A stretch of 64,000 nucleotides of DNA from Planctomycetota bacterium (GTDB lineage Bacteria; Planctomycetota; UBA1135; GCA-002686595), in contig JADYYP010000012.1 of assembly GCA_020853575.1 (NCBI GenBank), positions 1 through 64,000 of the forward strand, written 5' to 3'. This document shows, one piece after another, positions 1-64,000 of this stretch (positions are counted from its first letter, which is position 1; every line of letters begins with the position of its first letter). The position numbers were made by a program, and so were the translations under genes. The notes under the pieces are model-generated. The model worked only from the letters and a program-made list of their open reading frames with translations, was not told where the DNA came from and did not search any database.

Positions 1-1400
1 CCGCGCGTCGACGATTTCAGCTTGTCGAAGAAGTCGTAGATGATCTCGCCCAGCGGCAAGTCGTAGACGAGCTGCACACGCGTCGGCGACAAATGGTCTT
101 GGCGCACGAAGTCGCCGCGGTGGTCGGCGGCGATCTTCATCACGTTTCCGATGAACTCGCTCGGCGTCATGATCGTGACGCGCGCGTAGGGCTCGAGGAT
201 CTCCTCGTACTTGTCGGGCGTCGGCAACTGACCGGGCGAGTGGATGGTTTTCTTCGTGCCGTCCTCGAGCACGATCTGATAGGTGACCGTCGGTGCGGTC
301 TGGATCATGTCGAGATCGTGCTCGCGCTCCAGGCGCTCTTGGACGATCTCCATGTGCAAGAGGCCCAGGAAGCCGCAGCGGAAGCCGAAGCCCAGCGCCT
401 CGCTGGTGACGGCCTCGAAGTCGAACGACGAGTCGGAGAGCGAGAGCGTGGTCAGGCCCTCGCGCAGCCCCTCGAAATCGCCGGTGTTGGTGGGGAAGAA
501 GTCCGCGTACACCATGTGCACCGGCGGGCGGTAGCCCGGCAGCATCTCGACCTTCGGACCCTTGTGGATGGTCATCGTGTCGCCGATGCGCACGTCGCCG
601 AGCTGCTTGATGTTCGAGATGAAGTAGCCGACCTCGCCGGGCCCGAGCTCGCCGCAGCGCTTCATCGACGGCGTGAAGCGCCCGATCTCGATCGCCTCGT
701 AGGTCTTGTCGGTGCCCATCATGTGGATGAGCTGGCGCTCGCGGATCGTGCCGTCGACCACGCGCAGGTACACGATGATGCCGCGGTACTCGTCGTACTG
801 CGCGTCGAAGATCAGCGCGCGCAGCGGATCCTCGGGAGCGCCCTTGGGCGCGGGGATCTTGTGCACGATCTGGTCGAGCAATTCGGGCACGCCCAGGCCG
901 GTCTTGGCGCTGACGCCCAACGCTCCGGTGGCGTCGATGCCGATCGAGTTCTCGATCTCTTCCTTGACCACCTCGGGCCGCGCGTGGGGCAGGTCGATCT
1001 TGTTGATCACCGGCAGCACCTCGAGGTTGCCCTCGACGGCCAGGTACGCATTGGCCACCGTTTGCGCCTCGACGCCCTGGCTGGCGTCGACCAGGAGCAG
1101 CGCGCCCTCGCAGGCTTGCAGCGCCTTCTGCACCTCGTAGTTGAAGTCGACGTGGCCCGGCGTGTCGATCAGGTTGAGCTCGTAGCGCTCGCCCTCGCAC
1201 GTGTGGTAGATCGTGACCGCGCTGGCCTTGATGGTGATGCCGCGCTCGCGCTCGAGGTCCATCGAGTCCAGGAGCTGCGCCTTCATCTCGCGTTTGTCGA
1301 CCGCGCCGGTGATCTCGAGGAGGCGGTCGGCGAGCGTCGACTTGCCGTGGTCGATGTGCGCGATGATCGCGAAGTTGCGGATGAGGCGGTGGTCGTACAC
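1..1400 (-). CDS. lepA: Elongation factor 4 (LepA), 3' end cut by window edge
   Basis: Translational GTPase that acts on the ribosome and is thought to help with stalled or mis-set elongation and initiation. The minus-strand reading starts with YDHRLIRNFAIIAHIDHGKST, which is the LepA start and the G1 loop. DTPGHVDF (G3) and a G4 motif NKIDLP follow, then domain II and III sequence with the LepA-typical stretch GFGFRCGFLGLLHMEIVQER. 466 codons are present of a usual length near 600, so the C-terminal part lies outside the window. The start is a GTG at 1400; an in-frame stop lies about 50 bases upstream with no ATG between. A weak GGAAAG sits about 6 bases before it. Confidence 0.95.
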   Translation of the reverse strand, partial: MYDHRLIRNFAIIAHIDHGKSTLADRLLEITGAVDKREMKAQLLDSMDLERERGITIKASAVTIYHTCEGERYELNLIDTPGHVDFNYEVQKALQACEGALLLVDASQGVEAQTVANAYLAVEGNLEVLPVINKIDLPHARPEVVKEEIENSIGIDATGALGVSAKTGLGVPELLDQIVHKIPAPKGAPEDPLRALIFDAQYDEYRGIIVYLRVVDGTIRERQLIHMMGTDKTYEAIEIGRFTPSMKRCGELGPGEVGYFISNIKQLGDVRIGDTMTIHKGPKVEMLPGYRPPVHMVYADFFPTNTGDFEGLREGLTTLSLSDSSFDFEAVTSEALGFGFRCGFLGLLHMEIVQERLEREHDLDMIQTAPTVTYQIVLEDGTKKTIHSPGQLPTPDKYEEILEPYARVTIMTPSEFIGNVMKIAADHRGDFVRQDHLSPTRVQLVYDLPLGEIIYDFFDKLKSSTR

Positions 1401-1714
1401 GAGGGCTTTCCGGGCGGGGCCGGCCGATTCAAAGGGGCGGAGATGCTACCCGATCGGCATTGGGCGGCGCGCGTCTCGCCTTGGACGACGCGGGTGGTCG
1501 CGCGCCAGGAAAAGCGAGAAAGCGCGCCCCGCAGTGAGCTTGCCCTGCGGAATTCGCCGAGCGAGGGGGCGACGGCGGACGGCGGGCCCGTGGCTTTGGG
1601 GTTCAAGTCCGGGCCACGCGGAGGTGGAGTGGACTGGGGTTCGCGCTCGTCCGGCCCGCCGCCGATCCGCGCTCTCGCTCCGACCTCCAGCTTCTTCCCC
1701 TCGAGGACTCTCGC
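1401..1714. promoter_or_regulatory. Divergent intergenic region lepA / FG-GAP gene
   Basis: This 314-base spacer separates two divergent genes and should hold both promoters. I cannot assign -35/-10 boxes with confidence. A GAGGA ribosome-binding site at 1703-1707 serves the GTG start at 1715. A stretch near 1598-1615 looks like a tRNA T-arm but does not fold with an acceptor stem. Confidence 0.4.
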
Positions 1715-3817
1715 GTGATCCGAACTCTCCCTGGCGTGATGTTCGTCGTCGCCTCCGCGCTCGCCGTCGCGCAGGCACCCGTCCGTTTCCCGGTCACGGT
1801 GTGGCCCACGGACGACACGCCCGGGGAGGTGAAGCTGGGAGACTTCGACTCCAATGGAGCCGTCGACGCCGTGGTTGCGATGCCCTTCGCGCTGGAGGTG
1901 CTCGACGGAGACGGCGGCGGCGGGTTCGCGCCTCCGCGGACGCTCGTGCAGGGTTGTGTGAGCTCGTCCTTCGAGTTGGTCGATCTCGATCGCGACGGTT
2001 GGCTCGATCTGGTCGCAGGAACCTGCGCAGGACTCTCCGTGCTGCGCTCCGACCACGCGGGCGGCGCGTTGCCCCCGCAAGTCGTCGGCGGTGTCGAGCT
2101 CTCCGAGGTCGGAGCAGCGGACGTCGACGGCGACGGCGCGCTCGATCTCGTCGCCTGGGACGGCGTTCAAAACGCGGCCGTGGTGCTCCTGGCGCAGGGC
2201 GCAGGCTTCGCGGCCCCGCTCGTGCACCGATTTGGATTCGAGCACTCCGGAAGACTGCGGTGTGGTGATGTCGACGGCGACGGTGATGTCGATCTGGCGC
2301 TGGTCTTTCGAGGCTCGAGCCCGTGGACCACGCGTGTCGTGGTCGCGAGCGGGGCAGGCGACGGAACGTTCGGGGAGCGCTGGTCGTTCGACGCCATTTA
2401 CGCCGGCGATGTCGAGCTCGGCGACATCGACGGTGATGGGGCGGTCGAGCTGCTCCCGGGCGGCTTCGGGACGCTGCGCGCCTACTCGTACGCCGGTGCC
2501 GGACGCTTCGCGTCGCGCGAGCTCTCGGCCGCGTGGGGGCCATCGCCGAGCTTGGTCGACGTCGACCTCGATGGAGATCTCGACATTGCTCGGCCGGGCT
2601 GGAGTTCGACGGTGGAGCTGCTCGTCAACGATGGCTCCGGCCAGTTCTCCGAGCGCCGCTCGATCCACTCGTGCGAAACGGGGATCGATGCTGCATTTGG
2701 CGATCTCAACGGCGACCACGCGCTCGACTTCGTGGCGACGCGTCTGGGCAGCGGGCTGTGCGTGACGCTGGCCACGCAGCCCGGCCTGTTCGCCGCGCGC
2801 CGCCCGGTGCCGCTGCCCTGGAACCGCCTGCATGTGGTCGGCGATCTCGACAGCGACGGAATCGACGACGTCGTCGCGTTTGGTGCGGGGGGACATTTCG
2901 AGAGCTACGTCAACGACGGCCTCGGCGGGTTCGATCTCCGCTGGCGTGCTCACTTACCCGCGAGCACGTTTCGGACGCAACTCGTCGACCTCGACGGCGA
3001 TGGGGATCGAGACTGGATCGGCCGTCTCGAGGACGCGGCGCAGAGCTTGTTCACGTGTGCCAACGACGGCAGCGGGCGCTTCGCCACGGCCGTCGTCAGC
3101 GCGCTTCCCCTGCTTGGCGAAGAGCATCTCGCGGACATCGACGGCGACGGTCGAGCAGACCTGGTCGCGGCCGCGGTGCCGATCCGGGTCTGGCGCGGCG
3201 ATGGGCTGGGCGGCTTCGGAAGCCCGGTCGCGACGCCCCCGGCTGGTTACCCGCGCGCGGCGGACCTGGGGGACCTCGACGGCGACGGTCGAGCGGATCT
3301 GGTGTATGCCCTGGCCACGAGCGGGCTCGCAGTGCAGCTCGGGCGTGCGAACGCGAGCTTTGGACCAGCGCTTTCCCCGGCGATCAGCGTGTCGGTGGAG
3401 GCGCTCGAGCTGGGCCAGTTCGACGGCGATGGCCTGCTGGACATGGCCTTCGTCACGCGCACGCCTCCGCAACTGGTCCGCGCGCGCGGCGACGGTGCCG
3501 GCGGCTTCCATTCGCTCGCGGTCGTCGCCATCGAGCCGTTCTCGATCTTCACGCCGGTGCTCGCGCTGGCGCGCTTCGACCGCGACGCGCTCGACGACAT
3601 CGCGCTCGTGCGGCCGTTCTGGATGCAGGCCCAGGGCTGGTCGACGTTCGTGGTCTACACCGCGCGCGGAACGACTGGCTTCGACCAGGGCACCGAGATT
3701 CCCGTCCCGTGGTTCTTCGAGCGTCCCGCGCTCGGCGACTTCGACGGCGATCAACGCGCCGACGTCGTGACCTGCAACGACGCCACGCGACGCGTCGAGC
3801 TCCTGCTGCAACGCTGA
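1715..3817 (+). CDS. Secreted FG-GAP/VCBS repeat protein (14 repeats)
   Basis: 700-residue exported protein. Residues 1-20 are a signal peptide (hydrophobic core, AVAQA cleavage area). The rest is built from 14 calcium-loop motifs of the form DxDxDGxxD, for example GDFDSNGAVD, ADVDGDGALD, GDIDGDGAVE and GDFDGDQRAD. These mark FG-GAP/VCBS beta-propeller blades; fourteen would make two seven-bladed propellers. There is no enzymatic domain and no C-terminal sorting domain; it ends in VELLLQR, similar to the end of the protein at 4630-6690. It probably acts outside the cytoplasm in binding or adhesion, but no ligand can be named. The start is GTG with GAGGA upstream. Confidence 0.88.
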   Translation: MIRTLPGVMFVVASALAVAQAPVRFPVTVWPTDDTPGEVKLGDFDSNGAVDAVVAMPFALEVLDGDGGGGFAPPRTLVQGCVSSSFELVDLDRDGWLDLVAGTCAGLSVLRSDHAGGALPPQVVGGVELSEVGAADVDGDGALDLVAWDGVQNAAVVLLAQGAGFAAPLVHRFGFEHSGRLRCGDVDGDGDVDLALVFRGSSPWTTRVVVASGAGDGTFGERWSFDAIYAGDVELGDIDGDGAVELLPGGFGTLRAYSYAGAGRFASRELSAAWGPSPSLVDVDLDGDLDIARPGWSSTVELLVNDGSGQFSERRSIHSCETGIDAAFGDLNGDHALDFVATRLGSGLCVTLATQPGLFAARRPVPLPWNRLHVVGDLDSDGIDDVVAFGAGGHFESYVNDGLGGFDLRWRAHLPASTFRTQLVDLDGDGDRDWIGRLEDAAQSLFTCANDGSGRFATAVVSALPLLGEEHLADIDGDGRADLVAAAVPIRVWRGDGLGGFGSPVATPPAGYPRAADLGDLDGDGRADLVYALATSGLAVQLGRANASFGPALSPAISVSVEALELGQFDGDGLLDMAFVTRTPPQLVRARGDGAGGFHSLAVVAIEPFSIFTPVLALARFDRDALDDIALVRPFWMQAQGWSTFVVYTARGTTGFDQGTEIPVPWFFERPALGDFDGDQRADVVTCNDATRRVELLLQR

Positions 3818-3830
3818 CGCTGGCAGCGTC
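3816..3830. terminator. Small hairpin at convergent gene ends (possible)
   Basis: GACGCT-GGC-AGCGTC overlaps the stop codon of the FG-GAP gene and lies 34 bases from the end of the convergent rdgB. The stem is short and has no T-run, so a terminator role is only suggested by position. Confidence 0.25.
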
Positions 3831-3863
3831 CGCACTCGCGGAGGTGGCCTGCTCGAGCCGTCG

Positions 3864-4478
3864 CTAGCGTGGTGCTAGTTCGCGCAGCCGGGCGACGAGC
3901 TCGCGCAGCGCGCGCCCACGGTGGCTGACCTGGGCTTTTTCGTCGGGCCCGAGTTCCGCGAAGCCCTGGCCGGTCTGCGGGAAGTTGGGCTCGCTGAACA
4001 GGAACAGCGGGTCGTAGCCGAAGTCGCCGTCTCCGCGCGGAGCGTGGAGGATCGCACCGCGCGCGCGGCCCTGCACCTCGAGGGCGAGCGTCCCGTCCGG
4101 CCGCGAGAGAGCGAGCGCGCACACGAACTGCGCGCCGCGCTCGGTGTCGCGAACACCCGTCAACTTGTGCAACAACAACGCGTTGTTGGCTGCATCGTCG
4201 CCATGCACGCCGGCGTAGCGCGCGCTCATCACCCCAGGTTCGCCGTGGAGGGCGTCGACCTCGAGGCCGGAGTCGTCGGCGAGCGCCCACATGCGGCTGG
4301 CTTGCGCCGCTGAGCAGGCCTTCTTCGCTGCGTTGCCGGCGAACGTCGGCTGATCTTCGACGACCTCGGGCACACCGCCGATCTCGCGCGGCAGCACGAC
4401 TTCGAACCCCAGTGGCCCGAGCATGCGCGCGAGCTCGGCGTGCTTCTTCTTGTTGTTGCTGGCGAGGAGCAGCTTCAT
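3864..4478 (-). CDS. rdgB: Non-canonical purine NTP pyrophosphatase (RdgB/HAM1)
   Basis: 204-residue cytoplasmic house-cleaning enzyme that hydrolyses dITP, XTP and ITP to the monophosphate and pyrophosphate, keeping deaminated purines out of DNA. The N-terminal LLLASNNKKKHAEL is the family's SHT/SNNxxK signature. ADDSGLEVDAL and the C-terminal segments GDGDFGYDPLF and SHRGRAL are the other conserved nucleotide-binding blocks. The reading frame is open 27 codons further upstream, but that part is arginine/alanine-rich and unrelated to the family; the ATG at 4478 gives the standard start. Its usual partner rph is at 31290-32006, not adjacent here. Confidence 0.95.
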   Translation of the reverse strand: MKLLLASNNKKKHAELARMLGPLGFEVVLPREIGGVPEVVEDQPTFAGNAAKKACSAAQASRMWALADDSGLEVDALHGEPGVMSARYAGVHGDDAANNALLLHKLTGVRDTERGAQFVCALALSRPDGTLALEVQGRARGAILHAPRGDGDFGYDPLFLFSEPNFPQTGQGFAELGPDEKAQVSHRGRALRELVARLRELAPR

Positions 4479-4629
4479 CGCGCGGCGCAGGATAGCGGCG
4501 CGCGCCGCTCGAGGCGCGCTCGGAGTGCGGCGTGCCGCGCCATCGCTCGCGCGGACCATCGACGGCAGCTCGAGCCCGCGCGGCTCCGACTCGCGTCCAT
4601 TCGACCGCCGCGGCCCGCTCGGGAGCGGA

Positions 4630-6690
4630 TCAGCGCTGCAACAGCACCAGCGGTCGCGAGACGTAGCGGTTGTCGGTCACGAAGTCGCGACGCCCGTCGC
4701 CGTCGACGTCGAGCAGCACGAGCGCGCGCGAAGCCGCGCCCGCGGCGAACTTCGCGGGACGGCCGAAGCGTCCGCCTCCCAGCGAGAGTCGCACTTCGGG
4801 CTCGAGCCCAGTCGTCAGGCCCGCGTGCAGGATCAAATCGGGCAGGCCGTCGCCGTTGAGCTCGCTCACGTAGGGCAGCGCCTGTGGAGCTGCTGGCGCG
4901 AGCAGCGGCGAATCGACGGGCTGCGACAGCGTTCCGGTGGTGCTCCCGCGCGCACAACGCATGAGGCCCGCGTCGATGTCGATCCACGCGACGTCGTCCA
5001 GGCCATCGCCGTCGAAGTCGGCGGCCGCGAGCTGCGGCGTCGCGTCGCTCCAGGCGAAGCTGGCACTGGCGACGAAGGTCCCGGAGCTCGTGCAGCGCCA
5101 GATCTCGAATCCGACGCCCGACCGAGTCAGCACGACGTCGCGTGCGCCATCGCCGTTGACGTCCGCGAGCGCACGGAAATCCAGTGTGATCGGGTGCAGC
5201 GTGATCACGGGCGGAGCGAACCCGCCGCCCGCGAGTCCGCGGTACAGAGTGAACATCGAACCCAGTGGCGAGAGCGCGTCGTCGATGCCGTCCCCGTCGA
5301 AGTCCGCCCAGTGCAGCACGAGACCGATCGGCATCGGGAGCGCGGCGGCGGCCGCGAACTGGCCCGTGCCGTCGTTCGCCAGGAACTCGTACGTGCCGGT
5401 CCATTGACGCAGGAGCACGTCGAGATCGCCGTCGGCATCGAGGTCGCGCAGGTCGCTCGCGTAAGCTCCGTTGCTCGCTGAAAGGGGCATCTGGCCCGCG
5501 GGCACGAGCGCGCCCTGCGCGGTTCCTCGCGCGATCTCGAGCACGCTGCCCATGTCGAGCAGCAGGTCCTCGATACCGTCACCGTCGACGTCGCCCGCGG
5601 CGACCGGCATCGAGGCGCTCGAGCGGCCAACGTGGAGATCGTCCCAGCCGCCGTTGCCATTCGAGCGTGTGACCGCGATCCGGCCTTGGCCCGCGGTACC
5701 GACGAGCTCGGCCGCGCCGTCGCCGTCGAGGTCCGCGAGATCGCACCCGCCGCTGGGATGGGTCAGCAGATTCACGCGCTGGGGGAAGCGCCCGTGGCCG
5801 TCGTTCAAGTGGAGTCGCGAGCCTTCGGGTGTGCCCACGACCAGATCGAGGTCCCCATCGGAGTCCGCGTCAGCGATCCGGCTCGCGCCCTGGAACACGG
5901 GAGCCAGGCTCGAAATCGCATACTGCCGTTGGCCCTGGTGACGGATCGCGACGAGCTCCGCCGCGGTCGTGGCGACGATCTCCGGCGCTCCATCTCCGTC
6001 GAGGTCGGCGCTCTCCAGGCGCGACGCCGGCGAGAACGAGAGGCTCCAGCGATCACCGAAGGCGCCGCTCGCGTCTCCGTGGAGCACCACCAACTTGGGT
6101 TGGGGAAGCGGGCCCGTGAGCACCAGCGAGAGCGCGACATCCGCCGCTCCGTCGCGATCGAAGTCGCCCGCGCCCAACGCGAGCACGTCGGCGTTGGAAA
6201 CCGACGTCACGCCCATCGCGATCCAAGCGCCGTTCACTTGCTGGTACGTGCGCAGGCTGCGGGTTCCGCGCTCCCAGGCGACGATCTCGAGGTCACCATC
6301 GCCGTCGAGGTCGGCCACGTCCGCCGTCGGGAAATCGCCGTTCGCCAGGCTGATCCGCGGGCCGAAACCACCGGCTCCATCGCCGCTCACGAACACCAGT
6401 GCTCCTGGATTCGAGCGCGTGCCAAGCGCGTCGAGCCAAGCGTTTCCGTCGAGCTCGCGAAACAGCAGTGGCTTCCAGCCGGTGCTGCCGTTCACCGTTC
6501 GCGGCGCACCGAATCCGCCCGCACCATTGCCCGCGAGCCATGACAGCACGTGGGCCTTCTCGACGAGCGCATCGAGCCTCCCATCGCGATCGAGATCGAC
6601 GAGCTGCACTCGCCGCACCTGGCCCTCGAGCTCGATCAGGCGCGTGGGGAATGACTGCTGAAGGGCCAACGCGAGCCAAAGCGCAAGCAT
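4630..6690 (-). CDS. Secreted FG-GAP/VCBS repeat protein (14 repeats)
   Basis: 686-residue exported protein with a short signal peptide (MLALWLALALQQ) followed by 14 DxDxDG-type motifs, such as VDLDRDGRLD, ADLDGDGDLE, ADFDGDGIDD and LDVDGDGRRD. Spacing of about 45-50 residues between motifs fits beta-propeller blades. It resembles the protein at 1715-3817 in length, repeat number and terminal VLLQR, so the two are likely paralogues flanking rdgB in opposite orientation. A strong GGAGGAG ribosome-binding site precedes the ATG. No catalytic motif is visible; an extracellular binding or structural role is inferred. Confidence 0.88.
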   Translation of the reverse strand: MLALWLALALQQSFPTRLIELEGQVRRVQLVDLDRDGRLDALVEKAHVLSWLAGNGAGGFGAPRTVNGSTGWKPLLFRELDGNAWLDALGTRSNPGALVFVSGDGAGGFGPRISLANGDFPTADVADLDGDGDLEIVAWERGTRSLRTYQQVNGAWIAMGVTSVSNADVLALGAGDFDRDGAADVALSLVLTGPLPQPKLVVLHGDASGAFGDRWSLSFSPASRLESADLDGDGAPEIVATTAAELVAIRHQGQRQYAISSLAPVFQGASRIADADSDGDLDLVVGTPEGSRLHLNDGHGRFPQRVNLLTHPSGGCDLADLDGDGAAELVGTAGQGRIAVTRSNGNGGWDDLHVGRSSASMPVAAGDVDGDGIEDLLLDMGSVLEIARGTAQGALVPAGQMPLSASNGAYASDLRDLDADGDLDVLLRQWTGTYEFLANDGTGQFAAAAALPMPIGLVLHWADFDGDGIDDALSPLGSMFTLYRGLAGGGFAPPVITLHPITLDFRALADVNGDGARDVVLTRSGVGFEIWRCTSSGTFVASASFAWSDATPQLAAADFDGDGLDDVAWIDIDAGLMRCARGSTTGTLSQPVDSPLLAPAAPQALPYVSELNGDGLPDLILHAGLTTGLEPEVRLSLGGGRFGRPAKFAAGAASRALVLLDVDGDGRRDFVTDNRYVSRPLVLLQR

Positions 6691-6972
6691 GTTCGTTCTC
6701 CTCCGGGTCGAAAACGCGCGGCCAGGAGGCCGCAGCGAGCGATCGATGCGCTCCTGCCGAGCGCGTTGTCCAGTTTCAGCGAGGTCGCCGTTTACCGCTC
6801 GAGGAAAGTCGGAATCCGTCCGGGACCGTCCCCGATCGGCCCCGCTGGTCGGGAGCTCGCGGACGCATGCAGCGCGCCAGTGAGCGCAGGTGAGAGCCCC
6901 GTCATCGAGCGCCCGCCGCGCGGGTCATCCACCGGTCAGGGGGCCAGCTTGCGCCGACTGCGCGCGGGGCGC

Positions 6973-8754
6973 TCAGGCGCGCTTGAAATGCAACGTGCTG
7001 CCGGGGACGACGCCCAGCGCATCGAGAGTGCGCGCAGCGCACTGCGCGACCGAGCGCGCGCGCGTCGCGTCGGACTCGACCGAAGTGTGCGGCACCAGCT
7101 CGAAGGTCCACGATTCCGCGTGCAAGCACAGCTCGCCCGCAATGCGCTCGAGAGTGGTCTGCGGATCGCAATGGAACGAGCGCCGCTGCAGCGAGCCCGC
7201 GTCCTCGACCTCGGTCCAAAAGCGCAGATCGGAGCAATGCAGCAGCTCGACCACGTCCAGGCGGCCGCTGGAGAGCTCGCGCAGCACGGTCTCGTCCATC
7301 ACGTGCAGCACCAGGCGCGTGCGCGACTCCGGGTTCGCCCGCAACCACTCGCCCCATGCGCGCACGACCTGGATGAACGAAAAGCGCGCCGGGTAGGGGC
7401 GCTCGGAGTGCGCGGGCGAGCGCGGCGCATCCTCGTCGCGGCCGACGGCGATCAATTGCGCGCGCAGCGTGTGGAACTCGCGGCTGGCGAGGTCGAACAG
7501 CGCGAGCATCGCCGCTCGGATGCACGTCAAGTCCTTGCGGTCCTCGTCGGGGCGCCGCGCGCGCGCCGCGAACGCGGGGGCGGTGCCGTAGCGCGCCACC
7601 AGGCCACCGGCGTGCGCTGTCGGGCGCGGAGGCGCGCCGCCACACCAGGCCGCGAGTGTCGGACGCAGCGACTCGGAGACGAAGAAGCGTTCGTCGCGCA
7701 GCGCGCCGCCCGCGCTGATCACGATGCAATCGCCGGCTTCCGCGTGCTGCGGCAGCGGTCCGCGCACGATCTCGAGTCGCGCGCAACGCTCGTCGGTCGT
7801 GCACGGCTCTCCGAAGCTCCAGGTGTTGGCCAGGACACGCTGCGCGGCAACGGCGTCGCCCAAGCGCCGCAACCAGCGGATCACCGTCGAGCCGCGTTGC
7901 TCGGGCGGTTCGCGGTCGTACTCGACGACGACGATCTGGAAGCGCGCCAGCAGGAAGCCCGGGTCGACTTCACCGCGCGGCAGAATCGCGAAATGGGGGC
8001 GCGAGGTCGGACCGTAGAGCTCGAGCGCCTCGCCCAGGAGCTCTTGGATGTAGTTCTCGCGCAGGCCCGAGCCCAGGAAGAACAGCGAGCGGTGGCGGAA
8101 GACCTCGGCGAAAGCGCGGCGGAAATGCGGCTCGCGATAGGTGACGCGGCGGTACTCGGAGTGATCGATCACGATCTCGCGGCGCAACTCGGCGGGCCGC
8201 AGCACATCGGGCACGTCGCACGGTTCGCCCAGATGCCCTTGCAGCGCCCACAGCAGTGTCGCGTCGCTGCTCGTCAACGACGACAGCACACGCTGGCAGT
8301 CCGCCGGCCCGCGGCCGACGACCGCGATCTCGGCGCGCGGCTTGGCGCGCACGGCGCGGACCAAGTAGTTGTCGTAGTTGGTCGACATCACCAGCGGCCA
8401 CCACAGCGCGGCGAGCGCGACGGTCTGCGGCGGAGGGCTGGCGTCCGGAGCAAACAGCGAGCGCGCGAGCGCCGAGGCGAACTCCGCGGGATCGCGCGAG
8501 CGCAGCGTGGCCGTCGCGCGGTTCGCGCGGCGAATCAGCTCGTCGGGTGGCGTCGTGTCGCCGATCGGCTCGAGCGCGGCGAGTCCGGCGTGGTGCTCGA
8601 GCGCGGAGATCATGCGCGGCCACGTGGCGCACGCGCCGGCGCTCATGCCAGCGCCGATGAACGGCACGAGCTTGCCCGTTGCGTAGGCCGTGACCAGCCG
8701 GGGCAGCAGCGCCTCAAAGGTCGCATCGACGGAGGGCGTCGCGTGGGTCGACAT
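6973..8754 (-). CDS. SIR2-like domain protein (candidate NADase, possible defence)
   Basis: 593-residue cytoplasmic protein. Residues about 25-265 form a SIR2_2-type domain: nucleotide loop VPFIGAGMSAG (30-40), STNYDNYL with candidate catalytic Asn126, LQGHLGEP with candidate His174, then FFLGSGLRENYI and HFAILPR. In bacteria such stand-alone SIR2 domains (ThsA, DSR proteins and others) are often NAD+-consuming immune effectors. The C-terminal ~270 residues include GDCIVISAGG and a later alpha/beta stretch that I cannot assign with confidence; a macro-like sensor is one possibility. No TIR, Argonaute or cyclase partner is adjacent. The start at MSTHATPS is preferred because the upstream frame is translated repeat sequence (8804-8908). 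A non-immune NAD-dependent enzyme remains possible. Confidence 0.75.
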   Translation of the reverse strand: MSTHATPSVDATFEALLPRLVTAYATGKLVPFIGAGMSAGACATWPRMISALEHHAGLAALEPIGDTTPPDELIRRANRATATLRSRDPAEFASALARSLFAPDASPPPQTVALAALWWPLVMSTNYDNYLVRAVRAKPRAEIAVVGRGPADCQRVLSSLTSSDATLLWALQGHLGEPCDVPDVLRPAELRREIVIDHSEYRRVTYREPHFRRAFAEVFRHRSLFFLGSGLRENYIQELLGEALELYGPTSRPHFAILPRGEVDPGFLLARFQIVVVEYDREPPEQRGSTVIRWLRRLGDAVAAQRVLANTWSFGEPCTTDERCARLEIVRGPLPQHAEAGDCIVISAGGALRDERFFVSESLRPTLAAWCGGAPPRPTAHAGGLVARYGTAPAFAARARRPDEDRKDLTCIRAAMLALFDLASREFHTLRAQLIAVGRDEDAPRSPAHSERPYPARFSFIQVVRAWGEWLRANPESRTRLVLHVMDETVLRELSSGRLDVVELLHCSDLRFWTEVEDAGSLQRRSFHCDPQTTLERIAGELCLHAESWTFELVPHTSVESDATRARSVAQCAARTLDALGVVPGSTLHFKRA

Positions 8755-8803
8755 GTTGGGCCGCGATCTGAGCGCGCGGCCGAGCTCCGGGCAAGTGCGG
8801 GGT

Positions 8804-8908
8804 CGCGCGAGCGCGCCGGGCGCGTCAGTACAGGCGCACCGCCGCGCACGCACGCTCGAACGCCGCGAGCTCCTCGTCCCACGAGCGATCGATCAGCTCC
8901 AGGCTCGC
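8804..8908. repeat. Displaced 105-bp copy of the 3' end of the NamZ-fusion gene
   Basis: These 105 bases match 22639-22743 in direct orientation with one mismatch (a at 8888 against c). The intact copy is the last 84 bases of the beta-lactamase/DUF1343 gene (22660-24990) plus 21 bases after its stop. Here the fragment stands alone, 50 bases upstream of the SIR2 gene, with the rest of the gene missing. It encodes the same C-terminal residues SWDEELAAFERACAAVRLY. Confidence 0.93.
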
Positions 8909-9072
8909 AGCGCGGGACCGCGACCTGAACGACGTCGCTGAGAGTGCTGCTGCGGCGGTCGGGTGCGGCTCCACGCGGCTCGCGATGGCAGCGGCTCGCG
9001 ACCGCGGACGCGACGGCGAGCTCCAAGTCCGCGGTCGGATCAGCTCGGTGTTGCGCTGGTCGATCGAGCGCG

Positions 9073-9479
9073 TCAGCGCCGTCGAGCAGACGGCTCTCGA
9101 ACCACCACATCTCTCCCGGCCGTCGATCGACGCAGGGTGTCCGCGCGACGGGCGTGGCCTTCTTCTGACCGCGGATGCGCCAAGCCGTCGGCCACGAAGC
9201 CGTCCTCGATCACCATGCAGCCGCCCGCACGACCGATCTCCTCCCCCAAGCGATCGTCTGCTCGTGATCTCCCATGGCGGGCCCGACGCTCAGGAGCAGC
9301 GCCACGTCGAAGGGCTCGTCCTGCCGATGCCGGTTCCGAGTGTCTGCCTGCTCGAAGCGACCGCGCCTGGCGACTTCTCGCTCCAGTGCCAGCCTCTGTG
9401 CGTCGCGCAAGAACGGAGCACGGGCGTCGAGGCCGAGGACTCCCAGCTCCTCGGCCAGGCCCACAGCGCTGGCGCGCGC
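9073..9479 (-). pseudogene. Remnant of a class I SAM-dependent methyltransferase
   Basis: Three minus-strand frames together read like the C-terminal half of a UbiE-type methyltransferase. Frame one (9479 down to about 9250) gives GLAEELGVLGLDARAPFL, RFEQADTRNRH and EPFDVALLLSVGPAMGDHEQT. Frame two gives AGGCMVIEDGFVADGLAHP. Frame three gives DVVVRE and WWFESRLLDGADAL. The N-terminal SAM-binding GxGxG region is missing, cut where the pilin gene stop begins at 9480. At least two frameshifts make it non-functional. It sits between the displaced repeat (8804-8908) and the secretion locus, so it marks a recombination scar. Assignment rests on motif order only. Confidence 0.5.
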
Positions 9480-9983
9480 TCAGCGACTCGTGCCACCGAC
9501 CACGTACGCGAACTCTTGCGACCAATCGCGCGTGGTACCGGACCAGTGACCCTTGTTGGACGCGAACCTGTTGGTTTCGTACTGCGCGATCCCAATCACG
9601 TAGAAGTCGCTGGAGAAGCCTTGGTAGCCGCGCGGATAGTGGCAGTAGCGGAACATGTAGGGCGAGCCCAGCGGATCGAGCACCGTCTCGCGCAGATAGC
9701 CGCCGTCCACCAAGGCCGAGAGAAACTCGCCGTCCGCGGTGGTGTCCCAGCCGTTGCCCGCCGGCTCGACGTCACCGTCGGGCAGAGTGCCCGTGTCCTC
9801 GATGTACGCCTCGAGCGCGCGGACCAGCGTCTTGACGTCCTCGACGCGGCGCACATCACGCGCCTTGGCGAGTTCGTCCGACACCATGGTCACTCCCATG
9901 CCGACCAGGATCACCATGATCGAGATCACGACGACCAGCTCGATCATCGAGAAACCACGCGAGAGCGGGCGCTGGTGGATCAC
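9480..9983 (-). CDS. Type IV pilin-like / pseudopilin protein
   Basis: 167 residues. The N-terminus is a class III prepilin signal: short basic leader, then G/FSMIELVVVISIMVILVGMG, with cleavage expected after the glycine and the conserved Glu at +5 of the mature protein. The remainder has the GspG-like pattern: helical stalk (RRVEDVKTLVRALEAYIEDTG, in part), LPDGD, and DPLGSPYMFRY. It is the last gene of the minus-strand secretion operon, 4 bases after the stop of the GspC/PilP-like gene. The GTG start at 9983 is chosen because GAGGGG precedes it and it fits the leader length; the longer frame would overlap the neighbour. Confidence 0.85.
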   Translation of the reverse strand: MIHQRPLSRGFSMIELVVVISIMVILVGMGVTMVSDELAKARDVRRVEDVKTLVRALEAYIEDTGTLPDGDVEPAGNGWDTTADGEFLSALVDGGYLRETVLDPLGSPYMFRYCHYPRGYQGFSSDFYVIGIAQYETNRFASNKGHWSGTTRDWSQEFAYVVGGTSR

Positions 9984-9987
9984 GGCT

Positions 9988-10773
9988 TCAACCCCTCGCC
10001 GGCGGAATGACAGGCGCCGTGTTGGTGGTGTTCGCCGCCGGCGGCGCTGGCAGCGGTTCACGAGCCGAGTGCGCCGGACCGGTGCGCACGCTGCGTCCGG
10101 GCAAGCGCAACGTCACCTGGTCGTCGATGCCGTCTCCGAGGCCGAGCAGGACGCGATCGCGGTGCACCTCGCGCAGCACGAGCCCATCGTCGCCGACAGA
10201 ATCGCCTTCGCGGTACGTGCGCTCCCCGATCAAGGCGATCTTGGCGCGGCCGCCGACGATGATCCCGCGCAGCTCGAGGCCGAGCACGAGCTCCGCTGCC
10301 CGCGGTCTCGACGCCAGCGCGTGCGCGTTCCCGAGCGGCGTCGGAGACGCCTGGGGCTGCGCCTGATCGCGGATCATCGACTGCAGCATCGACGCCCAGT
10401 CGTCGCTGGGCGCGGGCGTCGGACTGTCCGTCACCGCGGAACGCCCGACGGAGTCCGAGGCCGTGGACTGCGCGGATGCGGAAGCTGCGGAGGCCTGTGC
10501 TGAAGCAGCGCTCGGCGGCTCGAACGCAGGCGCCTGTTCATGATCGTCGACGGATGAAACGACGCTAGGCGCGCCGTCCCCGGTACCGTCGAGTTGCGCG
10601 AGGATCTCGGCGGCTTCGGGCGTCGCCTCGAACGCCGTCGATCCGGGGAATGCCGGCGGTACGCTCACCACCGCCGGGTTCTCGCGCGAACTCCACCAGT
10701 GCACGTCGTAGGCGACGACGCCGGATGCCGCGAGTGCGCAGACGACGGCCAGGATCACTTTCTTTTCGGTCAT
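9988..10773 (-). CDS. GspC/PilP-like inner-membrane linker of the secretion machine
   Basis: 261 residues. One membrane segment (about 6-22), a long Ser/Ala/Pro-rich periplasmic linker (about 75-145), then a beta-rich domain with LRGIIVGGRAKIALIGER, REGDSV and VLREVHRDRVLLGL. This is the pattern of the homology region of GspC and of PilP, which connect the inner-membrane platform to the secretin. A proline-rich tail ends the protein. The ATG overlaps the stop of the upstream gene by four bases (ATGA), showing coupled translation. Family membership is from architecture and gene order, so GspC versus PilP is not decided. Confidence 0.72.
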   Translation of the reverse strand: MTEKKVILAVVCALAASGVVAYDVHWWSSRENPAVVSVPPAFPGSTAFEATPEAAEILAQLDGTGDGAPSVVSSVDDHEQAPAFEPPSAASAQASAASASAQSTASDSVGRSAVTDSPTPAPSDDWASMLQSMIRDQAQPQASPTPLGNAHALASRPRAAELVLGLELRGIIVGGRAKIALIGERTYREGDSVGDDGLVLREVHRDRVLLGLGDGIDDQVTLRLPGRSVRTGPAHSAREPLPAPPAANTTNTAPVIPPARG

Positions 10774-11447
10774 CGGGCAGACTCCGGGGAAGGCTGCGGC
10801 CGGTGCCAGCGGCGCAGGGAGGCGCGGAAATCAACAGCGCCGTGGTCGACAGTGAGCTCGAGCGACTCGAGCGACAGTGGCGAATTGCCGCGCGACAGCA
10901 GTCCGAGGAACAGGAGCACGTTGGGCAACTTCCCCTCGCCCGCCAGCGCGATCTCGTCGAACTCGAATTCGATCTGCGGTTCGCCGGTCGCGTTGTTGGC
11001 GACGACTTCGCCGAGCACGGCGTCGACGCCACTCGAGGCGGTGCGCAGGCCGAGGCGGTCGCCGCGAATCCCCAGCTCGTGCATCTGCACGCCCAGCTCC
11101 GAGGCGTTCGCGAGCAGGCTGCGCCGCAACGCGAGCACCGGCGTCTGCGAGCCGAGCCAGCGCAGCAGATCGCGCGCGGCACGCACTTGGTTCTCTTCGT
11201 CTTGGGCGGTCCATTCGCCTGCGCGCTCGTGGTTGAAGCGCAAGTGATCGATGTCCTGCTGCAGTTGCGTCAGATTCGCCTGCAGCTCGGCGCGCGCGAG
11301 CAACGAAGGCGCCGGCAGCGCCGCGACCGCCGCGAGCACGCACAGCGGAACGAACACCCGCAGCGCCAGCTTGGTGCGTGCGACGCGCTTGGAGTTGCGC
11401 GCTCCGGGCAACGGGCGCTCTTGGCGCAGCTCGATGCGCTGACTCAT
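10770..11447 (-). CDS. GspM/PilO-like assembly platform protein
   Basis: 225 residues with a basic cytoplasmic start, one membrane segment (about 28-50), a heptad-rich coiled coil (ANLTQLQQDIDHLR and following) and a ferredoxin-like periplasmic part (IEFEFDEIALAGEGKLPNV in part, then SLESLELTVD). That build is shared by GspM and PilO, which pair with GspL/PilN at the inner membrane. The ATG at 11447 overlaps the stop of the GspL-like gene by four bases. The frame is open further upstream but that part is arginine-rich and lies inside the upstream gene. Confidence 0.7.
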   Translation of the reverse strand: MSQRIELRQERPLPGARNSKRVARTKLALRVFVPLCVLAAVAALPAPSLLARAELQANLTQLQQDIDHLRFNHERAGEWTAQDEENQVRAARDLLRWLGSQTPVLALRRSLLANASELGVQMHELGIRGDRLGLRTASSGVDAVLGEVVANNATGEPQIEFEFDEIALAGEGKLPNVLLFLGLLSRGNSPLSLESLELTVDHGAVDFRASLRRWHRPQPSPESAR

Positions 11448-12883
11448 CGCAGCGTCACCTGCAATCGAATGGCCTCGGAGCGCTCGCTGCCGACGACGTC
11501 CGCGGGAGGTGGCGCGAGCTCGACCGCTCGACACCACGGCCGTGCGCTCAGGGTGCGTACGAAGCGCTCGAGCAGCTCGACGTCTCGGCCCTGGAACCGG
11601 CCGCGCACGCTCAGGCGCATCGACTTGGAGCCAGCCTCGTAGGCCAGCTCCTCGACGACGAGCTCGCGTGGCGCGAGCACCAGGCACTCGACGGTCGGCA
11701 CGACGCGCTCGGCTTCACGGGCACCGACCTGACCGAGCACGTGCTCCGCGTCCTCGAGCCAGGTGCGGCGCTCGAGCAGCTCGTGCGCGTGCGCTTCGTC
11801 GTTGCGCAACTCGGTCAACAGCGCGCGGGCCGACGTGACGTCGTGTTCGAGCGACCGAGCGACAGCGCGCGCTTCGAGGTACGTCGGCCAGGTCACGCCT
11901 GCGACGCTGACCAGCGCGATGACGCTGCTTGCCGCGATCAGAGTCGTGGCGCGCACGCGGTGCGGCGGCAGCAAGTCGAAGGGCGTGTCGGGAGCCAGCA
12001 CCAAGCCAGCGACCACGACGTCGTTGGGATCGTCGCCGAAGGCCGCGAGCGGCTCGACGCCGACGCCCAAGCCCACCGAGAGCCAACGCGCGAGCGTCGC
12101 GGCACCGTCGCGTTCCAGGCCCGACACCAACACGGAGTCGAAGCTGCGACCGCGGCGCTTCTCGCGGAAGTACGAAACCGATCGCTGCGTCTCGGCGAGC
12201 ACGACGTCGGGCGCCTGCACCGTGGCATCGGCCAACGCGTCGCGCAGGATGCGCGCGTGGTTGAGGCGCCCGTCCTCGAACACGAAGATCGACAAGGTCG
12301 GAACGCGCACGTCCACCACGGCGACGACGCCGGAGGACGACGATAGTGTGCGCTGAACCACACGCACGAGCGCCAGCATCGGGGGGACGAGCCCGCGCGC
12401 GCGGATGCGCTGGCGATCGAGCTCGGTACGCAATCCCTGAGCCGCCTCTGCATCGATCCAGCCGAGCAGGCTGTTTTCGTCCCGCTCGTCGGCGCTCCCG
12501 CGGAAGACGTCGGCGAACACCGCGCGGGCATCGACATCGCGCTGGCGCAGGTGTCGTTCGAGCAAGGCGCGGAGCACCTTGGCGCGCGCCCGCGGGAGCT
12601 CGGTGTGCACCAAGCCGAACGCCGACTGCGCGAAGGTCAATCCGCGGAGCTCGCGGCCGCGACCGAACTTCGTGAGTGCCCGTGCCAGCGCATCGGCCAA
12701 AGGCTGCGGCGAGAGTGGGTCGAGCGCCGGCGCCAGGGGCTCGAGCGGGAAGCTCGCTCGGGCACGTACTTGAAAGCGCCCGTCGACGAACGCCGCGTCG
12801 ACGAGCTCGAGCGCGCGCGCCTCGACGCGCGCGACGATGCCGGCGCCTTTCATGGCCGTGCTCGAGCGGCGCCACGCGCTCAT
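11444..12883 (-). CDS. GspL-like protein (PilM actin-like domain fused to PilN-like part)
   Basis: 479 residues. The first ~300 form a cytoplasmic actin-like (PilM/GspL) domain, with VVAVVDVRVPTLSIFVFEDG as the probable phosphate-binding turn. A single membrane segment (about 325-347, TTLIAASSVIALVSVAGVTW) follows, then a coiled coil and a PilN-like beta-alpha-beta domain (SMRLSVRGRFQGRDVELLER in part). This makes it the bridge between the GspE ATPase and the membrane platform. ATG at 12883 overlaps the preceding pseudopilin stop by four bases. Sequence similarity to named GspL proteins cannot be verified here; the assignment is by topology and position. Confidence 0.72.
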   Translation of the reverse strand: MSAWRRSSTAMKGAGIVARVEARALELVDAAFVDGRFQVRARASFPLEPLAPALDPLSPQPLADALARALTKFGRGRELRGLTFAQSAFGLVHTELPRARAKVLRALLERHLRQRDVDARAVFADVFRGSADERDENSLLGWIDAEAAQGLRTELDRQRIRARGLVPPMLALVRVVQRTLSSSSGVVAVVDVRVPTLSIFVFEDGRLNHARILRDALADATVQAPDVVLAETQRSVSYFREKRRGRSFDSVLVSGLERDGAATLARWLSVGLGVGVEPLAAFGDDPNDVVVAGLVLAPDTPFDLLPPHRVRATTLIAASSVIALVSVAGVTWPTYLEARAVARSLEHDVTSARALLTELRNDEAHAHELLERRTWLEDAEHVLGQVGAREAERVVPTVECLVLAPRELVVEELAYEAGSKSMRLSVRGRFQGRDVELLERFVRTLSARPWCRAVELAPPPADVVGSERSEAIRLQVTLR

Positions 12884-13701
12884 TTCCACTTTCCCCAGGC
12901 CCAGCCTTTGCCGTTCTTGCGGCCGCCGCCAGCGCCGCTGTTTCCGCCACTGTCGCCGTTGCCCGAGCTGCCGGAGTTGTCCGCCGCGCCCAGTGGATCG
13001 AGGTGCACAGACTTCAAGCGCACCACGGGCGACACGCCCTCGGGGTCCTCCACGTACAGATCGCCCCAACCGTCGTAGTACAGCTGATCGTCGGACTGCT
13101 TGGGCAAGTAGCTCAGCGACACCAGCGTGCTGATCACGTCCTTCACGCCGCTGGAGAACGGGTTCTTGCCGCTCGTGCCCGAAGCGATCGCGGCGGTGAT
13201 CGCGGCGTTGAGCAGGTTGAGCTCGGAGAGCGAGTGCTCGCGCCGCAAGAACGTGACGTCGATCACCTGCGTGATGTCGTCGCTCGTACCGTCGGTGGCG
13301 TCGGGTCCGATGCTGCGTACCACGACCTGCGAGATATCGATCACCTCGACCACGTACGCCTGTCCCCAGGCATCGCTCTCGAGCGAAACGTCGCCGGCCG
13401 AGGTGCTCGAGATCAGCGGCGTCGCGTATGGTCCGGCCCAACCCGTGGCCTTGGACTCGTTCTGTTCGAGGTCGACGAACGAAGGGGGGAACTCGCCCAC
13501 GTCACTGAAGTAGTTCTCGATCGCCGTGCGCAACGCGACGAGTTCGTTGCGCGTCTCCGCCACGCGTGTGCGCGTGATCGTCCGGCTCATGACGGGAATC
13601 GCGAGCCCCGCGACGATCGCCATCACGCCCAGGACGATCAGCACTTCGATCAGGGAGAAGCCGCGTCGCGCGCAGGGCGCAGAGCTCGTTGTGGCGTTCA
13701 T
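12880..13701 (-). CDS. GspG-like major pseudopilin with Gly/Ser-rich tail
   Basis: 273 residues, long for a pseudopilin (usually 140-180). The prepilin motif ARRGFSLIEVLIVLGVMAIV gives cleavage after Gly and Glu at mature position 5. A GspG-like stalk and globular region follow (ENYFSDVGEFPPSFVDL, TGWAGPYATPLI, DAWGQAYVV). An extra ~100 residues include a second DGWGDLYVEDPEG block and a glycine/serine/asparagine-rich tail ending in GKGWAWGKWK. The start at 13701 overlaps the gspF stop by four bases. The long tail is unusual and may extend from the pseudopilus surface. Confidence 0.85.
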   Translation of the reverse strand: MNATTSSAPCARRGFSLIEVLIVLGVMAIVAGLAIPVMSRTITRTRVAETRNELVALRTAIENYFSDVGEFPPSFVDLEQNESKATGWAGPYATPLISSTSAGDVSLESDAWGQAYVVEVIDISQVVVRSIGPDATDGTSDDITQVIDVTFLRREHSLSELNLLNAAITAAIASGTSGKNPFSSGVKDVISTLVSLSYLPKQSDDQLYYDGWGDLYVEDPEGVSPVVRLKSVHLDPLGAADNSGSSGNGDSGGNSGAGGGRKNGKGWAWGKWK

Positions 13702-14900
13702 TTGATAGCGTCGTAGAGGCTGAAAATCGGTAGCACCGCGGCGATCACGATCGTCCCGCACACCAAGCCCGCGGCGCCGATCATCAACGGCTCGAGGAGC
13801 GACAGCGCCCGTCGGACGCGCGCGGGGATTTCGGTCTCGAAGTAGGTGATGGCTGTGTCGAGCGCCTCGTCGGGCTGACCGGTCGATTCACCGAGTTGGA
13901 TCATGCGCCGCACCAGCGGGTGCAGTTCGCTGACCGGCTGGAGCGCCTCGCTCAATGTGTGCCCCTCGCGAATCGTCTCGGACGCCGCGCGCGTTCGTTC
14001 GGCGAACCACGACGAGCCACTGGCCTCGCCCGCGGTGCGCACCGAACGCACAGCCTCGACGCCCGACGCGAGCATGGTGCGCAACGCGGCCGAGAAACGC
14101 GCATTGGCGCTCATGTTGAGCACGGTCGAGAGGATGGGCGTCGAGAGCGCGACGCGACTGGCGAGCAGATGGAAGGTCGGAAACGCCAGCGCGAAGCGGA
14201 ACGAGGCCGCGAACGCGGCCAGTCCTCCGACCAACCACGGCCAGTGCGCGATGATGAAATCGGACACGTCGACCAGCGCTTGGGTGATGGGGGGCAGCTT
14301 CGCGCCGCTCTTGGCCATGACCCCGACCAGGCGCGGCAGCACGAACGTCAGGAGCAAGATCACCAGCCCCAAGACGGCGGTGCCGACCACCGCCGGATAG
14401 ACCAGTGCTTGCACCACACACGCGCGGATCTCGCGCTGGAATTCGATCTGCTTGGCGATGCGTCCGAGCACGATGTCGACGGCACCCGACAGCTCGCCGG
14501 CACGGATCATGTGCACCAGCGACTCGTCGAACTGCCGCGGGTGGCGCGCGAACGCATCGGAGAGCGACACGCCTTCGCGCACGTCGGCGACGATGTGACG
14601 CAAGGTCGTGGCCAGCTCCTTGGAGGGCGTTTGCTCGGCGTGATCCTCGAGAGTTTGGATCAGCGGTAGTCCGGCCTTGGTGCACAGCGCGACGTAGCGC
14701 AGGCACTCGGCGAGCTCGCGCGACGCCGGTCCGTGACGCTTGGCGGACAGCGGGAAGAGCTCGCGCACCTTGCGGGCGTCGACCAAGGCGAGCCCGCGCA
14801 GGTCGAGTGTGCTGCGCAGCTCGTAGACATCGACGGCGGTCGAGACGCCGCGCGTCACCGAGCCGTGCTCGTCGCAGGCGGTGTAGTTGAAAGTGGCCAC
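13698..14900 (-). CDS. gspF: Type II secretion / type IV pilus inner-membrane platform protein GspF
   Basis: 400 residues, the usual GspF/PilC length. Two repeated cytoplasmic helical domains are visible: LRYVALCTKAGLPLIQTLE with DESLVHMIRAGELSGAVD, and FSAALRTMLASGVEAVRSVR with HPLVRRMIQLGESTGQPDEAL. Three hydrophobic segments surround them, the last near the C-terminus (GAAGLVCGTIVIAAVLPIFS). GspF couples GspE ATP hydrolysis to pseudopilin addition. The start is a GTG (VATFNY) whose first base lies three bases past the gspE stop; no better start exists in frame near it. Confidence 0.92.
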   Translation of the reverse strand: MATFNYTACDEHGSVTRGVSTAVDVYELRSTLDLRGLALVDARKVRELFPLSAKRHGPASRELAECLRYVALCTKAGLPLIQTLEDHAEQTPSKELATTLRHIVADVREGVSLSDAFARHPRQFDESLVHMIRAGELSGAVDIVLGRIAKQIEFQREIRACVVQALVYPAVVGTAVLGLVILLLTFVLPRLVGVMAKSGAKLPPITQALVDVSDFIIAHWPWLVGGLAAFAASFRFALAFPTFHLLASRVALSTPILSTVLNMSANARFSAALRTMLASGVEAVRSVRTAGEASGSSWFAERTRAASETIREGHTLSEALQPVSELHPLVRRMIQLGESTGQPDEALDTAITYFETEIPARVRRALSLLEPLMIGAAGLVCGTIVIAAVLPIFSLYDAIK

Positions 14901-14902
14901 AA

Positions 14903-16594
14903 CTACAGCACCTCCGCGGCCTGCCAGCTCGTGCACACGCGCAGCACTTCGGCGACCGTGGTCGCACCGGCGAGCACTTTGTCGCGCGCGTCGTCGAGCA
15001 TCGTGCGTCCCGCGCGTTTGCGGTGCAGCTCGATCAGATCGAGCTCGCTCGCTCCGGACGAGATCGAGCGCATCGCGTCGGAGTCGACGACGAACAGCTC
15101 GTAGACCGCCGTTCGTCCGGCGTAGCCCGTTCCGTGGCATGCGCCGCAGCCGCGCCCTTCCCACAACGAGCGCCCGGCGTTGGACGCACCGAGCCAGACG
15201 CGTTCGGCCTCGTTCGGCGAGCGCTCCGCGCGACAGCGCGAACACACGCGGCGCAATAGGCGCTGGGCCATCGAGGCGCTCAGCGAATTTGCCACGAGGT
15301 AGCGATCCATGCCCAGATCGAGCAGGCGCGTGACGACGCCGACAGCCGAGTTGGTGTGGATGCTCGAGAGCACCAGGTGACCGGTCAGCGACGCCTTGAG
15401 CGCGGTGTCGGCGGTCTCGCGGTCGCGGATCTCACCGATCAGGATCACATCGGGATCCTGGCGCAGAGTCGTGCGCAGGCCGTCGGCGAAGGCGTAGCCT
15501 ATGCCGCTGTCGACTTGGCTCTGACGGATCAGGGGCAACTGGTACTCGATCGGGTCCTCGATCGTGACCACCTTGCGCGTCAGCGAGTCGATCGCAAGCA
15601 GGCACGCGTACAAGGTCGTGGTCTTGCCCGAACCCGTCGGTCCGGACACCAGCAACATGCCCTGCGGTCGCGCGAGCAGCTGGTCGAGCTTGGCGCGCGG
15701 CGATCCGACGATGCCGAGCTCGTCCAAGTGCAGCGCGATCGACGAGCGATCGAGCACGCGCAGCACCGCGTTCTCGCCGTGCATGGTGGGCATGATCGAC
15801 ACGCGCATGTCGACGGCACCGCGCTCACCGGTCCATTTCAGGCGTCCGTCCTGCGGCCGGCGGCGCTCGGTGATGTCGAGCGCGCTCAACACCTTGATGC
15901 GCGTCAGCACGCTGGGGCCGGCGTCTTTGGGCAGCGTCTCGGCACGCGCCAGCATCCCATCGATGCGATAGCGCACGCGCAGGAGCTTCTCCTCGGGCTC
16001 GACGTGGATGTCGGTCGCGCCCCAGCGCAGGCCTTGTTGCAGCAGGCGATCGACGATGTCGGCCGAGCCGCGCGACTGGGAGTCGGCGACGCTCGCGGGC
16101 AACGCCGGCGGTGGTGTCGAGGGCGTCGTTGGAGCCGCGCCTTCGAGCAGTCGGCCGATGGCGTCGTGGATGTCGCGTTGCGAGGCCGCGACGATCGTCA
16201 CGCGGCACTTGACGCGTGTCTTGATCTCGTCGAGGGCCATGAAATTGGCCGGGTTGGCCAGCGCGACCACCAACGCGTCGCCTTCCCGACGCAGCGGGAA
16301 GCACCCGTGAGAGCGCGCGAACTCGGCCGACATGGTGGCGAGCACGCCGGGGTCGGGCGAGAGCGTGCGCAACTCGACGAACGGCACGCCCAGCTCCTCG
16401 GCCAGGTCGCGCGCGAGGTCGTCGTCGCGCAGGAACCCCAACTCGACCAACGTGCGCCCCAGGGGCTCGCCCGTGCGCTGTTGCTGGGCGAGTGCGGTCG
16501 AGAGTTGCTCCGCCGAGATCCACTTGCGCTCGACCAAGCGTTGACCGAGCAGCAGGCGCTTGCGCTCGGGTTGGAGGGGTACGGAGGCGGCCAT
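14903..16594 (-). CDS. gspE: Type II secretion / type IV pilus assembly ATPase GspE/PilB
   Basis: 563-residue cytoplasmic hexameric ATPase that powers pseudopilus growth. An N-terminal MshEN-type domain (1-145: LLLGQRLVERKWISAEQL, PFVELRTL) is followed by the N2 domain and the motor domain with Walker A GPTGSGKTTTLYA (318-330), the Asp box (EDPIEYQLP), Walker B (DVILIGEIRDRETAD) and the His box (TGHLVLSSIHTN). A tetracysteine zinc site (CSRCRAE ... CGACHGTGYAGR) is present, as in GspE/PilB. First gene of the minus-strand operon, divergent from the secretin. Confidence 0.95.
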   Translation of the reverse strand: MAASVPLQPERKRLLLGQRLVERKWISAEQLSTALAQQQRTGEPLGRTLVELGFLRDDDLARDLAEELGVPFVELRTLSPDPGVLATMSAEFARSHGCFPLRREGDALVVALANPANFMALDEIKTRVKCRVTIVAASQRDIHDAIGRLLEGAAPTTPSTPPPALPASVADSQSRGSADIVDRLLQQGLRWGATDIHVEPEEKLLRVRYRIDGMLARAETLPKDAGPSVLTRIKVLSALDITERRRPQDGRLKWTGERGAVDMRVSIMPTMHGENAVLRVLDRSSIALHLDELGIVGSPRAKLDQLLARPQGMLLVSGPTGSGKTTTLYACLLAIDSLTRKVVTIEDPIEYQLPLIRQSQVDSGIGYAFADGLRTTLRQDPDVILIGEIRDRETADTALKASLTGHLVLSSIHTNSAVGVVTRLLDLGMDRYLVANSLSASMAQRLLRRVCSRCRAERSPNEAERVWLGASNAGRSLWEGRGCGACHGTGYAGRTAVYELFVVDSDAMRSISSGASELDLIELHRKRAGRTMLDDARDKVLAGATTVAEVLRVCTSWQAAEVL

Positions 16595-16736
16595 GGCGTG
16601 GAGCGGCTCGCAGTCCTTCTCGCGTGAATCGTCGGTGCGCTTGAGGGGTGCCCGCCGCGCGTGTCCCAGGTCCGAAACGTCGCCCTGCGCACCCTCAAGA
16701 GCCCTTCGCGGCGCGTCGACGAGCGACCCGATCGCC
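16595..16736. promoter_or_regulatory. Divergent promoter region gspE / secretin
   Basis: These 142 bases lie between the divergent starts of gspE (minus) and the secretin gene (plus) and must carry both promoters. No boxes or operators could be assigned by eye. Coupled control of the secretin and the inner-membrane operon from here is an inference from layout. Confidence 0.4.
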
Positions 16737-18104
16737 ATGCGCACTTCCCCGCCTCGCCTCGCCATCCTGCTCGCCTCGGCCCTGCTGCTCGAGAGCTGCG
16801 CGACGCCCCGACAATCCGCCCCAGCCGATGAGCCGCTGGACGCTCCGGCACCGCGCGAGGCCGACGTCTCCGCGGTCGAGGCCGCTTCGGCGCCGTCCCT
16901 GCCCAGGCGCCAAACGCCGGTCGCGCTGCAAGAGCCGAGCTTGGCGGAGCTCGTGCCCGAGCTGAACGCGGACACGCACAACTACACGATCGAGCTGCGT
17001 GGCGTGTCGCTGGCGCAGGCGCTGGGGACGATCGGCGAGCTCGGCAAGCTCAACCTGATGCTGGTCGGCGACTTCGCCGACGTCGTCGACATCTCGTTCC
17101 CAGGCGTGAGGCTGAGCGGCGCCCTGGAGGTGCTGCTCGAGCGCTACGGCGCGCATTTAGAGCGCACGGCGGGCATCTGTACGGTCACACGGCGCGCTCC
17201 CAACGAGAGCCGCACGGAGGTCTTCACGCTTTCGTCGATCCCCGCGAGCGAGCTCGAAGCCCAACTGCAGACGATCGCTGGCACCGGCGCGCAGGTGGTG
17301 GTCAACGCCACGCGCAACATCGTCATGGTCACGGCCAACGAGAGCGCGCTCCAGGACGTGCGCGACTGGCTCGCCGCCGTCGACAAGAACCAGCGTCAGG
17401 TGCTGATCGAAGCGCGCATCCTCGAGGTGTCTCGCCAGGATCTGCTCAAGCTCGGCACCGAGCTCGCGTTGCACAACATCGAGCTCGGCTCGGGCACGGC
17501 CAACTTCGTCACGGGCCTACTGACGGGCGCGACCAACGGCGTGCTCGACTACGCCAACCCCACCGACAACATCGACGCTTCGATCGACGCGCTCTCACGC
17601 CATGCGCGCGTCAACGTCCTGAGCAAGCCCAAGCTGCTCACGCTCAACCAGAAGCCGGCCAAGTTCGAGGTCGTCTCGCAGGTGCCGTACGTCAACTCCT
17701 CGACGACGACCCAGGGCTCCAACACCGGTACGGGGACGGTCACGGTGACCGACGTGCAGTTCAAGGACGTCGGTCTGAAGCTGACCGTGACGCCCGAGAT
17801 CCAGGAGAACGGCTACATCAGCCTGTCGGTCACGCAGACCACCAGCGAGCAAACCGGCACGTTCCAGGGCGTTCCCGTGATCGACAACCGCCTGGTGCAG
17901 ACCGACTTCCTGGTGGGCGACGGCGAGACCGCGCTGATCGCAGGCATCCTCAAGACGCGCGACGCTCGCGCGACCAACGGCGTGCCGTGGATCGAGCAGA
18001 TTCCGATCGTCGGGCTGGCCTTCCAGGGCCGCGACGACGAACAATCGTCGATCGACCTGGTGATCACGATCACGCCGCGGATCGTGCACCAGGACGAGCG
18101 CTGA
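16737..18104 (+). CDS. Outer-membrane secretin (GspD/PilQ family), lipoprotein
   Basis: 455 residues, shorter than typical GspD (600-700). Residues 1-21 are a lipoprotein signal with lipobox LLES-C. An N-domain (NYTIELRGVSLAQALGTIGE) and one N1-type KH fold (VFTLSSIPASELEAQLQTI, IVMVTANESALQDVRDWL) lead to the secretin domain: RQVLIEARILEVSRQDLLKLG, KLLTLNQKPAKFEV, SQVPYVN, then VGLKLTVTPEIQENGYISL and the C-terminal VPWIEQIPIVGLAFQ. It forms the outer-membrane pore through which the pseudopilus pushes substrates or the pilus emerges. Its last 35 bases overlap the convergent glycosyltransferase gene. Confidence 0.92.
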   Translation: MRTSPPRLAILLASALLLESCATPRQSAPADEPLDAPAPREADVSAVEAASAPSLPRRQTPVALQEPSLAELVPELNADTHNYTIELRGVSLAQALGTIGELGKLNLMLVGDFADVVDISFPGVRLSGALEVLLERYGAHLERTAGICTVTRRAPNESRTEVFTLSSIPASELEAQLQTIAGTGAQVVVNATRNIVMVTANESALQDVRDWLAAVDKNQRQVLIEARILEVSRQDLLKLGTELALHNIELGSGTANFVTGLLTGATNGVLDYANPTDNIDASIDALSRHARVNVLSKPKLLTLNQKPAKFEVVSQVPYVNSSTTTQGSNTGTGTVTVTDVQFKDVGLKLTVTPEIQENGYISLSVTQTTSEQTGTFQGVPVIDNRLVQTDFLVGDGETALIAGILKTRDARATNGVPWIEQIPIVGLAFQGRDDEQSSIDLVITITPRIVHQDER

Positions 18105-18918
18105 TGCGCTGGCGCAGCCGCGCGATTCGTCGCCGCACGCGCCACAGGTCGACCAGCATCGTCCGGCTCGCCGCGCCCAGTGCCAATGTGGAGCGCGGAT
18201 CGTCGGACCACTCGACGGGCACCTCGGCGATCGCGAGATCGGCCTTGCGCGCGAGAGCGAGCCACTCGACGTCGAAGGCGAAGCCGTCGATGCGTGAAGC
18301 TCGCGCGACCAAGCGCGCTGCGCGCCGCGTGAAGGCCTTGAAGCCGCATTGCGTGTCGGCCAATCCCAGCGGCACGAGCCCCGCGGCAAGCGCGCGGAAC
18401 ACGCGGCCCGCCACGCGGCGGGCCAACGGCTGTGCGACGCGGATCGCCGCTCGCGGTACGTAGCGCGAGGCGATGGCGATGTCGGCACCGCGCTCGAGCG
18501 CGGCGATCAGGCACGGCAGTTCGGTGAGCGGCGTCGACAGGTCGGCGTCGGAGAACACGACGATCTCTCCCGCCGCGGCGCGGAAGCCGGTACGCACGGC
18601 CGCGCCCTTGCCGAGGTTGTGCGCGTGCCGCAGCACGCGCAGCGAACGGAACTGCTCCTGAAGTCGCGCCGCGGCCCGCGCGGTCTCGTCGGGGCTGCCG
18701 TCGTCGACGACGAGCACCTCGATCGGCCAGCGCGCGCCGGCGGCGAAGCGCGCGAGCTTGGCGAGGCTGCGCTCGATGCGCAGCTCCTCGCGATACGCGG
18801 GCACGATCAGGCTGACGAGCGGTCCAGAAACGGCGCGACGCACCTCGCACGGGTGCGTCGTCGCGGGCAGCGCTGCCGGGCCGGCCACCGCGCCCTGCTC
18901 GTCGATGCGAACGGCCAT
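18070..18918 (-). CDS. GT2 glycosyltransferase, dolichyl-phosphate glucosyltransferase (ALG5/DPM1) type
   Basis: 282 residues. GT-A fold glycosyltransferase: SLIVPAYREELRIERSL, VLVVDDGSPDETA, NLGKGAAVRTGF, the metal-binding DAD in VVFSDADLSTP, then SRYVPRA, DTQCGFKAF and the EVPVEWSDDPRSTL box typical of the ALG5/DPM1 branch. Such enzymes move a sugar from a nucleotide donor to a polyprenyl phosphate at the inner membrane. No C-terminal membrane helices are seen. It lies 14 bases downstream of a pseudopilin gene and in the same run as a second pilin and a polytopic membrane protein, which points to pilin or surface glycosylation (inference). Confidence 0.85.
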   Translation of the reverse strand: MAVRIDEQGAVAGPAALPATTHPCEVRRAVSGPLVSLIVPAYREELRIERSLAKLARFAAGARWPIEVLVVDDGSPDETARAAARLQEQFRSLRVLRHAHNLGKGAAVRTGFRAAAGEIVVFSDADLSTPLTELPCLIAALERGADIAIASRYVPRAAIRVAQPLARRVAGRVFRALAAGLVPLGLADTQCGFKAFTRRAARLVARASRIDGFAFDVEWLALARKADLAIAEVPVEWSDDPRSTLALGAASRTMLVDLWRVRRRIARLRQRISARPGARSAA

Positions 18919-18932
18919 CGCGGTCGGCTGTC

Positions 18933-19499
18933 TCAGAGCTTGAGCGTCACGACCATGGCGATGTCATCGCCGCTGGTCTCTCCCGACGCGAGCGCGGCGC
19001 CGGTGGTCGTGTTCGTGGTTCCGTCGGGCCCCTTGGAAAGCAGCACGATCGAGCCCGGCGTGCCCGAGGCGGCATAGCCAGTGGCGAAGTAGTAGATGAC
19101 GTACGGACGCTGCCAGGGATCGAGTAGGCCCGTGTTGGTCGCGCCCGAGGTCGCGACCTGCATCGATGTGCCGACGCGCGCGCCCTTGTTCAGGTACGGG
19201 CCGTCCCAGCCGGTCTTGGAGTAGGTGTTCTGGAAGAGGCAGGTGAAGCTCGTCAGGTCGTGGCTCGTGGTCGCGATCGAGCTGTAGCTCGCATTCGACG
19301 GCCAGACGCTGGTGTCGGAGTCGTAGCGCGTGAACGCATTGCCGATCTCCTTCATGTCGCTCTGGGCGCGAGCGATCTTCGACTTGTCGACGTAGCTGCC
19401 GATCGCCGGGACGAGCACGCCGGCGAGCACGACCAAGATGGCGACGACTACGACGAGTTCGGTGAGCGTGAAGCCGCTGCGCGAAGGGCACTGTTTCAT
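18933..19499 (-). CDS. Pseudopilin / type IV pilin-like protein
   Basis: 188 residues. Leader SRSGFTLTELVVVVAILVVLAGVL is a class III prepilin signal with Glu at mature position 5. The stalk reads KSKIARAQSDMKEIGNAFTRYDSDT and the globular part contains KTGWDGPYLNKGAR and LLDPWQRPYVIYYF, as in GspG. Serine/threonine-rich loops (TTNTTTGAALASGETSG) may be O-glycan acceptor sites, which would fit the neighbouring glycosyltransferase. Paralogous to the gene at 19629-20204. Confidence 0.87.
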   Translation of the reverse strand: MKQCPSRSGFTLTELVVVVAILVVLAGVLVPAIGSYVDKSKIARAQSDMKEIGNAFTRYDSDTSVWPSNASYSSIATTSHDLTSFTCLFQNTYSKTGWDGPYLNKGARVGTSMQVATSGATNTGLLDPWQRPYVIYYFATGYAASGTPGSIVLLSKGPDGTTNTTTGAALASGETSGDDIAMVVTLKL

Positions 19500-19628
19500 G
19501 GGGAAGCGAAGGGCACGGGACGGGGGAGGAATCCGAGTCCTCGGCAGGCATTGCGCGGCTCGGGCTGCCTCAATTCTCGACCTCCCGCCATGCGCACTTG
19601 AGCGCGGGATAGGTTTCCGAATCGGCGC

Positions 19629-20204
19629 TCACTGCTCGAGCGCGATCACTTGCACCAGGTCGTCTCCGGCGACCGGCGTGCCCCACAGGTTCTCGATCGT
19701 GACCCAGTCGAGGCTGCCGTTGGGACCCATTGAATACAGCATCATCCCGCCGCCGAGCAGGCTTCCAGGCAGGTACAGCAGCATGTACGGCCGGCCCCAG
19801 GGATCGAGCACGCCCTTCGACGTCGTGCCGACTGTCGAGCCGATCACGAGTGACGAGCCCACTCCCAGCACGCCGCGGCTGAAGTACGGCCCATTCCAAT
19901 TCGTCACCGTCGAGGGTTGCTGGTACAGGCACGCGAAGCCCTGGAGCGAGGTGAACAGGAACAAATTGCCCGTCGGCGCCGCGTTGAAGGTCGGGTTGGG
20001 CCAAGTCCCGGTGTCGTTGCGGTAGCGGTTGAATGCGTCGGCGATCTCGCGCAGGTCCTGCTGACCGCGCGCGCGTTTGGACTTGTCCACCTGGCCCGCC
20101 ACGGCGGGCACGAGTACGCCTGCCAGCACGACGAGCATCGACATGGCGACCACGAGCTCGACGAGCGAGAATCCAGAGCGAGGCGCGCGATGGAAGGTCC
20201 GCAT
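19629..20204 (-). CDS. Pseudopilin / type IV pilin-like protein
   Basis: 191 residues with prepilin signal RSGFSLVELVVAMSMLVVLAGVL, stalk KSKRARGQQDLREIADAFNRYRNDT, and the GspG-type WNGPYFSRGV and VLDPWGRPYMLLYL. It shares layout with the next gene downstream (18933-19499), so the two probably arose by tandem duplication. Positioned 42 bases after the large membrane protein gene on the same strand. Confidence 0.87.
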   Translation of the reverse strand: MRTFHRAPRSGFSLVELVVAMSMLVVLAGVLVPAVAGQVDKSKRARGQQDLREIADAFNRYRNDTGTWPNPTFNAAPTGNLFLFTSLQGFACLYQQPSTVTNWNGPYFSRGVLGVGSSLVIGSTVGTTSKGVLDPWGRPYMLLYLPGSLLGGGMMLYSMGPNGSLDWVTIENLWGTPVAGDDLVQVIALEQ

Positions 20205-20246
20205 CGGGAGGGGGGGACGGCTCTCGAGTCGGACGTTCGGGGCGCG

Positions 20247-22331
20247 CTACTTGAGCTGCGCGCGGCGGCGCAGCGCGGCTCCGCCCGCGAGCACCAGCGT
20301 CAACGCCGTGAGCCAGGTGCCCAAGCGTTCGGACCAGCGCGGCTCGAATCGGAGCTCGATGCGTCCGCGGCCGTGCACCAGACAGAAACCGGGCGCCACA
20401 CGGTCGACTCGAATCTCGCGCCCAGCGCAACGAGCACGCCAACGCGGATGCCAGGCGACTTTCAGGACGACCGGCACGTCCGAGTCCGCCTCCACGTCGA
20501 GCACGTAGCGGCGTCCCTGGTCGAGGCGCTCGAGCGCGGTGACGCGGGCCGTGTCGGGTGCCGGGTCGAGCACGAGCCCCGGGCGCGCGACGACCGGGCG
20601 CGGCACGGAGGAGGTCGCAAAACTCCATGTTGCGACGGCGCGGTTCCAACTCTCGAGGTCGCTCCACGCAGTGCTCTCCAGCGGCTCGCGTACGAGCTCC
20701 GCGAGCCTCGGACGTGAACGCACCTCATGCAGGCGAAACAGGTACTCTCCGCGCTCGCGCTCGCTGCGCTCCGAGCCATCCCAGGCACCGGGTATCTGGC
20801 ACACGACCACGCCGGGCTCGACCAACTCGTCGGGCAGGCGACTCTCGGTAAGCACGTGAGTGATGCCGAAACGCTCGAGCTCGCGCCCGAGCAACTGCAC
20901 GCCCGGCAACGTCTCCGTTGCGTCGCCGCCCATGCGTGCGAGCGCCAAGTCGCGCGCGATCGGCGCAACCGCACTCTCGTTCCAGCCCACGCCCCACACG
21001 AACGTGTCGAGGGACACCGAGCGCATCAGGTTCATGCACCAGCGTCCCAAAGGCGTCGATTCGACGAACAGCCCGATCACGCCGTCGACCTGGGCGCGGC
21101 GCGGAAACTCGTTCTGCAGCCAGTGGCTGGAGGGCTGGTGCGCGGGGGACGCGACGATCAGGACGCGCGCGTCAGTTGGGAGATCGAGCGGCACGGCGAT
21201 CTCGGGCAGCGGGGTGAGATCCTGGAACTGATCGCGGTTCCAGGCGAGCGCGAACAACAGCGCGAGGCCGGACACGCCAGCCGCGAGTCGAGCGCGCGCG
21301 CCGCGCACGAGCTCGACCGACACGTACGCCAGGCCGAGGAATACGAATACGTGGAAGCGATAGAGATGCAACCGCACTTCGGCCCAATCGCCGAGCGCGA
21401 GCAGCCCCGCGAGAACCAGCGTGAACAGCGCCACCGCGCCCGCGCGGCTCCAGCGAATGCGCGGGCTGCGGCGCAAGAGCAGCGCGCCCAGTGCGGTCGC
21501 GAGTGTCGCGACCATGAGCGGCAGCGGGTGCTCGCTCGGCAGGTGGTGGACGACGCCGTAGCCGAGGTCGGTGAACAACGGCAGGCTCCAGAACGCGCTG
21601 AATCCGAAGCACGCGCCCGCAACCACCACCGCGTGCCCGAACAGGCGGCGGCGACGGCGGTGTCGCAAGACGGCGAAACCGACCTCGACCGCGTAGAACA
21701 CCACCAGCGCGAGCGCGCACACCATGTGGCTGAGCACGCACGCGGCGCCGAGTGCGCCAGCGAGCCCCAGGCCACGACCTGCGACGATTGCGCACCGTGC
21801 GCGCGATGCAGCGAGGAAGTACAACGGCAGGCCGACGGCATTGGCCGTCAAGCCCACCTGGTAGAGCGTGTAGAAGTCGGTCGAGAGCTGCAGGCCGTGC
21901 GCGAGCGTCGGACCGATGAACAACAGCGCCGTCGCGAGCAAGGCGAACAGGCTCGCCGTTCCAGGGCGCGCGCCTCGGCCGCGTGCAAAGACCCAGGCGC
22001 TCCACGGCGTCGCGCCGACAGCGAGTGCGAGCACACAGCGCAGCGCGATTTCGAGCGGCAGGATCGTTCCGAGTGCGGCGATCGAGACGTGTGTCAGCGG
22101 CGGATAGCTCGCGCCCTGCGGGTAGCCGCAGAAGTAGCTCGAGTTCCAGCCCGTCCAGGCAGGCCAAAAGCGCTCGCGCAGCGTCTGGGCCGCCGCGAGA
22201 TGGCCCTCGGCGTCCTGAAGGGCCTCCACCGGCGCGAACAGGCCCGGCAGCGCGTAGCTCCACGCCACGATCGCGGTCGCGCTAGCCACAGCAATCCACG
22301 CCAACCTGCGTTCAGGCCTCGCCCACCCCAT
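20247..22331 (-). CDS. Large polytopic membrane protein, possible GT-C-type glycosyltransferase
   Basis: 694 residues. The first ~480 contain roughly ten to twelve membrane helices separated by short loops; the pattern with an early periplasmic loop (QDAEGHLAAAQTLRERFWP, then NSSYFCGYPQGASYPP) resembles the YfhO / PTPS-related membrane families and GT-C enzymes that use lipid-linked sugars. The last ~210 residues are a soluble, probably periplasmic beta-rich domain (VPVVLKVAWHPRWRARC, IELRFEPRW), ending with a final membrane helix. The ATG at 22331 is the first Met before the hydrophobic part; the frame is open further upstream but runs into repeat and junction sequence. Substrate unknown; the GT2 and pilins downstream suggest pilin glycosylation. 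Confidence 0.7.
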   Translation of the reverse strand: MGWARPERRLAWIAVASATAIVAWSYALPGLFAPVEALQDAEGHLAAAQTLRERFWPAWTGWNSSYFCGYPQGASYPPLTHVSIAALGTILPLEIALRCVLALAVGATPWSAWVFARGRGARPGTASLFALLATALLFIGPTLAHGLQLSTDFYTLYQVGLTANAVGLPLYFLAASRARCAIVAGRGLGLAGALGAACVLSHMVCALALVVFYAVEVGFAVLRHRRRRRLFGHAVVVAGACFGFSAFWSLPLFTDLGYGVVHHLPSEHPLPLMVATLATALGALLLRRSPRIRWSRAGAVALFTLVLAGLLALGDWAEVRLHLYRFHVFVFLGLAYVSVELVRGARARLAAGVSGLALLFALAWNRDQFQDLTPLPEIAVPLDLPTDARVLIVASPAHQPSSHWLQNEFPRRAQVDGVIGLFVESTPLGRWCMNLMRSVSLDTFVWGVGWNESAVAPIARDLALARMGGDATETLPGVQLLGRELERFGITHVLTESRLPDELVEPGVVVCQIPGAWDGSERSERERGEYLFRLHEVRSRPRLAELVREPLESTAWSDLESWNRAVATWSFATSSVPRPVVARPGLVLDPAPDTARVTALERLDQGRRYVLDVEADSDVPVVLKVAWHPRWRARCAGREIRVDRVAPGFCLVHGRGRIELRFEPRWSERLGTWLTALTLVLAGGAALRRRAQLK

Positions 22332-22638
22332 GGAAACGCTTTCGGTCCACAGCCGCGCTCGATGAAGCGAGCGGGAGGCGTGCGTACCAGCGCTGGGACG
22401 CGCGGAGGTCTGCGCTTGCGCACGCGACACGGCTGGCTCGCTCCGATCTGAAGCTACAGGAGAACCTCCGCGTTCTTCCACAGTGGCGCCGAGCAGGGGC
22501 TCGAGCTGTTCGCCGGCGGTCACGTCCCAGCTCAGGATGTCCGGGTCGAGCGATCGCACCGCGCCCCCTCGGCTTTCGATCGCGTGCCGAGTCTCGCCGA
22601 GCCACGCGGCCGTGCAGAGCAGCCGCTCGTCGTCCCAC
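22332..22638 (-). other. Junction spacer with a possible coding remnant
   Basis: 307 bases between the polytopic protein start and the direct repeat. The minus frame that runs out of the repeat reads RWDDERLLCTAAWLGETRHA and goes on to LDPDILSWDVTAGEQLEPLL before becoming low-complexity. The composition looks protein-like, but it has no start of its own and no recognised family, so it may be the stump of a lost gene. No promoter could be assigned. Confidence 0.35.
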
Positions 22639-22743
22639 CGCGCGAGCGCGCCGGGCGCGTCAGTACAGGCGCACCGCCGCGCACGCACGCTCGAACGCCG
22701 CGAGCTCCTCGTCCCACGAGCGCTCGATCAGCTCCAGGCTCGC
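22639..22743. repeat. Resident copy of the 105-bp direct repeat (3' end of NamZ fusion)
   Basis: Matches 8804-8908 in the same orientation with one base difference. It covers the last 84 bases of the beta-lactamase/DUF1343 gene, its TGA, and 21 bases beyond. This copy is in its natural gene context. The two copies bracket 13.7 kb including the secretion locus and the pilin/glycosyltransferase group. Confidence 0.93.
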
Positions 22744-24990
22744 GCCGTCGCGCAGTGCCTCGAAGGTGGCGCGGTTGCGCAGCAGCGCGTCGACCTTCTC
22801 GAATTCGAAGGCCGTGCCGTGGAGCTCGCGCAGCACGCGCGCGAAGGCCAGACCGGCGAGCACTGGCTTGACGCGCTCGCGCTCGACGACCACCAGTTGC
22901 ACGCCGCGGCACAGCTCGCCCGCGAAGCGGCTCGCGCTCGGCGTGAACTCGGTCGCGACGAAGCGCAGCCCGGGCAGCGCGGCGACATTGAGCGCGCGGG
23001 CCAGCTGGCGCGCATCGATCCAGGGCGCGCCGAAGTGCTCGAACGGCGTGTCCGTTCCGCGGCCGACGGAGACATTGGTGGTTTCGAGCAGCGCGACGCC
23101 GGGATAAAGCAGCGCCTGCGTCGGCGTGCGCAGGTTGGGGCTCGGCGCGATCCACAACAGGCCCGTGTCGTCCCAGCGCATCGAGCGCTTCCAGCCTTCG
23201 CAGGCGACGACTTCGAGCTCGCAGCGCACGCCGAAATGCTCGCGGTACAGCCGCGCGAGCTCGCCGATGGTCAGGCCGTGCACGAGCGGAATCGGGCGGT
23301 ACGAAGTGAAATCCAGGCGCGTCGAGTCCGCGAGAGGTCCCTGCGGCGCGAGAGCACCGAGCGGGTTGGGCCGGTCGAGCACCACCACGCGCAGTCCGAG
23401 CCGCTGCGCCGCTTCCATCGCGTAGCCCAAGGTCGTCTCGTAGGTGTAGATGCGCGTGCCGACGTCTTGCACGTCGAACACCAGCGTGTCACAGCCCGCG
23501 AGCATCGCCTCGGTCGGGCGCCGCGACTCGCCGTACAGGCTGTGGATCGGCAGCCCCGTCGGCGCGTCGACCGAGGGCGCGATCACGCCCTCCGCGCGCG
23601 CGCCGAAGCCGTGCTCGGGAGAGAGGATGCAAACCAACTCCAGGCCTTCGCTGCGCCGCAGCAGATCGACGGTGCGCTCGCCGGCACGGGTGCGGCCGGT
23701 CGTGTTGGTCACAAGCGCGAGCTTGCGCCCGCGCAGGGGCTCGCACGCGCCGCGCGCCAGGACGTCGACGCCGGTGAGCACGCCAGCGTCGGTCCGCAGC
23801 AACCGCGCGGCGGCAGTCGCGACCGCGGCGCGCAATTCCTTGACGTCGCCCGTGCCGTCGGGGTGCACGCGATTGGTGAGCAACACCACGTAGGCGCTGC
23901 TCGCTGGATCGAGCCACAGGGAAGTGCCCGTGAAGCCCGTGTGGCCGCAGCTCGTCCCTCGCGGAAAGAGCTCGCCGCGCGCGCTCGAGTAGGGCGTGTC
24001 CGCATCGAGGCCGAGCGTGCGACCGCCGCTGCCGTCGGGCAGCGTGCGCATCGCCAGCATCGCGGCCGCAGTTTCGCGCCGCATGACGCGCACGCCATCG
24101 AGCGCGCCGCCTCCGAGCAGCATGCGGCACCAGCGCGCGACGTCGCGCGCCGTCGAGAACAGTCCGGCGTGGCCGGCGACACCGCCGAGCGCGTACGCGC
24201 GCGGATCGTGCACTTCACCGCGCATCCAGCGCTCGGCGCGCCGTTCCGTCGGCGCGCAGCGTGCCGCGAGCTCCGCGCTCGGGCAAAACGTCGTCTCGTG
24301 CATCGCGAGTGGCTCGAACAGCTCCTCGCGAGCGAACCGCGCGAGCGAGCGGCCGTCGACGCGCTCGACGAGCTCGCCGAGCACGATGTAGCCGACGTCG
24401 CTGTAGACGAAGGCCGTTCCCGGCGTCGAGCGCGGCGCGAGCTCGCACAGCTTGCGCCAGGCGGCCTCGCGTCCTCCCGCATAGTCCGCGAGCGGATTGT
24501 CGGCGAGCAGTCCGCTCCAGTGACGCAGCAGGTGCTCGACGGTGATCGACTCCTTGCCGTGGGCACCGAACTCGGGCAGGTAGCGCGCGACCGGGGCCGC
24601 CAGCTCGATCCGACCGCGCTCGACCAGCAGCATCACGCTCGTCGCGGTCGCGATCGGCTTGGTCAGGGAGGCCAGGTCGAACAGCGTGTCGGCGGTCATC
24701 GGCTCGAGCGCCGGCTCGACCGCGCGCGCGCCGAACGCGGCGTGGAGCCGCTCGCGCGCGGCGTCACCGACGACGACCACGGCTCCGGGGGCGCGCCGGG
24801 CCTCGAGCGCGGCTCGCACGGCGTTCTCTAGCTCGCCCGCGTGCGCGATCGTGCCGCTCGCGCAGCACAGCAAGAGCGTGACGCGCAGTGCCGCGACCGC
24901 GATCCGCGCGCCGAAGCCCGCGCCATGGCGAACGCCGCGCGCTCGCGGACGAGCGACCTCGACGAAGGACGGAGCGACGTTGGAACGCAT
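22660..24990 (-). CDS. Fusion: beta-lactamase-fold amidase/esterase (AmiE-like) + DUF1343 muramidase (NamZ-like, GH171)
   Basis: 776 residues with an N-terminal export signal (about 28-51). Residues 55-400 are a serine beta-lactamase/AmiE-type domain: SLTK (108-111) as the SxxK nucleophile motif, YSD (196-198) in place of YxN, and HTG (350-352) in place of KTG. Residues from about 403 are DUF1343: LVTNTTGRTRAGERTVDLL, LSPEHGFGARAEGV, VFDVQDVGTRIYTYETTLGY, LDRPNPLG and SVGRGTDTPFEHFGAPW. In Bacillus the DUF1343 enzyme NamZ is an exo-N-acetylmuramidase, and AmiE, of the beta-lactamase fold, removes the peptide from MurNAc; both belong to one muropeptide-rescue operon. Fusing them suggests a periplasmic enzyme that strips peptide and then MurNAc. 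The start at 24990 is chosen to give a compact signal peptide; 25050 is also open. Confidence 0.88.
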   Translation of the reverse strand: MRSNVAPSFVEVARPRARGVRHGAGFGARIAVAALRVTLLLCCASGTIAHAGELENAVRAALEARRAPGAVVVVGDAARERLHAAFGARAVEPALEPMTADTLFDLASLTKPIATATSVMLLVERGRIELAAPVARYLPEFGAHGKESITVEHLLRHWSGLLADNPLADYAGGREAAWRKLCELAPRSTPGTAFVYSDVGYIVLGELVERVDGRSLARFAREELFEPLAMHETTFCPSAELAARCAPTERRAERWMRGEVHDPRAYALGGVAGHAGLFSTARDVARWCRMLLGGGALDGVRVMRRETAAAMLAMRTLPDGSGGRTLGLDADTPYSSARGELFPRGTSCGHTGFTGTSLWLDPASSAYVVLLTNRVHPDGTGDVKELRAAVATAAARLLRTDAGVLTGVDVLARGACEPLRGRKLALVTNTTGRTRAGERTVDLLRRSEGLELVCILSPEHGFGARAEGVIAPSVDAPTGLPIHSLYGESRRPTEAMLAGCDTLVFDVQDVGTRIYTYETTLGYAMEAAQRLGLRVVVLDRPNPLGALAPQGPLADSTRLDFTSYRPIPLVHGLTIGELARLYREHFGVRCELEVVACEGWKRSMRWDDTGLLWIAPSPNLRTPTQALLYPGVALLETTNVSVGRGTDTPFEHFGAPWIDARQLARALNVAALPGLRFVATEFTPSASRFAGELCRGVQLVVVERERVKPVLAGLAFARVLRELHGTAFEFEKVDALLRNRATFEALRDGASLELIERSWDEELAAFERACAAVRLY

Positions 24991-25151
24991 GCGGCTCGCC
25001 GCGCGCGACGTGCGCTGCCCAGGTGGATGTCGCGGGTGGTCGTCGCGCACGTGCGGCGCGCTAGCCTAGCGCCACGGCGCGGGAGCGACGAGCAGTGCCA
25101 TGGGGCGCGCGCAACGAGATCAGCGCTCCGACCACGAGGTCAGCGCGAAGT

Positions 25152-25193
25152 GTCACCCATGTGCCCGAGCACAACGGTCACCCATGTACCCGG
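25152..25193. repeat. Paired GTCACCCATGTRCCCG motif, IS-end-like
   Basis: The 16-base motif GTCACCCATGT(G/A)CCCG occurs at 25152-25167 and 25177-25192, 25 bases apart, in an otherwise empty 270-base intergenic stretch. Twin motifs of this look are seen near the ends of IS481-like elements, but no transposase is present, so this would be a worn remnant. Confidence 0.35.
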
Positions 25194-25260
25194 ACCGGAC
25201 CTCCGTGCGCGCGACGGCCGAGGTCCGACCTCGGCGCGCCGCGTCGCGTGCCGCGCTCGC

Positions 25261-26772
25261 TCACCAGGTGAAGCGCAGTGCGTTGGAGTAACGCACCGTG
25301 CCGTTGCCCAGCGAGTTGACGTCGCGCTGCCAGCCCTGGATCCACACCATCGTGCCCGTGGCCGCCGGTTGACCGAGAGCGTTGGGATGGGTGGCGATGA
25401 ACTGGGCCAGATCGAGCTGCAACACACCGTCGCAGGCGCCGGCGGTGCCCGCGGAGTTGGAGATGCCCGCGCGCTGGAAGGGTCCGTACATGCAGACCTG
25501 CGCGTTGGGGTGGTACGGCGGCTTGGGGCCGCTCACGCCGTAGAAGTAGCCTCCGCTGCGTTGGCCGCTGCAACCACTCAAGGCGACCGAGAACGGTCCG
25601 CTGGCGCTGGGAGTTCCCTGGCGCGAAATCGAAAGCTCGCAGCCCTCCGAAGTCGTCTGGCCTTGGCAGAAGGTGATCGGCGCGGACGGAACGCAGGCGC
25701 GCAGGGGCATGAGCGCGTTCCACGTGCCGGGAGTTGGCCCGACGCCCCAAGTTCCGCCAATCCACAGCGCCGGTCCGTGCCCGTCGTCCATCACGCAGGC
25801 GCTGAAGAAATCGGCGTAGGCCGACGAGTTGCCGGGGTTGGCCGGGAAGCTGCTCCAGCCGCTGGGCGAACGACGTCGCTGGGTGGAGTTGCCTTCGCCG
25901 ACGGTGTGCAGCATGGGGCCCTGGCCGTCGTCGAAGACCGTCATCGAGCGCACTTGGATGCCGGTGAAGGTCTTGTCGACGATCCAGTCGGCGCCATCCC
26001 AGCGCACCACTTGGGAGAACCACGGGTGGACCGGGAAGAACCGGACGCACCACAGCTCCGGCCCCTGTCCGATGTCGTAGACCGAAAGCCCGATGTGCAA
26101 CGGGTACGCGCTCGTGTTCGTCGGTCCGACATCCCGCCACTGGGTGCCGGTCCACTTCTCCACACAACCCTCTTCTCCGGCGTAGATCCGGACTCCGGTG
26201 CCATCGTCGAAGGCCAGAAGATCGAACACGGGCCGCCGCGGACTCTCGCCGAGGGCCTGCCAGCCCCCGGCGGCGGTGTACTTGACGGCGTACTTGGCCG
26301 CGACTGAACCGAAGCTCTGGAAGTCACCACCGACGTAGAGCGCGGGGCCACCGGGCTCCTCGACGCGCTCGAACGCTCGGATCTTGCCCACGATCGGCGG
26401 CGAGAACTGCCAGGAGCCCAGGGACGCGTCGAACGAGCGCATCCACAGGTGCGAGACGTTGCCGGCGCTGGTGGTGGCCACGACCAGCGAGTCGTCCCAG
26501 TTCCCCAGGGCCGTCACACGCTCGCCCACCGAGACGTCGGTCCAAGTCAGGCCATCCCAACGTGCGAAGCCTGCGCTCGGGACTCCGGCGATGCTGGTGA
26601 ACGAGCCGGCCACGAAGAGTCGGGTGCCGCAGAAGGTCTCGAGCGAAGCCACATGGTCGATGTACCCGCCCGCAACGGTGGTGAAGGGGTCCCATTGACT
26701 GCACTGAGCCGCGACCTCGCGCGTGGGCAGAAGGCTCGCCGCCAGCAGCGCGGCCGTACAAATCAGCTTCAT
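25261..26772 (-). CDS. Secreted WD-like/kelch-like protein with planctomycete C-terminal domain
   Basis: 503 residues. Signal peptide 1-22 (LICTAALLAASLLP, cleavage near VAAQ). Repeats of the kind RLFVAGSFTSIAGVPSAGFARWDGLTW, VGGDFQSFGSV and AGEEGCVEKWTGTQWRDVG recur every 45-60 residues and suggest a beta-propeller. The last ~130 residues are the shared domain found in four other genes here: FCQGQTTSEGC, QRSGGYFYGVSG, LDLAQFIATHPNALGQP, GWQRD and a final aromatic/hydrophobic strand. The ATG at 26772 starts the signal peptide; an upstream extension of the frame has no such feature. Role unknown, probably extracellular. Confidence 0.82.
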   Translation of the reverse strand: MKLICTAALLAASLLPTREVAAQCSQWDPFTTVAGGYIDHVASLETFCGTRLFVAGSFTSIAGVPSAGFARWDGLTWTDVSVGERVTALGNWDDSLVVATTSAGNVSHLWMRSFDASLGSWQFSPPIVGKIRAFERVEEPGGPALYVGGDFQSFGSVAAKYAVKYTAAGGWQALGESPRRPVFDLLAFDDGTGVRIYAGEEGCVEKWTGTQWRDVGPTNTSAYPLHIGLSVYDIGQGPELWCVRFFPVHPWFSQVVRWDGADWIVDKTFTGIQVRSMTVFDDGQGPMLHTVGEGNSTQRRRSPSGWSSFPANPGNSSAYADFFSACVMDDGHGPALWIGGTWGVGPTPGTWNALMPLRACVPSAPITFCQGQTTSEGCELSISRQGTPSASGPFSVALSGCSGQRSGGYFYGVSGPKPPYHPNAQVCMYGPFQRAGISNSAGTAGACDGVLQLDLAQFIATHPNALGQPAATGTMVWIQGWQRDVNSLGNGTVRYSNALRFTW

Positions 26773-26863
26773 CGGATGGATTGCTTTCTTGGCTGGGAGT
26801 GCCCCGCGCCAGAGGGCGCGGACGCCGTCGACACACACGGATGCCGCCGACATTCGGTCGGGT

Positions 26864-27100
26864 TCAGGATTCGAACCCGAACTCGGCGGGCACGTCCTCG
26901 GCGCTGGCGATGATCCGGTCGTCGATGCAGATCTCGAGCATCTCGTTGGCTACGCGCTTCATGCGAAACCTATCGCTGGCGCTGAGGTCCATGGACGCCG
27001 GACTGCGCCGCTCGATACTCTCGCGCGCACTGCGCCACAGCCAGCGCTTCGCGGTCAACGGGTCCACGCCGAACATGCCCGCGTCGAGCGCGTCCTCCAC
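26864..27100 (-). CDS. Small hypothetical ORF, possibly the tail of a lost gene
   Basis: 78 codons from a GTG at 27100. The translation (LTAKRWLWRSARESIERRSP, ANEMLEICIDDRIIASAEDV) has normal amino-acid use, unlike shadow frames. The same frame stays open and protein-like for about 40 codons further upstream (EEFRHRPSKPCLEAQFVGRA) but offers no start there, so the gene may be truncated at its 5' end. No family recognised. A 6-bp hairpin GGGTTC/GAACCC covers its stop codon. Confidence 0.4.
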   Translation of the reverse strand: MEDALDAGMFGVDPLTAKRWLWRSARESIERRSPASMDLSASDRFRMKRVANEMLEICIDDRIIASAEDVPAEFGFES

Positions 27101-27619
27101 GTCGTCCGTGCCGCGGGCGGTCGATTCGGCCCGGCCGACGAACTGGGCCTCGAGGCAGGGCTTGGAGGGCCGGTGGCGGAACTCCTCGGGCCAATCCTCT
27201 TCCCTTCGAGCTCGAGCAACGACTCACACGGCTCGCGGGTCCGGGCTACCTGCCGCGCATGAGCGCTTCCGCAACGCGACCTACTTCCACCTCGGAGGAC
27301 GCGACCTCTACCCCGCAACCCAGTCAGCGACCCGCACGACTTCCTGAAGCGCCCAAAAAATGCACTCGACACGCGCCATGCGGAGTCAACGGCTCGACCG
27401 CGAGCATTGGAGCTTCTGCAAAACGCTGACGAGAATTGCGCTGCTCAACTCGGAGCTGAGGCGCTCGCCGCGTGAGGTGGGATTCTGAACGTTGCGACAC
27501 CCCCGGAAATTCGGAGTCGCAGTACGATCCGACGCCACGCGGATCCCCCCAAAGCCGCCGTCGCGCACCTTTACTGGATCGAAGCTGTGAACGTGCGGGC
27601 TGCCCACGATCGGAGTCTC
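27101..27619. other. Intergenic region upstream of the subtilase gene
   Basis: 519 bases. The left ~120 bases carry the protein-like upstream extension of the small ORF at 26864-27100. The rest should contain the promoter of the plus-strand subtilase gene. GGAGTC at 27612-27617, shortly before the ATG at 27620, is a possible ribosome-binding site. Nothing else recognised. Confidence 0.4.
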
Positions 27620-29998
27620 ATGCTTCACACTGCAGTTCTGTTCGTCGCCATCGCGCTCTCCGGTCACGCTTCAACGCAGGACGTGAACGCGAGGTCCACC
27701 GCGACTTCGACGAACGCAGCCCCTTCGACGGAGCTCACGCACTTCATCGAACGGCGCGGCGTTCAGGAGTTGACCGGACGTTTGATCGCGCGACCGCGTC
27801 AGCCGCGTGCCTTTCTGGATCGAGGGGAGTCGCTCGAGGCTGCCTGGGCACACCACGCCAATGCGCGCAAGGTGCTGAGTCGCTTCCGACTCGTGCGCTA
27901 CGTTCCGGAGACGGACGAGTCGATCGTCGAACTCGCGGAGCGCGGAAGCGAGGAGCGTGTCGCTGCAGCGTGGATGGCGACTGGTGACTTCGAGTACGTC
28001 GAGCCGGACTGGCTGCTGTTTCCCGATTCAAGCGTGCTGGTGCACCCGGCTCAGCAAGCGAACGTCGCTCCCGCGCCGCCTCTCGTGCGCCATGCACCGC
28101 TGAACTGTCCCAGCGACTTGTACTTTCCGTCTCAATGGCATTTGCAAAGTTCGCAATTGATGACCTGTGAGGCGTGGAGCCTCGAGACGGGCAGTCCCTC
28201 GATCAGCGTCGGAATCTGTGACACTGGCTTGCGCTCCAGCCACGAGGACTTCCAGCTGCATCGACTCGAGGGCTACAACGCGGTCGATCACATGTGGGAG
28301 TCCCAGGGCGGACAAACCGGTCCGGCGTACAACCACGGCACACGGACGACGGGAGTGACTGCGGCCAATGGCAACAACGCTCTCGGCACCTCGGGCGTCG
28401 GCTGGAACCTGTCCTTTCGCATGGTGCGCGTTTCGAATGCGAGCAACGGCGGCGCCTATCTCTCCGATCTCCAGCACGGAGCGCGTACCTCGATCGAGAG
28501 TGGTGATCGCGTCGCCAATGTCAGCTATGCGGGAGTCTCGTCCACTTCGAATCTGACGACGGCATCGTACATCAGGGCGCTTGGCGGCTTGCTCGTCTGG
28601 GCTGCCGGCAACGAAGGGAGCGCGCTGGACTTCTCCCATCGCGACGCGGACGATTTGCTCGTCGTCGGCGCATCGGACATGGGCTCCGGGCTTGCGTACT
28701 TTTCGAACTATGGGAGCTACGTCGACCTCGTTGCGCCCGGTGTGAACGTCTTCACGACCGATTCCTTCGCCGACAACGCGTACACCAGCAGCGCCTCGGG
28801 CACGAGTTTCGCCGCACCGATCGTCACCGGAGTGTGCGCGATGCTGTGGAGCGCGCGTCCGGGTTTGTCGCCCGACGATGTCGAGCGCTTGGTCAAGCGT
28901 GGTGCCACGGACCTGGGTGCGGCAGGCATCGACGACACCTTTGGCTACGGCCGGGCGAACTTGTTCGACACTCTCTCACTCGACGGCACTGCGACGCCGC
29001 ACGCGAGGCTGGCGGGGATTCCTGCCTCGGGCACGTCGCCGTTGGTGGTGAAGTTCCGCGACTTGTCGACGGGCGTCCCGACGAGTTGGCTGTGGAGCTT
29101 CGGCGACGGTTCCACGTCCACGCAGCAGAACCCGACGCACACCTACACGACTTCGGGCACGTATTCCGTCTCCCTGCAGGTCGCCAACTCTCGCGGCACC
29201 GACCAAGTGACGCAGACGAACTACGTATTGGTCGACGTGATTCCTCCGATCGCGGACTTCAGTGCGTCCGTGACGAACGGTCTGTCGCCGCTGTCCGTCA
29301 ACTTCCATGACCAATCGACCGGCGGGATTCCGACCTCGTGGGCCTGGGATTTCGGAGATGGCACGACTTCGACGCTTCAGCATCCGACGCACGTGTACAC
29401 GACGTCGGGTTCGTTCACCGTGGCGTTGGTCGCGAGCAACGCCTACGGCACGGACATGCTGACGAAGTACAGCTTGATCACCGCCGACTACATACCGCCC
29501 GTGGCGGCGTTCAGTGCTCAACCGACTACCGGCAACTCGCCCTACGTCGTGAATTTCACGGACCAGTCGACGGGCGGTGTGGCGAGCTCGTGGACCTGGT
29601 ACTTCGGTGACGGTGGCGCCGCTGTCGTCAAGAACCCGCAGCACACGTACACCGTCCCGGGCGACTACACCGTGCGGTTGATCGCGGCCAATGCCTACGG
29701 CTCGAGCACGCTCGACCGCGTGAGCTACATCCACGTCGGCCCTGGGCCGTCGATCCTCGCCAACTTCACGGCGACTCCGCTGAGTGGCAATGCGCCGCTC
29801 CAAGTGGCGTTCACCGATTTGTCGGTGGGCAACATCGTTCAATGGGAGTGGGACTTCGGCGACGACACGAATTCCACGCTCCCCAATCCGGTTCACGTCT
29901 ACACGACGCCTGGCGAGTACGACGTGTCCTTGCAAGTCACGAATGCGAACGGATCGGACAGTCAGGAAAATCGGTCGAAGTACATCATCGTTCACTGA
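27620..29998 (+). CDS. Secreted subtilisin-like serine protease (S8) with four PKD domains
   Basis: 792 residues. Signal peptide 1-18, a propeptide-like region (to about 165; FEYVEPDWLLFP marks its end), then the S8 domain with the catalytic triad Asp201 (GICDTG), His239 (YNHGTRTTGVTAANGN) and Ser396 (ASGTSFAAPIVTG), and oxyanion Asn331 (WAAGNEGS). From about residue 465 there are four PKD repeats, each with the W-x-FGDG core (LWSFGDG, AWDFGDG, TWYFGDG, EWDFGDD). PKD domains in proteases usually bind polymeric substrates such as collagen or cell-wall material. The ATG at 27620 is preferred over a GTG at 27587 because it starts the signal peptide directly. Confidence 0.94.
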   Translation: MLHTAVLFVAIALSGHASTQDVNARSTATSTNAAPSTELTHFIERRGVQELTGRLIARPRQPRAFLDRGESLEAAWAHHANARKVLSRFRLVRYVPETDESIVELAERGSEERVAAAWMATGDFEYVEPDWLLFPDSSVLVHPAQQANVAPAPPLVRHAPLNCPSDLYFPSQWHLQSSQLMTCEAWSLETGSPSISVGICDTGLRSSHEDFQLHRLEGYNAVDHMWESQGGQTGPAYNHGTRTTGVTAANGNNALGTSGVGWNLSFRMVRVSNASNGGAYLSDLQHGARTSIESGDRVANVSYAGVSSTSNLTTASYIRALGGLLVWAAGNEGSALDFSHRDADDLLVVGASDMGSGLAYFSNYGSYVDLVAPGVNVFTTDSFADNAYTSSASGTSFAAPIVTGVCAMLWSARPGLSPDDVERLVKRGATDLGAAGIDDTFGYGRANLFDTLSLDGTATPHARLAGIPASGTSPLVVKFRDLSTGVPTSWLWSFGDGSTSTQQNPTHTYTTSGTYSVSLQVANSRGTDQVTQTNYVLVDVIPPIADFSASVTNGLSPLSVNFHDQSTGGIPTSWAWDFGDGTTSTLQHPTHVYTTSGSFTVALVASNAYGTDMLTKYSLITADYIPPVAAFSAQPTTGNSPYVVNFTDQSTGGVASSWTWYFGDGGAAVVKNPQHTYTVPGDYTVRLIAANAYGSSTLDRVSYIHVGPGPSILANFTATPLSGNAPLQVAFTDLSVGNIVQWEWDFGDDTNSTLPNPVHVYTTPGEYDVSLQVTNANGSDSQENRSKYIIVH

Positions 29999-30108
29999 GC
30001 GACGCGTCCTCCGCGAACCGCGTTGCAGCTCCACGCTGACCGGTCCGTGACCGCTCGAGCCCCGAGTCGGCGAGCGGTGACCAGCTGCGGCCTTCGAGCC
30101 AGTCGAGC

Positions 30109-30990
30109 GTGTCGCGACGCGTGCGTGCCATGCGCGCGAAGTCGGCCGCCTCGCGCTGCTTGCACGGCGCCGAGGTCGCCGCGGCCGGCTGCACCACGGC
30201 CGGGAGCACGGGCTATCCGCGCTACGGCTTTCACATCGTCGCCGTCGACGACGCCGGCCGGTTCCTGACGGTCGGACTGTGCAGCGACAAGGTACTCCTG
30301 GCGAACAACCATCTCACTGTTCCCGGAGTACACGTCCGAGTCGCGCCGTATCCAGTCGCGGGAAACTCTCTGTCGCTCCGACTCGATGCATCCGCGGGCG
30401 GTGGCGTTCAGCTACTCGTCAACAACACTCCGCTGCTGTCGGTCCCACTCGGCGCGCCCTACTTGGCCACGGGCAATTCGCGCCTGTGGTTTGGAGACGG
30501 AACGGCGTGGGCAAGTGGAGAGACGTATTTGAGCAGCCTGCGCTTCACCGCCAGCCTGATGACGAGCTACTGCACCGCAGGCACGAGCTCGAATGGTTGC
30601 ACGCCGTCGATCTCTGGGCTGGGTGTGCCGAGCGCGAACGCAGGGGGCGGATTCACCATCGCTGTGACAGGCCTCGAGGGTCAGCGCAGCGGGTTGATTT
30701 TCTACGGCGTGAACGGGCGCAACCTCGCACCTTGGAGCGGTGGCACGAGCGCGCTGTGCGTGAAGTCGCCCGTCCAGCGCACGACGCTGCTGAACTCCGG
30801 CGGCGTGAGCGGCGCGTGCGGTGGCGCCTTCGCACTCGACTGGAACGCGTTCGTGGCCAGCCATCCCGGCGCCCTCGGCGCGCCGTTTTCGCTCGGACAA
30901 ATCGTGTCTGCACAGGCTTGGTACCGCGACCCTCCGGCTCCGGGAAGCACGAATCTGAGCGACGCGCTCGAATTCTCCGTGTGCCCCTGA
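30109..30990 (+). CDS. Protein with planctomycete C-terminal domain, 5'-truncated or altered
   Basis: 293 codons as read, but the first ~30 are low-complexity and there is no signal peptide, unlike the relatives here. From about residue 40 the sequence is orderly: YPRYGFHIVAVDDAGRF, VRVAPYPVAGNSLSLRLD and ETYLSSLRF suggest a LamG-like jelly roll. Residues ~152-293 are the shared C-terminal domain: SYCTAGTSSNGCTPS, GQRSGLIFYGVNGRN, LCVKSPVQR, LDWNAFVASHPGALGAPF, AQAWYRDPP. It is probably the surviving 3' part of a larger secreted protein gene. Expression in its present form is doubtful. Confidence 0.6.
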   Translation: MSRRVRAMRAKSAASRCLHGAEVAAAGCTTAGSTGYPRYGFHIVAVDDAGRFLTVGLCSDKVLLANNHLTVPGVHVRVAPYPVAGNSLSLRLDASAGGGVQLLVNNTPLLSVPLGAPYLATGNSRLWFGDGTAWASGETYLSSLRFTASLMTSYCTAGTSSNGCTPSISGLGVPSANAGGGFTIAVTGLEGQRSGLIFYGVNGRNLAPWSGGTSALCVKSPVQRTTLLNSGGVSGACGGAFALDWNAFVASHPGALGAPFSLGQIVSAQAWYRDPPAPGSTNLSDALEFSVCP

Positions 30991-31289
30991 AGCACGTCCT
31001 GATACCTCGCCGTCGGCTCGAGTCCGAGCGAGGATCCGCTACCTCGAAGCGCTTGTCCCTTTATCCGCAAGAGTCCGGCACGCGCCTCTCGCTCGATTGC
31101 GACCTGACGCCGTGCGACGAGGCCTCGACTTGGTTCGAGCGCGAGTGTTCTGGCACTGCACGAGTCCAGCCACGACGTCAGCGTTGCGATCCGAGCAGGG
31201 AACCGGTTGTTTGGCGCTGACGCGCCGATCGCGAGTGCTGCTCCTGCGGCGAAACCGCACGCGGCGTGCAAGTTCTCCGGAGCGGCAGC

Positions 31290-32006
31290 TCAGATGCCGA
31301 GCGCGGCGCGCTGCGCCTCGAAGATGCGCTGCACGGCGCCAGCGCCGACTTCGAGCATCGTGTCCAGCTCGCCACGGCTGAAGGGCGCGCCTTCGGCCGA
31401 GCCCTGGACCTCGATCAAGCGCCCGTCGCCGGTCATCACCAGGTTCATGTCGGTTTCGGCGCGGCTGTCTTCTTCGTAGCACAGATCGACCAGCACTTGG
31501 CCGCCGACCACGCCGACCGAGACCGCGCCGAGCTGGGCTTGGATCGGCCAGCCGCGCAGCACGCGCTTGTGCTCCATGTGCTTCAGCAGGTCGTGCAGCG
31601 CGACCCAGGCGCCGGAGATCGACGCCGTGCGCGTCCCGCCGTCGGCCTGGAGCACGTCACAGTCGATCCAGATGGTGCGCTCGGTCAGCTTGGAGACGTC
31701 GAGCACTCCGCGCAAGGCGCGTCCGATCAGGCGCTGGATCTCGATGCCGCGCCCGTCGACCTTGCCGTTGCGGTCGCGGCCTTTGCGGTCCTTGGTCGAC
31801 GACGGGAGCATCGAGTACTCGGCCGTCAGCCAGCCCTGGCCGCGACCTTGGAGGAACGGCGGCACGCCGTCGGTGTACATGGCGGTGCACAGCACGCGCG
31901 TGTCACCGAAGCTCGCGAGCACCGAGCCCGGCGCGTGTTTGCTGAAGCCGCGCTGGAACGAGAGCGCGCGCATCTCGTGGGGGAGTCGACCGTCGACGCG
32001 GGGCAT
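31290..32006 (-). CDS. rph: Ribonuclease PH
   Basis: 238 residues, standard size. Phosphorolytic 3'-5' exoribonuclease that trims tRNA 3' ends. Conserved blocks: GRLPHEMRALSFQRGFSKHA, GSVLASFGDTRVLCTA, GWLTAEYSMLPSSTKDR, GRGIEIQRLIGRALRGVLD, IWIDCDVLQADGGTRTASISG, DLCYEEDSRAETDMNLVMT and EVQGSAEGAPF. The start at 32006 gives the family N-terminus MPRVDGR; the open frame beyond is not conserved. Confidence 0.96.
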   Translation of the reverse strand: MPRVDGRLPHEMRALSFQRGFSKHAPGSVLASFGDTRVLCTAMYTDGVPPFLQGRGQGWLTAEYSMLPSSTKDRKGRDRNGKVDGRGIEIQRLIGRALRGVLDVSKLTERTIWIDCDVLQADGGTRTASISGAWVALHDLLKHMEHKRVLRGWPIQAQLGAVSVGVVGGQVLVDLCYEEDSRAETDMNLVMTGDGRLIEVQGSAEGAPFSRGELDTMLEVGAGAVQRIFEAQRAALGI

Positions 32007-32431
32007 GCTGGGCTGTTCCTCCAAGGAAAAGGGCGGGGAGTATAGCGACCGGCCGAGCGCACACCGGAGTCCGCGGGAAATCCGAGATCGGGCGCAACTG
32101 CGCGGGTGCGTCGAGCGTCGTGATGTGGGCGGCCGAGGCACGGCTGCGCGACTGGATGGGAGCGATGCGAATCTTCGATGTCGTGGGCCGTCAACGATCT
32201 CGCGGGTGGGCGAACCCCAACGCGACTCGCTGCGGTGGTTGCACCCGCGCGCCGGTTGAACCCGTGCGTCTGGACGAGAGCCTGACTCGCCCAACGCCGG
32301 GAGGTGCGTCCGCGACATGCCGTTTGTCGGCCGTGGGCGAGCAGCCCGCGGAAAGTGTTGCGGGGCTCCCCAAGTCGCACGCCGATCGAGGATGTCGGGG
32401 GAACGTCTGCTCTCGGCCGCCCAATTCACCG

Positions 32432-32496
32432 GGTGCTTTCCGCTGGCGCTTTCCCCCGGCGCTTTCCAGTGGCGTTTTCCGGCGGCGTTTTCCGGC
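32432..32496. repeat. 13-bp tandem repeat, five units
   Basis: Consensus GGCG(C/T)TTTCCNNN; units start at 32432, 32445, 32458, 32471 and 32484. The last two units are identical; the others differ mainly in the last three bases. Confidence 0.85.
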
Positions 32497-32576
32497 GGCG
32501 CCGATTGGAGCCCGCACCGAGCTTGGGGCGCGCTGCGGCGCAGTGCACAACACTCGCTCCGTCATCTCCGATGGCG

Positions 32577-32648
32577 CGCTGTGCGAGTTGGCTGCGCGAA
32601 CGCTGCGCGAGTTGGCTGCGTGAACGCTGCGCGTATTGGCCGCGCGAT
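32577..32648. repeat. 24-bp tandem repeat, three units
   Basis: Units start at 32577, 32601 and 32625, based on CGCTGCGCGAGTTGGCTGCG plus four bases. The first two differ at two positions, the third is more worn. Confidence 0.85.
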
Positions 32649-32670
32649 GCTGCGCGCGGGCACCTCGACG

Positions 32671-32721
32671 CTCGTGGATGGCTCCGCCGTCACTCGTGGA
32701 TGGCTCCGCCGTCACTCGTGG
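32671..32721. repeat. 22-bp tandem repeat, two full units and a partial
   Basis: Two identical 22-base units (32671-32692, 32693-32714) beginning CTCGTGGATGGCTCCGCC, followed by the first seven bases of a third. Perfect identity suggests recent slippage. Confidence 0.9.
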
Positions 32722-32758
32722 CCACGACCCTGCGGGCCGCTTCGATCTCCCTTTCCTG

Positions 32759-33535
32759 TCAGACGTCTCGAGCAGGTTCCATCTCCCGAACCTGACGCAC
32801 GTGTTCGAGCGGGAGTTGGCGGAGGGCTCCGCACTCGTCCACCAGTTCGATGCCGCGATCCAGGCTCAGGGTGGCCCAGCGACCGCGAAACGTAGCGCTC
32901 GGCATCTCGACCTCGACCGTGCGCCCGCGCAGTCCGGTGGCGTCGACGAAGGCTTCCGTGAGTTGCTTTGCGGGCTGGTTGGCCAGCTCCAGGACATCCG
33001 CAAGCCGCGCGAGGATCGTCTGGCGCAAGGGAACAGCATCCACCTCGACTCCCATCTGCCACAGGCTCGCCACGGCGCGTTCGCGCACGAGCTCCGGCGG
33101 AAAGCTGCGTTGGGCGCGGTTGACTCCGATGCCGATCACGTAGTGCGGCCGCGCGGCATCGAGTCCGCGGGTCTCGACCAGGATTCCGGCGAGCTTGCTC
33201 GGGGCCGCGGGTGGACGGTCGACCACGACGTCGTTGGGCCACTTGAGGCGGGTCCCGGCGAGGCCGAGCTCGCGCAGCGCCGCCCACACGGCGACACCGG
33301 CGGCCATCGTCCACACGGCAGGGTGCGCGGCGAGCGCTTGCGGCAGGAGCACCACGCTCATGTACAGGCCCTCGCCGGGTGCACTGTGCCAGCGCGCCCC
33401 ACGGCGCCCACGCCCGGCGGTTTGCGCATGTGCAACATGCACGTCGCCGTGGCGGGCGCGACCCTCCGCGAGCGCGGCGAAGGCGCGCTCGTTGGTCGAG
33501 TCGACGCTTTCGTACTCGTGGAGCTGGAAACGCAT
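32759..33535 (-). CDS. birA: Biotin-[acetyl-CoA-carboxylase] ligase, catalytic form without HTH
   Basis: 258 residues. Activates biotin with ATP and attaches it to the biotin carboxyl carrier protein. Visible: DSTNERAFAAL, the adenylate-binding TAGRGRRGARWHSAPGEGLYMS (in part), KWPNDVVVD, KLAGILVET and the glycine-rich IGIGVNRAQ. The C-terminal SH3-like part follows (GRTVEVEMPSATFRGRWATL). There is no N-terminal winged helix, so it is a class I enzyme that does not repress biotin genes. Starts near the end of a divergent spacer shared with the secreted protein at 33988. Confidence 0.94.
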   Translation of the reverse strand: MRFQLHEYESVDSTNERAFAALAEGRARHGDVHVAHAQTAGRGRRGARWHSAPGEGLYMSVVLLPQALAAHPAVWTMAAGVAVWAALRELGLAGTRLKWPNDVVVDRPPAAPSKLAGILVETRGLDAARPHYVIGIGVNRAQRSFPPELVRERAVASLWQMGVEVDAVPLRQTILARLADVLELANQPAKQLTEAFVDATGLRGRTVEVEMPSATFRGRWATLSLDRGIELVDECGALRQLPLEHVRQVREMEPARDV

Positions 33536-33987
33536 CGTGATTCGCGCGCGGCGGAGACCCCGCCCGCCCGAGCGGCGCAGTTTCGCTCGGGAGCGCGCTT
33601 TTTTCCCGAGGAAGTTGCAACTGACCGCGCGGCGATCGGGCAGACACCCCCGAGGAATGGTGCTGTCGCGCTCGGCGATCCGAGGCGAGCTCTCGACGAC
33701 CGTCGTCGATGGGGGCGCGGGGATCGCTGCGACGGGGTTGTACCCCGCTGGAAGCCTGTGCGAACGGCATGCACTCCGGATCGAACACCTACTGACTCCG
33801 TTCCGCCGGTAGGTGGGTGGCGAGGGGGACGGTCCTCTTCGCCACCGCTTGTCAGCCTGCGCAAGGTGCAGGATAGTTTCAGGGAACGAAGAACGCCTCC
33901 CGGCGCCGCGTTGCGGAACACGAGCGCGCCAGGTCGGATCTTCGCCCCCCCTTCACTTCGATCCGCGACCGTAAGGCTTCTTCAACC
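33536..33987. promoter_or_regulatory. Divergent intergenic region birA / secreted protein gene
   Basis: 452 bases separating divergent genes; it should contain both promoters. No clear boxes, hairpins or repeats were recognised. Confidence 0.35.
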
Positions 33988-35733
33988 ATGATCCGCACTC
34001 CTCTCGCCACCACCCTGGCCGTCGCCTTGGTGGCCTCCTCGCTCAATTCCCTGCGCGCTGACACCAACCCGCAGGTCGAGCAGCTGAAGTGGCCCGACGC
34101 GCTCTACCCCGGTTCGTTCTCGCGGGTCGATTCCGCCGTTCTGTTCGATCAGGCCAGCGAAGAGTCCGCGCCCGTGCTCTTGGTGCTCGCCGGCACTGAT
34201 CTCGTCATGGTGCGGAGCCCGATGGGCAAGCCCGAGCACGAGTTGGTGGCGACGGGCGTCAAGGACTTCGTGGTGCTGCCGCGCTCGACCGTCAACGGGA
34301 CCTCGCGGGTGGTGGTGACGAAGTCTACGGGCGCACAGATCAGCATCGTCTCCGATCCGGGCGACCCCGACGCGCCGCCGACGATTGCCTTTGTTCCGCT
34401 CGCGCTCGGTTCGGGTTGGAATTCCGCGCTCAATCTGTGCGCCGCAGCCGGAGCCAACGGGAGCTGCGTGTTCGCCGGACGTCTGGGGAACTCGATCGTC
34501 CGCGCGCAGCTCGACTCCCAGGGTGTGGTCACGGCCCAAACCGGTCTGGTGGTTTCCGCGGGCACGGTGGCGAGCCTGGCGCTGGCCGAGATCGACTCGC
34601 GCTCGAGCGGTGTCGAGCTCGCCTACACGACCACGAGCAAGAACGTGGTGGTGGTCGCCCAGTCTGGCGTGCAACGCTTCAGCTACGTGCATGCCTACCC
34701 ATTGGTCAACCTGTCGCGCATTCCGGGCGGAGGCAATGGCGTCGATTCACTGGGACTGATCGCCAAGTGGGACTACGGCGGCGGCGTGCTGGGGGAGATC
34801 TTCACCGAGATCACCGCCGACAGCTCGACCAATCCCTCGACCTACGCGCTCTCGCCCGCGATCTTCGGCGGTCCGGCGACCTGCGGTTCGATCGACTACG
34901 TGCGCATCGGAACCGACAGCCAGACGGACTTCGCCATGGCCTCCGCTTCGACGGCCGAGGTGCTCGTGCTGCACGGCTTGCCGCAGGCTCCCGGGTACCC
35001 CTTCGTGCCGCTGGTCGCGCCGGATCTGAATTCGGTTTGGACCGGGCCGCTGGGCATCGTGGGCACGCCGCTGGTCGCGGCCGAGGACTTCGACGGCGAC
35101 GGGGATGCCGACCTGGCCATGATCGGCTCGACGGGTGACGAGCGCGGTCTGTGGTTCGAGCGCGCAGCTCCGGTGGTCGAGGAGCGGATCACTTTCCCCG
35201 GCCCCGAGGAGGCCGGCGTGTCCCTGCCGAGCAACGTGGTCGGCTCCACCGAAGTGATCCTGACCGCGAGCATCGACGTCCCGTTGCCCGCGAGCTGGAC
35301 CCCCAATGCGCAGTACGTGGACAAGGTGCGCATGAAGGTCTGGGTGCAGAATGACATCGACAGCGCGGTCAGCACCTCCGTCGCGATCCCCACGCAGCGC
35401 TACGTGCTGACGTCGGGCCACTTCACGGTCACCGATCTCGTGATCCCCACTCCTGGCCCGCTGGGCGGCGAAGCCGCGATCCTGCACTTCGAGTTCCTGC
35501 CGCTGCGCGTCGTGGCGTCGACCGGGGTGCTCGTCGATCAGGGGACGCCGACCTACGCCGCCACGGCCGCCAGTGGCAACCTGTACGAGGAGTTCATGTG
35601 CAGGTATCCCGACGAGTTCAACCCCTCGACGTTGGTCTGCGACCAACACAACGGCGGGCCGATCATCCTCGGCATCAACCGCCGGCGCGTGATCCGTCCG
35701 ACGTCGATCGAGTCGCAGCAGCAGCCGCAGTGA
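33988..35733 (+). CDS. Secreted protein with VCBS-like segment, function unknown
   Basis: 581 residues. Signal peptide 1-24 (TTLAVALVASSLNSLRAD). The body alternates short beta strands; one calcium-loop motif EDFDGDGDADLAMIGS (near residue 370) and a weaker propeller-like pattern suggest a VCBS/integrin-like fold. The last ~180 residues form a beta-sandwich-like part (VVGSTEVILTASIDVPLPAS, QRYVLTSGHFTVTDLVI) ending in a basic and glutamine-rich tail. The shared C-terminal domain of its neighbours is absent. Followed by a strong terminator at 35808-35845. Confidence 0.75.
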   Translation: MIRTPLATTLAVALVASSLNSLRADTNPQVEQLKWPDALYPGSFSRVDSAVLFDQASEESAPVLLVLAGTDLVMVRSPMGKPEHELVATGVKDFVVLPRSTVNGTSRVVVTKSTGAQISIVSDPGDPDAPPTIAFVPLALGSGWNSALNLCAAAGANGSCVFAGRLGNSIVRAQLDSQGVVTAQTGLVVSAGTVASLALAEIDSRSSGVELAYTTTSKNVVVVAQSGVQRFSYVHAYPLVNLSRIPGGGNGVDSLGLIAKWDYGGGVLGEIFTEITADSSTNPSTYALSPAIFGGPATCGSIDYVRIGTDSQTDFAMASASTAEVLVLHGLPQAPGYPFVPLVAPDLNSVWTGPLGIVGTPLVAAEDFDGDGDADLAMIGSTGDERGLWFERAAPVVEERITFPGPEEAGVSLPSNVVGSTEVILTASIDVPLPASWTPNAQYVDKVRMKVWVQNDIDSAVSTSVAIPTQRYVLTSGHFTVTDLVIPTPGPLGGEAAILHFEFLPLRVVASTGVLVDQGTPTYAATAASGNLYEEFMCRYPDEFNPSTLVCDQHNGGPIILGINRRRVIRPTSIESQQQPQ

Positions 35734-35807
35734 GCCTGCGGACGCCGCAGCGCGCTCCGAGCGCGTGACACCTGGGCCACCTTCGCGCGCCGCGCGGGGG
35801 CCCGATC

Positions 35808-35845
35808 CAAACCCGCCGACGGTGCTCGCACCGCCGGCGGGTTTG
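35808..35845. terminator. Strong bidirectional hairpin terminator
   Basis: CAAACCCGCCGACGGTG - CTCG - CACCGCCGGCGGGTTTG forms a 17-pair stem with one A/C mismatch and a four-base loop. A-rich and T-rich flanks at the base (AAA/TTT) suit termination on both strands, between two convergent genes (35733 plus, 35862 minus). Confidence 0.85.
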
Positions 35846-35861
35846 CGTTGGGGGAGCGCGC

Positions 35862-38582
35862 TCAGCTCGCGCGCGATGGGCGGCGTCGCCAGACGAGCGC
35901 CGCGAGGGACATGAGCAGGGCCGCGCCGCCCGCCGCGATGGCGATCCACAGCGAGCGCCGTGACGAAGTCGCGGCGGACGCGGGCTCCGGAGCGGCCGAC
36001 GATTCGGCGACGGCGATCAGCCCCGCTCCCCAACAGTGCACCAGGTAATCCTGCACTCTCGCGCGGCCCGCGCGCTCGCGCTCGCCGCGTGCCGCAGCCA
36101 GCGCGCGGGCTGGCGAGTGGCCGTGCGAGACGAGCGAGGTCACGCGCTCGAACAGGTCGACGGCGCTGCCGGCCAGCAGGTCCGTGTCGGTGTGGATCAC
36201 GCAGTCCGCGCCGGCCAGGACGAACGAAGCCGCGAGCCCGCTGCGCCCGTCGTCGCCGCGCGAGACGGGCCGGTTGGCCGCGCCGCACACGGCCAAGGCG
36301 ACGACACGCGCGGCTCGCCCGGACTCGATCTGCGTCGACCACACCGCGCAGTCCGCCGCGGACTCGGCGTGGAGCACGAAGCCGCTCGGAGAGTTGCGCT
36401 GAGGGTCGCTCGTCCCGTGCGCCACGATTTGCGCGAGCTCGCGTTCTCCCGACGCCAGCAAGGGTTCGAGCGCGGCCTCCACGCCGGTGTGGAGCTCGAC
36501 GCGCCCCGCGAGTCGCGCGCGCCACGCGTCGAAGCGTGCCTGCGGGATGCGCAGCGGCTCCAGCGGCTCGTCGAACGCCCCGTGCGAGGGCGGAGCGGGA
36601 GCCCCGAGGATCAGCGAATCGAACGACTCGGCCGCCGCGCGACCTCTGCGCCGCGCGCGCCGCGCCAGCTCCGCGGCGATCGGCAGCGACGGCGAGTAGT
36701 TGATCGCGAGCACGTCTCCCCAACGCGCGCCCGCGGCGTTGCGCAGCGCGTCGAGCGGGAAATGTCCGACGCTCTCGTCTCCGATCACGGTGACGCCGCT
36801 CCAGTGGTCGAGCTTCGCGCGTGTGCGCGGTCCGAGACCTCGCTGGTCGAGCTCGGCGAGAGCGCTCGCGAGCGCGGGGCTCGACCACTCGTTGGATTCG
36901 TGGATGGCGTTCGCCGCCGCGTTCGAGAATGCGGCGCACATGTGCAGCAGATCGCGCTCGGCGGCGATCAGCTCGACATCGACGCCGGAAGCGTCGACCG
37001 TCACCAGGTGCGAGAGTGTTCGACCGGGCTGGATCAGGAGCACGCCCGCGCCGTCGCGGCACAGCTCGTCGAGATCGCGCTCGAGCTCCGGCTCGGGAGC
37101 GTCGGCGAACAGCACGCTCGCGAGCCCGCCGACGGTGTGCAGTCGGTGGATCCAGGCCAAAGCCTCGCGTCCGCCGACGTCGGGCCCATCGCGGGTCACG
37201 AAGCCGCGCAGGAGCTCGCTCGGGATCATGTAGCGGTCGCTCGAGCGCAGGTAGGCGAGCCCGATGCGGCGTGCCGAGACGCGCTTCCAAGTCCCGACGA
37301 AGCCCGTGAACGAGTGCGTGAGGCGCGCGAGCGCTGCGTCGAGCGCGCCGGGCTCGCCGCCGGGCTCCACCGCGGCCGCGACTTCGAGCGCGTCGAGGAA
37401 GGCCGCCAAGGTCGCACCGACCACGCTCTCGCTCGAGGCCGTCGGGGGGTGCTCGCGGACGAAGCCCAGCGCCGCTCGGATCAGCTGCGCGTCACCGGTG
37501 TCGCACCCGATCAGCGCCAGCCGTGTCGCCGCCTCGACGCGCAGCGCCGTCGGCGCGCCGGGGTCGTCGCGGATCTCGAGCAGTCGTCGCTTGGCCGGCG
37601 CGGGATCGGCGCCGGTGGTGCGCGTGAGCTCGTACTCGGCTGTGGCGCGGCGCGCCGCGAACTTGAGCCGCGCGTCGGGGTCGACGCTGGCGAGCACCTC
37701 GATCAGCTCCAGCGTGCGCGGTCGATCGAGCCAGCGCAGCGCCTCGGCTTCGTCGTCGAGCGTCAGCATCAAGCGCATGCGATTGTCGAGCGCGTCCCAC
37801 AGCTCGAGCGCGTCGCCCGACGCCTCGGCGAGCTTCTCTTGGCGCGCGACCGCGGCTGCGGCGCGGTCGGGCCGGCCCATTTGGATCTCGAGCTGCGCGC
37901 GTGCGCTGAACCAGCGCTGGGCGATGGTCTCCTGGACGGCGACGTCCTCGCCGGGTGCGCTCTGGGTCGCGGCCGACCAACGCCGGACCACCGCGGGCTC
38001 GCGCGTGATCCACTCCGAGGAGGCGAGGTAGTCGTCGACCGCCGCCAGCTCCTGTTGCTGCGTGAGCATCAGCGCCAGCTCGATCTGCGCCTCGGCCATA
38101 CGCTCGCGGGAGGCCTCCGGCAGGGTCAGGACGAATTCGAACTCGCGCCGCGCGGCGCCGAACTCGCGCAGCTCGTTGAAGCGCATGCCGGCCCACATCG
38201 CGGCCCAGGTGCATGACTCCGGATCCGCGCCGAGCCGCGCGAGCTTCTCCCGCGCGCGCGCCAGCTCGCGGGCCAGCGCCAAGGCGTCCGTGAAGCGCTC
38301 TTCGACCTCGGACAGCGCCGCCAGGGCCTGGAGCAGCTCGCCCTCGGTCGAGGCGCGCGCCAGTCGCGCCAACTCGTCGTCCTGCGCCGCCGGAGCGAGC
38401 TCCGAGGCCGCGGACGTGGATGTCTGCTGCAGCGCGCGCGCCGTCGCGGGCGCCGTCAGCGCTCCACCGAGAGCGACAGCGAATCCGAGCGCCCGAGCTC
38501 CTTGCCGTCCGCGCTCAAGCGCACCACCGACCAGCGCACGCGCTCGGTCATCGGGGCGAGATCTGCGCTGCTGAGGACCCAT
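35862..38582 (-). CDS. CHAT-domain caspase-like protease with helical repeats and a C-terminal membrane anchor
   Basis: 906 residues as read. A hydrophobic stretch near 32-50 may be a signal or anchor; residues ~60-430 are alpha-helical TPR-like repeats. The CHAT domain spans ~560-860, with the catalytic pair His722 (AQIVAHGTSDP) and Cys766 (VVALAVCGAANRP), then GLAASFVLAGADCVIHT and DLFERV. A single membrane helix (877-898) precedes RRRPSRAS. CHAT proteases act on protein targets and in several bacterial systems cut gasdermins or partner proteins. Here it is the last gene of a sigma / anti-sigma-like / CHAT operon. The only nearby start, ATG at 38582, overlaps the upstream gene by 127 bases, so the true start is uncertain; a non-ATG start is possible. 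Confidence 0.82.
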   Translation of the reverse strand: MGPQQRRSRPDDRARALVGGALERGRQGARALGFAVALGGALTAPATARALQQTSTSAASELAPAAQDDELARLARASTEGELLQALAALSEVEERFTDALALARELARAREKLARLGADPESCTWAAMWAGMRFNELREFGAARREFEFVLTLPEASRERMAEAQIELALMLTQQQELAAVDDYLASSEWITREPAVVRRWSAATQSAPGEDVAVQETIAQRWFSARAQLEIQMGRPDRAAAAVARQEKLAEASGDALELWDALDNRMRLMLTLDDEAEALRWLDRPRTLELIEVLASVDPDARLKFAARRATAEYELTRTTGADPAPAKRRLLEIRDDPGAPTALRVEAATRLALIGCDTGDAQLIRAALGFVREHPPTASSESVVGATLAAFLDALEVAAAVEPGGEPGALDAALARLTHSFTGFVGTWKRVSARRIGLAYLRSSDRYMIPSELLRGFVTRDGPDVGGREALAWIHRLHTVGGLASVLFADAPEPELERDLDELCRDGAGVLLIQPGRTLSHLVTVDASGVDVELIAAERDLLHMCAAFSNAAANAIHESNEWSSPALASALAELDQRGLGPRTRAKLDHWSGVTVIGDESVGHFPLDALRNAAGARWGDVLAINYSPSLPIAAELARRARRRGRAAAESFDSLILGAPAPPSHGAFDEPLEPLRIPQARFDAWRARLAGRVELHTGVEAALEPLLASGERELAQIVAHGTSDPQRNSPSGFVLHAESAADCAVWSTQIESGRAARVVALAVCGAANRPVSRGDDGRSGLAASFVLAGADCVIHTDTDLLAGSAVDLFERVTSLVSHGHSPARALAAARGERERAGRARVQDYLVHCWGAGLIAVAESSAAPEPASAATSSRRSLWIAIAAGGAALLMSLAALVWRRRPSRAS

Positions 38583-39169
38583 CGAGGCTCGAACGACCGG
38601 ATCGACAGGCAGAGCTTAGCGGTCTGCGGGTCCTGATTGGCGTCCGAGAAACGCAGTTCCCAGCGCGAGCCGTCCTCGACGAAGCCGGGCTTGCGCGTGT
38701 CGCTCCAGGCGAGCTCGACGCCCGCCGCGAGCGCGCGCCCGGGAGGACTGAGCTCGATGCGCTCCAGGCGCTGCGAGCGTTCGCCGAGGTGTTGGTCGTC
38801 GCCTGAGTCGAGGTTTCCATCGCGCAGGCTCTGGGCGAGCCAATAGACGCCCAAGCCGACCAAGAGCGCGGCAGCGGCGGCCAGCATCAGCCCCCCGGCG
38901 CGCAAGGGTGCGGGTGTCGCACGCTCGCGCCGGTGAAACGCGGCGCGCACAGCCTGGCGGTCGCGCTCGGTGGTCGCGGAGCGCGCGCTGGCGATGTCGG
39001 CGCGTTCCAGCTTTCCCTCGCGTTCGAGCTCGCCGTGCAACGCGCGCAGCTCCGTGAGGCGCGCGGCCAACTCGGGCCGACGCTGGAACAGCGCGCGTGC
39101 CTGGGGAGCATCGGGCGCAATGTCGCCGCTGACGATCCCGAGAAGCAGGGCGTCGTCTTGGCTGGTCAT
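38456..39169 (-). CDS. Membrane protein, probable anti-sigma factor / FecR-like regulator
   Basis: 237 residues. A cytoplasmic helical part (1-108) contains LLLGIVSGDIAPDAPQARALF, a layout like ASD-type anti-sigma domains. One membrane segment (about 111-132, LMLAAAAALLVGLGVYWLAQ) and an extracytoplasmic beta-rich domain follow (RIELSPPGRALAAGVELAWS, RWELRFSDANQDP, VRWSVVRLSADGKELG). Placed directly after an ECF-type sigma gene with ATGA overlap at 39166-39169, it most likely holds that sigma factor at the membrane. No zinc-finger HxxxCxxC is present. Confidence 0.7.
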   Translation of the reverse strand: MTSQDDALLLGIVSGDIAPDAPQARALFQRRPELAARLTELRALHGELEREGKLERADIASARSATTERDRQAVRAAFHRRERATPAPLRAGGLMLAAAAALLVGLGVYWLAQSLRDGNLDSGDDQHLGERSQRLERIELSPPGRALAAGVELAWSDTRKPGFVEDGSRWELRFSDANQDPQTAKLCLSIRSFEPRWVLSSADLAPMTERVRWSVVRLSADGKELGRSDSLSLSVER

Positions 39170-39768
39170 AGGGTCCTCCTGCGATGCGGCTCGAGCAGCT
39201 CGCGCAAGCGCTCGAGGCCGCGGTAGTAGCGAGCTTTGATGGTGTTGACCGGTTCCGCGTAGCGTTCGGCGATGACCTCGAAGGAGAGCTCCTCGAAGTG
39301 CCGCGCGCGGATCACGTCGCAGGCCGGCGGGCCGACGCGTTCGATGCACTCCGCCAAGACGCGCGCGTCGACGGCCGGTTCCTCGCTCACGGGCTGCTCG
39401 GCCCGGGCCAGGTGTCCCTCGGAGTCTTCGACGTAGAGGCGCCGGCGATCGCGGCGTTCGAAGGCTTTGAGCAGCTCGTGTTGGGTGAAACGGTAGGCCC
39501 ATGTTTCCAGGCTCGCGCGACCCTGGAAGCTCGCCAGCTTGGACCACAGTGCCGCCAGGGTGCTCTGCTCCACCTCGACCAGCTCATCGGCGCCCAGAGG
39601 CGCGCCGTAGCGGCGGTGCAGCTCGCGCAGCATGGCGGGAATGCAACTCAAGCGGCCGATCAGCTGTTCCGAAGCGATCGCGTTTCCGGCACGTGCTTGC
39701 TGCACCAGGTCCAGGTCGGACCGGTGCGCGGCGAGCTGCTGCCGGCTGCGCTCAGGGGGGGCGGACAT
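39166..39768 (-). CDS. ECF-type sigma-70 factor
   Basis: 200 residues. Region 2: LVEVEQSTLAALWSKLASFQ and SLETWAYRFTQHELLKAFERR (core-binding and -10 recognition helices). Region 4: IERVGPPACDVIRARHFEELSF (split by family spacing) with the helix-turn-helix VIAERYAEPVNTIKARYYRGLERL. Two-region architecture and length are those of ECF sigma factors. It heads a translationally coupled operon (ATGA) with the anti-sigma-like gene and the CHAT gene. The ATG at 39768 is chosen as first Met before conserved sequence; the upstream 55 codons are unconserved. Confidence 0.88.
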   Translation of the reverse strand: MSAPPERSRQQLAAHRSDLDLVQQARAGNAIASEQLIGRLSCIPAMLRELHRRYGAPLGADELVEVEQSTLAALWSKLASFQGRASLETWAYRFTQHELLKAFERRDRRRLYVEDSEGHLARAEQPVSEEPAVDARVLAECIERVGPPACDVIRARHFEELSFEVIAERYAEPVNTIKARYYRGLERLRELLEPHRRRTL

Positions 39769-40024
39769 GCGCTTGCGACGGGAGTGTAACGCCCCGCCGT
39801 GCGCCGCCGTCGATTGGATGCTGAGACCCCAGGTCATGTTCCGCTGGACCGTTGGTCCGACGGAAGCGCGCGGAGTTGCAGCGATCGGAGAGTTTTTGCC
39901 AGGACTCTCCGCTCCCTCGCCGGGGCGGCGCACCGTGTGAACGGGTGCGGAAGGAGTAGCACCCTCGCCGCCGGCTGTTACGCCGCGTGAGGCACTCGGC
40001 GACCCCCGCCCGCGGCGCGGATGA

Positions 40025-40128
40025 CGCTCCGCTCAGGTGATCAAGTTGTTCGACTTGGGGCTGAGCAGGCCCTTCAAGCGGCTCATCACGTTGGAGTGGA
40101 TCTGGCACACGCGGGATTCGGTGAGCGC
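40025..40128. repeat. Left 104-bp direct repeat of the island (displaced sigma-gene 3' end)
   Basis: Identical over 104 bases to 51328-51431, same orientation. It encodes the last 32 codons of the WhiG/FliA-like sigma gene plus its stop and six bases beyond, but no other part of that gene is present here. Immediately inside the island the sequence diverges. Confidence 0.97.
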
Positions 40129-40183
40129 TACGGGCCGACGTGACCTCGTTGAACTGGCCCCAAAAGCTCGCCTACCCCTCCGT

Positions 40184-43100
40184 TCACGTGGACATGCTCG
40201 ACTCGAGACCCTTGCAGAGCATGTCGTGCACGTAGGTTGACTGGTCCTCGTCCTGGAACACGATGTTGCGTCTCTGCATCGCAGTTTTGTCCATGCCCCA
40301 GAGCGTCCGCATCGTCGCGGAAGACGTGTTGGAGACGATGTAGGAGTCAAGCCGCACGTTCGGGTCACCGAGGCGCTGCTCGATTTCCTTGATGGTGCTG
40401 TGGAACTGGATCTTCGGATCCGAGGCACCTAGGTTTCGGACGCCCTTGGGGTCGACGAAGATGACGCGCTGCGTCGAGTCGTCGATTAGCCACAGGATGA
40501 AATCGGGGTGGAAGTTGCCCGCTTCGAAGAAGCCGACGCCCTTTCCGCGGCTGAGGTTGCGGAGCAGATAGAGCGCGCGGCTCGCGAAGAACGACTCGTG
40601 GCTGTCGTGGAACGCCCGCAGGTCTTCCACGAAGCGTCGCTCGCCCTTGTTGAGCGGCGTCGGACTGACCTCGACCACGTTGGACTCGAGGTAGAGCAGC
40701 GGCTGATAGAGGTGCGCGCCGAACCAGATAGCCTTGAGGCCCTGGAACTCCCAACGCTTCATCTGGCCCTTCTCGATCGCCGCCTTCAATTCTTCGAGCT
40801 TCGAGACGATCTCCGTCTGCGAGCGGTCGATGAGGATCCGGTAGTAGCTCTCGTCAGGCGTCTCCCTCACGCACAGGAAGTTGGGGTCATCGCCCTCGAG
40901 CTCGCGGTACTCAAGGTGCGGCAGCTCCCACGCGCGCTTGCGGAACATGTAGTAGCGCTCGGTGTACTTCCGGAGCAGCGCCAACGCGATCTCCTGCCAC
41001 TGCCGGACGCGCTCGAAGGAGTCGAACTCGAGCTCCACCTCGGGGATCAGCAGTCGGTACCAGCTCTGGTCCGCGAGGAGTTCGGTGATGCCAGCACGCG
41101 TGAGGTTCAAGTTGAACCAGCCGCGCTCGGCCTTGAAACGCTCCAGCTCGAAGTAGAGCGCCTCGACGTCGAGGAACGCCACGTGGCGCGCGGACAGATG
41201 AGCTACGTGCGGGTTCATCTCGACCTCACCGACACCTAGACCACTCGACCGCATGGCCTGGATTTTCGGGTACCAGTTCACCTCGACCAGGTTCCTCTGC
41301 AGGTACTCCGTGCTCACGTCCTGCTCCGGATCCGGCCTGGAGACCGTAGGGATCGGTGCCAGCTTGCGGAACGCGTCGCCGAAGTCGGTGCTGACCCCGT
41401 TGATGGTCTTCTTGAGGCGCACCGTCATGAGCTTCTGCTTGCCCAGGTTCTTGATGACCGGCAGCAGGAACTCAAGTCGATCGTCGTTCGCCGGCAACCC
41501 CTCGTCTTCGAGGAAGTCGCGGAACTGCGCCATGTAGTCCGCGTGAATCCCGAAGATGCCGAGCGTCTCGAGCACGCCGATGTGCTTCGGTCGCTCGACA
41601 CGGTCGGGGAGCTCGACGCGCCCACTCCGCTTCAGGCTCGTCTCGAAGCCCTTCAAGCGCACGCCACGGCCAAAGAGCTGGATGATCTGCGCGCCTTCGC
41701 CCTTGCCGACGTTCATCAGCCCCATCGTCGACACGCGCCAGCTGGACCAGCCTTCGGTGAACTTCTTCGAACCGATCAGCAGATTGACCTTCGAGCCGGG
41801 CCGGTTGATGTCGTGGAAGAGAGAACCCGCAAACTCGCGCTCACCGGTGGCCAGTCCGCTCTCCTCGCACAGCTTGACGAGCTTGGAATCGTCGCCAACG
41901 TTGATGACCCCGAACGCGTCGTTCTCGGCGCCGAGCCGCAGTGCGATCTCGCCCGTCGCGCCCTTCAGGTTCTCCACGTACAGCCTTCCGCCAGCCGGTG
42001 CGTGGAACAGCATGGCGAGGGTCTCGTCGAACACTTGCGCCGCGCTCAGGCCGCTCGTGTGGAGATACGTGAAGCGTCCGGCGAACAGGTTGGCGCCCTT
42101 CGCCGTCACGAGACCTTGGTTGAGGACGCGCTCGATCCTCTGGATGCTCTGCGAACGGTTCGCGACGTAGCTCTCGAGGAACTTCAGGATCTCGACGATG
42201 TCCGAGGCGTCCTGCTTGGCGAGCGTCGCGGTGACGCTGCCACCGACGAAGATCCACAGCGGCTTCTCGATCTGGAAGCGCCGAAACTCCCGGTCGCGCT
42301 CGTGATGCAGTCGCTGTTGCTGGAAGAACGAGAGGAGGCACGCCGTGAGGTAGAGGTCTTGATGGTCGCGCTGCGTGCCTGCATCGAGGTTGAGGATCTG
42401 GTAGTCCTTGCCGAATCCGTCGCCGTAGAAGTAGCGGTACGAGTAGTCGAACAGCGTGTTCTTGGCGTACTGCTCGGTCAGACCCGGGTTGCCCTTCACC
42501 GCCTGCCCGAAGGTTGCGGAGTACTCGAACGAGAAGCCCTTCTCACACAGCGCGTTGCGGAAGCGCATCCACGCGCCATCCCCACCGCCGGAGGTGCCGC
42601 GGTGACCTTCGTCCACGAGCACCAAGTTGTTGCCCTCGAAGGCATCGACGGCGACGGTTCGCTCGCCCATTTCGTCGCGGAGGCGCGTCACCTCGAGGAT
42701 CTCGACGGCGCGGCCGGTGAACAGCCCCCGCCCATCCTTGTCGAACAACTCGGCCTCGATGCCCGCCGTCTCGAACTCGCGCAGGTGTTGCTGGGAGAGC
42801 CCCTCGTTTGGCGTCAGCAGGATGATCCGATTGAGGTCGCGCCGCCGATCGCTCCGCGCCAGGTAGTGCTGGTACTGGAGGATGTTGGCGTGCATGACGA
42901 GCGTCTTGCCGCTTCCAGTAGCCATCCAGAAGGCGAGCTTGTTGAGCTGCGGCCAGGCCTCTTCCTCGACGTCCAATAGCGCGAGTCGATCGCCCTCGGG
43001 TTTGTCGGCGCTGAAGCTCTCGATCTGCCCATTCACGGCCGCCAGGAGCGACCTGGGATCGCGGAAGTAGCGATCGAGGTAGACCTCGGTGAACAGCAGC

Positions 43101-43474
43101 GTCAGGTACTGGAAGTACTTCCACACCAGAGGTGCTTCGCCGCGCGTGAGCCGGCGTTCGTTCAGCCGCCGCGTGTGTCGGACGATGTTCTGGTCGTACT
43201 CCAGCAACAGCTCGGTCGGAAGGTGCGTGAGGTTGTAGAACCGGGCCGTGAGCGCGTGGTGGAAGCGATGGATGTTGTTCTCGTCCAGCCCTTCGAGCTC
43301 CGTCCCTCTCAGTGGCTCGGCCAGCTCCTCGAAGCGCTTGGCTCCGAACAGCGAGAGCATCCACTGATTGAGCACAAGCTTGTGGGCAAACGGAAGCTGC
43401 GGCTTGCGCTTCCCCCCGCGCGCTTTGGGCGCCGCGCCGTCGCCCTCGGCCTTGCGATCCGTACCGCGAGCCAT
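40184..43474 (-). CDS. Type III restriction-like helicase-nuclease (Res subunit)
   Basis: 1096 residues. Superfamily 2 helicase core: Walker [15 protein letters not shown] (183-196), [14 protein letters not shown] (motif Ia), DEGHRG (289-294, motif II), SATFGQAV (motif III), and the C-terminal RecA lobe with [18 protein letters not shown] and [10 protein letters not shown] (motif VI). Near residues 985-1012 a PD-(D/E)xK-like nuclease site appears: [12 protein letters not shown] and VIFVDPKG. It would translocate on or unwind unmodified DNA and cut it. The ATG shares one base with the stop of the DUF1016 gene (TGATG), showing coupled translation. Partner of the methyltransferase at 44727-47855. 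Confidence 0.88.
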
Positions 43475-44726
43475 CAGCGCGCCCCCTGCATCGGCCGACG
43501 CGCTTCGAACAGCCGCCGCTCGCGCTCGATCTCGCGCCGCAGCTCGGCTTCGGAGGGCAGCACCTTCACGTACTTGGCCGCGAAGATCTGTTTGCTCTCG
43601 TTCAGCACGGAGTAGCGCGCCACGGCTTCGTTCTTCTCGGCGCAGAGCACCAGCCCGATCGTCGGGTTGTCGCCCTCGGTCGTGAACTGGTCATCGAACA
43701 TCCGCACGTAGCTGTCGATCTGCCCTATGTCCTGGTGCGTCAGCTTGCCGACCTTGAGGTCGATCAGGAGGTAGCACTTGAGAATCGTGTTGTAGAAAAC
43801 GAGGTCGACGTAGAAGTGCTCGTCCTCGAACGCCAGGCGCTTCTGACGGGCGACGAACGCGAAGCCCTTGCCCAGCTCGAGCAGGAAGTCCTGGAGCTGG
43901 CCGATGATGGCTGCCTCGAGGTCCGACTCAAGCAGCACACCGCCGTCGGGCAGCGCGAGGAAGTCGAGCACGTACGGATCCTTGAGGGCGTCGATGGGCG
44001 TGGTCAGCTCCTGACCGGACCGGCCCAGCGCGAGCAAGCCCTGGCGATCGCGGCTCTTGAGCAGTCGCGCGAACAGCAGGGTGTGGATCTGCCGCTCGAG
44101 CTCGGGCACGCTCCAGCCGCTCCGCTCGGCCTCGATCTCGTAGAACGAGCGCTCGGAGCGATGCTCGACTCCCATCAGGGCCCTGTAGTGCGACCAGCTC
44201 AGCGCCGGCGAGAAGCCCTCGAGCGTTTCGGTGTGCTGGATCGCTGCGGCGAGGCCAGCGCGGACGCCGTCCGAGCCCTGCCTCGGCGCTGCTCGGGATT
44301 CGTCACAAGGCTTGTGGCGAATCTCTTGAGCCGCTGCTTCGGCGCGCTCTGCACGTAGGACCGGGGCGCGGTCGGCGTACAACACGTAGAACTGGCGGAA
44401 GTACTTGAGGTTCGTCTCGGAGAAGCCGCGCCCGAAGCGCTGGGTCAGCCGTGTCGCGAGCTCCGCGACCGTGCGTTCGCCATAGCCGGCGCGAGGTTCG
44501 CCGCCTTGCATCGAATCGACGATCTCGCGTCCGACGTGCCAGTAGGCGAGCACCATCGCACTGTTCACCGAGCGCACGACCTGCGCCCGAGCCTCATCGA
44601 GGATCTGCGCCACGCGAGCGAACAGTGCGTCGGCCCCAACGCGCCTCGACGGGATCGGCACAGCGGCGGAGGCGCGCTTGCGACGCGTTCGCGGAGTCTT
44701 GGCGCGCGGGGACTTCTTCTTCGCCA

Positions 44727-44727
<1 letters not shown>
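43474..44727 (-). CDS. DUF1016 (YhcG-type) PD-(D/E)xK nuclease
   Basis: 417 residues. A lysine-rich start, then the DUF1016 N-terminal helical domain ([83 protein letters not shown]). The C-terminal nuclease domain contains [24 protein letters not shown] and [10 protein letters not shown], the D...D/LK active site. A ~40-residue insert (near 125-165) separates the two halves of the N-domain and is unusual. Such proteins commonly accompany restriction systems, where they may act as nuclease or DNA-targeting accessory. One-base stop/start overlap on both sides. Confidence 0.87.
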
Positions 44728-47855
<3,128 letters not shown>

Positions 47856-47902
47856 CGAGGGGTTCCTGTCGACTGCCGATCCTTGAACGCGAGGCGCGAC
47901 GC

Positions 47903-50791
47903 CTACACGACGGTCCAGCGAACGGTGAAGAGTGTCTCGGCGCTCGTGCGCTGTGCAAGGCGCTTCTCGAGCTGGTCGATGAGCACGTCGCGCTTGCGGG
48001 TGATCTCGTCTTCGACGCGGAAGATCTCCTGGCGCTGGCGGCGCTGCTGGCGCTCGAGCCTTTGGATCTTCTCCTGGATCTCGCGCTGCTCGTCGAGGGT
48101 CGGCGCCTGCCGCGCGTGGCGGCGCAGCGCCTTGATCTGCTCCTTGGTGTCGGAGAGCGCCTTCTCGGAAGCGAGCACCATGTCGTCGGCCCAGCGCTCG
48201 AGCTTCTCGCGAGCTTCGTGGAAGTGCCGGCTGTTCTGCTCCAGCGAGCGGCTGACCGCGGCGCTGGCGTGGCGCTCGGCCTCCGCCGAGAGGCGCGCCT
48301 GGTCCGCCGGCTCGAGCGCGGCCTGTGCCACAACACGGCCGCCGCACAGGAACAGCTTTTCCAGCGTCTCCTGGTCGAGCGATGCGCCCCCGTCGACGAA
48401 GCCGGAGAAGAGCAGATGCTCCTCGCGCTCGTAGGACTCGACGGCCAAGCGGGTGAGTGTCAGACGGCCGCTGCGACCGCGCAACGCGTCGACCATCGAG
48501 AGCTTGGTCGGATGAGCACTCACGTCGAACTCAATCGTCACCGGCGGAGTGTCGGCGGCTTTGGCGTGGTCGACGACGTGCTCGCCGAGGGGGTGCGAGA
48601 GGCGGTAGAGGAAGCGGCCGGCGTCGGCGTCCTTGCTGGAGTCGTCACGCGGTCGCGACTTCGAGATCAGGTGGTAGCGGCCGGTGTCGATGTCGGGACG
48701 AGGTGAAACGGTGAGGTCGAAGGCAAGCGCCGCGTCGTCGAAGCGCGCTTTGACGCCCAGCACGAAGCGTGTGAGCTCCCAAAAGCGGCGGCCCACGCGG
48801 TCGAGTCGGGCGCGCGCGTCGGCAAGTTGGAGTCGCAAGCGCTCGTGGACGTCCTCGTCGAAGTGCTCGAACAGCGCCCGGCGCGTGTCATCGAGGCGGG
48901 AGCGGATCTGCTCGTCCATCTCGGCCTGCAGCGCGCGGAACGCGGCGTCGATCTCCGCCGGAGTGCGACAGTCCTGGTAGATCGCGAGGATGCGCTTCTC
49001 GAAGTCGACACCGGATTCGAGGCTGCCAAGCACCTCGTCCGAGGCCCCGAAGACGCCGTCGAAGAGCTTGAACTTCTCGGTCAGGAGCTGGAGCACGCGC
49101 GCGTCGGCCTCGTTGCGCTCGTTCAGGAAGTTGACGACGACGACGTCGTGCTTCTGGCCGTAGCGGTGGCAACGGCCGATGCGCTGCTCGATGCGCTGAG
49201 GATTCCAAGGCAAGTCATAGTTCACGACCAGAGAGCAGAACTGGAGGTTGACGCCCTCGGCGGCAGCCTCCGTCGCGAGCAGGATGGTCGCGTGATCGCG
49301 GAAGTGCTCGATGAGCGCCGTGCGGACGTCGACAGAGCGCGAGCGCGAAGCCCGGCCGTTGTCGCGATTGCGCTCGAGCCAGCGCTCGTAGATGGCAGTG
49401 GCTTCCGGCCCACCATTCGTTCCGTTGAAGAGCACGACTTGACCCGCGTAGCCGCTGGCCTCGAGGAAGCCCTTCAGGTGCTCCTGCGTGCGCCGCGACT
49501 CGGTGAAGATCAGCGCTCTGCGGGCTGCGCCTGTCTTCTTCATCTGCTCGAAGCCGATCTCGAGTGCCTTCAAGAGCGTCTGAGACTTCGTGTCGACTCC
49601 GAGGGCGCGCGCGCGTTCGGCGAGGCGAGAGAGCAACTCGATCTCGTCGCGAAGGCGCTGGCGGTCGATTGCCGCGGGGCGCGGCTGCGCGTCGCTCCCT
49701 GCGGGTTCGTCTCCGAGCACTTCATCGAGCAATTCGCTCTCCATCTCCTCCGCCTCAACGAGGCTTTCCGCAAGCTCAGGGTCGTTGCCGACCTTCTCGT
49801 CTCGCAGCGTTTCCAGCCGGGCCCGGAGTGTGTCGAGCGTGGCCGCGATGGCCTGCGGTGATGACGCAAGCAACTTGCGCAGGATCAGCGCCGTTAGGTG
49901 CCGCTGGCGCTGCGGCAGAGCGTAGCTGTCCTCGCGCTGAAGGAACCCGGAAACGGCTTCGTAGAGCGCGTGCTCGTCGTCGTTCGGCCGGAACGGCCGT
50001 GTGATCGGGCGTCGTTCGGTGTAGCGGACATACTCGGTCACCTGCTTGCGGAGAGTCCGCTTGCAGAAGGACGCGAGACGACCTCGAAGCGCATCAAGGC
50101 TTCCGGTCGCGCCGATGTACTGAGCTCGGAACGCGTTCACGTCACCGAACAGGCGTTCATCGATCAATGTCGAGAGGCCGTACAGCTCGAGCAGGGAGTT
50201 CTGCAGGGGAGTCGCCGTCAGCAGGAGCTTCCGGCAATCCTCGGTCGCCCAACGGATGCCCTGGCCGACCTTGTTGCTGGGTCGGTAAGCGTTCCGGAGT
50301 TTGTGCGCTTCGTCGATGACGACGAGATCCCACGCGACGGCCTTCAACTCGTCCCGGATCGAGCTGGCGTAGTGGTACGAGACGATCACCACACCCCCGG
50401 GGCGCAGCGGGTCACGCCCTTCGCGGCGCGCGTCACGAAGCGCTGTCGCATCGAGCACGAAGGCTTCGAGATTGAACTTCTCGCGCAGCTCGAGCGCCCA
50501 TTGCTTGCGGATCGACGCGGGACACACGACGAGCAACCGACGCCGGCGCTCTGCCCAGAGCTGACAGAGGACGATGCCGGCCTCGATCGTCTTTCCAAGG
50601 CCGACCTCGTCGGCCAAGACGACACCCTTCGACAGCGGCGAGTGGAGCGCAAAGAGCGCTGCTTCGATCTGGTGCGGATTGAGGTCAACAGCCGCGTCGA
50701 ACAGCGACATCGAGAGCCGATCCAGACCGCCCGCCGCCTGGCGCGTCAGGTCATGCGCGAAGTACTTGGCGTGGTGAGGGGTTAGGTCCAT
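47903..50791 (-). CDS. SNF2-family helicase/translocase
   Basis: 962 residues. Q-motif-like [13 protein letters not shown], Walker [14 protein letters not shown] (60-72), [21 protein letters not shown] (DEAH at 160-163), [36 protein letters not shown] and [15 protein letters not shown] complete the two SNF2 lobes. A ~300-residue C-terminal region is charged and ends in a long coiled coil ([12 protein letters not shown] ... [14 protein letters not shown]). It probably moves on dsDNA and regulates or drives the restriction complex. First gene of the four-gene run; frames further upstream are not conserved. Confidence 0.92.
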
Positions 50792-51327
50792 GCGAGCATG
50801 CGCGACCGCGACTCGTGCGCCTTGGGTGCACCGTGTCGGAGCGACTCTCCGACCCGTGTCCACCGCCGAGTCGTGCGGATCGGCTCCCGAAGCCAGCATA
50901 TCGAGCTAGCCGAGTCGATACGTGCGTCGAGTCTCTACTTGCGCGGTGTCGACCAGCACTTGAAGCGACCCGCGCCCGAAGATCGAGGGAGCGTTCGGGG
51001 TCGTGGCCAGTTTCGTCGACATGACTTCGCGACCGTGGGTTCGACGATTCGCTCGCGATGACACGACGTTTTCGGACCTGAGGGGCGCTCAGGGTTGATG
51101 GCTCGTGGCGAAGCGAGGATCAGTCGATCTCGAGTGGTTTCGCGCTTCGAGTCTCTAGCGGCGACTTCGTCGACTCCGCGAGTATTTGTTCACTGCCGGC
51201 GGTCCGAACCTCGAACGTCCAATCACTGAGTCCTTCGGAGATCTGGCGAAGCCGGTGTTGGACATCAGAAACGCGAGAGCGCGACTCGTAGGGCCGCGCT
51301 CCTGCAGGAAGATCAACTCGTCGAGCG
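50792..51327. other. Non-coding right end of the island
   Basis: 536 bases between the SNF2 start and the right direct repeat. It should hold the promoter of the four-gene module. No gene, inverted repeat, integrase fragment or tRNA was recognised; open frames are short and arginine-rich. Confidence 0.45.
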
Positions 51328-51431
51328 CTCCGCTCAGGTGATCAAGTTGTTCGACTTGGGGCTGAGCAGGCCCTTCAAGCGGCTCATCACGTTGGAGTGG
51401 ATCTGGCACACGCGGGATTCGGTGAGCGCAA
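51328..51431. repeat. Right 104-bp direct repeat of the island (in the intact sigma gene)
   Basis: Identical to 40025-40128. Spans six bases downstream of the sigma gene stop and its last 98 bases, encoding LTESRVCQIHSNVMSRLKGL and the terminal SPKSNNLIT. Confidence 0.97.
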
Positions 51432-52404
51432 GCATCTCGCCGATCTCGCGCATCGTGTGGCCGACCTGGTAGTACTGCTCGATGATGAAACGCTCTTTGT
51501 GCGTCAGCGACTTGGTGATGTAGATCATCAGGTCGCGGCGGTTGAGCTCGCCGATCGGGTCGACCGCGCTCTTGTCCTCGACGATCTCGACCTTCTCCAT
51601 CGGGTTGTCGTCGTCGCGGTCGTCCCAGCGCTCGGAGAGCGAGAACATCGTCTTGGCGTGGGACTGGCTCATCTCCGCGCTCAGCTCGGAGTGGTCCATC
51701 TTGAGCGCCTGCGCGAGCTCGGCGTGGGTCGGCTCGCGGCCGTATTCGCCCTGGAGCTTCTGGAGCATCTTCTCGATGCGTCCGGCCTTGAGGCGCACCA
51801 GCCTTGGCACCCAGTCCTGCGAGCGCAGTTGGTCGAGGATCGAGCCGCGGATGCGCGTGGTGCAGTAGGTCTTGAACTTGATCCCGCGCTCGGGGTCGAA
51901 GCCGCGGATGGCGTCCATCAGGCCGAACAGGCCGGCCGAGACCAGGTCGTCGAGCTCGATCGATTTGGGCAGCGTCTGGAGCAGGCGCTCGGCGATGTGC
52001 TTGACGAGCGGGTAGTGCAGCTCCATCAGCACGTTGCGCAACTGCTCGAGCCAGACCTCGTCGCGCGGCGTTTGACGCACCGCGCCGCGGTAGTGCACCC
52101 AGATGTCGTCGGTCGGCGTCACGCGCAACTCGTCGACCGTCGGGCGCAACTTCTCCTTGGGCTTGGGAGCTTCCTTCTTGGGCTTGGCGGCGACCGGCTT
52201 GGGAGCGGGCGCGGGAGCCGGCTTGGGGTGCGGCTTGACCGCCTTGGGCTCGGCCCTCGCGGCGCTCTTGTGCGGCTTGCGGCCCTTGGGCAACGCGGCC
52301 GGCGGCGCATCGGACGCACGTTGCGCCGGCGCGCGCGCCTTGTGCGATTTGACAGTCGCCGGCTTCTTCGTCTGTGCTGCAGACGCACTCTTCTTCGGGG
52401 CCAT
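51334..52404 (-). CDS. WhiG/FliA-family sigma factor with Lys/Pro/Ala-rich N-terminal tail
   Basis: 356 residues. Residues 1-85 are a basic low-complexity tail (KPHPKPAPAPAPKPVAAKPK), absent from normal FliA/WhiG. Region 2: PLVKHIAERLLQTLPKSIEL, DDLVSAGLFGLMDAIRGFDP, GIKFKTYCTTRIRGSILDQL. Region 3: EYGREPTHAELAQALKMDHS. Region 4: RFIIEQYYQVGHTMREIGEM followed by the HTH ALTESRVCQIHSNVMSRLKG. This group controls motility or development genes in other bacteria; the targets here are unknown. Its 3' 98 bases form the island repeat. It follows apt by 13 bases and argS further upstream. Confidence 0.9.
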   Translation of the reverse strand: MAPKKSASAAQTKKPATVKSHKARAPAQRASDAPPAALPKGRKPHKSAARAEPKAVKPHPKPAPAPAPKPVAAKPKKEAPKPKEKLRPTVDELRVTPTDDIWVHYRGAVRQTPRDEVWLEQLRNVLMELHYPLVKHIAERLLQTLPKSIELDDLVSAGLFGLMDAIRGFDPERGIKFKTYCTTRIRGSILDQLRSQDWVPRLVRLKAGRIEKMLQKLQGEYGREPTHAELAQALKMDHSELSAEMSQSHAKTMFSLSERWDDRDDDNPMEKVEIVEDKSAVDPIGELNRRDLMIYITKSLTHKERFIIEQYYQVGHTMREIGEMLALTESRVCQIHSNVMSRLKGLLSPKSNNLIT

Positions 52405-52417
52405 CGCGTTCCTCAGG

Positions 52418-52927
52418 CTAGTACTTCACGAGGCTGTGAACCGGCACGTCGCCCAAGCGCTTGCGGCCGTTCAAGAACAGGAGCTCGATCACGAAGCAGG
52501 TGGCCGCCACGCGACCGCCGACCTGCCGCACGAGCTTGACCGCGGCGTCCATCGTGCCGCCGGTGGCGAGCACGTCGTCGACCAGCAACACACGCTGGCC
52601 ATGGGACACGGCGTCGACGTGGATCTCGATGCGGTCCTTGCCGTACTCGAGGTCATAGCTCTGCGAGACCGACTTGTAGGGCAGCTTGCCGGGCTTGCGG
52701 ATCGGCACGAAGCCCTTGCCCGTGCGCAGCGCCAAGGGCGCTCCGAACAAGAACCCGCGCGACTCGATGCCGCACACCACGTCGTAGCTGGAGGCCGGGA
52801 TCAGCGCCGCGAGTTGGTCGATGCACTCCGGGAACGCCTCGGCGCTCTGCAGCAGCGGAGTGATGTCTTTGAACAGGATCCCGGGCTTGGGGAAGTCCGG
52901 GACATCTCGGATGAAGCGCTCGATCAC
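52418..52927 (-). CDS. apt: Adenine phosphoribosyltransferase
   Basis: 169 residues, the normal length. Converts adenine and PRPP to AMP. Seen: IRDVPDFPKPGILFKDITPLL (N-terminal hood), GIESRGFLFGAPLAL, VPIRKPGKLP and the PRPP-binding VLLVDDVLATGGTMDAA. The start is a GTG at 52927 with GAGGG seven bases upstream; longer frames run into argS-side spacer without conservation. Confidence 0.95.
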   Translation of the reverse strand: MIERFIRDVPDFPKPGILFKDITPLLQSAEAFPECIDQLAALIPASSYDVVCGIESRGFLFGAPLALRTGKGFVPIRKPGKLPYKSVSQSYDLEYGKDRIEIHVDAVSHGQRVLLVDDVLATGGTMDAAVKLVRQVGGRVAATCFVIELLFLNGRKRLGDVPVHSLVKY

Positions 52928-53072
52928 CGTGGACCCTCGTTCGGACGGCGGGTGGGAAAAGTTGACTGGCCCGTGGGCGCGCTCCCGAGGCTCGGAATCG
53001 GCGCGCGCGGGATTCGAGCGCAGGGCTTCGAGCCGCTGCGGGCGAGCGCCGCGGGCGTGGCGCGCGCGGGCC

Positions 53073-54797
53073 TCACATCTCCTCCGGGGCCGTGATGCCG
53101 AGCAGGCGCAAGCCGTTGCCGAGCACCAACTTGGCGGCGCGCACCAGAGCCAAGCGCGCGGCCGCGACGCCGGCCGGAGAGCCCAGCACGCGGTTGTCGG
53201 GGCTCGAGACCCAGGTTGAGACATCGCGCGCCAGCGCCAGCAGGTACTGCGAGAGCTCGCTGGGCTCGGCGCGCGCGGCGGCGGAGCGCACCACATCCGG
53301 CAAGCGACCGAGCGCGACCAGCACCTCGCCCGCGTTTTCGAGCGCCGACCAATCCGGTGTGGCCGAGAGCCCGGCGTCGCCGCTCGCCTCGGCCTTGCGC
53401 AGGATCGAGGCCAGCCGCGCGTGCGTGTACTGCACGTAGGGCCCGGTGTCGCCCTCGAAGGAGAGGATCTCGGCCTTGTCGAAGATCACGTCCTTGATGC
53501 GTTCGCGCTTGAGGTCGTTGAACACGAGCGCGCCGAGCCCCACGGCATCGGCGACTTCGCGCTTGCTCGCGAGCTCGGGGTTCTTGGCCTCGATCGTGCC
53601 GAGCGCCTCGTCGACGACCTCGTCGATCAAATCGTCGAGCACCAGCACCTCGCCGCGCTTGCGGCTGGCGATCTTGACCCGACCACGGCCCAGCAGCAGG
53701 CCGAAATCGACGTGCTCGACGCGCGCTTCCCACGCCAGCCCCATGCGCGCCAGAACTCCCTTGAGCTGGCGGAAGTGGAGCTTCTGCTCGCCGCCGACGA
53801 CGTACAGGCAGCGCTCGAACTGGAACTCCTCCCAGCGGCTGAACAGGGCCGCCAGGTCGCGCGTGGCGTAGAGCGTCGTGCCGTTGGTCTGCTGCAGCAG
53901 GCAGGGCGTTTCCTTGAGGCCCTTGTCGACCTCACCCAGGGCCACGATCAGCGCGCCGCGCGAGACTTCGGTGACGCCAGCGGCCTTGACGCGCTCCAGC
54001 GCGGGCGCCAAGAACGGCTCGTACCAACTCTCGCCGCGCACCAGCTCGTGCTGGATGCCGAGCCGGCGGTAGGTAGCGTTGAAGCCGCGCAGCGAGACCT
54101 CGGTGACCCAACGCCACAGCTCGCGCACCTCGCCCTCACGCCCGCTCTCGAGCTCCTGGTAGGCCGCGATGGCCTCGGCTTTGAATGCTTCGTCCTCTTC
54201 GACGGCCTTCTTCGAGCGCTGATAGAGGTCGAGCAGGCCCAGCACCGGATCGGCTTCGAGGTCGACCTCGCCCTTCCAGCGCCGCAGCGCCACCACCAGC
54301 CCGCCGAACTGCGCGCCCCAGTCGCCGATGTGGTTGATGCCCACCACGCGGTACTCGAGCGCGCGGAAGATGCGCACCAGCGCCGCGCCGATGATCGTCG
54401 AGCGGATGTGCCCGATGTGCATCGGCTTGGCGATGTTGGGCGAGCTGTAGTCGATGACGATGGTCTTGCCGGCACCTTCGCTGGAGCCGCCGTAGCGCTG
54501 GCCGTCGCGCGCGATCTGGCCGGTGATCTCGCGCGCCAACAGTCCGCGCTCGATGCGGAAGTTGATGTACGGTCCGCTGGCGACGGCGGTGATCCCGGGC
54601 AGCGCGCCCGCGAGCGCCGCGGCGAGCTCCTGCGCCAAGAGCGGCGGCGCCTTCTTGAGCTCCTTCGCCAGCACGAAGCACGGGAAGGCCAAGTCGCCCT
54701 GCTTCGCATCGCGAGGTCGCTCGAGCTTGAGCGACGCGACGGGGACGGAGGTCTGGCGGGCGAGGGCGGCGAGGATCGGTTCCGTGAAGACTTGCAT
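53073..54797 (-). CDS. argS: Arginyl-tRNA synthetase
   Basis: 574 residues, the typical length. Class I synthetase charging tRNA-Arg. An N-terminal Add-1 domain is followed by the HIGH region SSPNIAKPMHIGHIRSTIIG, then WGAQFG and ATRDLAALFSRWE. The KMSKS position is changed to RVKIASRKRGEVLVLDDL, as in many ArgRS that lack a canonical KMSKS. The anticodon-binding DALR domain closes the protein (YVQYTHARLASILRKAE in part, ending LRLLGITAPEEM). First of the argS-apt-sigma run on the minus strand. Confidence 0.96.
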   Translation of the reverse strand: MQVFTEPILAALARQTSVPVASLKLERPRDAKQGDLAFPCFVLAKELKKAPPLLAQELAAALAGALPGITAVASGPYINFRIERGLLAREITGQIARDGQRYGGSSEGAGKTIVIDYSSPNIAKPMHIGHIRSTIIGAALVRIFRALEYRVVGINHIGDWGAQFGGLVVALRRWKGEVDLEADPVLGLLDLYQRSKKAVEEDEAFKAEAIAAYQELESGREGEVRELWRWVTEVSLRGFNATYRRLGIQHELVRGESWYEPFLAPALERVKAAGVTEVSRGALIVALGEVDKGLKETPCLLQQTNGTTLYATRDLAALFSRWEEFQFERCLYVVGGEQKLHFRQLKGVLARMGLAWEARVEHVDFGLLLGRGRVKIASRKRGEVLVLDDLIDEVVDEALGTIEAKNPELASKREVADAVGLGALVFNDLKRERIKDVIFDKAEILSFEGDTGPYVQYTHARLASILRKAEASGDAGLSATPDWSALENAGEVLVALGRLPDVVRSAAARAEPSELSQYLLALARDVSTWVSSPDNRVLGSPAGVAAARLALVRAAKLVLGNGLRLLGITAPEEM

Positions 54798-54889
54798 CGA
54801 AGCGAGGCGAGAGCCTACCGACTTCGGCGGGAATCTCCACGCGCGCGCCGCTCACTCGAGCGCTCGCGCGATGCGCCGTCACAAGCGCT

Positions 54890-57793
54890 TCACCGGCTGG
54901 ATCGGCGCGTCCACACCGCCGCGGAACGCAAGCGCAGCGGAGTGGTGCTCGACTCGAGCAGTCGGACCTCGACGAGGTTGTCCCCTTGGCGCAAGTTCCG
55001 CGCGGGGAGGTCGAAGTCGCGGAAGCGGCCGCCCTCGTGGAACTGCCAGGTCAAGCGCCCGACGAAGTGCCCGTTGACGTGGAGCGAGAACTCCGCCAAT
55101 CCGCAGCTCGGATAGTCGTCGCGGCCGCTGGACTGCGGCTCCAGGACCAGCACGTAGTCGGACGCAGCGGGCGGTCGCGGGAGCTGGAAGGTCAGCTCGA
55201 CCTTGGAGCGACCGAACGCCTGCAACAGCAAGAACCCGAACTCCTGGGCATTGGGTGCCGCCGCGACAGCGCTCACCCCGCGCGCCGCCGCGCCCCAGTG
55301 AGCGCCGTCGGGAAGGAACAACCACCAGGCGTACGCACCCGGTGCCATGACACGCAGTCCAGAATGCTCGTCGGTCGTGGCGACGACCGCGGACAGCCAG
55401 GGCGTGCGCGCGCTGGCCCGCCGCGAGCGCTCGATGACGTGCAGTGCGGGATCGTGGAGCGCTCCGAGCAGGCTGTCGCGGCTCAGCGAGAACTCGTTTT
55501 CCAGCCCAGTGAGCGCGGCGCGCCCGGACCGCAGCCCGGCCTCGAACGCGCTTCGCTCTCCAGCTTCCAGCGCGCCGAGCAAGCTGCCGCGGACACGCTC
55601 GGCGAGAGTCGGCTCTCCCAGGAAGGCGCACATGCGACCGAGGAGCTTGGCGTCGACGCTCAGATCGAGCAGCGCGCGCGCATCGCGCTCCAGTAGGGCG
55701 AGCAGCTCGGGCTGGGACCCGAGAGCGGCCAGCGGGAGCCATTCGCCGTGCGCCGGGCCGCGCGGCGCACGCATCCGCGCCGCGAAATCGCCGGGCAACA
55801 GGGGCGTGATGTCGCTCGTGCGTCCGCGCACCGCGCGCTCGGCGATCGCGACGGCCTCGCAGCACGCGACCGCGGCCTCCGGCAAGCGGCGCAATGTCTG
55901 GGCGTGGGGCGTCGAAAGCCAATCCGCGCTTCGGCGGCGCAGCCCGCTCCAGAGCTCGTCGAAGGGGAGCTCGCCGAGCCGCCCGCACCCGTGCGCGCGC
56001 CGCACGATGCACGCCAGATTGCGCAGGCCCAGACGCAGCTCCTCCGGGCCGCGCTCATCGTCGGCGAGCCACGGCAACAGCGCCTCGGAAACGTCCCGCG
56101 GTTGCCCGCAGTGCCCGAGCGCGGTGACGAGATAGCCTCGCGCCGTCGGACCGAGTTGCGCGCGCCGCCACATGGACAGCACGGCCGCGCGGAAGGGAGC
56201 GCTGCTGCGTTCGCGCTCCACGCTCTCGACGGGTTGCTCGTAGTAGAGCCGCGCCACCAGCAAGCTCCAGAACTCCGTCAAGCGCGCCAGGTCCGGCCCG
56301 GAGTTCCTCTCCGGATTGGCGATGCCCAGGAAGAAGCGCTCGAACAGCGGATCGGGCGGAGCGCCCGCGGTGCCGATGGTCTCCGCGGCCGCGAAGAGCG
56401 CGCCTTCGAGGTCGTCGCGCGCGAGCATGTCGCGCAGCTCGCTCCAGCGGTCGCCAGGCGCTCGCGAGCCGACGCGCTCGAGGACACGCGCCGTCTCCGC
56501 ATCGGTGACCCACGCCGTCGGAACGAACGAGGTGCGCGCGGCGGCGATGCGCTCGAGCTCGCGCAGGTCACCGCGTTCGTAGGCGCCGCGCGCGCCGCGG
56601 AGCTCGTGGATCGAAGCCATCGGCTCGGCGAGCAGCACGCTCGCGCTGACCGCGGCCGCGGCCGCCAGCGTTCCCTGGACGATGCGCCGCGGGTGTCTTG
56701 CCATCCAGCGCCGCGCGCGCTCCGCGAGCGGCGTGGCGCGCGCGCTGACGGCCTCGCCGGCGAGCCAGGCGCGCAGATCAGCCTGCAACTCGCCGGCATT
56801 CGGATAGCGCCAGCGTGCTTCGGGATCGACGCAGCGCGCGATCACCGCGGCCAAGTCCTGGTCGACTTGCGGCGCGAGCTCGCGGATCGGCTCGAGTCCA
56901 GCCGAGGCCTGCGAGCGCTCGGTGGGACGCCGCGCCGCGAGCAAGTCGTGCAGCGTGACGCCCAGGCTGAACACGTCGGCGCGCGCGTCGACATCTTGGC
57001 CGAGAAGCTGTTCCGGAGGCGCGTAGCTCGGCGTCGCGGGGCTCTCACCCGTCATCGTCAGGGTGTGGGAATCGACGCGCCGCGCGAGTCCGAAGTCGAC
57101 CAACACCGCGCGCTGTCCGAGCGGAGCGCTCTCGCTCGTGCCCTCGAGCACGATGTTCGAGGGCTTGACGTCGCGGTGCACGAGTCCGTGCCGATGCACC
57201 AATGCCAGCGCGTCGGCCACCTGTGCGACGCGCAGGACGAGCTCGCGAAACTCGCTCGCGCCACCATCGACCTCGCGGCGCGTCGCGCGCCTTTCGAGCA
57301 CGTCGCGCAGCGTGGTGCCCCCGACCAGGCGCATGGCGATGAACAGCGAGCCCCGCTCCGCTCCGAATCCGTAGACCTCCGCGAGACTGTCGTGATGCAG
57401 CTCGGCCAGCGCCAGCGCCTCGCGCTCGAAACGCGCTACACCGTGCGCGCCCGCCGCGGCTTCCGCGAGCACTTTCAAGGCCACGATGCGCCCACCGAGC
57501 GAGAGCTGTCGAGCGCGATAGACCACGCCCATCCCACCGCGCGCCAAGGGCGAAACGACCTCGAAGTCTCCCAAGCGCTCGCCCGGCTCTAGCGCCTCGA
57601 GCACCAGGGGCGTGCGTCGTGTCGCGGCCCGCGCGAGCAGGTCGTCGTAGCGCTGCACGGACTCGAAGACGCGGCGCGCTGTGCTCTCGTGCTCAGGGTA
57701 GCGCGCCACGAGCGCCGCGAGATCGAGGGCTCGCCCGTCTTCGCGCGCGTCGAGCACTTCCGCCAGGATCTTGTCGTAGACAGGTTGGCTCAC
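54890..57793 (-). CDS. Membrane Ser/Thr protein kinase (PknB/Hanks type)
   Basis: 967 residues. Kinase domain ~75-345: glycine loop ARGGMGVVYRA, Lys107 in VALKVL, catalytic HRDVKPSN (206-213), DFG (233-235), APPEQLLGQDVDARADVFSLG. A membrane helix lies at 371-389. The ~570-residue outer part is mostly helical, ending in a beta-rich segment (FSLHVNGHFVGRLTWQFHEGG, ARNLRQGDNLVEVRLLESS) that resembles a carbohydrate- or ligand-binding sandwich. Start GTG at 57793 with AGGAG just upstream and 16 bases after the stop of the sigma gene; this pair is coupled. The kinase could respond to an external signal and act on gene expression through the adjacent sigma factor (inference). Confidence 0.9.
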   Translation of the reverse strand: MSQPVYDKILAEVLDAREDGRALDLAALVARYPEHESTARRVFESVQRYDDLLARAATRRTPLVLEALEPGERLGDFEVVSPLARGGMGVVYRARQLSLGGRIVALKVLAEAAAGAHGVARFEREALALAELHHDSLAEVYGFGAERGSLFIAMRLVGGTTLRDVLERRATRREVDGGASEFRELVLRVAQVADALALVHRHGLVHRDVKPSNIVLEGTSESAPLGQRAVLVDFGLARRVDSHTLTMTGESPATPSYAPPEQLLGQDVDARADVFSLGVTLHDLLAARRPTERSQASAGLEPIRELAPQVDQDLAAVIARCVDPEARWRYPNAGELQADLRAWLAGEAVSARATPLAERARRWMARHPRRIVQGTLAAAAAVSASVLLAEPMASIHELRGARGAYERGDLRELERIAAARTSFVPTAWVTDAETARVLERVGSRAPGDRWSELRDMLARDDLEGALFAAAETIGTAGAPPDPLFERFFLGIANPERNSGPDLARLTEFWSLLVARLYYEQPVESVERERSSAPFRAAVLSMWRRAQLGPTARGYLVTALGHCGQPRDVSEALLPWLADDERGPEELRLGLRNLACIVRRAHGCGRLGELPFDELWSGLRRRSADWLSTPHAQTLRRLPEAAVACCEAVAIAERAVRGRTSDITPLLPGDFAARMRAPRGPAHGEWLPLAALGSQPELLALLERDARALLDLSVDAKLLGRMCAFLGEPTLAERVRGSLLGALEAGERSAFEAGLRSGRAALTGLENEFSLSRDSLLGALHDPALHVIERSRRASARTPWLSAVVATTDEHSGLRVMAPGAYAWWLFLPDGAHWGAAARGVSAVAAAPNAQEFGFLLLQAFGRSKVELTFQLPRPPAASDYVLVLEPQSSGRDDYPSCGLAEFSLHVNGHFVGRLTWQFHEGGRFRDFDLPARNLRQGDNLVEVRLLESSTTPLRLRSAAVWTRRSSR

Positions 57794-57809
57794 CCGCGCT
57801 CCTCCAGAC

Positions 57810-58475
57810 CTAGGATCGCGGTTGGGTGTGATCGCGTTCGCGGTCGATGTGCGGAATGAGCTTGAGGTGCGCGCGACGCAGCACGCCGCGCAGCGCGGAC
57901 CAAGTGATGCCCAGGTTCTGAGCGAGCACGCGTTGGTCGATCCCGTCGAGGTCGACGGCTTTCCAGATCTCCCACTCGCGCGGGTCGAGCACCCGGCGCG
58001 CGATCTCGGGAATCTCGTTGGCTCGCGCATGGTTGGTCGGAGTCGTGTCGTCGGAAGCAGCGTGCTCCAGCTCGTCGCTGGATTCCGGCGAGGCGCCGCG
58101 GGCGCGAGCGAGCGGCCCTCCGCGTTTCTGGGCCCCGAGGCTGCGTGCCAGGTCGATCAGTGTGTTGTCGAGTGCCTTGGAGAACTCCGCGGCGAGCGAG
58201 CCTCGACCGCGGTCCTCGAAGTGCTTCAGCATCCCGCGCTTGAGGACGCTCTCGAACACCATCTGGACCACGTCTTCCGGCGTGTGCGCGTGCGCGACCG
58301 GTCGCATCAGTCGACTGCGCTTCGCGCGCTCGATCAACCTTGCGTGGAGCCTCGCGAACATGCGCCGCTCGGCTTCCGCATCGCCGGCGAGGTATCTGTC
58401 GAGCAGATCCCGAGTGCGCGTCGACGAATCGAGCGCTGGATCGAGCTGTGGCACGCGACTTTGGTCTTCGGCCAT
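57810..58475 (-). CDS. Sigma-70 family (ECF-like) factor, planctomycete type
   Basis: 221 residues. Region 2: LLDRYLAGDAEAERRMFARL, HTPEDVVQMVFESVLKRGML and SLAAEFSKALDNTLIDLARS. Region 4: RRVLDPREWEIWKAVDLDGI and the HTH QRVLAQNLGITWSALRGVLRR. A linker rich in Ser/Asp joins them (ASPESSDELEHAASDDTTP). Position directly ahead of a Ser/Thr kinase, with stop and start 16 bases apart, is a recurring planctomycete arrangement. Start at 58475 is the first Met before conserved sequence. Confidence 0.83.
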   Translation of the reverse strand: MAEDQSRVPQLDPALDSSTRTRDLLDRYLAGDAEAERRMFARLHARLIERAKRSRLMRPVAHAHTPEDVVQMVFESVLKRGMLKHFEDRGRGSLAAEFSKALDNTLIDLARSLGAQKRGGPLARARGASPESSDELEHAASDDTTPTNHARANEIPEIARRVLDPREWEIWKAVDLDGIDQRVLAQNLGITWSALRGVLRRAHLKLIPHIDRERDHTQPRS

Positions 58476-58644
58476 GGGGAGCACCTCGTGAATCGCCAGC
58501 ACGATATCGAATCCGCCACGACTGGTTGGTGATTCTCCGAACGCCGCGAACGCACGGCAGGCGAAGCGCGATCCAGGGTGATGTCCGGTTCTCGACGTCA
58601 CGTCAGGCGTCGGACCCCCTCACGGCATCCAGCGGAGCACCTCC

Positions 58645-60006
58645 ATGCGTTCTTGCGAGCAGCTTCTGATTGCCCTTGCGTCCACCGTCGTCGTCTCTCG
58701 CGCGCCGGCCCAACTCGTGCGGCCCGGCGACGTGCTCGTCGTGTCCGAAGTCCTCGGCCCGAACAACTCCTCGAACTCGACGCTGCGCGTCTTCGACGGT
58801 TGCACGGGGGTCTTCAAGGCTGGCTTCACCGACCCTGCGTGGGTCGCGTCAGGATCTGGGCGCCACGTCGAGGTCTCGCCCGACGGGACGATTTGGGTCT
58901 CCGATCCGACGGCCGAGAAGCTCTACCGTTACGACGCCGACCTCAATTTGCTGTGCGGCACTGCGGCAACAACAGGCAATCACATCGGTGGGTTCGCGTT
59001 CGAGTCCGCGAGCGTGCTGCACGCCGTGGCTGGCCCCGGCAGTTCCGGGCCGCTGCTGCACGTCGACGCGCTGAGCTGCGCGGTGTTGCCAAACGGCCCA
59101 GCGCTCGGGTTCGCGCCCGTGGATGCCGCGTGGCATCCGAGCGGGCTTTTGTGCGTGACAGTCAACGTGGGTGCCAACGGACTGCGGATGGTCGAACCGA
59201 GCTCGAGCGCCACGGTGCGCGCGATCGACTGCGGCGGCACGCTCGGCAATGCGCTCATGTCGATCGACACGACCTCGAGCGGGCTGATCGTGGTCACCGA
59301 GAATCTGCAGCGGCGTCTGGTGGGGATCGATCCGGCGCAACCTCCGGGCGCGGAGTGCGTGTGGTCGATTCCGACGACCGCCGACGCATATCCCTGGCTC
59401 GCCGGCATCGACGTGGACGAGAGCCGCGGTCGCATCTACACCATGGTCCGTCGCAGCGGTACCTATTGGCTCGAGGCGTTCGACTCGAGCTCGCGAACGC
59501 GCATCAGCTCCTGGGACATCGGCGGGGGCTCAGTCCACAACCTGGCCGTCGTTCCCAACGGCAGCTGCAGCCCACGCAGCTACTGCACAGCCGGGATCAG
59601 CACGAATCTGTGCCAAGCCGTGATCACCGCCAGCGGCACTCCGAGCCTCTCCGCGACCAGTGGCTTCACGCTGACCGCGAGTCTCGTCGAGAGTCAGCGC
59701 ATGGGGCTGATCTTCTACGGGATCTCGGGCCGCAACGCGTCTCCTTGGGGCGGAACGAGCACCAGCTACCTGTGTGTCAAGGCGCCCACGCAGCGCACGC
59801 CGGTGGTGAACAGCGGAGGTCCGTCGATGTCCTGCAGCGGTTCGATCGCGCTCGATTGGTTGGCCTACTTGGCGACGCACCCCAACGCGCTGGGCCAGCC
59901 GTTCAGCGTCGGTGACGAGGTCAATGCGCAGTGCTGGTACCGCGATCCTCCGGCTGCGAAGACGACGAATTTGAGCAACGCAATCGAGTGGACGGTCGTG
60001 CCGTGA
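58645..60006 (+). CDS. Secreted beta-propeller-like protein with planctomycete C-terminal domain
   Basis: 453 residues. Signal peptide 1-23 (LLIALASTVVVSRAPAQ). Residues ~25-310 contain NHL/SMP-30-like strands (RHVEVSPDGTIWVSDPTAEK, LLCVTVNVGANGLRMVEP, PWLAGIDVDESRGRIYTMV). The last ~140 residues are the shared domain: SYCTAGISTNLC, SQRMGLIFYGISGRN, LCVKAPTQR, LDWLAYLATHPNALGQPF and CWYRDPP. Probably extracellular; no catalytic residues can be named. Divergent from the sigma/kinase operon. Confidence 0.84.
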   Translation: MRSCEQLLIALASTVVVSRAPAQLVRPGDVLVVSEVLGPNNSSNSTLRVFDGCTGVFKAGFTDPAWVASGSGRHVEVSPDGTIWVSDPTAEKLYRYDADLNLLCGTAATTGNHIGGFAFESASVLHAVAGPGSSGPLLHVDALSCAVLPNGPALGFAPVDAAWHPSGLLCVTVNVGANGLRMVEPSSSATVRAIDCGGTLGNALMSIDTTSSGLIVVTENLQRRLVGIDPAQPPGAECVWSIPTTADAYPWLAGIDVDESRGRIYTMVRRSGTYWLEAFDSSSRTRISSWDIGGGSVHNLAVVPNGSCSPRSYCTAGISTNLCQAVITASGTPSLSATSGFTLTASLVESQRMGLIFYGISGRNASPWGGTSTSYLCVKAPTQRTPVVNSGGPSMSCSGSIALDWLAYLATHPNALGQPFSVGDEVNAQCWYRDPPAAKTTNLSNAIEWTVVP

Positions 60007-60116
60007 TCCACGCCGGCTGAGGCGCGAGCGCACGGCGTGCGCGGCTGTGGGGCGGACGCGCAGCGACGAAAGTCGCGCGCTCCGCGCTTCGCGCCGGCCG
60101 CCGTGCGTCGCCGATC

Positions 60117-62684
60117 TCAGGGAGCGATCACGAGCTGGACGGCGGAGGTGAAGTTGAAGCCGGTCGAGCTGGCTCCGTCGCGTGACCAGAACTGCGCGAA
60201 GTGCGTCGAGCCCGCGGTGAGCGCGGGGTCGGCGCCCGAGCGCACGAGCGCGTTCCAGTCGAAGGCGTAGCTCCCGCTGCAGTCGTTACCGCTGGCGCTG
60301 CCGCCGGAGAGCTGCGCTGGCGTGCGACGCAGGGGCGACGCCACGCAGCGCCATCCGCTGCCGAAGGGGAGCGCGGCCGGCACCGAGCCGTAGAACAAGA
60401 GGCCCGGGCGCTGGTTGAGCTCCGAGCTCGCGAGCAGCGTGCAGGCCTGCGGCGAGCTCGCGCTCGGCACGCCGACGACGTTGAGCTCCGGCGTGCAGCC
60501 CAGGCTGTTCACGGTCGCCGTGCAGTAGGGCACGACATCGCCGAAGCGCGCGTGCGCGCCACGGAGCACGGTCACGCAGGAGCTCGCGAAGGTCGCACTG
60601 CTCAGCACGGCGAGATCGCGCACGCCATCGCCGTCGAAATCCGAGCTGGTCACATCGCGCGGCGCATCGAGGACGCGCTCTTGTCCGGCGTAGCGCCATT
60701 GACCGGGCGCGTGTTGCTCGATCAGACCCACCGAATCACCATTGGGGTCGCACACGACGACGTCGAGGTCTCCATCGCGGTCGAGGTCCGTCGCGTGGGC
60801 GCTCAAAGCAAAAGCACAACCGCTCCGCACGTGTTGGTCGGTGAACGCGCCCGTTCCGTCGTTGAGCAACATCACGGCCTCGCGCCCGAATCCCGTGACG
60901 ATCAGCAGGTCCTGGTCTCCGTCCCCGTCGAGGTCGGAGGCTTCCACCGAGTTCGAGGCCTGCGCGTGGATGGCGACGGGGCTCGAGAACGTGCCGCCAC
61001 CTTGATTGCGGAGCACGACGACGTTGGCGGGAGAGCCCGCCGAGGCCGAGATCGCCAAGTCGATGTCGCCATCACCCTCGACGTCGAGCGCGGTGACGTC
61101 GACCGCCGTCGCGACCGCCGCATAGGTCGCGAAGGACGCGAAGTGTCCGCCGCCGGTGCCCAGGCCCACGGTGACGGTGCCACTGTCGTAATGGATCGCC
61201 GCGCGGTCGACCAAGCCGTCGCCGTCGAATTCGGCCAGCGCGAACGAGTGCGAGAACGTGCCGACCGCCTCGCTGAACGCGTACAGCGGCGCACCGCCTG
61301 GAGTGCCCAGGAACACGTCTCCCATTCCGGTCGCGTAGTCGCTCGTGAGCACGTCGAGCCGTTGGTCCCCATCGACGTCGAAGAGCGCCAGCCCGTCCCC
61401 GCGCGACGGCCCGGCGATCGCCTGACCCGCGACATCCCACGCGCCCGGGGTGCGACGGTGCCAGCGGATTCCGGTGCCTGGACCGGAGCTGACGACGTCC
61501 GGTGAGCCATCGCCATCGAGATCGCCGGCGGCGATCCGCAGCGCTCCCGAGATTTGCGGCGCGAGCTCGTCGCGCTCGTGAATCGCTTGCAACGGACCCC
61601 AAGCGACCCAAACGGCGAGCTGCGAGCCCGGGTTCCCGAGCGCGACGTCGATCCGGCCATCGCCGTCGAAATCACCGGTCGCCAGGCTCGAGAGCTCGCC
61701 GTGCACCGGCACTTCAGCTCCCCACGTGAACACACCGCCGCCGCGGTTCTCGAGCACCGACAGCAAACCCGCGGTCAGCTTCGACACGACGATGTCGCTC
61801 AACCCATCGCCGGTGACGTCCGCGATCGCGACCGCGCGCGACACGGCGCCGACGACGTGCAGCACGGGGGAAGCGAAGCCGCCGGCTCCGTCGCCGAGGA
61901 AGATCGAGACCAACGAGTCTCCCGTGGCCACGAGGTCGATGTCTCCGTCTCCGTCGAGGTCGCCGGTGTCGATCGCATAGACCTGCGCTCCAGCGATCAA
62001 TGTCGAGATGGGCAGCAGTCCGCTCGGCGCGCCGCGCATCACACCCACCCGCGGAAAGGCCGAGCCGCCGAGCAAGACGTCGTCGAAGCCGTCGCCGTCG
62101 ATGTCGGCCGTGTGGACGTCGAACGACGTGTTGCCGCAGGAATAGGCACCGATCAGGGTGAAGCCCCCGCTCCCGTTGCCGCGCAGCACGCTCACCGCGC
62201 CCGTGGTCGTCGGCACCACGAGATCGAGCGTGCCGTCGCCGTCGATGTCCGCCGCCGCGATCGAGTTCGGGCTCGCCACCGTCGCGACGTTGGTCACCGG
62301 ACCGAGCATCCCGCCAGCGCTCCCGAGGTGCACCTTGACCAAGCCGTTGAAGCGCACCCAGGCGTAGTCGAGCCAGCCATCGCCGTTGAGATCCGCGACG
62401 CAGGCGTCTTGCACGTTCGGCGCGTAGGCCTCGCTGGTCGCGCTCAGCTCGCGCGTGCCCGTGCCGTGGAGCCACTCGAGCGATTGAGTGGGGGCGAGGT
62501 GCGCCACGAGCAGGTCGTCGATCCCATCGCGGTCCATGTCGGCGCCCACGACGAAGTTCGGCTTCGGTGCGACGGGCGGAAGTGACGTGACGGAGTCGAG
62601 TTGGATCTGTGAGCGCGCAGGGCTCACGGCACCGAGTGCCGACGCGACCACCAAGAACGCGAATGTCCGGGAGCGAGACTTCAT
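60117..62684 (-). CDS. Secreted FG-GAP protein (14 repeats) with planctomycete C-terminal domain
   Basis: 855 residues. Signal peptide 1-25 (TFAFLVVASALGAVSPARS). Fourteen DxDxDG-type motifs follow (ADLNGDGWLD, ADIDGDGFDD, GDFDGDGRID, SDFDGDGVRD among them), consistent with two seven-bladed propellers. The final ~140 residues are the shared C-terminal domain in a divergent form: YCTATVNSLGCTPE, NQRPGLLFYGS, RCVASPLRRTP and FDWNALVRSGADPAL. The ATG at 62684 has GGAGG seven bases upstream. It joins both features of the local secreted proteins in one chain. Confidence 0.87.
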   Translation of the reverse strand: MKSRSRTFAFLVVASALGAVSPARSQIQLDSVTSLPPVAPKPNFVVGADMDRDGIDDLLVAHLAPTQSLEWLHGTGTRELSATSEAYAPNVQDACVADLNGDGWLDYAWVRFNGLVKVHLGSAGGMLGPVTNVATVASPNSIAAADIDGDGTLDLVVPTTTGAVSVLRGNGSGGFTLIGAYSCGNTSFDVHTADIDGDGFDDVLLGGSAFPRVGVMRGAPSGLLPISTLIAGAQVYAIDTGDLDGDGDIDLVATGDSLVSIFLGDGAGGFASPVLHVVGAVSRAVAIADVTGDGLSDIVVSKLTAGLLSVLENRGGGVFTWGAEVPVHGELSSLATGDFDGDGRIDVALGNPGSQLAVWVAWGPLQAIHERDELAPQISGALRIAAGDLDGDGSPDVVSSGPGTGIRWHRRTPGAWDVAGQAIAGPSRGDGLALFDVDGDQRLDVLTSDYATGMGDVFLGTPGGAPLYAFSEAVGTFSHSFALAEFDGDGLVDRAAIHYDSGTVTVGLGTGGGHFASFATYAAVATAVDVTALDVEGDGDIDLAISASAGSPANVVVLRNQGGGTFSSPVAIHAQASNSVEASDLDGDGDQDLLIVTGFGREAVMLLNDGTGAFTDQHVRSGCAFALSAHATDLDRDGDLDVVVCDPNGDSVGLIEQHAPGQWRYAGQERVLDAPRDVTSSDFDGDGVRDLAVLSSATFASSCVTVLRGAHARFGDVVPYCTATVNSLGCTPELNVVGVPSASSPQACTLLASSELNQRPGLLFYGSVPAALPFGSGWRCVASPLRRTPAQLSGGSASGNDCSGSYAFDWNALVRSGADPALTAGSTHFAQFWSRDGASSTGFNFTSAVQLVIAP

Positions 62685-62859
62685 GGAGACCTCCGTTCCG
62701 CGAGCGCGGAACTTCTCGAATGCAATGACCTCAGGTCGACGCGCTCGATCCACGCGCCGACTTCCTCCCGGTCCGCGCCAGCCTACCCTAGCGGCACGGA
62801 GTCGACTACGCAGGCAGCGGCGTGCACCGTTCACGCGCGCTGGATACGCTCTGCGCTCG

Positions 62860-63717
62860 ATGCCTGCTCCGCCGCCCGATGCCCGTTCGTTCCTGTCCGA
62901 AGTCGTGTCGCTGGAGCCTTGCGGCGCCGACGCAGTGCGCCTCGTGCTGCGACCGGAGTCCCTGCTCGGCCCGGTGCGCGCGAGCCGCTTCTTCATGCTG
63001 CGCCGCGAGGACCGGCTCTCCCCCGCGATTCCGCGGCCGTTCTCGATCTACCGCCAGCGCGGCGACCAAATCGAGTTCCTGATCAAGGTCATGGGCCGCG
63101 GAACGCAGGCACTGGCGAGCTGCGTGCCCGGGATGAAGCTGCGCACGCTGGGGCCGCTCGGCAATGGTTGGCCGACGCTCGACGGCGCGGGGGTTCCGTG
63201 GGTGATGCTCGCGGGCGGCGTCGGTTCCGCGCCGTTCTACATGGCGATCGAGCAAGCGCTCGCCGGCATGGACGGCGCGCGCGCGGTGCGGCCCAGTGAG
63301 CTGCACTTCCTGTTCGGCGCGGCGCAGCGCGGCTTGCTGTACGACCTCGAGGCCTTCGAGCGGCTCGGTGCGCGAGTGCACACGGCGACGATCGACGGCA
63401 GCCACGGTTTGCGCGGCAACGTGCTGCAGTTGCTCGAGGACTTGCAGCGCCGCGGTGAGTTGCCGGAGCGCGTGCGCGTGCTCGCCTGCGGCCCCGAGCG
63501 CATGCTCGAGGCCTGCGCGAGTTGGTGCGAGGCGCGCGGGCTCGACTGCTGGCTGAGCCTCGAGACGCTGATGGGTTGCGGCGTCGGCATCTGCAACGGA
63601 TGTCCGATCCCGACGCGCGCCAGCGGCCCGCGCGGCGCGTGGCCCAACGTGAAGTGCTGCGTCGAAGGCCCCGTGTTCAAGAGCGACGAGATCGCGCTCG
63701 CGAGTCACTTGGGCTGA
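62860..63717 (+). CDS. pyrK: Dihydroorotate dehydrogenase electron-transfer subunit (PyrK-like)
   Basis: 285 residues. Ferredoxin-reductase-fold flavoprotein that passes electrons from dihydroorotate dehydrogenase (PyrD) to NAD+. Residues: FAD-binding RPFSIYRQRGDQIEFLIKVM, GPLGNGWPTL, NAD-binding MLAGGVGSAPFYMAIEQAL, ACGPERMLEACASWC, and the [2Fe-2S] cysteines MGCGVGICNGCPIPT with the fourth in KCCVEGPVF. No pyrD in the window. The ATG at 62860 starts the conserved region; the frame stays open upstream over the neighbouring divergent gene. Confidence 0.9.
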   Translation: MPAPPPDARSFLSEVVSLEPCGADAVRLVLRPESLLGPVRASRFFMLRREDRLSPAIPRPFSIYRQRGDQIEFLIKVMGRGTQALASCVPGMKLRTLGPLGNGWPTLDGAGVPWVMLAGGVGSAPFYMAIEQALAGMDGARAVRPSELHFLFGAAQRGLLYDLEAFERLGARVHTATIDGSHGLRGNVLQLLEDLQRRGELPERVRVLACGPERMLEACASWCEARGLDCWLSLETLMGCGVGICNGCPIPTRASGPRGAWPNVKCCVEGPVFKSDEIALASHLG

Positions 63718-63800
63718 GAGCGCGCGAGGAACTGAGGACACTCGCTCTCGGAATGCCGGGCGCGCGGGACCTCGAGACGGCAAGCTCCTCACGCGCGCCG

Positions 63801-63833
63801 AGCCCCGGGCAACGCGGGCGTTGCACCGGGGCT
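63801..63833. terminator. Strong hairpin between convergent genes
   Basis: AGCCCCGG-GCAACG / CGTTGC-A-CCGGGGCT forms a 14-pair stem with one bulged A and a CGGG loop. It lies between the end of pyrK (plus) and the end of a partial gene (minus). No T-run follows, so termination is inferred from strength and position. Confidence 0.65.
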
Positions 63834-63864
63834 GGCACGGCGAGCGCGCCGAGCGCGCGTCGAG

Positions 63865-64000
63865 CTAGGGTTGCAGCGTGAACTGCAGCGCATCGGATTG
63901 GCCCACGCCATGCGGAGCCCCCGGGTCGCGCAGCACGTACTGCGCGTACACCGTGTCACCGGCTTGGAATCCCAGGCTGGCGAGCATGGCGTGGCTCAGG
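63865..64000 (-). CDS. Partial secreted protein, C-terminal end of the planctomycete domain
   Basis: The minus strand reads AMLASLGFQAGDTVYAQYVL, then RDPGAPHGVGQSDALQFTLQP and a stop. This matches the last third of the shared C-terminal domain (G...V.AQ..YRDP....L.DALEF.V.P). The rest of the gene lies beyond the window. Confidence 0.75.
   Translation of the reverse strand, partial: LSHAMLASLGFQAGDTVYAQYVLRDPGAPHGVGQSDALQFTLQP

Follow-up and report, generated by a model that had tools for sequence, protein, structure and literature searches.

The 13,730-bp block at positions 8909 to 22638 of the window (the whole 64,000-nt stretch of planctomycete DNA analyzed here) was inserted there, and the stray 105-bp copy beside it is a duplicated bit of its target, the 3' end of a gene for a beta-lactamase/NamZ fusion. 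We put the probability that the block is a horizontally acquired segment, inserted directly behind NamZ with a 105-bp target duplication, at about 0.65. The site is made up as follows.

22660..24990, minus strand, target gene, intact beta-lactamase/NamZ fusion (Pfam Beta-lactamase, NamZ_N and NamZ_C)
22639..22743, minus strand, gene-attached copy of the target duplication (repeat comparison)
8909..22638, inserted block 1, 13,730 bp, missing at this site in five congeners
8804..8908, minus strand, stray copy of the target duplication, one mismatch (repeat comparison)
6973..8754, minus strand, SIR2-like gene between the stray copy and HAM1 (SIR2_2, E=1e-16), absent in congeners
4630..6690, minus strand, FG-GAP repeat protein, same layer as SIR2 (70% identical homologue between HAM1 and LepA in G003)
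3864..4559, minus strand, HAM1/RdgB, ancestral NamZ neighbor (probable start 4478; congener synteny)

The copies at 8804-8908 and 22639-22743 are direct, ungapped repeats identical at 104 of 105 positions (the sole mismatch is A at 8888 versus C at 22723), and immediately outside both edges identity is at background level. The repeat comprises the last 81 coding nucleotides of the NamZ fusion, its stop codon, and 21 nt past the stop. The first-pass annotation had described a 105-bp direct duplication with one mismatch, including the stop codon and with the stray copy past the intact NamZ gene, as well as a 104-bp duplication at 40025-40128/51326-51429; the former is exact to the base, and the latter proved equally real and exact. 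Only two full copies of the 105-bp sequence occur in the 6.17-Mb genome, where the next match covers 35 bp at 89% identity, and since the longest exact match in 300 random window pairs from this contig was 15 nt, a chance origin of the pair is excluded.

That the arrangement is an assembly artefact seems very improbable. The genome is a metagenome-assembled genome (MAG; 92.5% complete, 88 contigs), and both repeats of the window measure 104 to 105 bp and lie on one contig, as an artefact might produce. Against this, both outer flanks of the repeat/block region are syntenic with the congeners on a single contig without N runs, and the copies carry mismatches, one in the 105-bp pair and five in the third pair described below. 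Moreover, the contigs break off at 121-132-bp repeats, several of which are insertion-sequence ends; this implies a larger k-mer, so that a 105-bp repeat would make no false join. These contig-end repeats (about 121-132 bp) were themselves considered as target duplications and rejected, being mostly insertion-sequence ends.

In five congeners (G001, G002, G003, G005, and G006), whose NamZ fusion orthologues are 65-69% identical, HAM1/RdgB adjoins NamZ within about 25 bp, and both the 13.7-kb block and the SIR2 gene are missing from this junction; the comparison is one between species of the genus, not between strains. This empty site is what marks the block as inserted and the stray 105 bp as copied from its target. 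The repeat is target sequence that was present once before the insertion, in that it forms the tail of a conserved gene whose orthologous end in the congeners runs straight into HAM1, and the HAM1/RdgB gene retains the ancestral GCTATCCTGCGCCGC leader found behind NamZ in the congeners. As the SIR2 and FG-GAP genes are also missing from the junction in congeners, they are a separate layer of insertion with no visible scar: scars were sought at the SIR2/FG-GAP-HAM1 side, at Rph|NamZ, ArgS|62860, and HAM1|LepA, and in the layers between the scraps (stray copies) and HAM1 or BirA, and none was found.

Two readings had been offered at first pass, namely, that the whole block was inserted or that the SIR2 gene had moved beside it together with 105 bp of its former neighbor NamZ. 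The congeners support the former, with NamZ next to HAM1 and the block missing in all five, and they do not show a block universally present with NamZ while the scrap alone varies. In the synteny check proposed with these readings, block-less congeners have NamZ beside HAM1, and the SIR2 gene is missing as well. Movement of SIR2 would agree with its absence from the junction in congeners and with its relatives elsewhere (homologues occur in G010 and on contig C12 of this genome). However, insertion of the block accounts for a duplication that brackets it exactly, which makes a transfer of SIR2 superfluous; in addition, the HAM1 side bears no scar, and two other inserts show the same pattern with quite different far-side genes. 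We regard this alternative as having very little chance of being correct.

The block carries the following genes.

20247..22289, minus strand, large orphan membrane protein, 680 aa (no Pfam match; weak partial matches only in relatives)
18933-19499 and 19629-20204, minus strand, two more T2SSG-like pseudopilins (N_methyl and T2SSG)
18070..18918, minus strand, GT2 glycosyltransferase (Glycos_transf_2, E=5e-29)
16737..18104, plus strand, secretin, divergent from GspE (Secretin, E=1e-40)
14903..16744, minus strand, GspE/PilB-type ATPase (T2SSE, E=8e-121; MshEN; tree)
13698..14900, minus strand, GspF-type platform protein (T2SSF, E=3e-52)
12880..13701, minus strand, GspG-like pseudopilin (N_methyl and T2SSG)
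9988..12883, minus strand, three proteins of 261, 225, and 479 aa (no Pfam match)
9480..9983, minus strand, pseudopilin (N_methyl)
8909..9480, minus strand, decayed methyltransferase-like remnant at the block edge, frame-broken (weak Methyltransf_25)

The ATPase, platform protein, secretin, and pseudopilins of a type II secretion or type IV pilus-like system are all present. The secretion, pilin, GT2, and membrane-protein content first read from the DNA was recovered as GspE, GspF, secretin, four N-methylated pseudopilins, a GT2, and the large membrane protein; of the broken methyltransferase noted at 8.9-9.5 kb, the frame break stands, while its identity is at most hinted at by a Methyltransf_25 match under the cut-off (E=0.003). 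In the place of GspL/M/N/C or PilM/N/O lie the three proteins without a family match, and their position suggests that they are assembly platform proteins. The 261-aa protein weakly matches GspC_delta (E=5e-4, far under the cut-off), and the 479-aa protein (11444-12883), among 25 genomes, occurs in this one only and matched nothing among protein families and solved structures. Neither a prepilin peptidase nor restriction-modification genes were found in block 1.

The phylogeny of gspE, suggested at first pass as a check for transfer, sets the block copy apart from the clade formed by the native copies of the family, the second copy of this genome among them, so it did not arise by recent copying of the resident locus; among 153 other genomes of the class it has no match at E<=1e-160. 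The native locus on contig C75, like block 1, keeps GspE, GspF, GspG, and secretin next to one another. However, at GspE the block copy shows 45-48% identity, the block contains orphan proteins, and its secretin is inverted, diverging from GspE where native family loci have both genes in the same direction. Neither the GC content nor the tetranucleotides of the inserts stand out as foreign (79th-90th percentile).

Two further insertions of this kind are found in the surveyed part of the genome, one of them in the same window.

51334..52404, minus strand, second target gene, sigma-70 family factor (gene annotation)
51326..51429, minus strand, gene-attached copy of the second target duplication, 104 bp (repeat comparison)
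40129..51325, inserted block 2, 11.2 kb, restriction-modification/helicase genes
47903-50791, DrmD-like SNF2 helicase (family search)
44727-47855, type III-like MTase (family search)
43474-44727, YhcG/DUF1016 nuclease (family search)
40184-43474, type III-like Res (family search)
40025..40128, minus strand, stray copy of the second target duplication, 104/104 (repeat comparison)
C14:94737-94902/98512-98677, third case, repeat at an aminotransferase end, 166 bp, 97% identical, five mismatches

BirA directly follows the sigma-70 factor in G001, G002, G003, and G006, and the cargo of block 2 is restriction-modification. The third insert, on contig C14, measures 3.6 kb; in G001, G002, G005, and G006, about 36 bp separate the aminotransferase from its neighbor, the two genes that flank it here. 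All three duplications (104, 105, and 166 bp) sit at gene 3' ends. A survey covering 1.85 Mb, or roughly 30% of the genome, returned as repeat pairs more than 2 kb apart only these three cases and one pair with a shared C terminus. A 458-466-bp repeat at C12:60101/71122, considered as a fourth case, was rejected because two secreted-protein genes, both intact, share it as their C terminus. Within 400 kb of G022, a near-complete relative, no such pairs were seen, longer spacings there belonging to a dispersed family of about 167 bp. Three cases in one genome, with sibling events at 104 bp and 166 bp, show that the process is recurrent and not tied to one cargo.

Direct repeats at a gene 3' end with a regenerated gene end are also classic for integrase-borne islands, in which case the 105 bp would be attL and attR, left when a circle was integrated at an attachment site in the NamZ 3' end by a site-specific recombinase that either has since been lost or acts in trans. 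Elsewhere the genome does hold 11 tyrosine-recombinase and 2 resolvase matches. Yet none of the three inserts yielded an integrase, resolvase, or transposase, and contigs C12 and C14 are entirely without PF00589 and PF00239 matches. The targets are unrelated gene ends whose repeats do not match one another and share no attachment core; the insert ends of the three cases show no similarity to one another, and no convincing terminal motif is common to the inserts. With unrelated targets and unlike insert ends, one enzyme cannot serve all sites, and integrases would have to have been lost independently three times, leaving this explanation improbable. An insertion sequence or composite transposon is expected to leave its ends together with a short target duplication of 2-14 bp. 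Such an origin was rejected, as block 1 has no transposase, does not match the insertion-sequence repeats at contig ends, and is flanked by 105 bp.

For the mechanism, we tentatively favor, with rather less than even confidence, homology-facilitated illegitimate recombination during DNA uptake, with homology on one side. Just before the block arrived, the order would have been NamZ-SIR2-FG-GAP-HAM1. DNA taken up with NamZ and, behind it, the block may have recombined homologously inside NamZ, with illegitimate rejoining about 84 bp upstream of the resident NamZ end, which would be left over as the scrap. The presence of ComEC and the absence of Ku, which was sought in the genome and its congeners, favor uptake plus homology over end-joining. 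ComEC alone is no proof of competence. At the level of species comparison, one-sided homology looks the same as a circle entering by single crossover, staggered-break fill-in, or template switching.

Alternatively, foreign DNA may have been captured in one step, either at a break whose overhangs of ~105 nt were filled in on both sides or by out-and-back template switching. Such break repair would yield the identical product without a NamZ-carrying donor, the near equality of 104 and 105 bp speaks for it, and the copy divergence of 0-3% fits a single event. The third duplication, at 166 bp, speaks against it, and so does the lack of Ku, which makes classical end-joining unlikely; Ku-dependent end-joining was accordingly rejected. 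Overall, we judge the break-repair explanation unlikely, though worth keeping in view. The near-equal lengths of 104 and 105 bp could also hint at a fixed-length process, which would count against homology-facilitated illegitimate recombination.

Whatever joined the ends, a long duplication that includes the gene end would make the insertion harmless, and because the interrupted gene keeps its full 3' end, such events could survive at tightly packed gene junctions. The three cases suggest a general route of foreign DNA into operon junctions that leaves the upstream gene undamaged. One might speculate, although we doubt it, that recurrent insertion, recombinase-free and blind to cargo, enlarges planctomycete genomes, surviving preferentially behind gene 3' ends, where a duplication of 100-170 bp restores the gene, with restriction-modification genes as one kind of passenger. 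Since the scar is easily searchable, any collection of close relatives' genomes would serve to measure frequency, sites, and cargo.

Among known systems, integrase-borne islands share the direct repeat with the gene end, the regenerated gene, and the far-end scrap, but differ from the present inserts in having an integrase and a common attachment core, whereas the targets here are different and unrelated. Homology-facilitated illegitimate recombination has been described in laboratory work on DNA uptake and conjugation (PMC3240628; references in PMC3784515); homology joins one side of the foreign DNA and illegitimate joining the other (PMC3240628). It may leave a duplicated recipient segment; its action here is deduced from the product.

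The closest counterpart is insertion with long target duplication, reported in Helicobacter pylori by Nobusato, Uchiyama, Ohashi, and Kobayashi in 2000 and, as cited in PMC1643837 and PMC3031569, proposed then as a route of movement for restriction-modification genes. This kind of insertion is rarely documented and was until now tied mainly to such genes; in the citing passages, its mechanism is left unexplained and restriction-modification cargo is frequent, not obligatory. As there, the inserts are missing in relatives, the direct repeats are about 100 bp, variable in length, and consist of host target sequence, a transposase is lacking, and block 2 has the restriction-modification cargo of the original cases. 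Unlike the H. pylori cases as cited, restriction-modification genes are missing from block 1 and from the C14 insert, each of the three events is located at the 3' end of a gene, the phylum is Planctomycetota, and the comparison is between species. Two of three cases without restriction-modification cargo suggest that the process does not belong to those genes as such. Block 1 fits insertion with long target duplication, with cargo other than restriction genes and in a phylum new to this kind of insertion.

The first-pass annotation had reported a 105-bp direct repeat with one mismatch, and sequence comparison bore this out at the same coordinates, with identity falling abruptly at both edges. 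The repeat comprises 81 coding nt of NamZ, the stop codon and 21 nt past the stop, and no further full copy was found in a whole-genome search of the 88 contigs (a metagenome-assembled genome of 6.17 Mb, 92.5% complete, in which the window makes up the first 64 kb of contig C12, 221,582 bp long).

Repeat pairs, inserts and neighboring genes (positions on C12 unless a contig is named)
3864-4559: HAM1/RdgB gene (HAM1)
4630-6690: FG-GAP gene
6973-8754: SIR2 gene
8804-8908: stray 105-bp copy
8909-22638: block 1, with GspE, GspF, secretin, four pseudopilins, a GT2, a large membrane protein and three orphan proteins
22639-22743: gene-attached 105-bp copy
22660-24990, minus strand: beta-lactamase/NamZ fusion gene (NamZ)
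40025-40128: stray copy of the block 2 repeat
40129-51325: block 2, with a type III-like restriction subunit (Res), a YhcG-type nuclease, a type III-like methyltransferase and a DrmD-like SNF2 helicase
51326-51429: attached copy of the block 2 repeat
51334-52404: sigma-70 family factor gene
C14:94737-94902 and 98512-98677: third repeat pair, 166 bp, 97% identical

Five congeneric genomes (G001, G002, G003, G005 and G006), read only to each contig's limit, have the order ArgS-Apt-sigma-BirA-Rph-NamZ-HAM1-LepA, with ~25 bp between the NamZ end and the HAM1 start, compared with 18 kb in the window. The ancestral leader GCTATCCTGCGCCGC, found after the NamZ stop in the congeners, is still present at the window's HAM1. 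The extra 18 kb consists of block 1, the stray 105 bp and the SIR2 and FG-GAP genes, of which the repeat encloses block 1 only. Adjacency of NamZ and HAM1 in the congeners, together with this enclosure, favors the earlier suggestion that the whole block was inserted. The parsimonious history would start from NamZ-HAM1, pass through NamZ-SIR2-FG-GAP-HAM1 and end with the insertion of block 1 and duplication of 105 bp of the target. In G003 (contig C144), a homologue of the FG-GAP gene with 70% identity sits between HAM1 and LepA, whereas the copy in the window is upstream of HAM1; the gene was therefore moved or gained twice. Lineage-specific expansions also occupy 24991-31289 and 54798-62859, where the congener junctions are tight (Rph|NamZ and ArgS|62860), and no flanking duplication was detected at either.

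The window holds a second case, in which 104 identical bp from the sigma factor gene end surround the 11.2-kb block 2; BirA directly follows the sigma gene in G001, G002, G003 and G006. Apart from tandem, insertion-sequence and paralogue repeats, a survey of 1.85 Mb of the genome yielded a third, on C14, whose repeat contains 44 nt of a conserved gene end, including the stop, plus 122 bp downstream. The target, which we take from its sequence to be a putative aminotransferase gene, is ~36 bp from its neighbor in G001, G002, G005 and G006 but 6.3 kb away here, and the 3.6-kb insert encodes two putative secreted proteins. The three cases share one layout: one copy belongs to the intact gene and the stray copy sits downstream of it, with further lineage-specific genes that show no scar between the stray copy and the next conserved gene. 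A 143-bp direct repeat on C75 (122747-122889 and 122912-123054; 99.3% identical, 22 bp apart), spanning a tRNA-Glu 3' end and the spacer to a XerC-type recombinase gene, shows the same arrangement at a gene end, with hardly anything inserted between the copies.

Assembly error is an unlikely source of these repeats: the contigs contain no N, the outer flanks of the repeats are syntenic with the congeners, contig ends at 121- to 132-bp repeats imply a k-mer longer than 105, and the copies differ by zero, one and five mismatches in the three cases. No comparable pair was found in 400 kb of G022, a near-complete member of the family, where all direct pairs >90% identical lie at most 2 kb apart or belong to a dispersed 160- to 173-bp family. 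Loci from other genomes (~1.15 Mb, a limited control at no more than 22 kb each) held a few direct pairs 2 to 4 kb apart and none spaced wider at ≥95% identity. Further cases may be hidden in this genome, because longer identical repeats would break contigs. Among other repeats, two secreted-protein genes (C12:60101-60560 and 71122-71587) have a common 97% identical 3' end (466 bp), with weaker forms of the C-terminal region in window proteins 30130, 25261 and 58732 and in congeners. This region may be a sorting domain whose copies gene conversion has kept similar. A 139-bp repeat on C9 (41027-41165, 42490-42628 and 44097-44235; ~88% identical, one copy inverted) is possibly a small nonautonomous element.

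Judged by its genes, block 1 is a secretion/pilus-type locus, in which the three orphan proteins occupy the expected platform-protein positions; the native locus on C75 has the usual secretin-GspE-GspF-GspG order. The gspE phylogeny, proposed earlier as a check for transfer, placed the block 1 protein outside the native clade with full support and on a long branch. It is 45 to 48% identical to native copies, and other genomes of the class contain no close copy; block 1 shows no anomalous composition.

The three inserts carry no recombinase genes, and tyrosine-recombinase or resolvase matches are absent from C12 and C14 and present elsewhere in the genome. No sequence common to the three targets or insert ends was found, arguing against a single site-specific enzyme, while the absence of Ku from this genome and its congeners (some family members have it) argues against classical end-joining. 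We favor one-sided homologous recombination. Incoming DNA linking NamZ to block 1 would recombine homologously within NamZ, and an illegitimate joint would connect its far end to a site within the end of the resident NamZ. The stray copy would then begin at this joint and extend as far as the downstream sequences of donor and resident agree, with variable length, and its length does vary among the cases. The presence of ComEC makes DNA uptake by this organism possible. Break fill-in or template switching, either of which would give an identical product, may be responsible instead. Survival of the insertion is explained by the scar, since the duplicated sequence gives the interrupted gene its 3' end back.

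The duplications match insertion with long target duplication, described by Nobusato et al. (2000) in H. pylori, mainly for restriction-modification genes, as related by citing papers (PMC1643837 and PMC3031569). Block 2, possibly a hybrid restriction/DISARM-like defense system, likewise carries restriction-modification cargo; in contrast, block 1 and the C14 insert carry none, and this is the new element.
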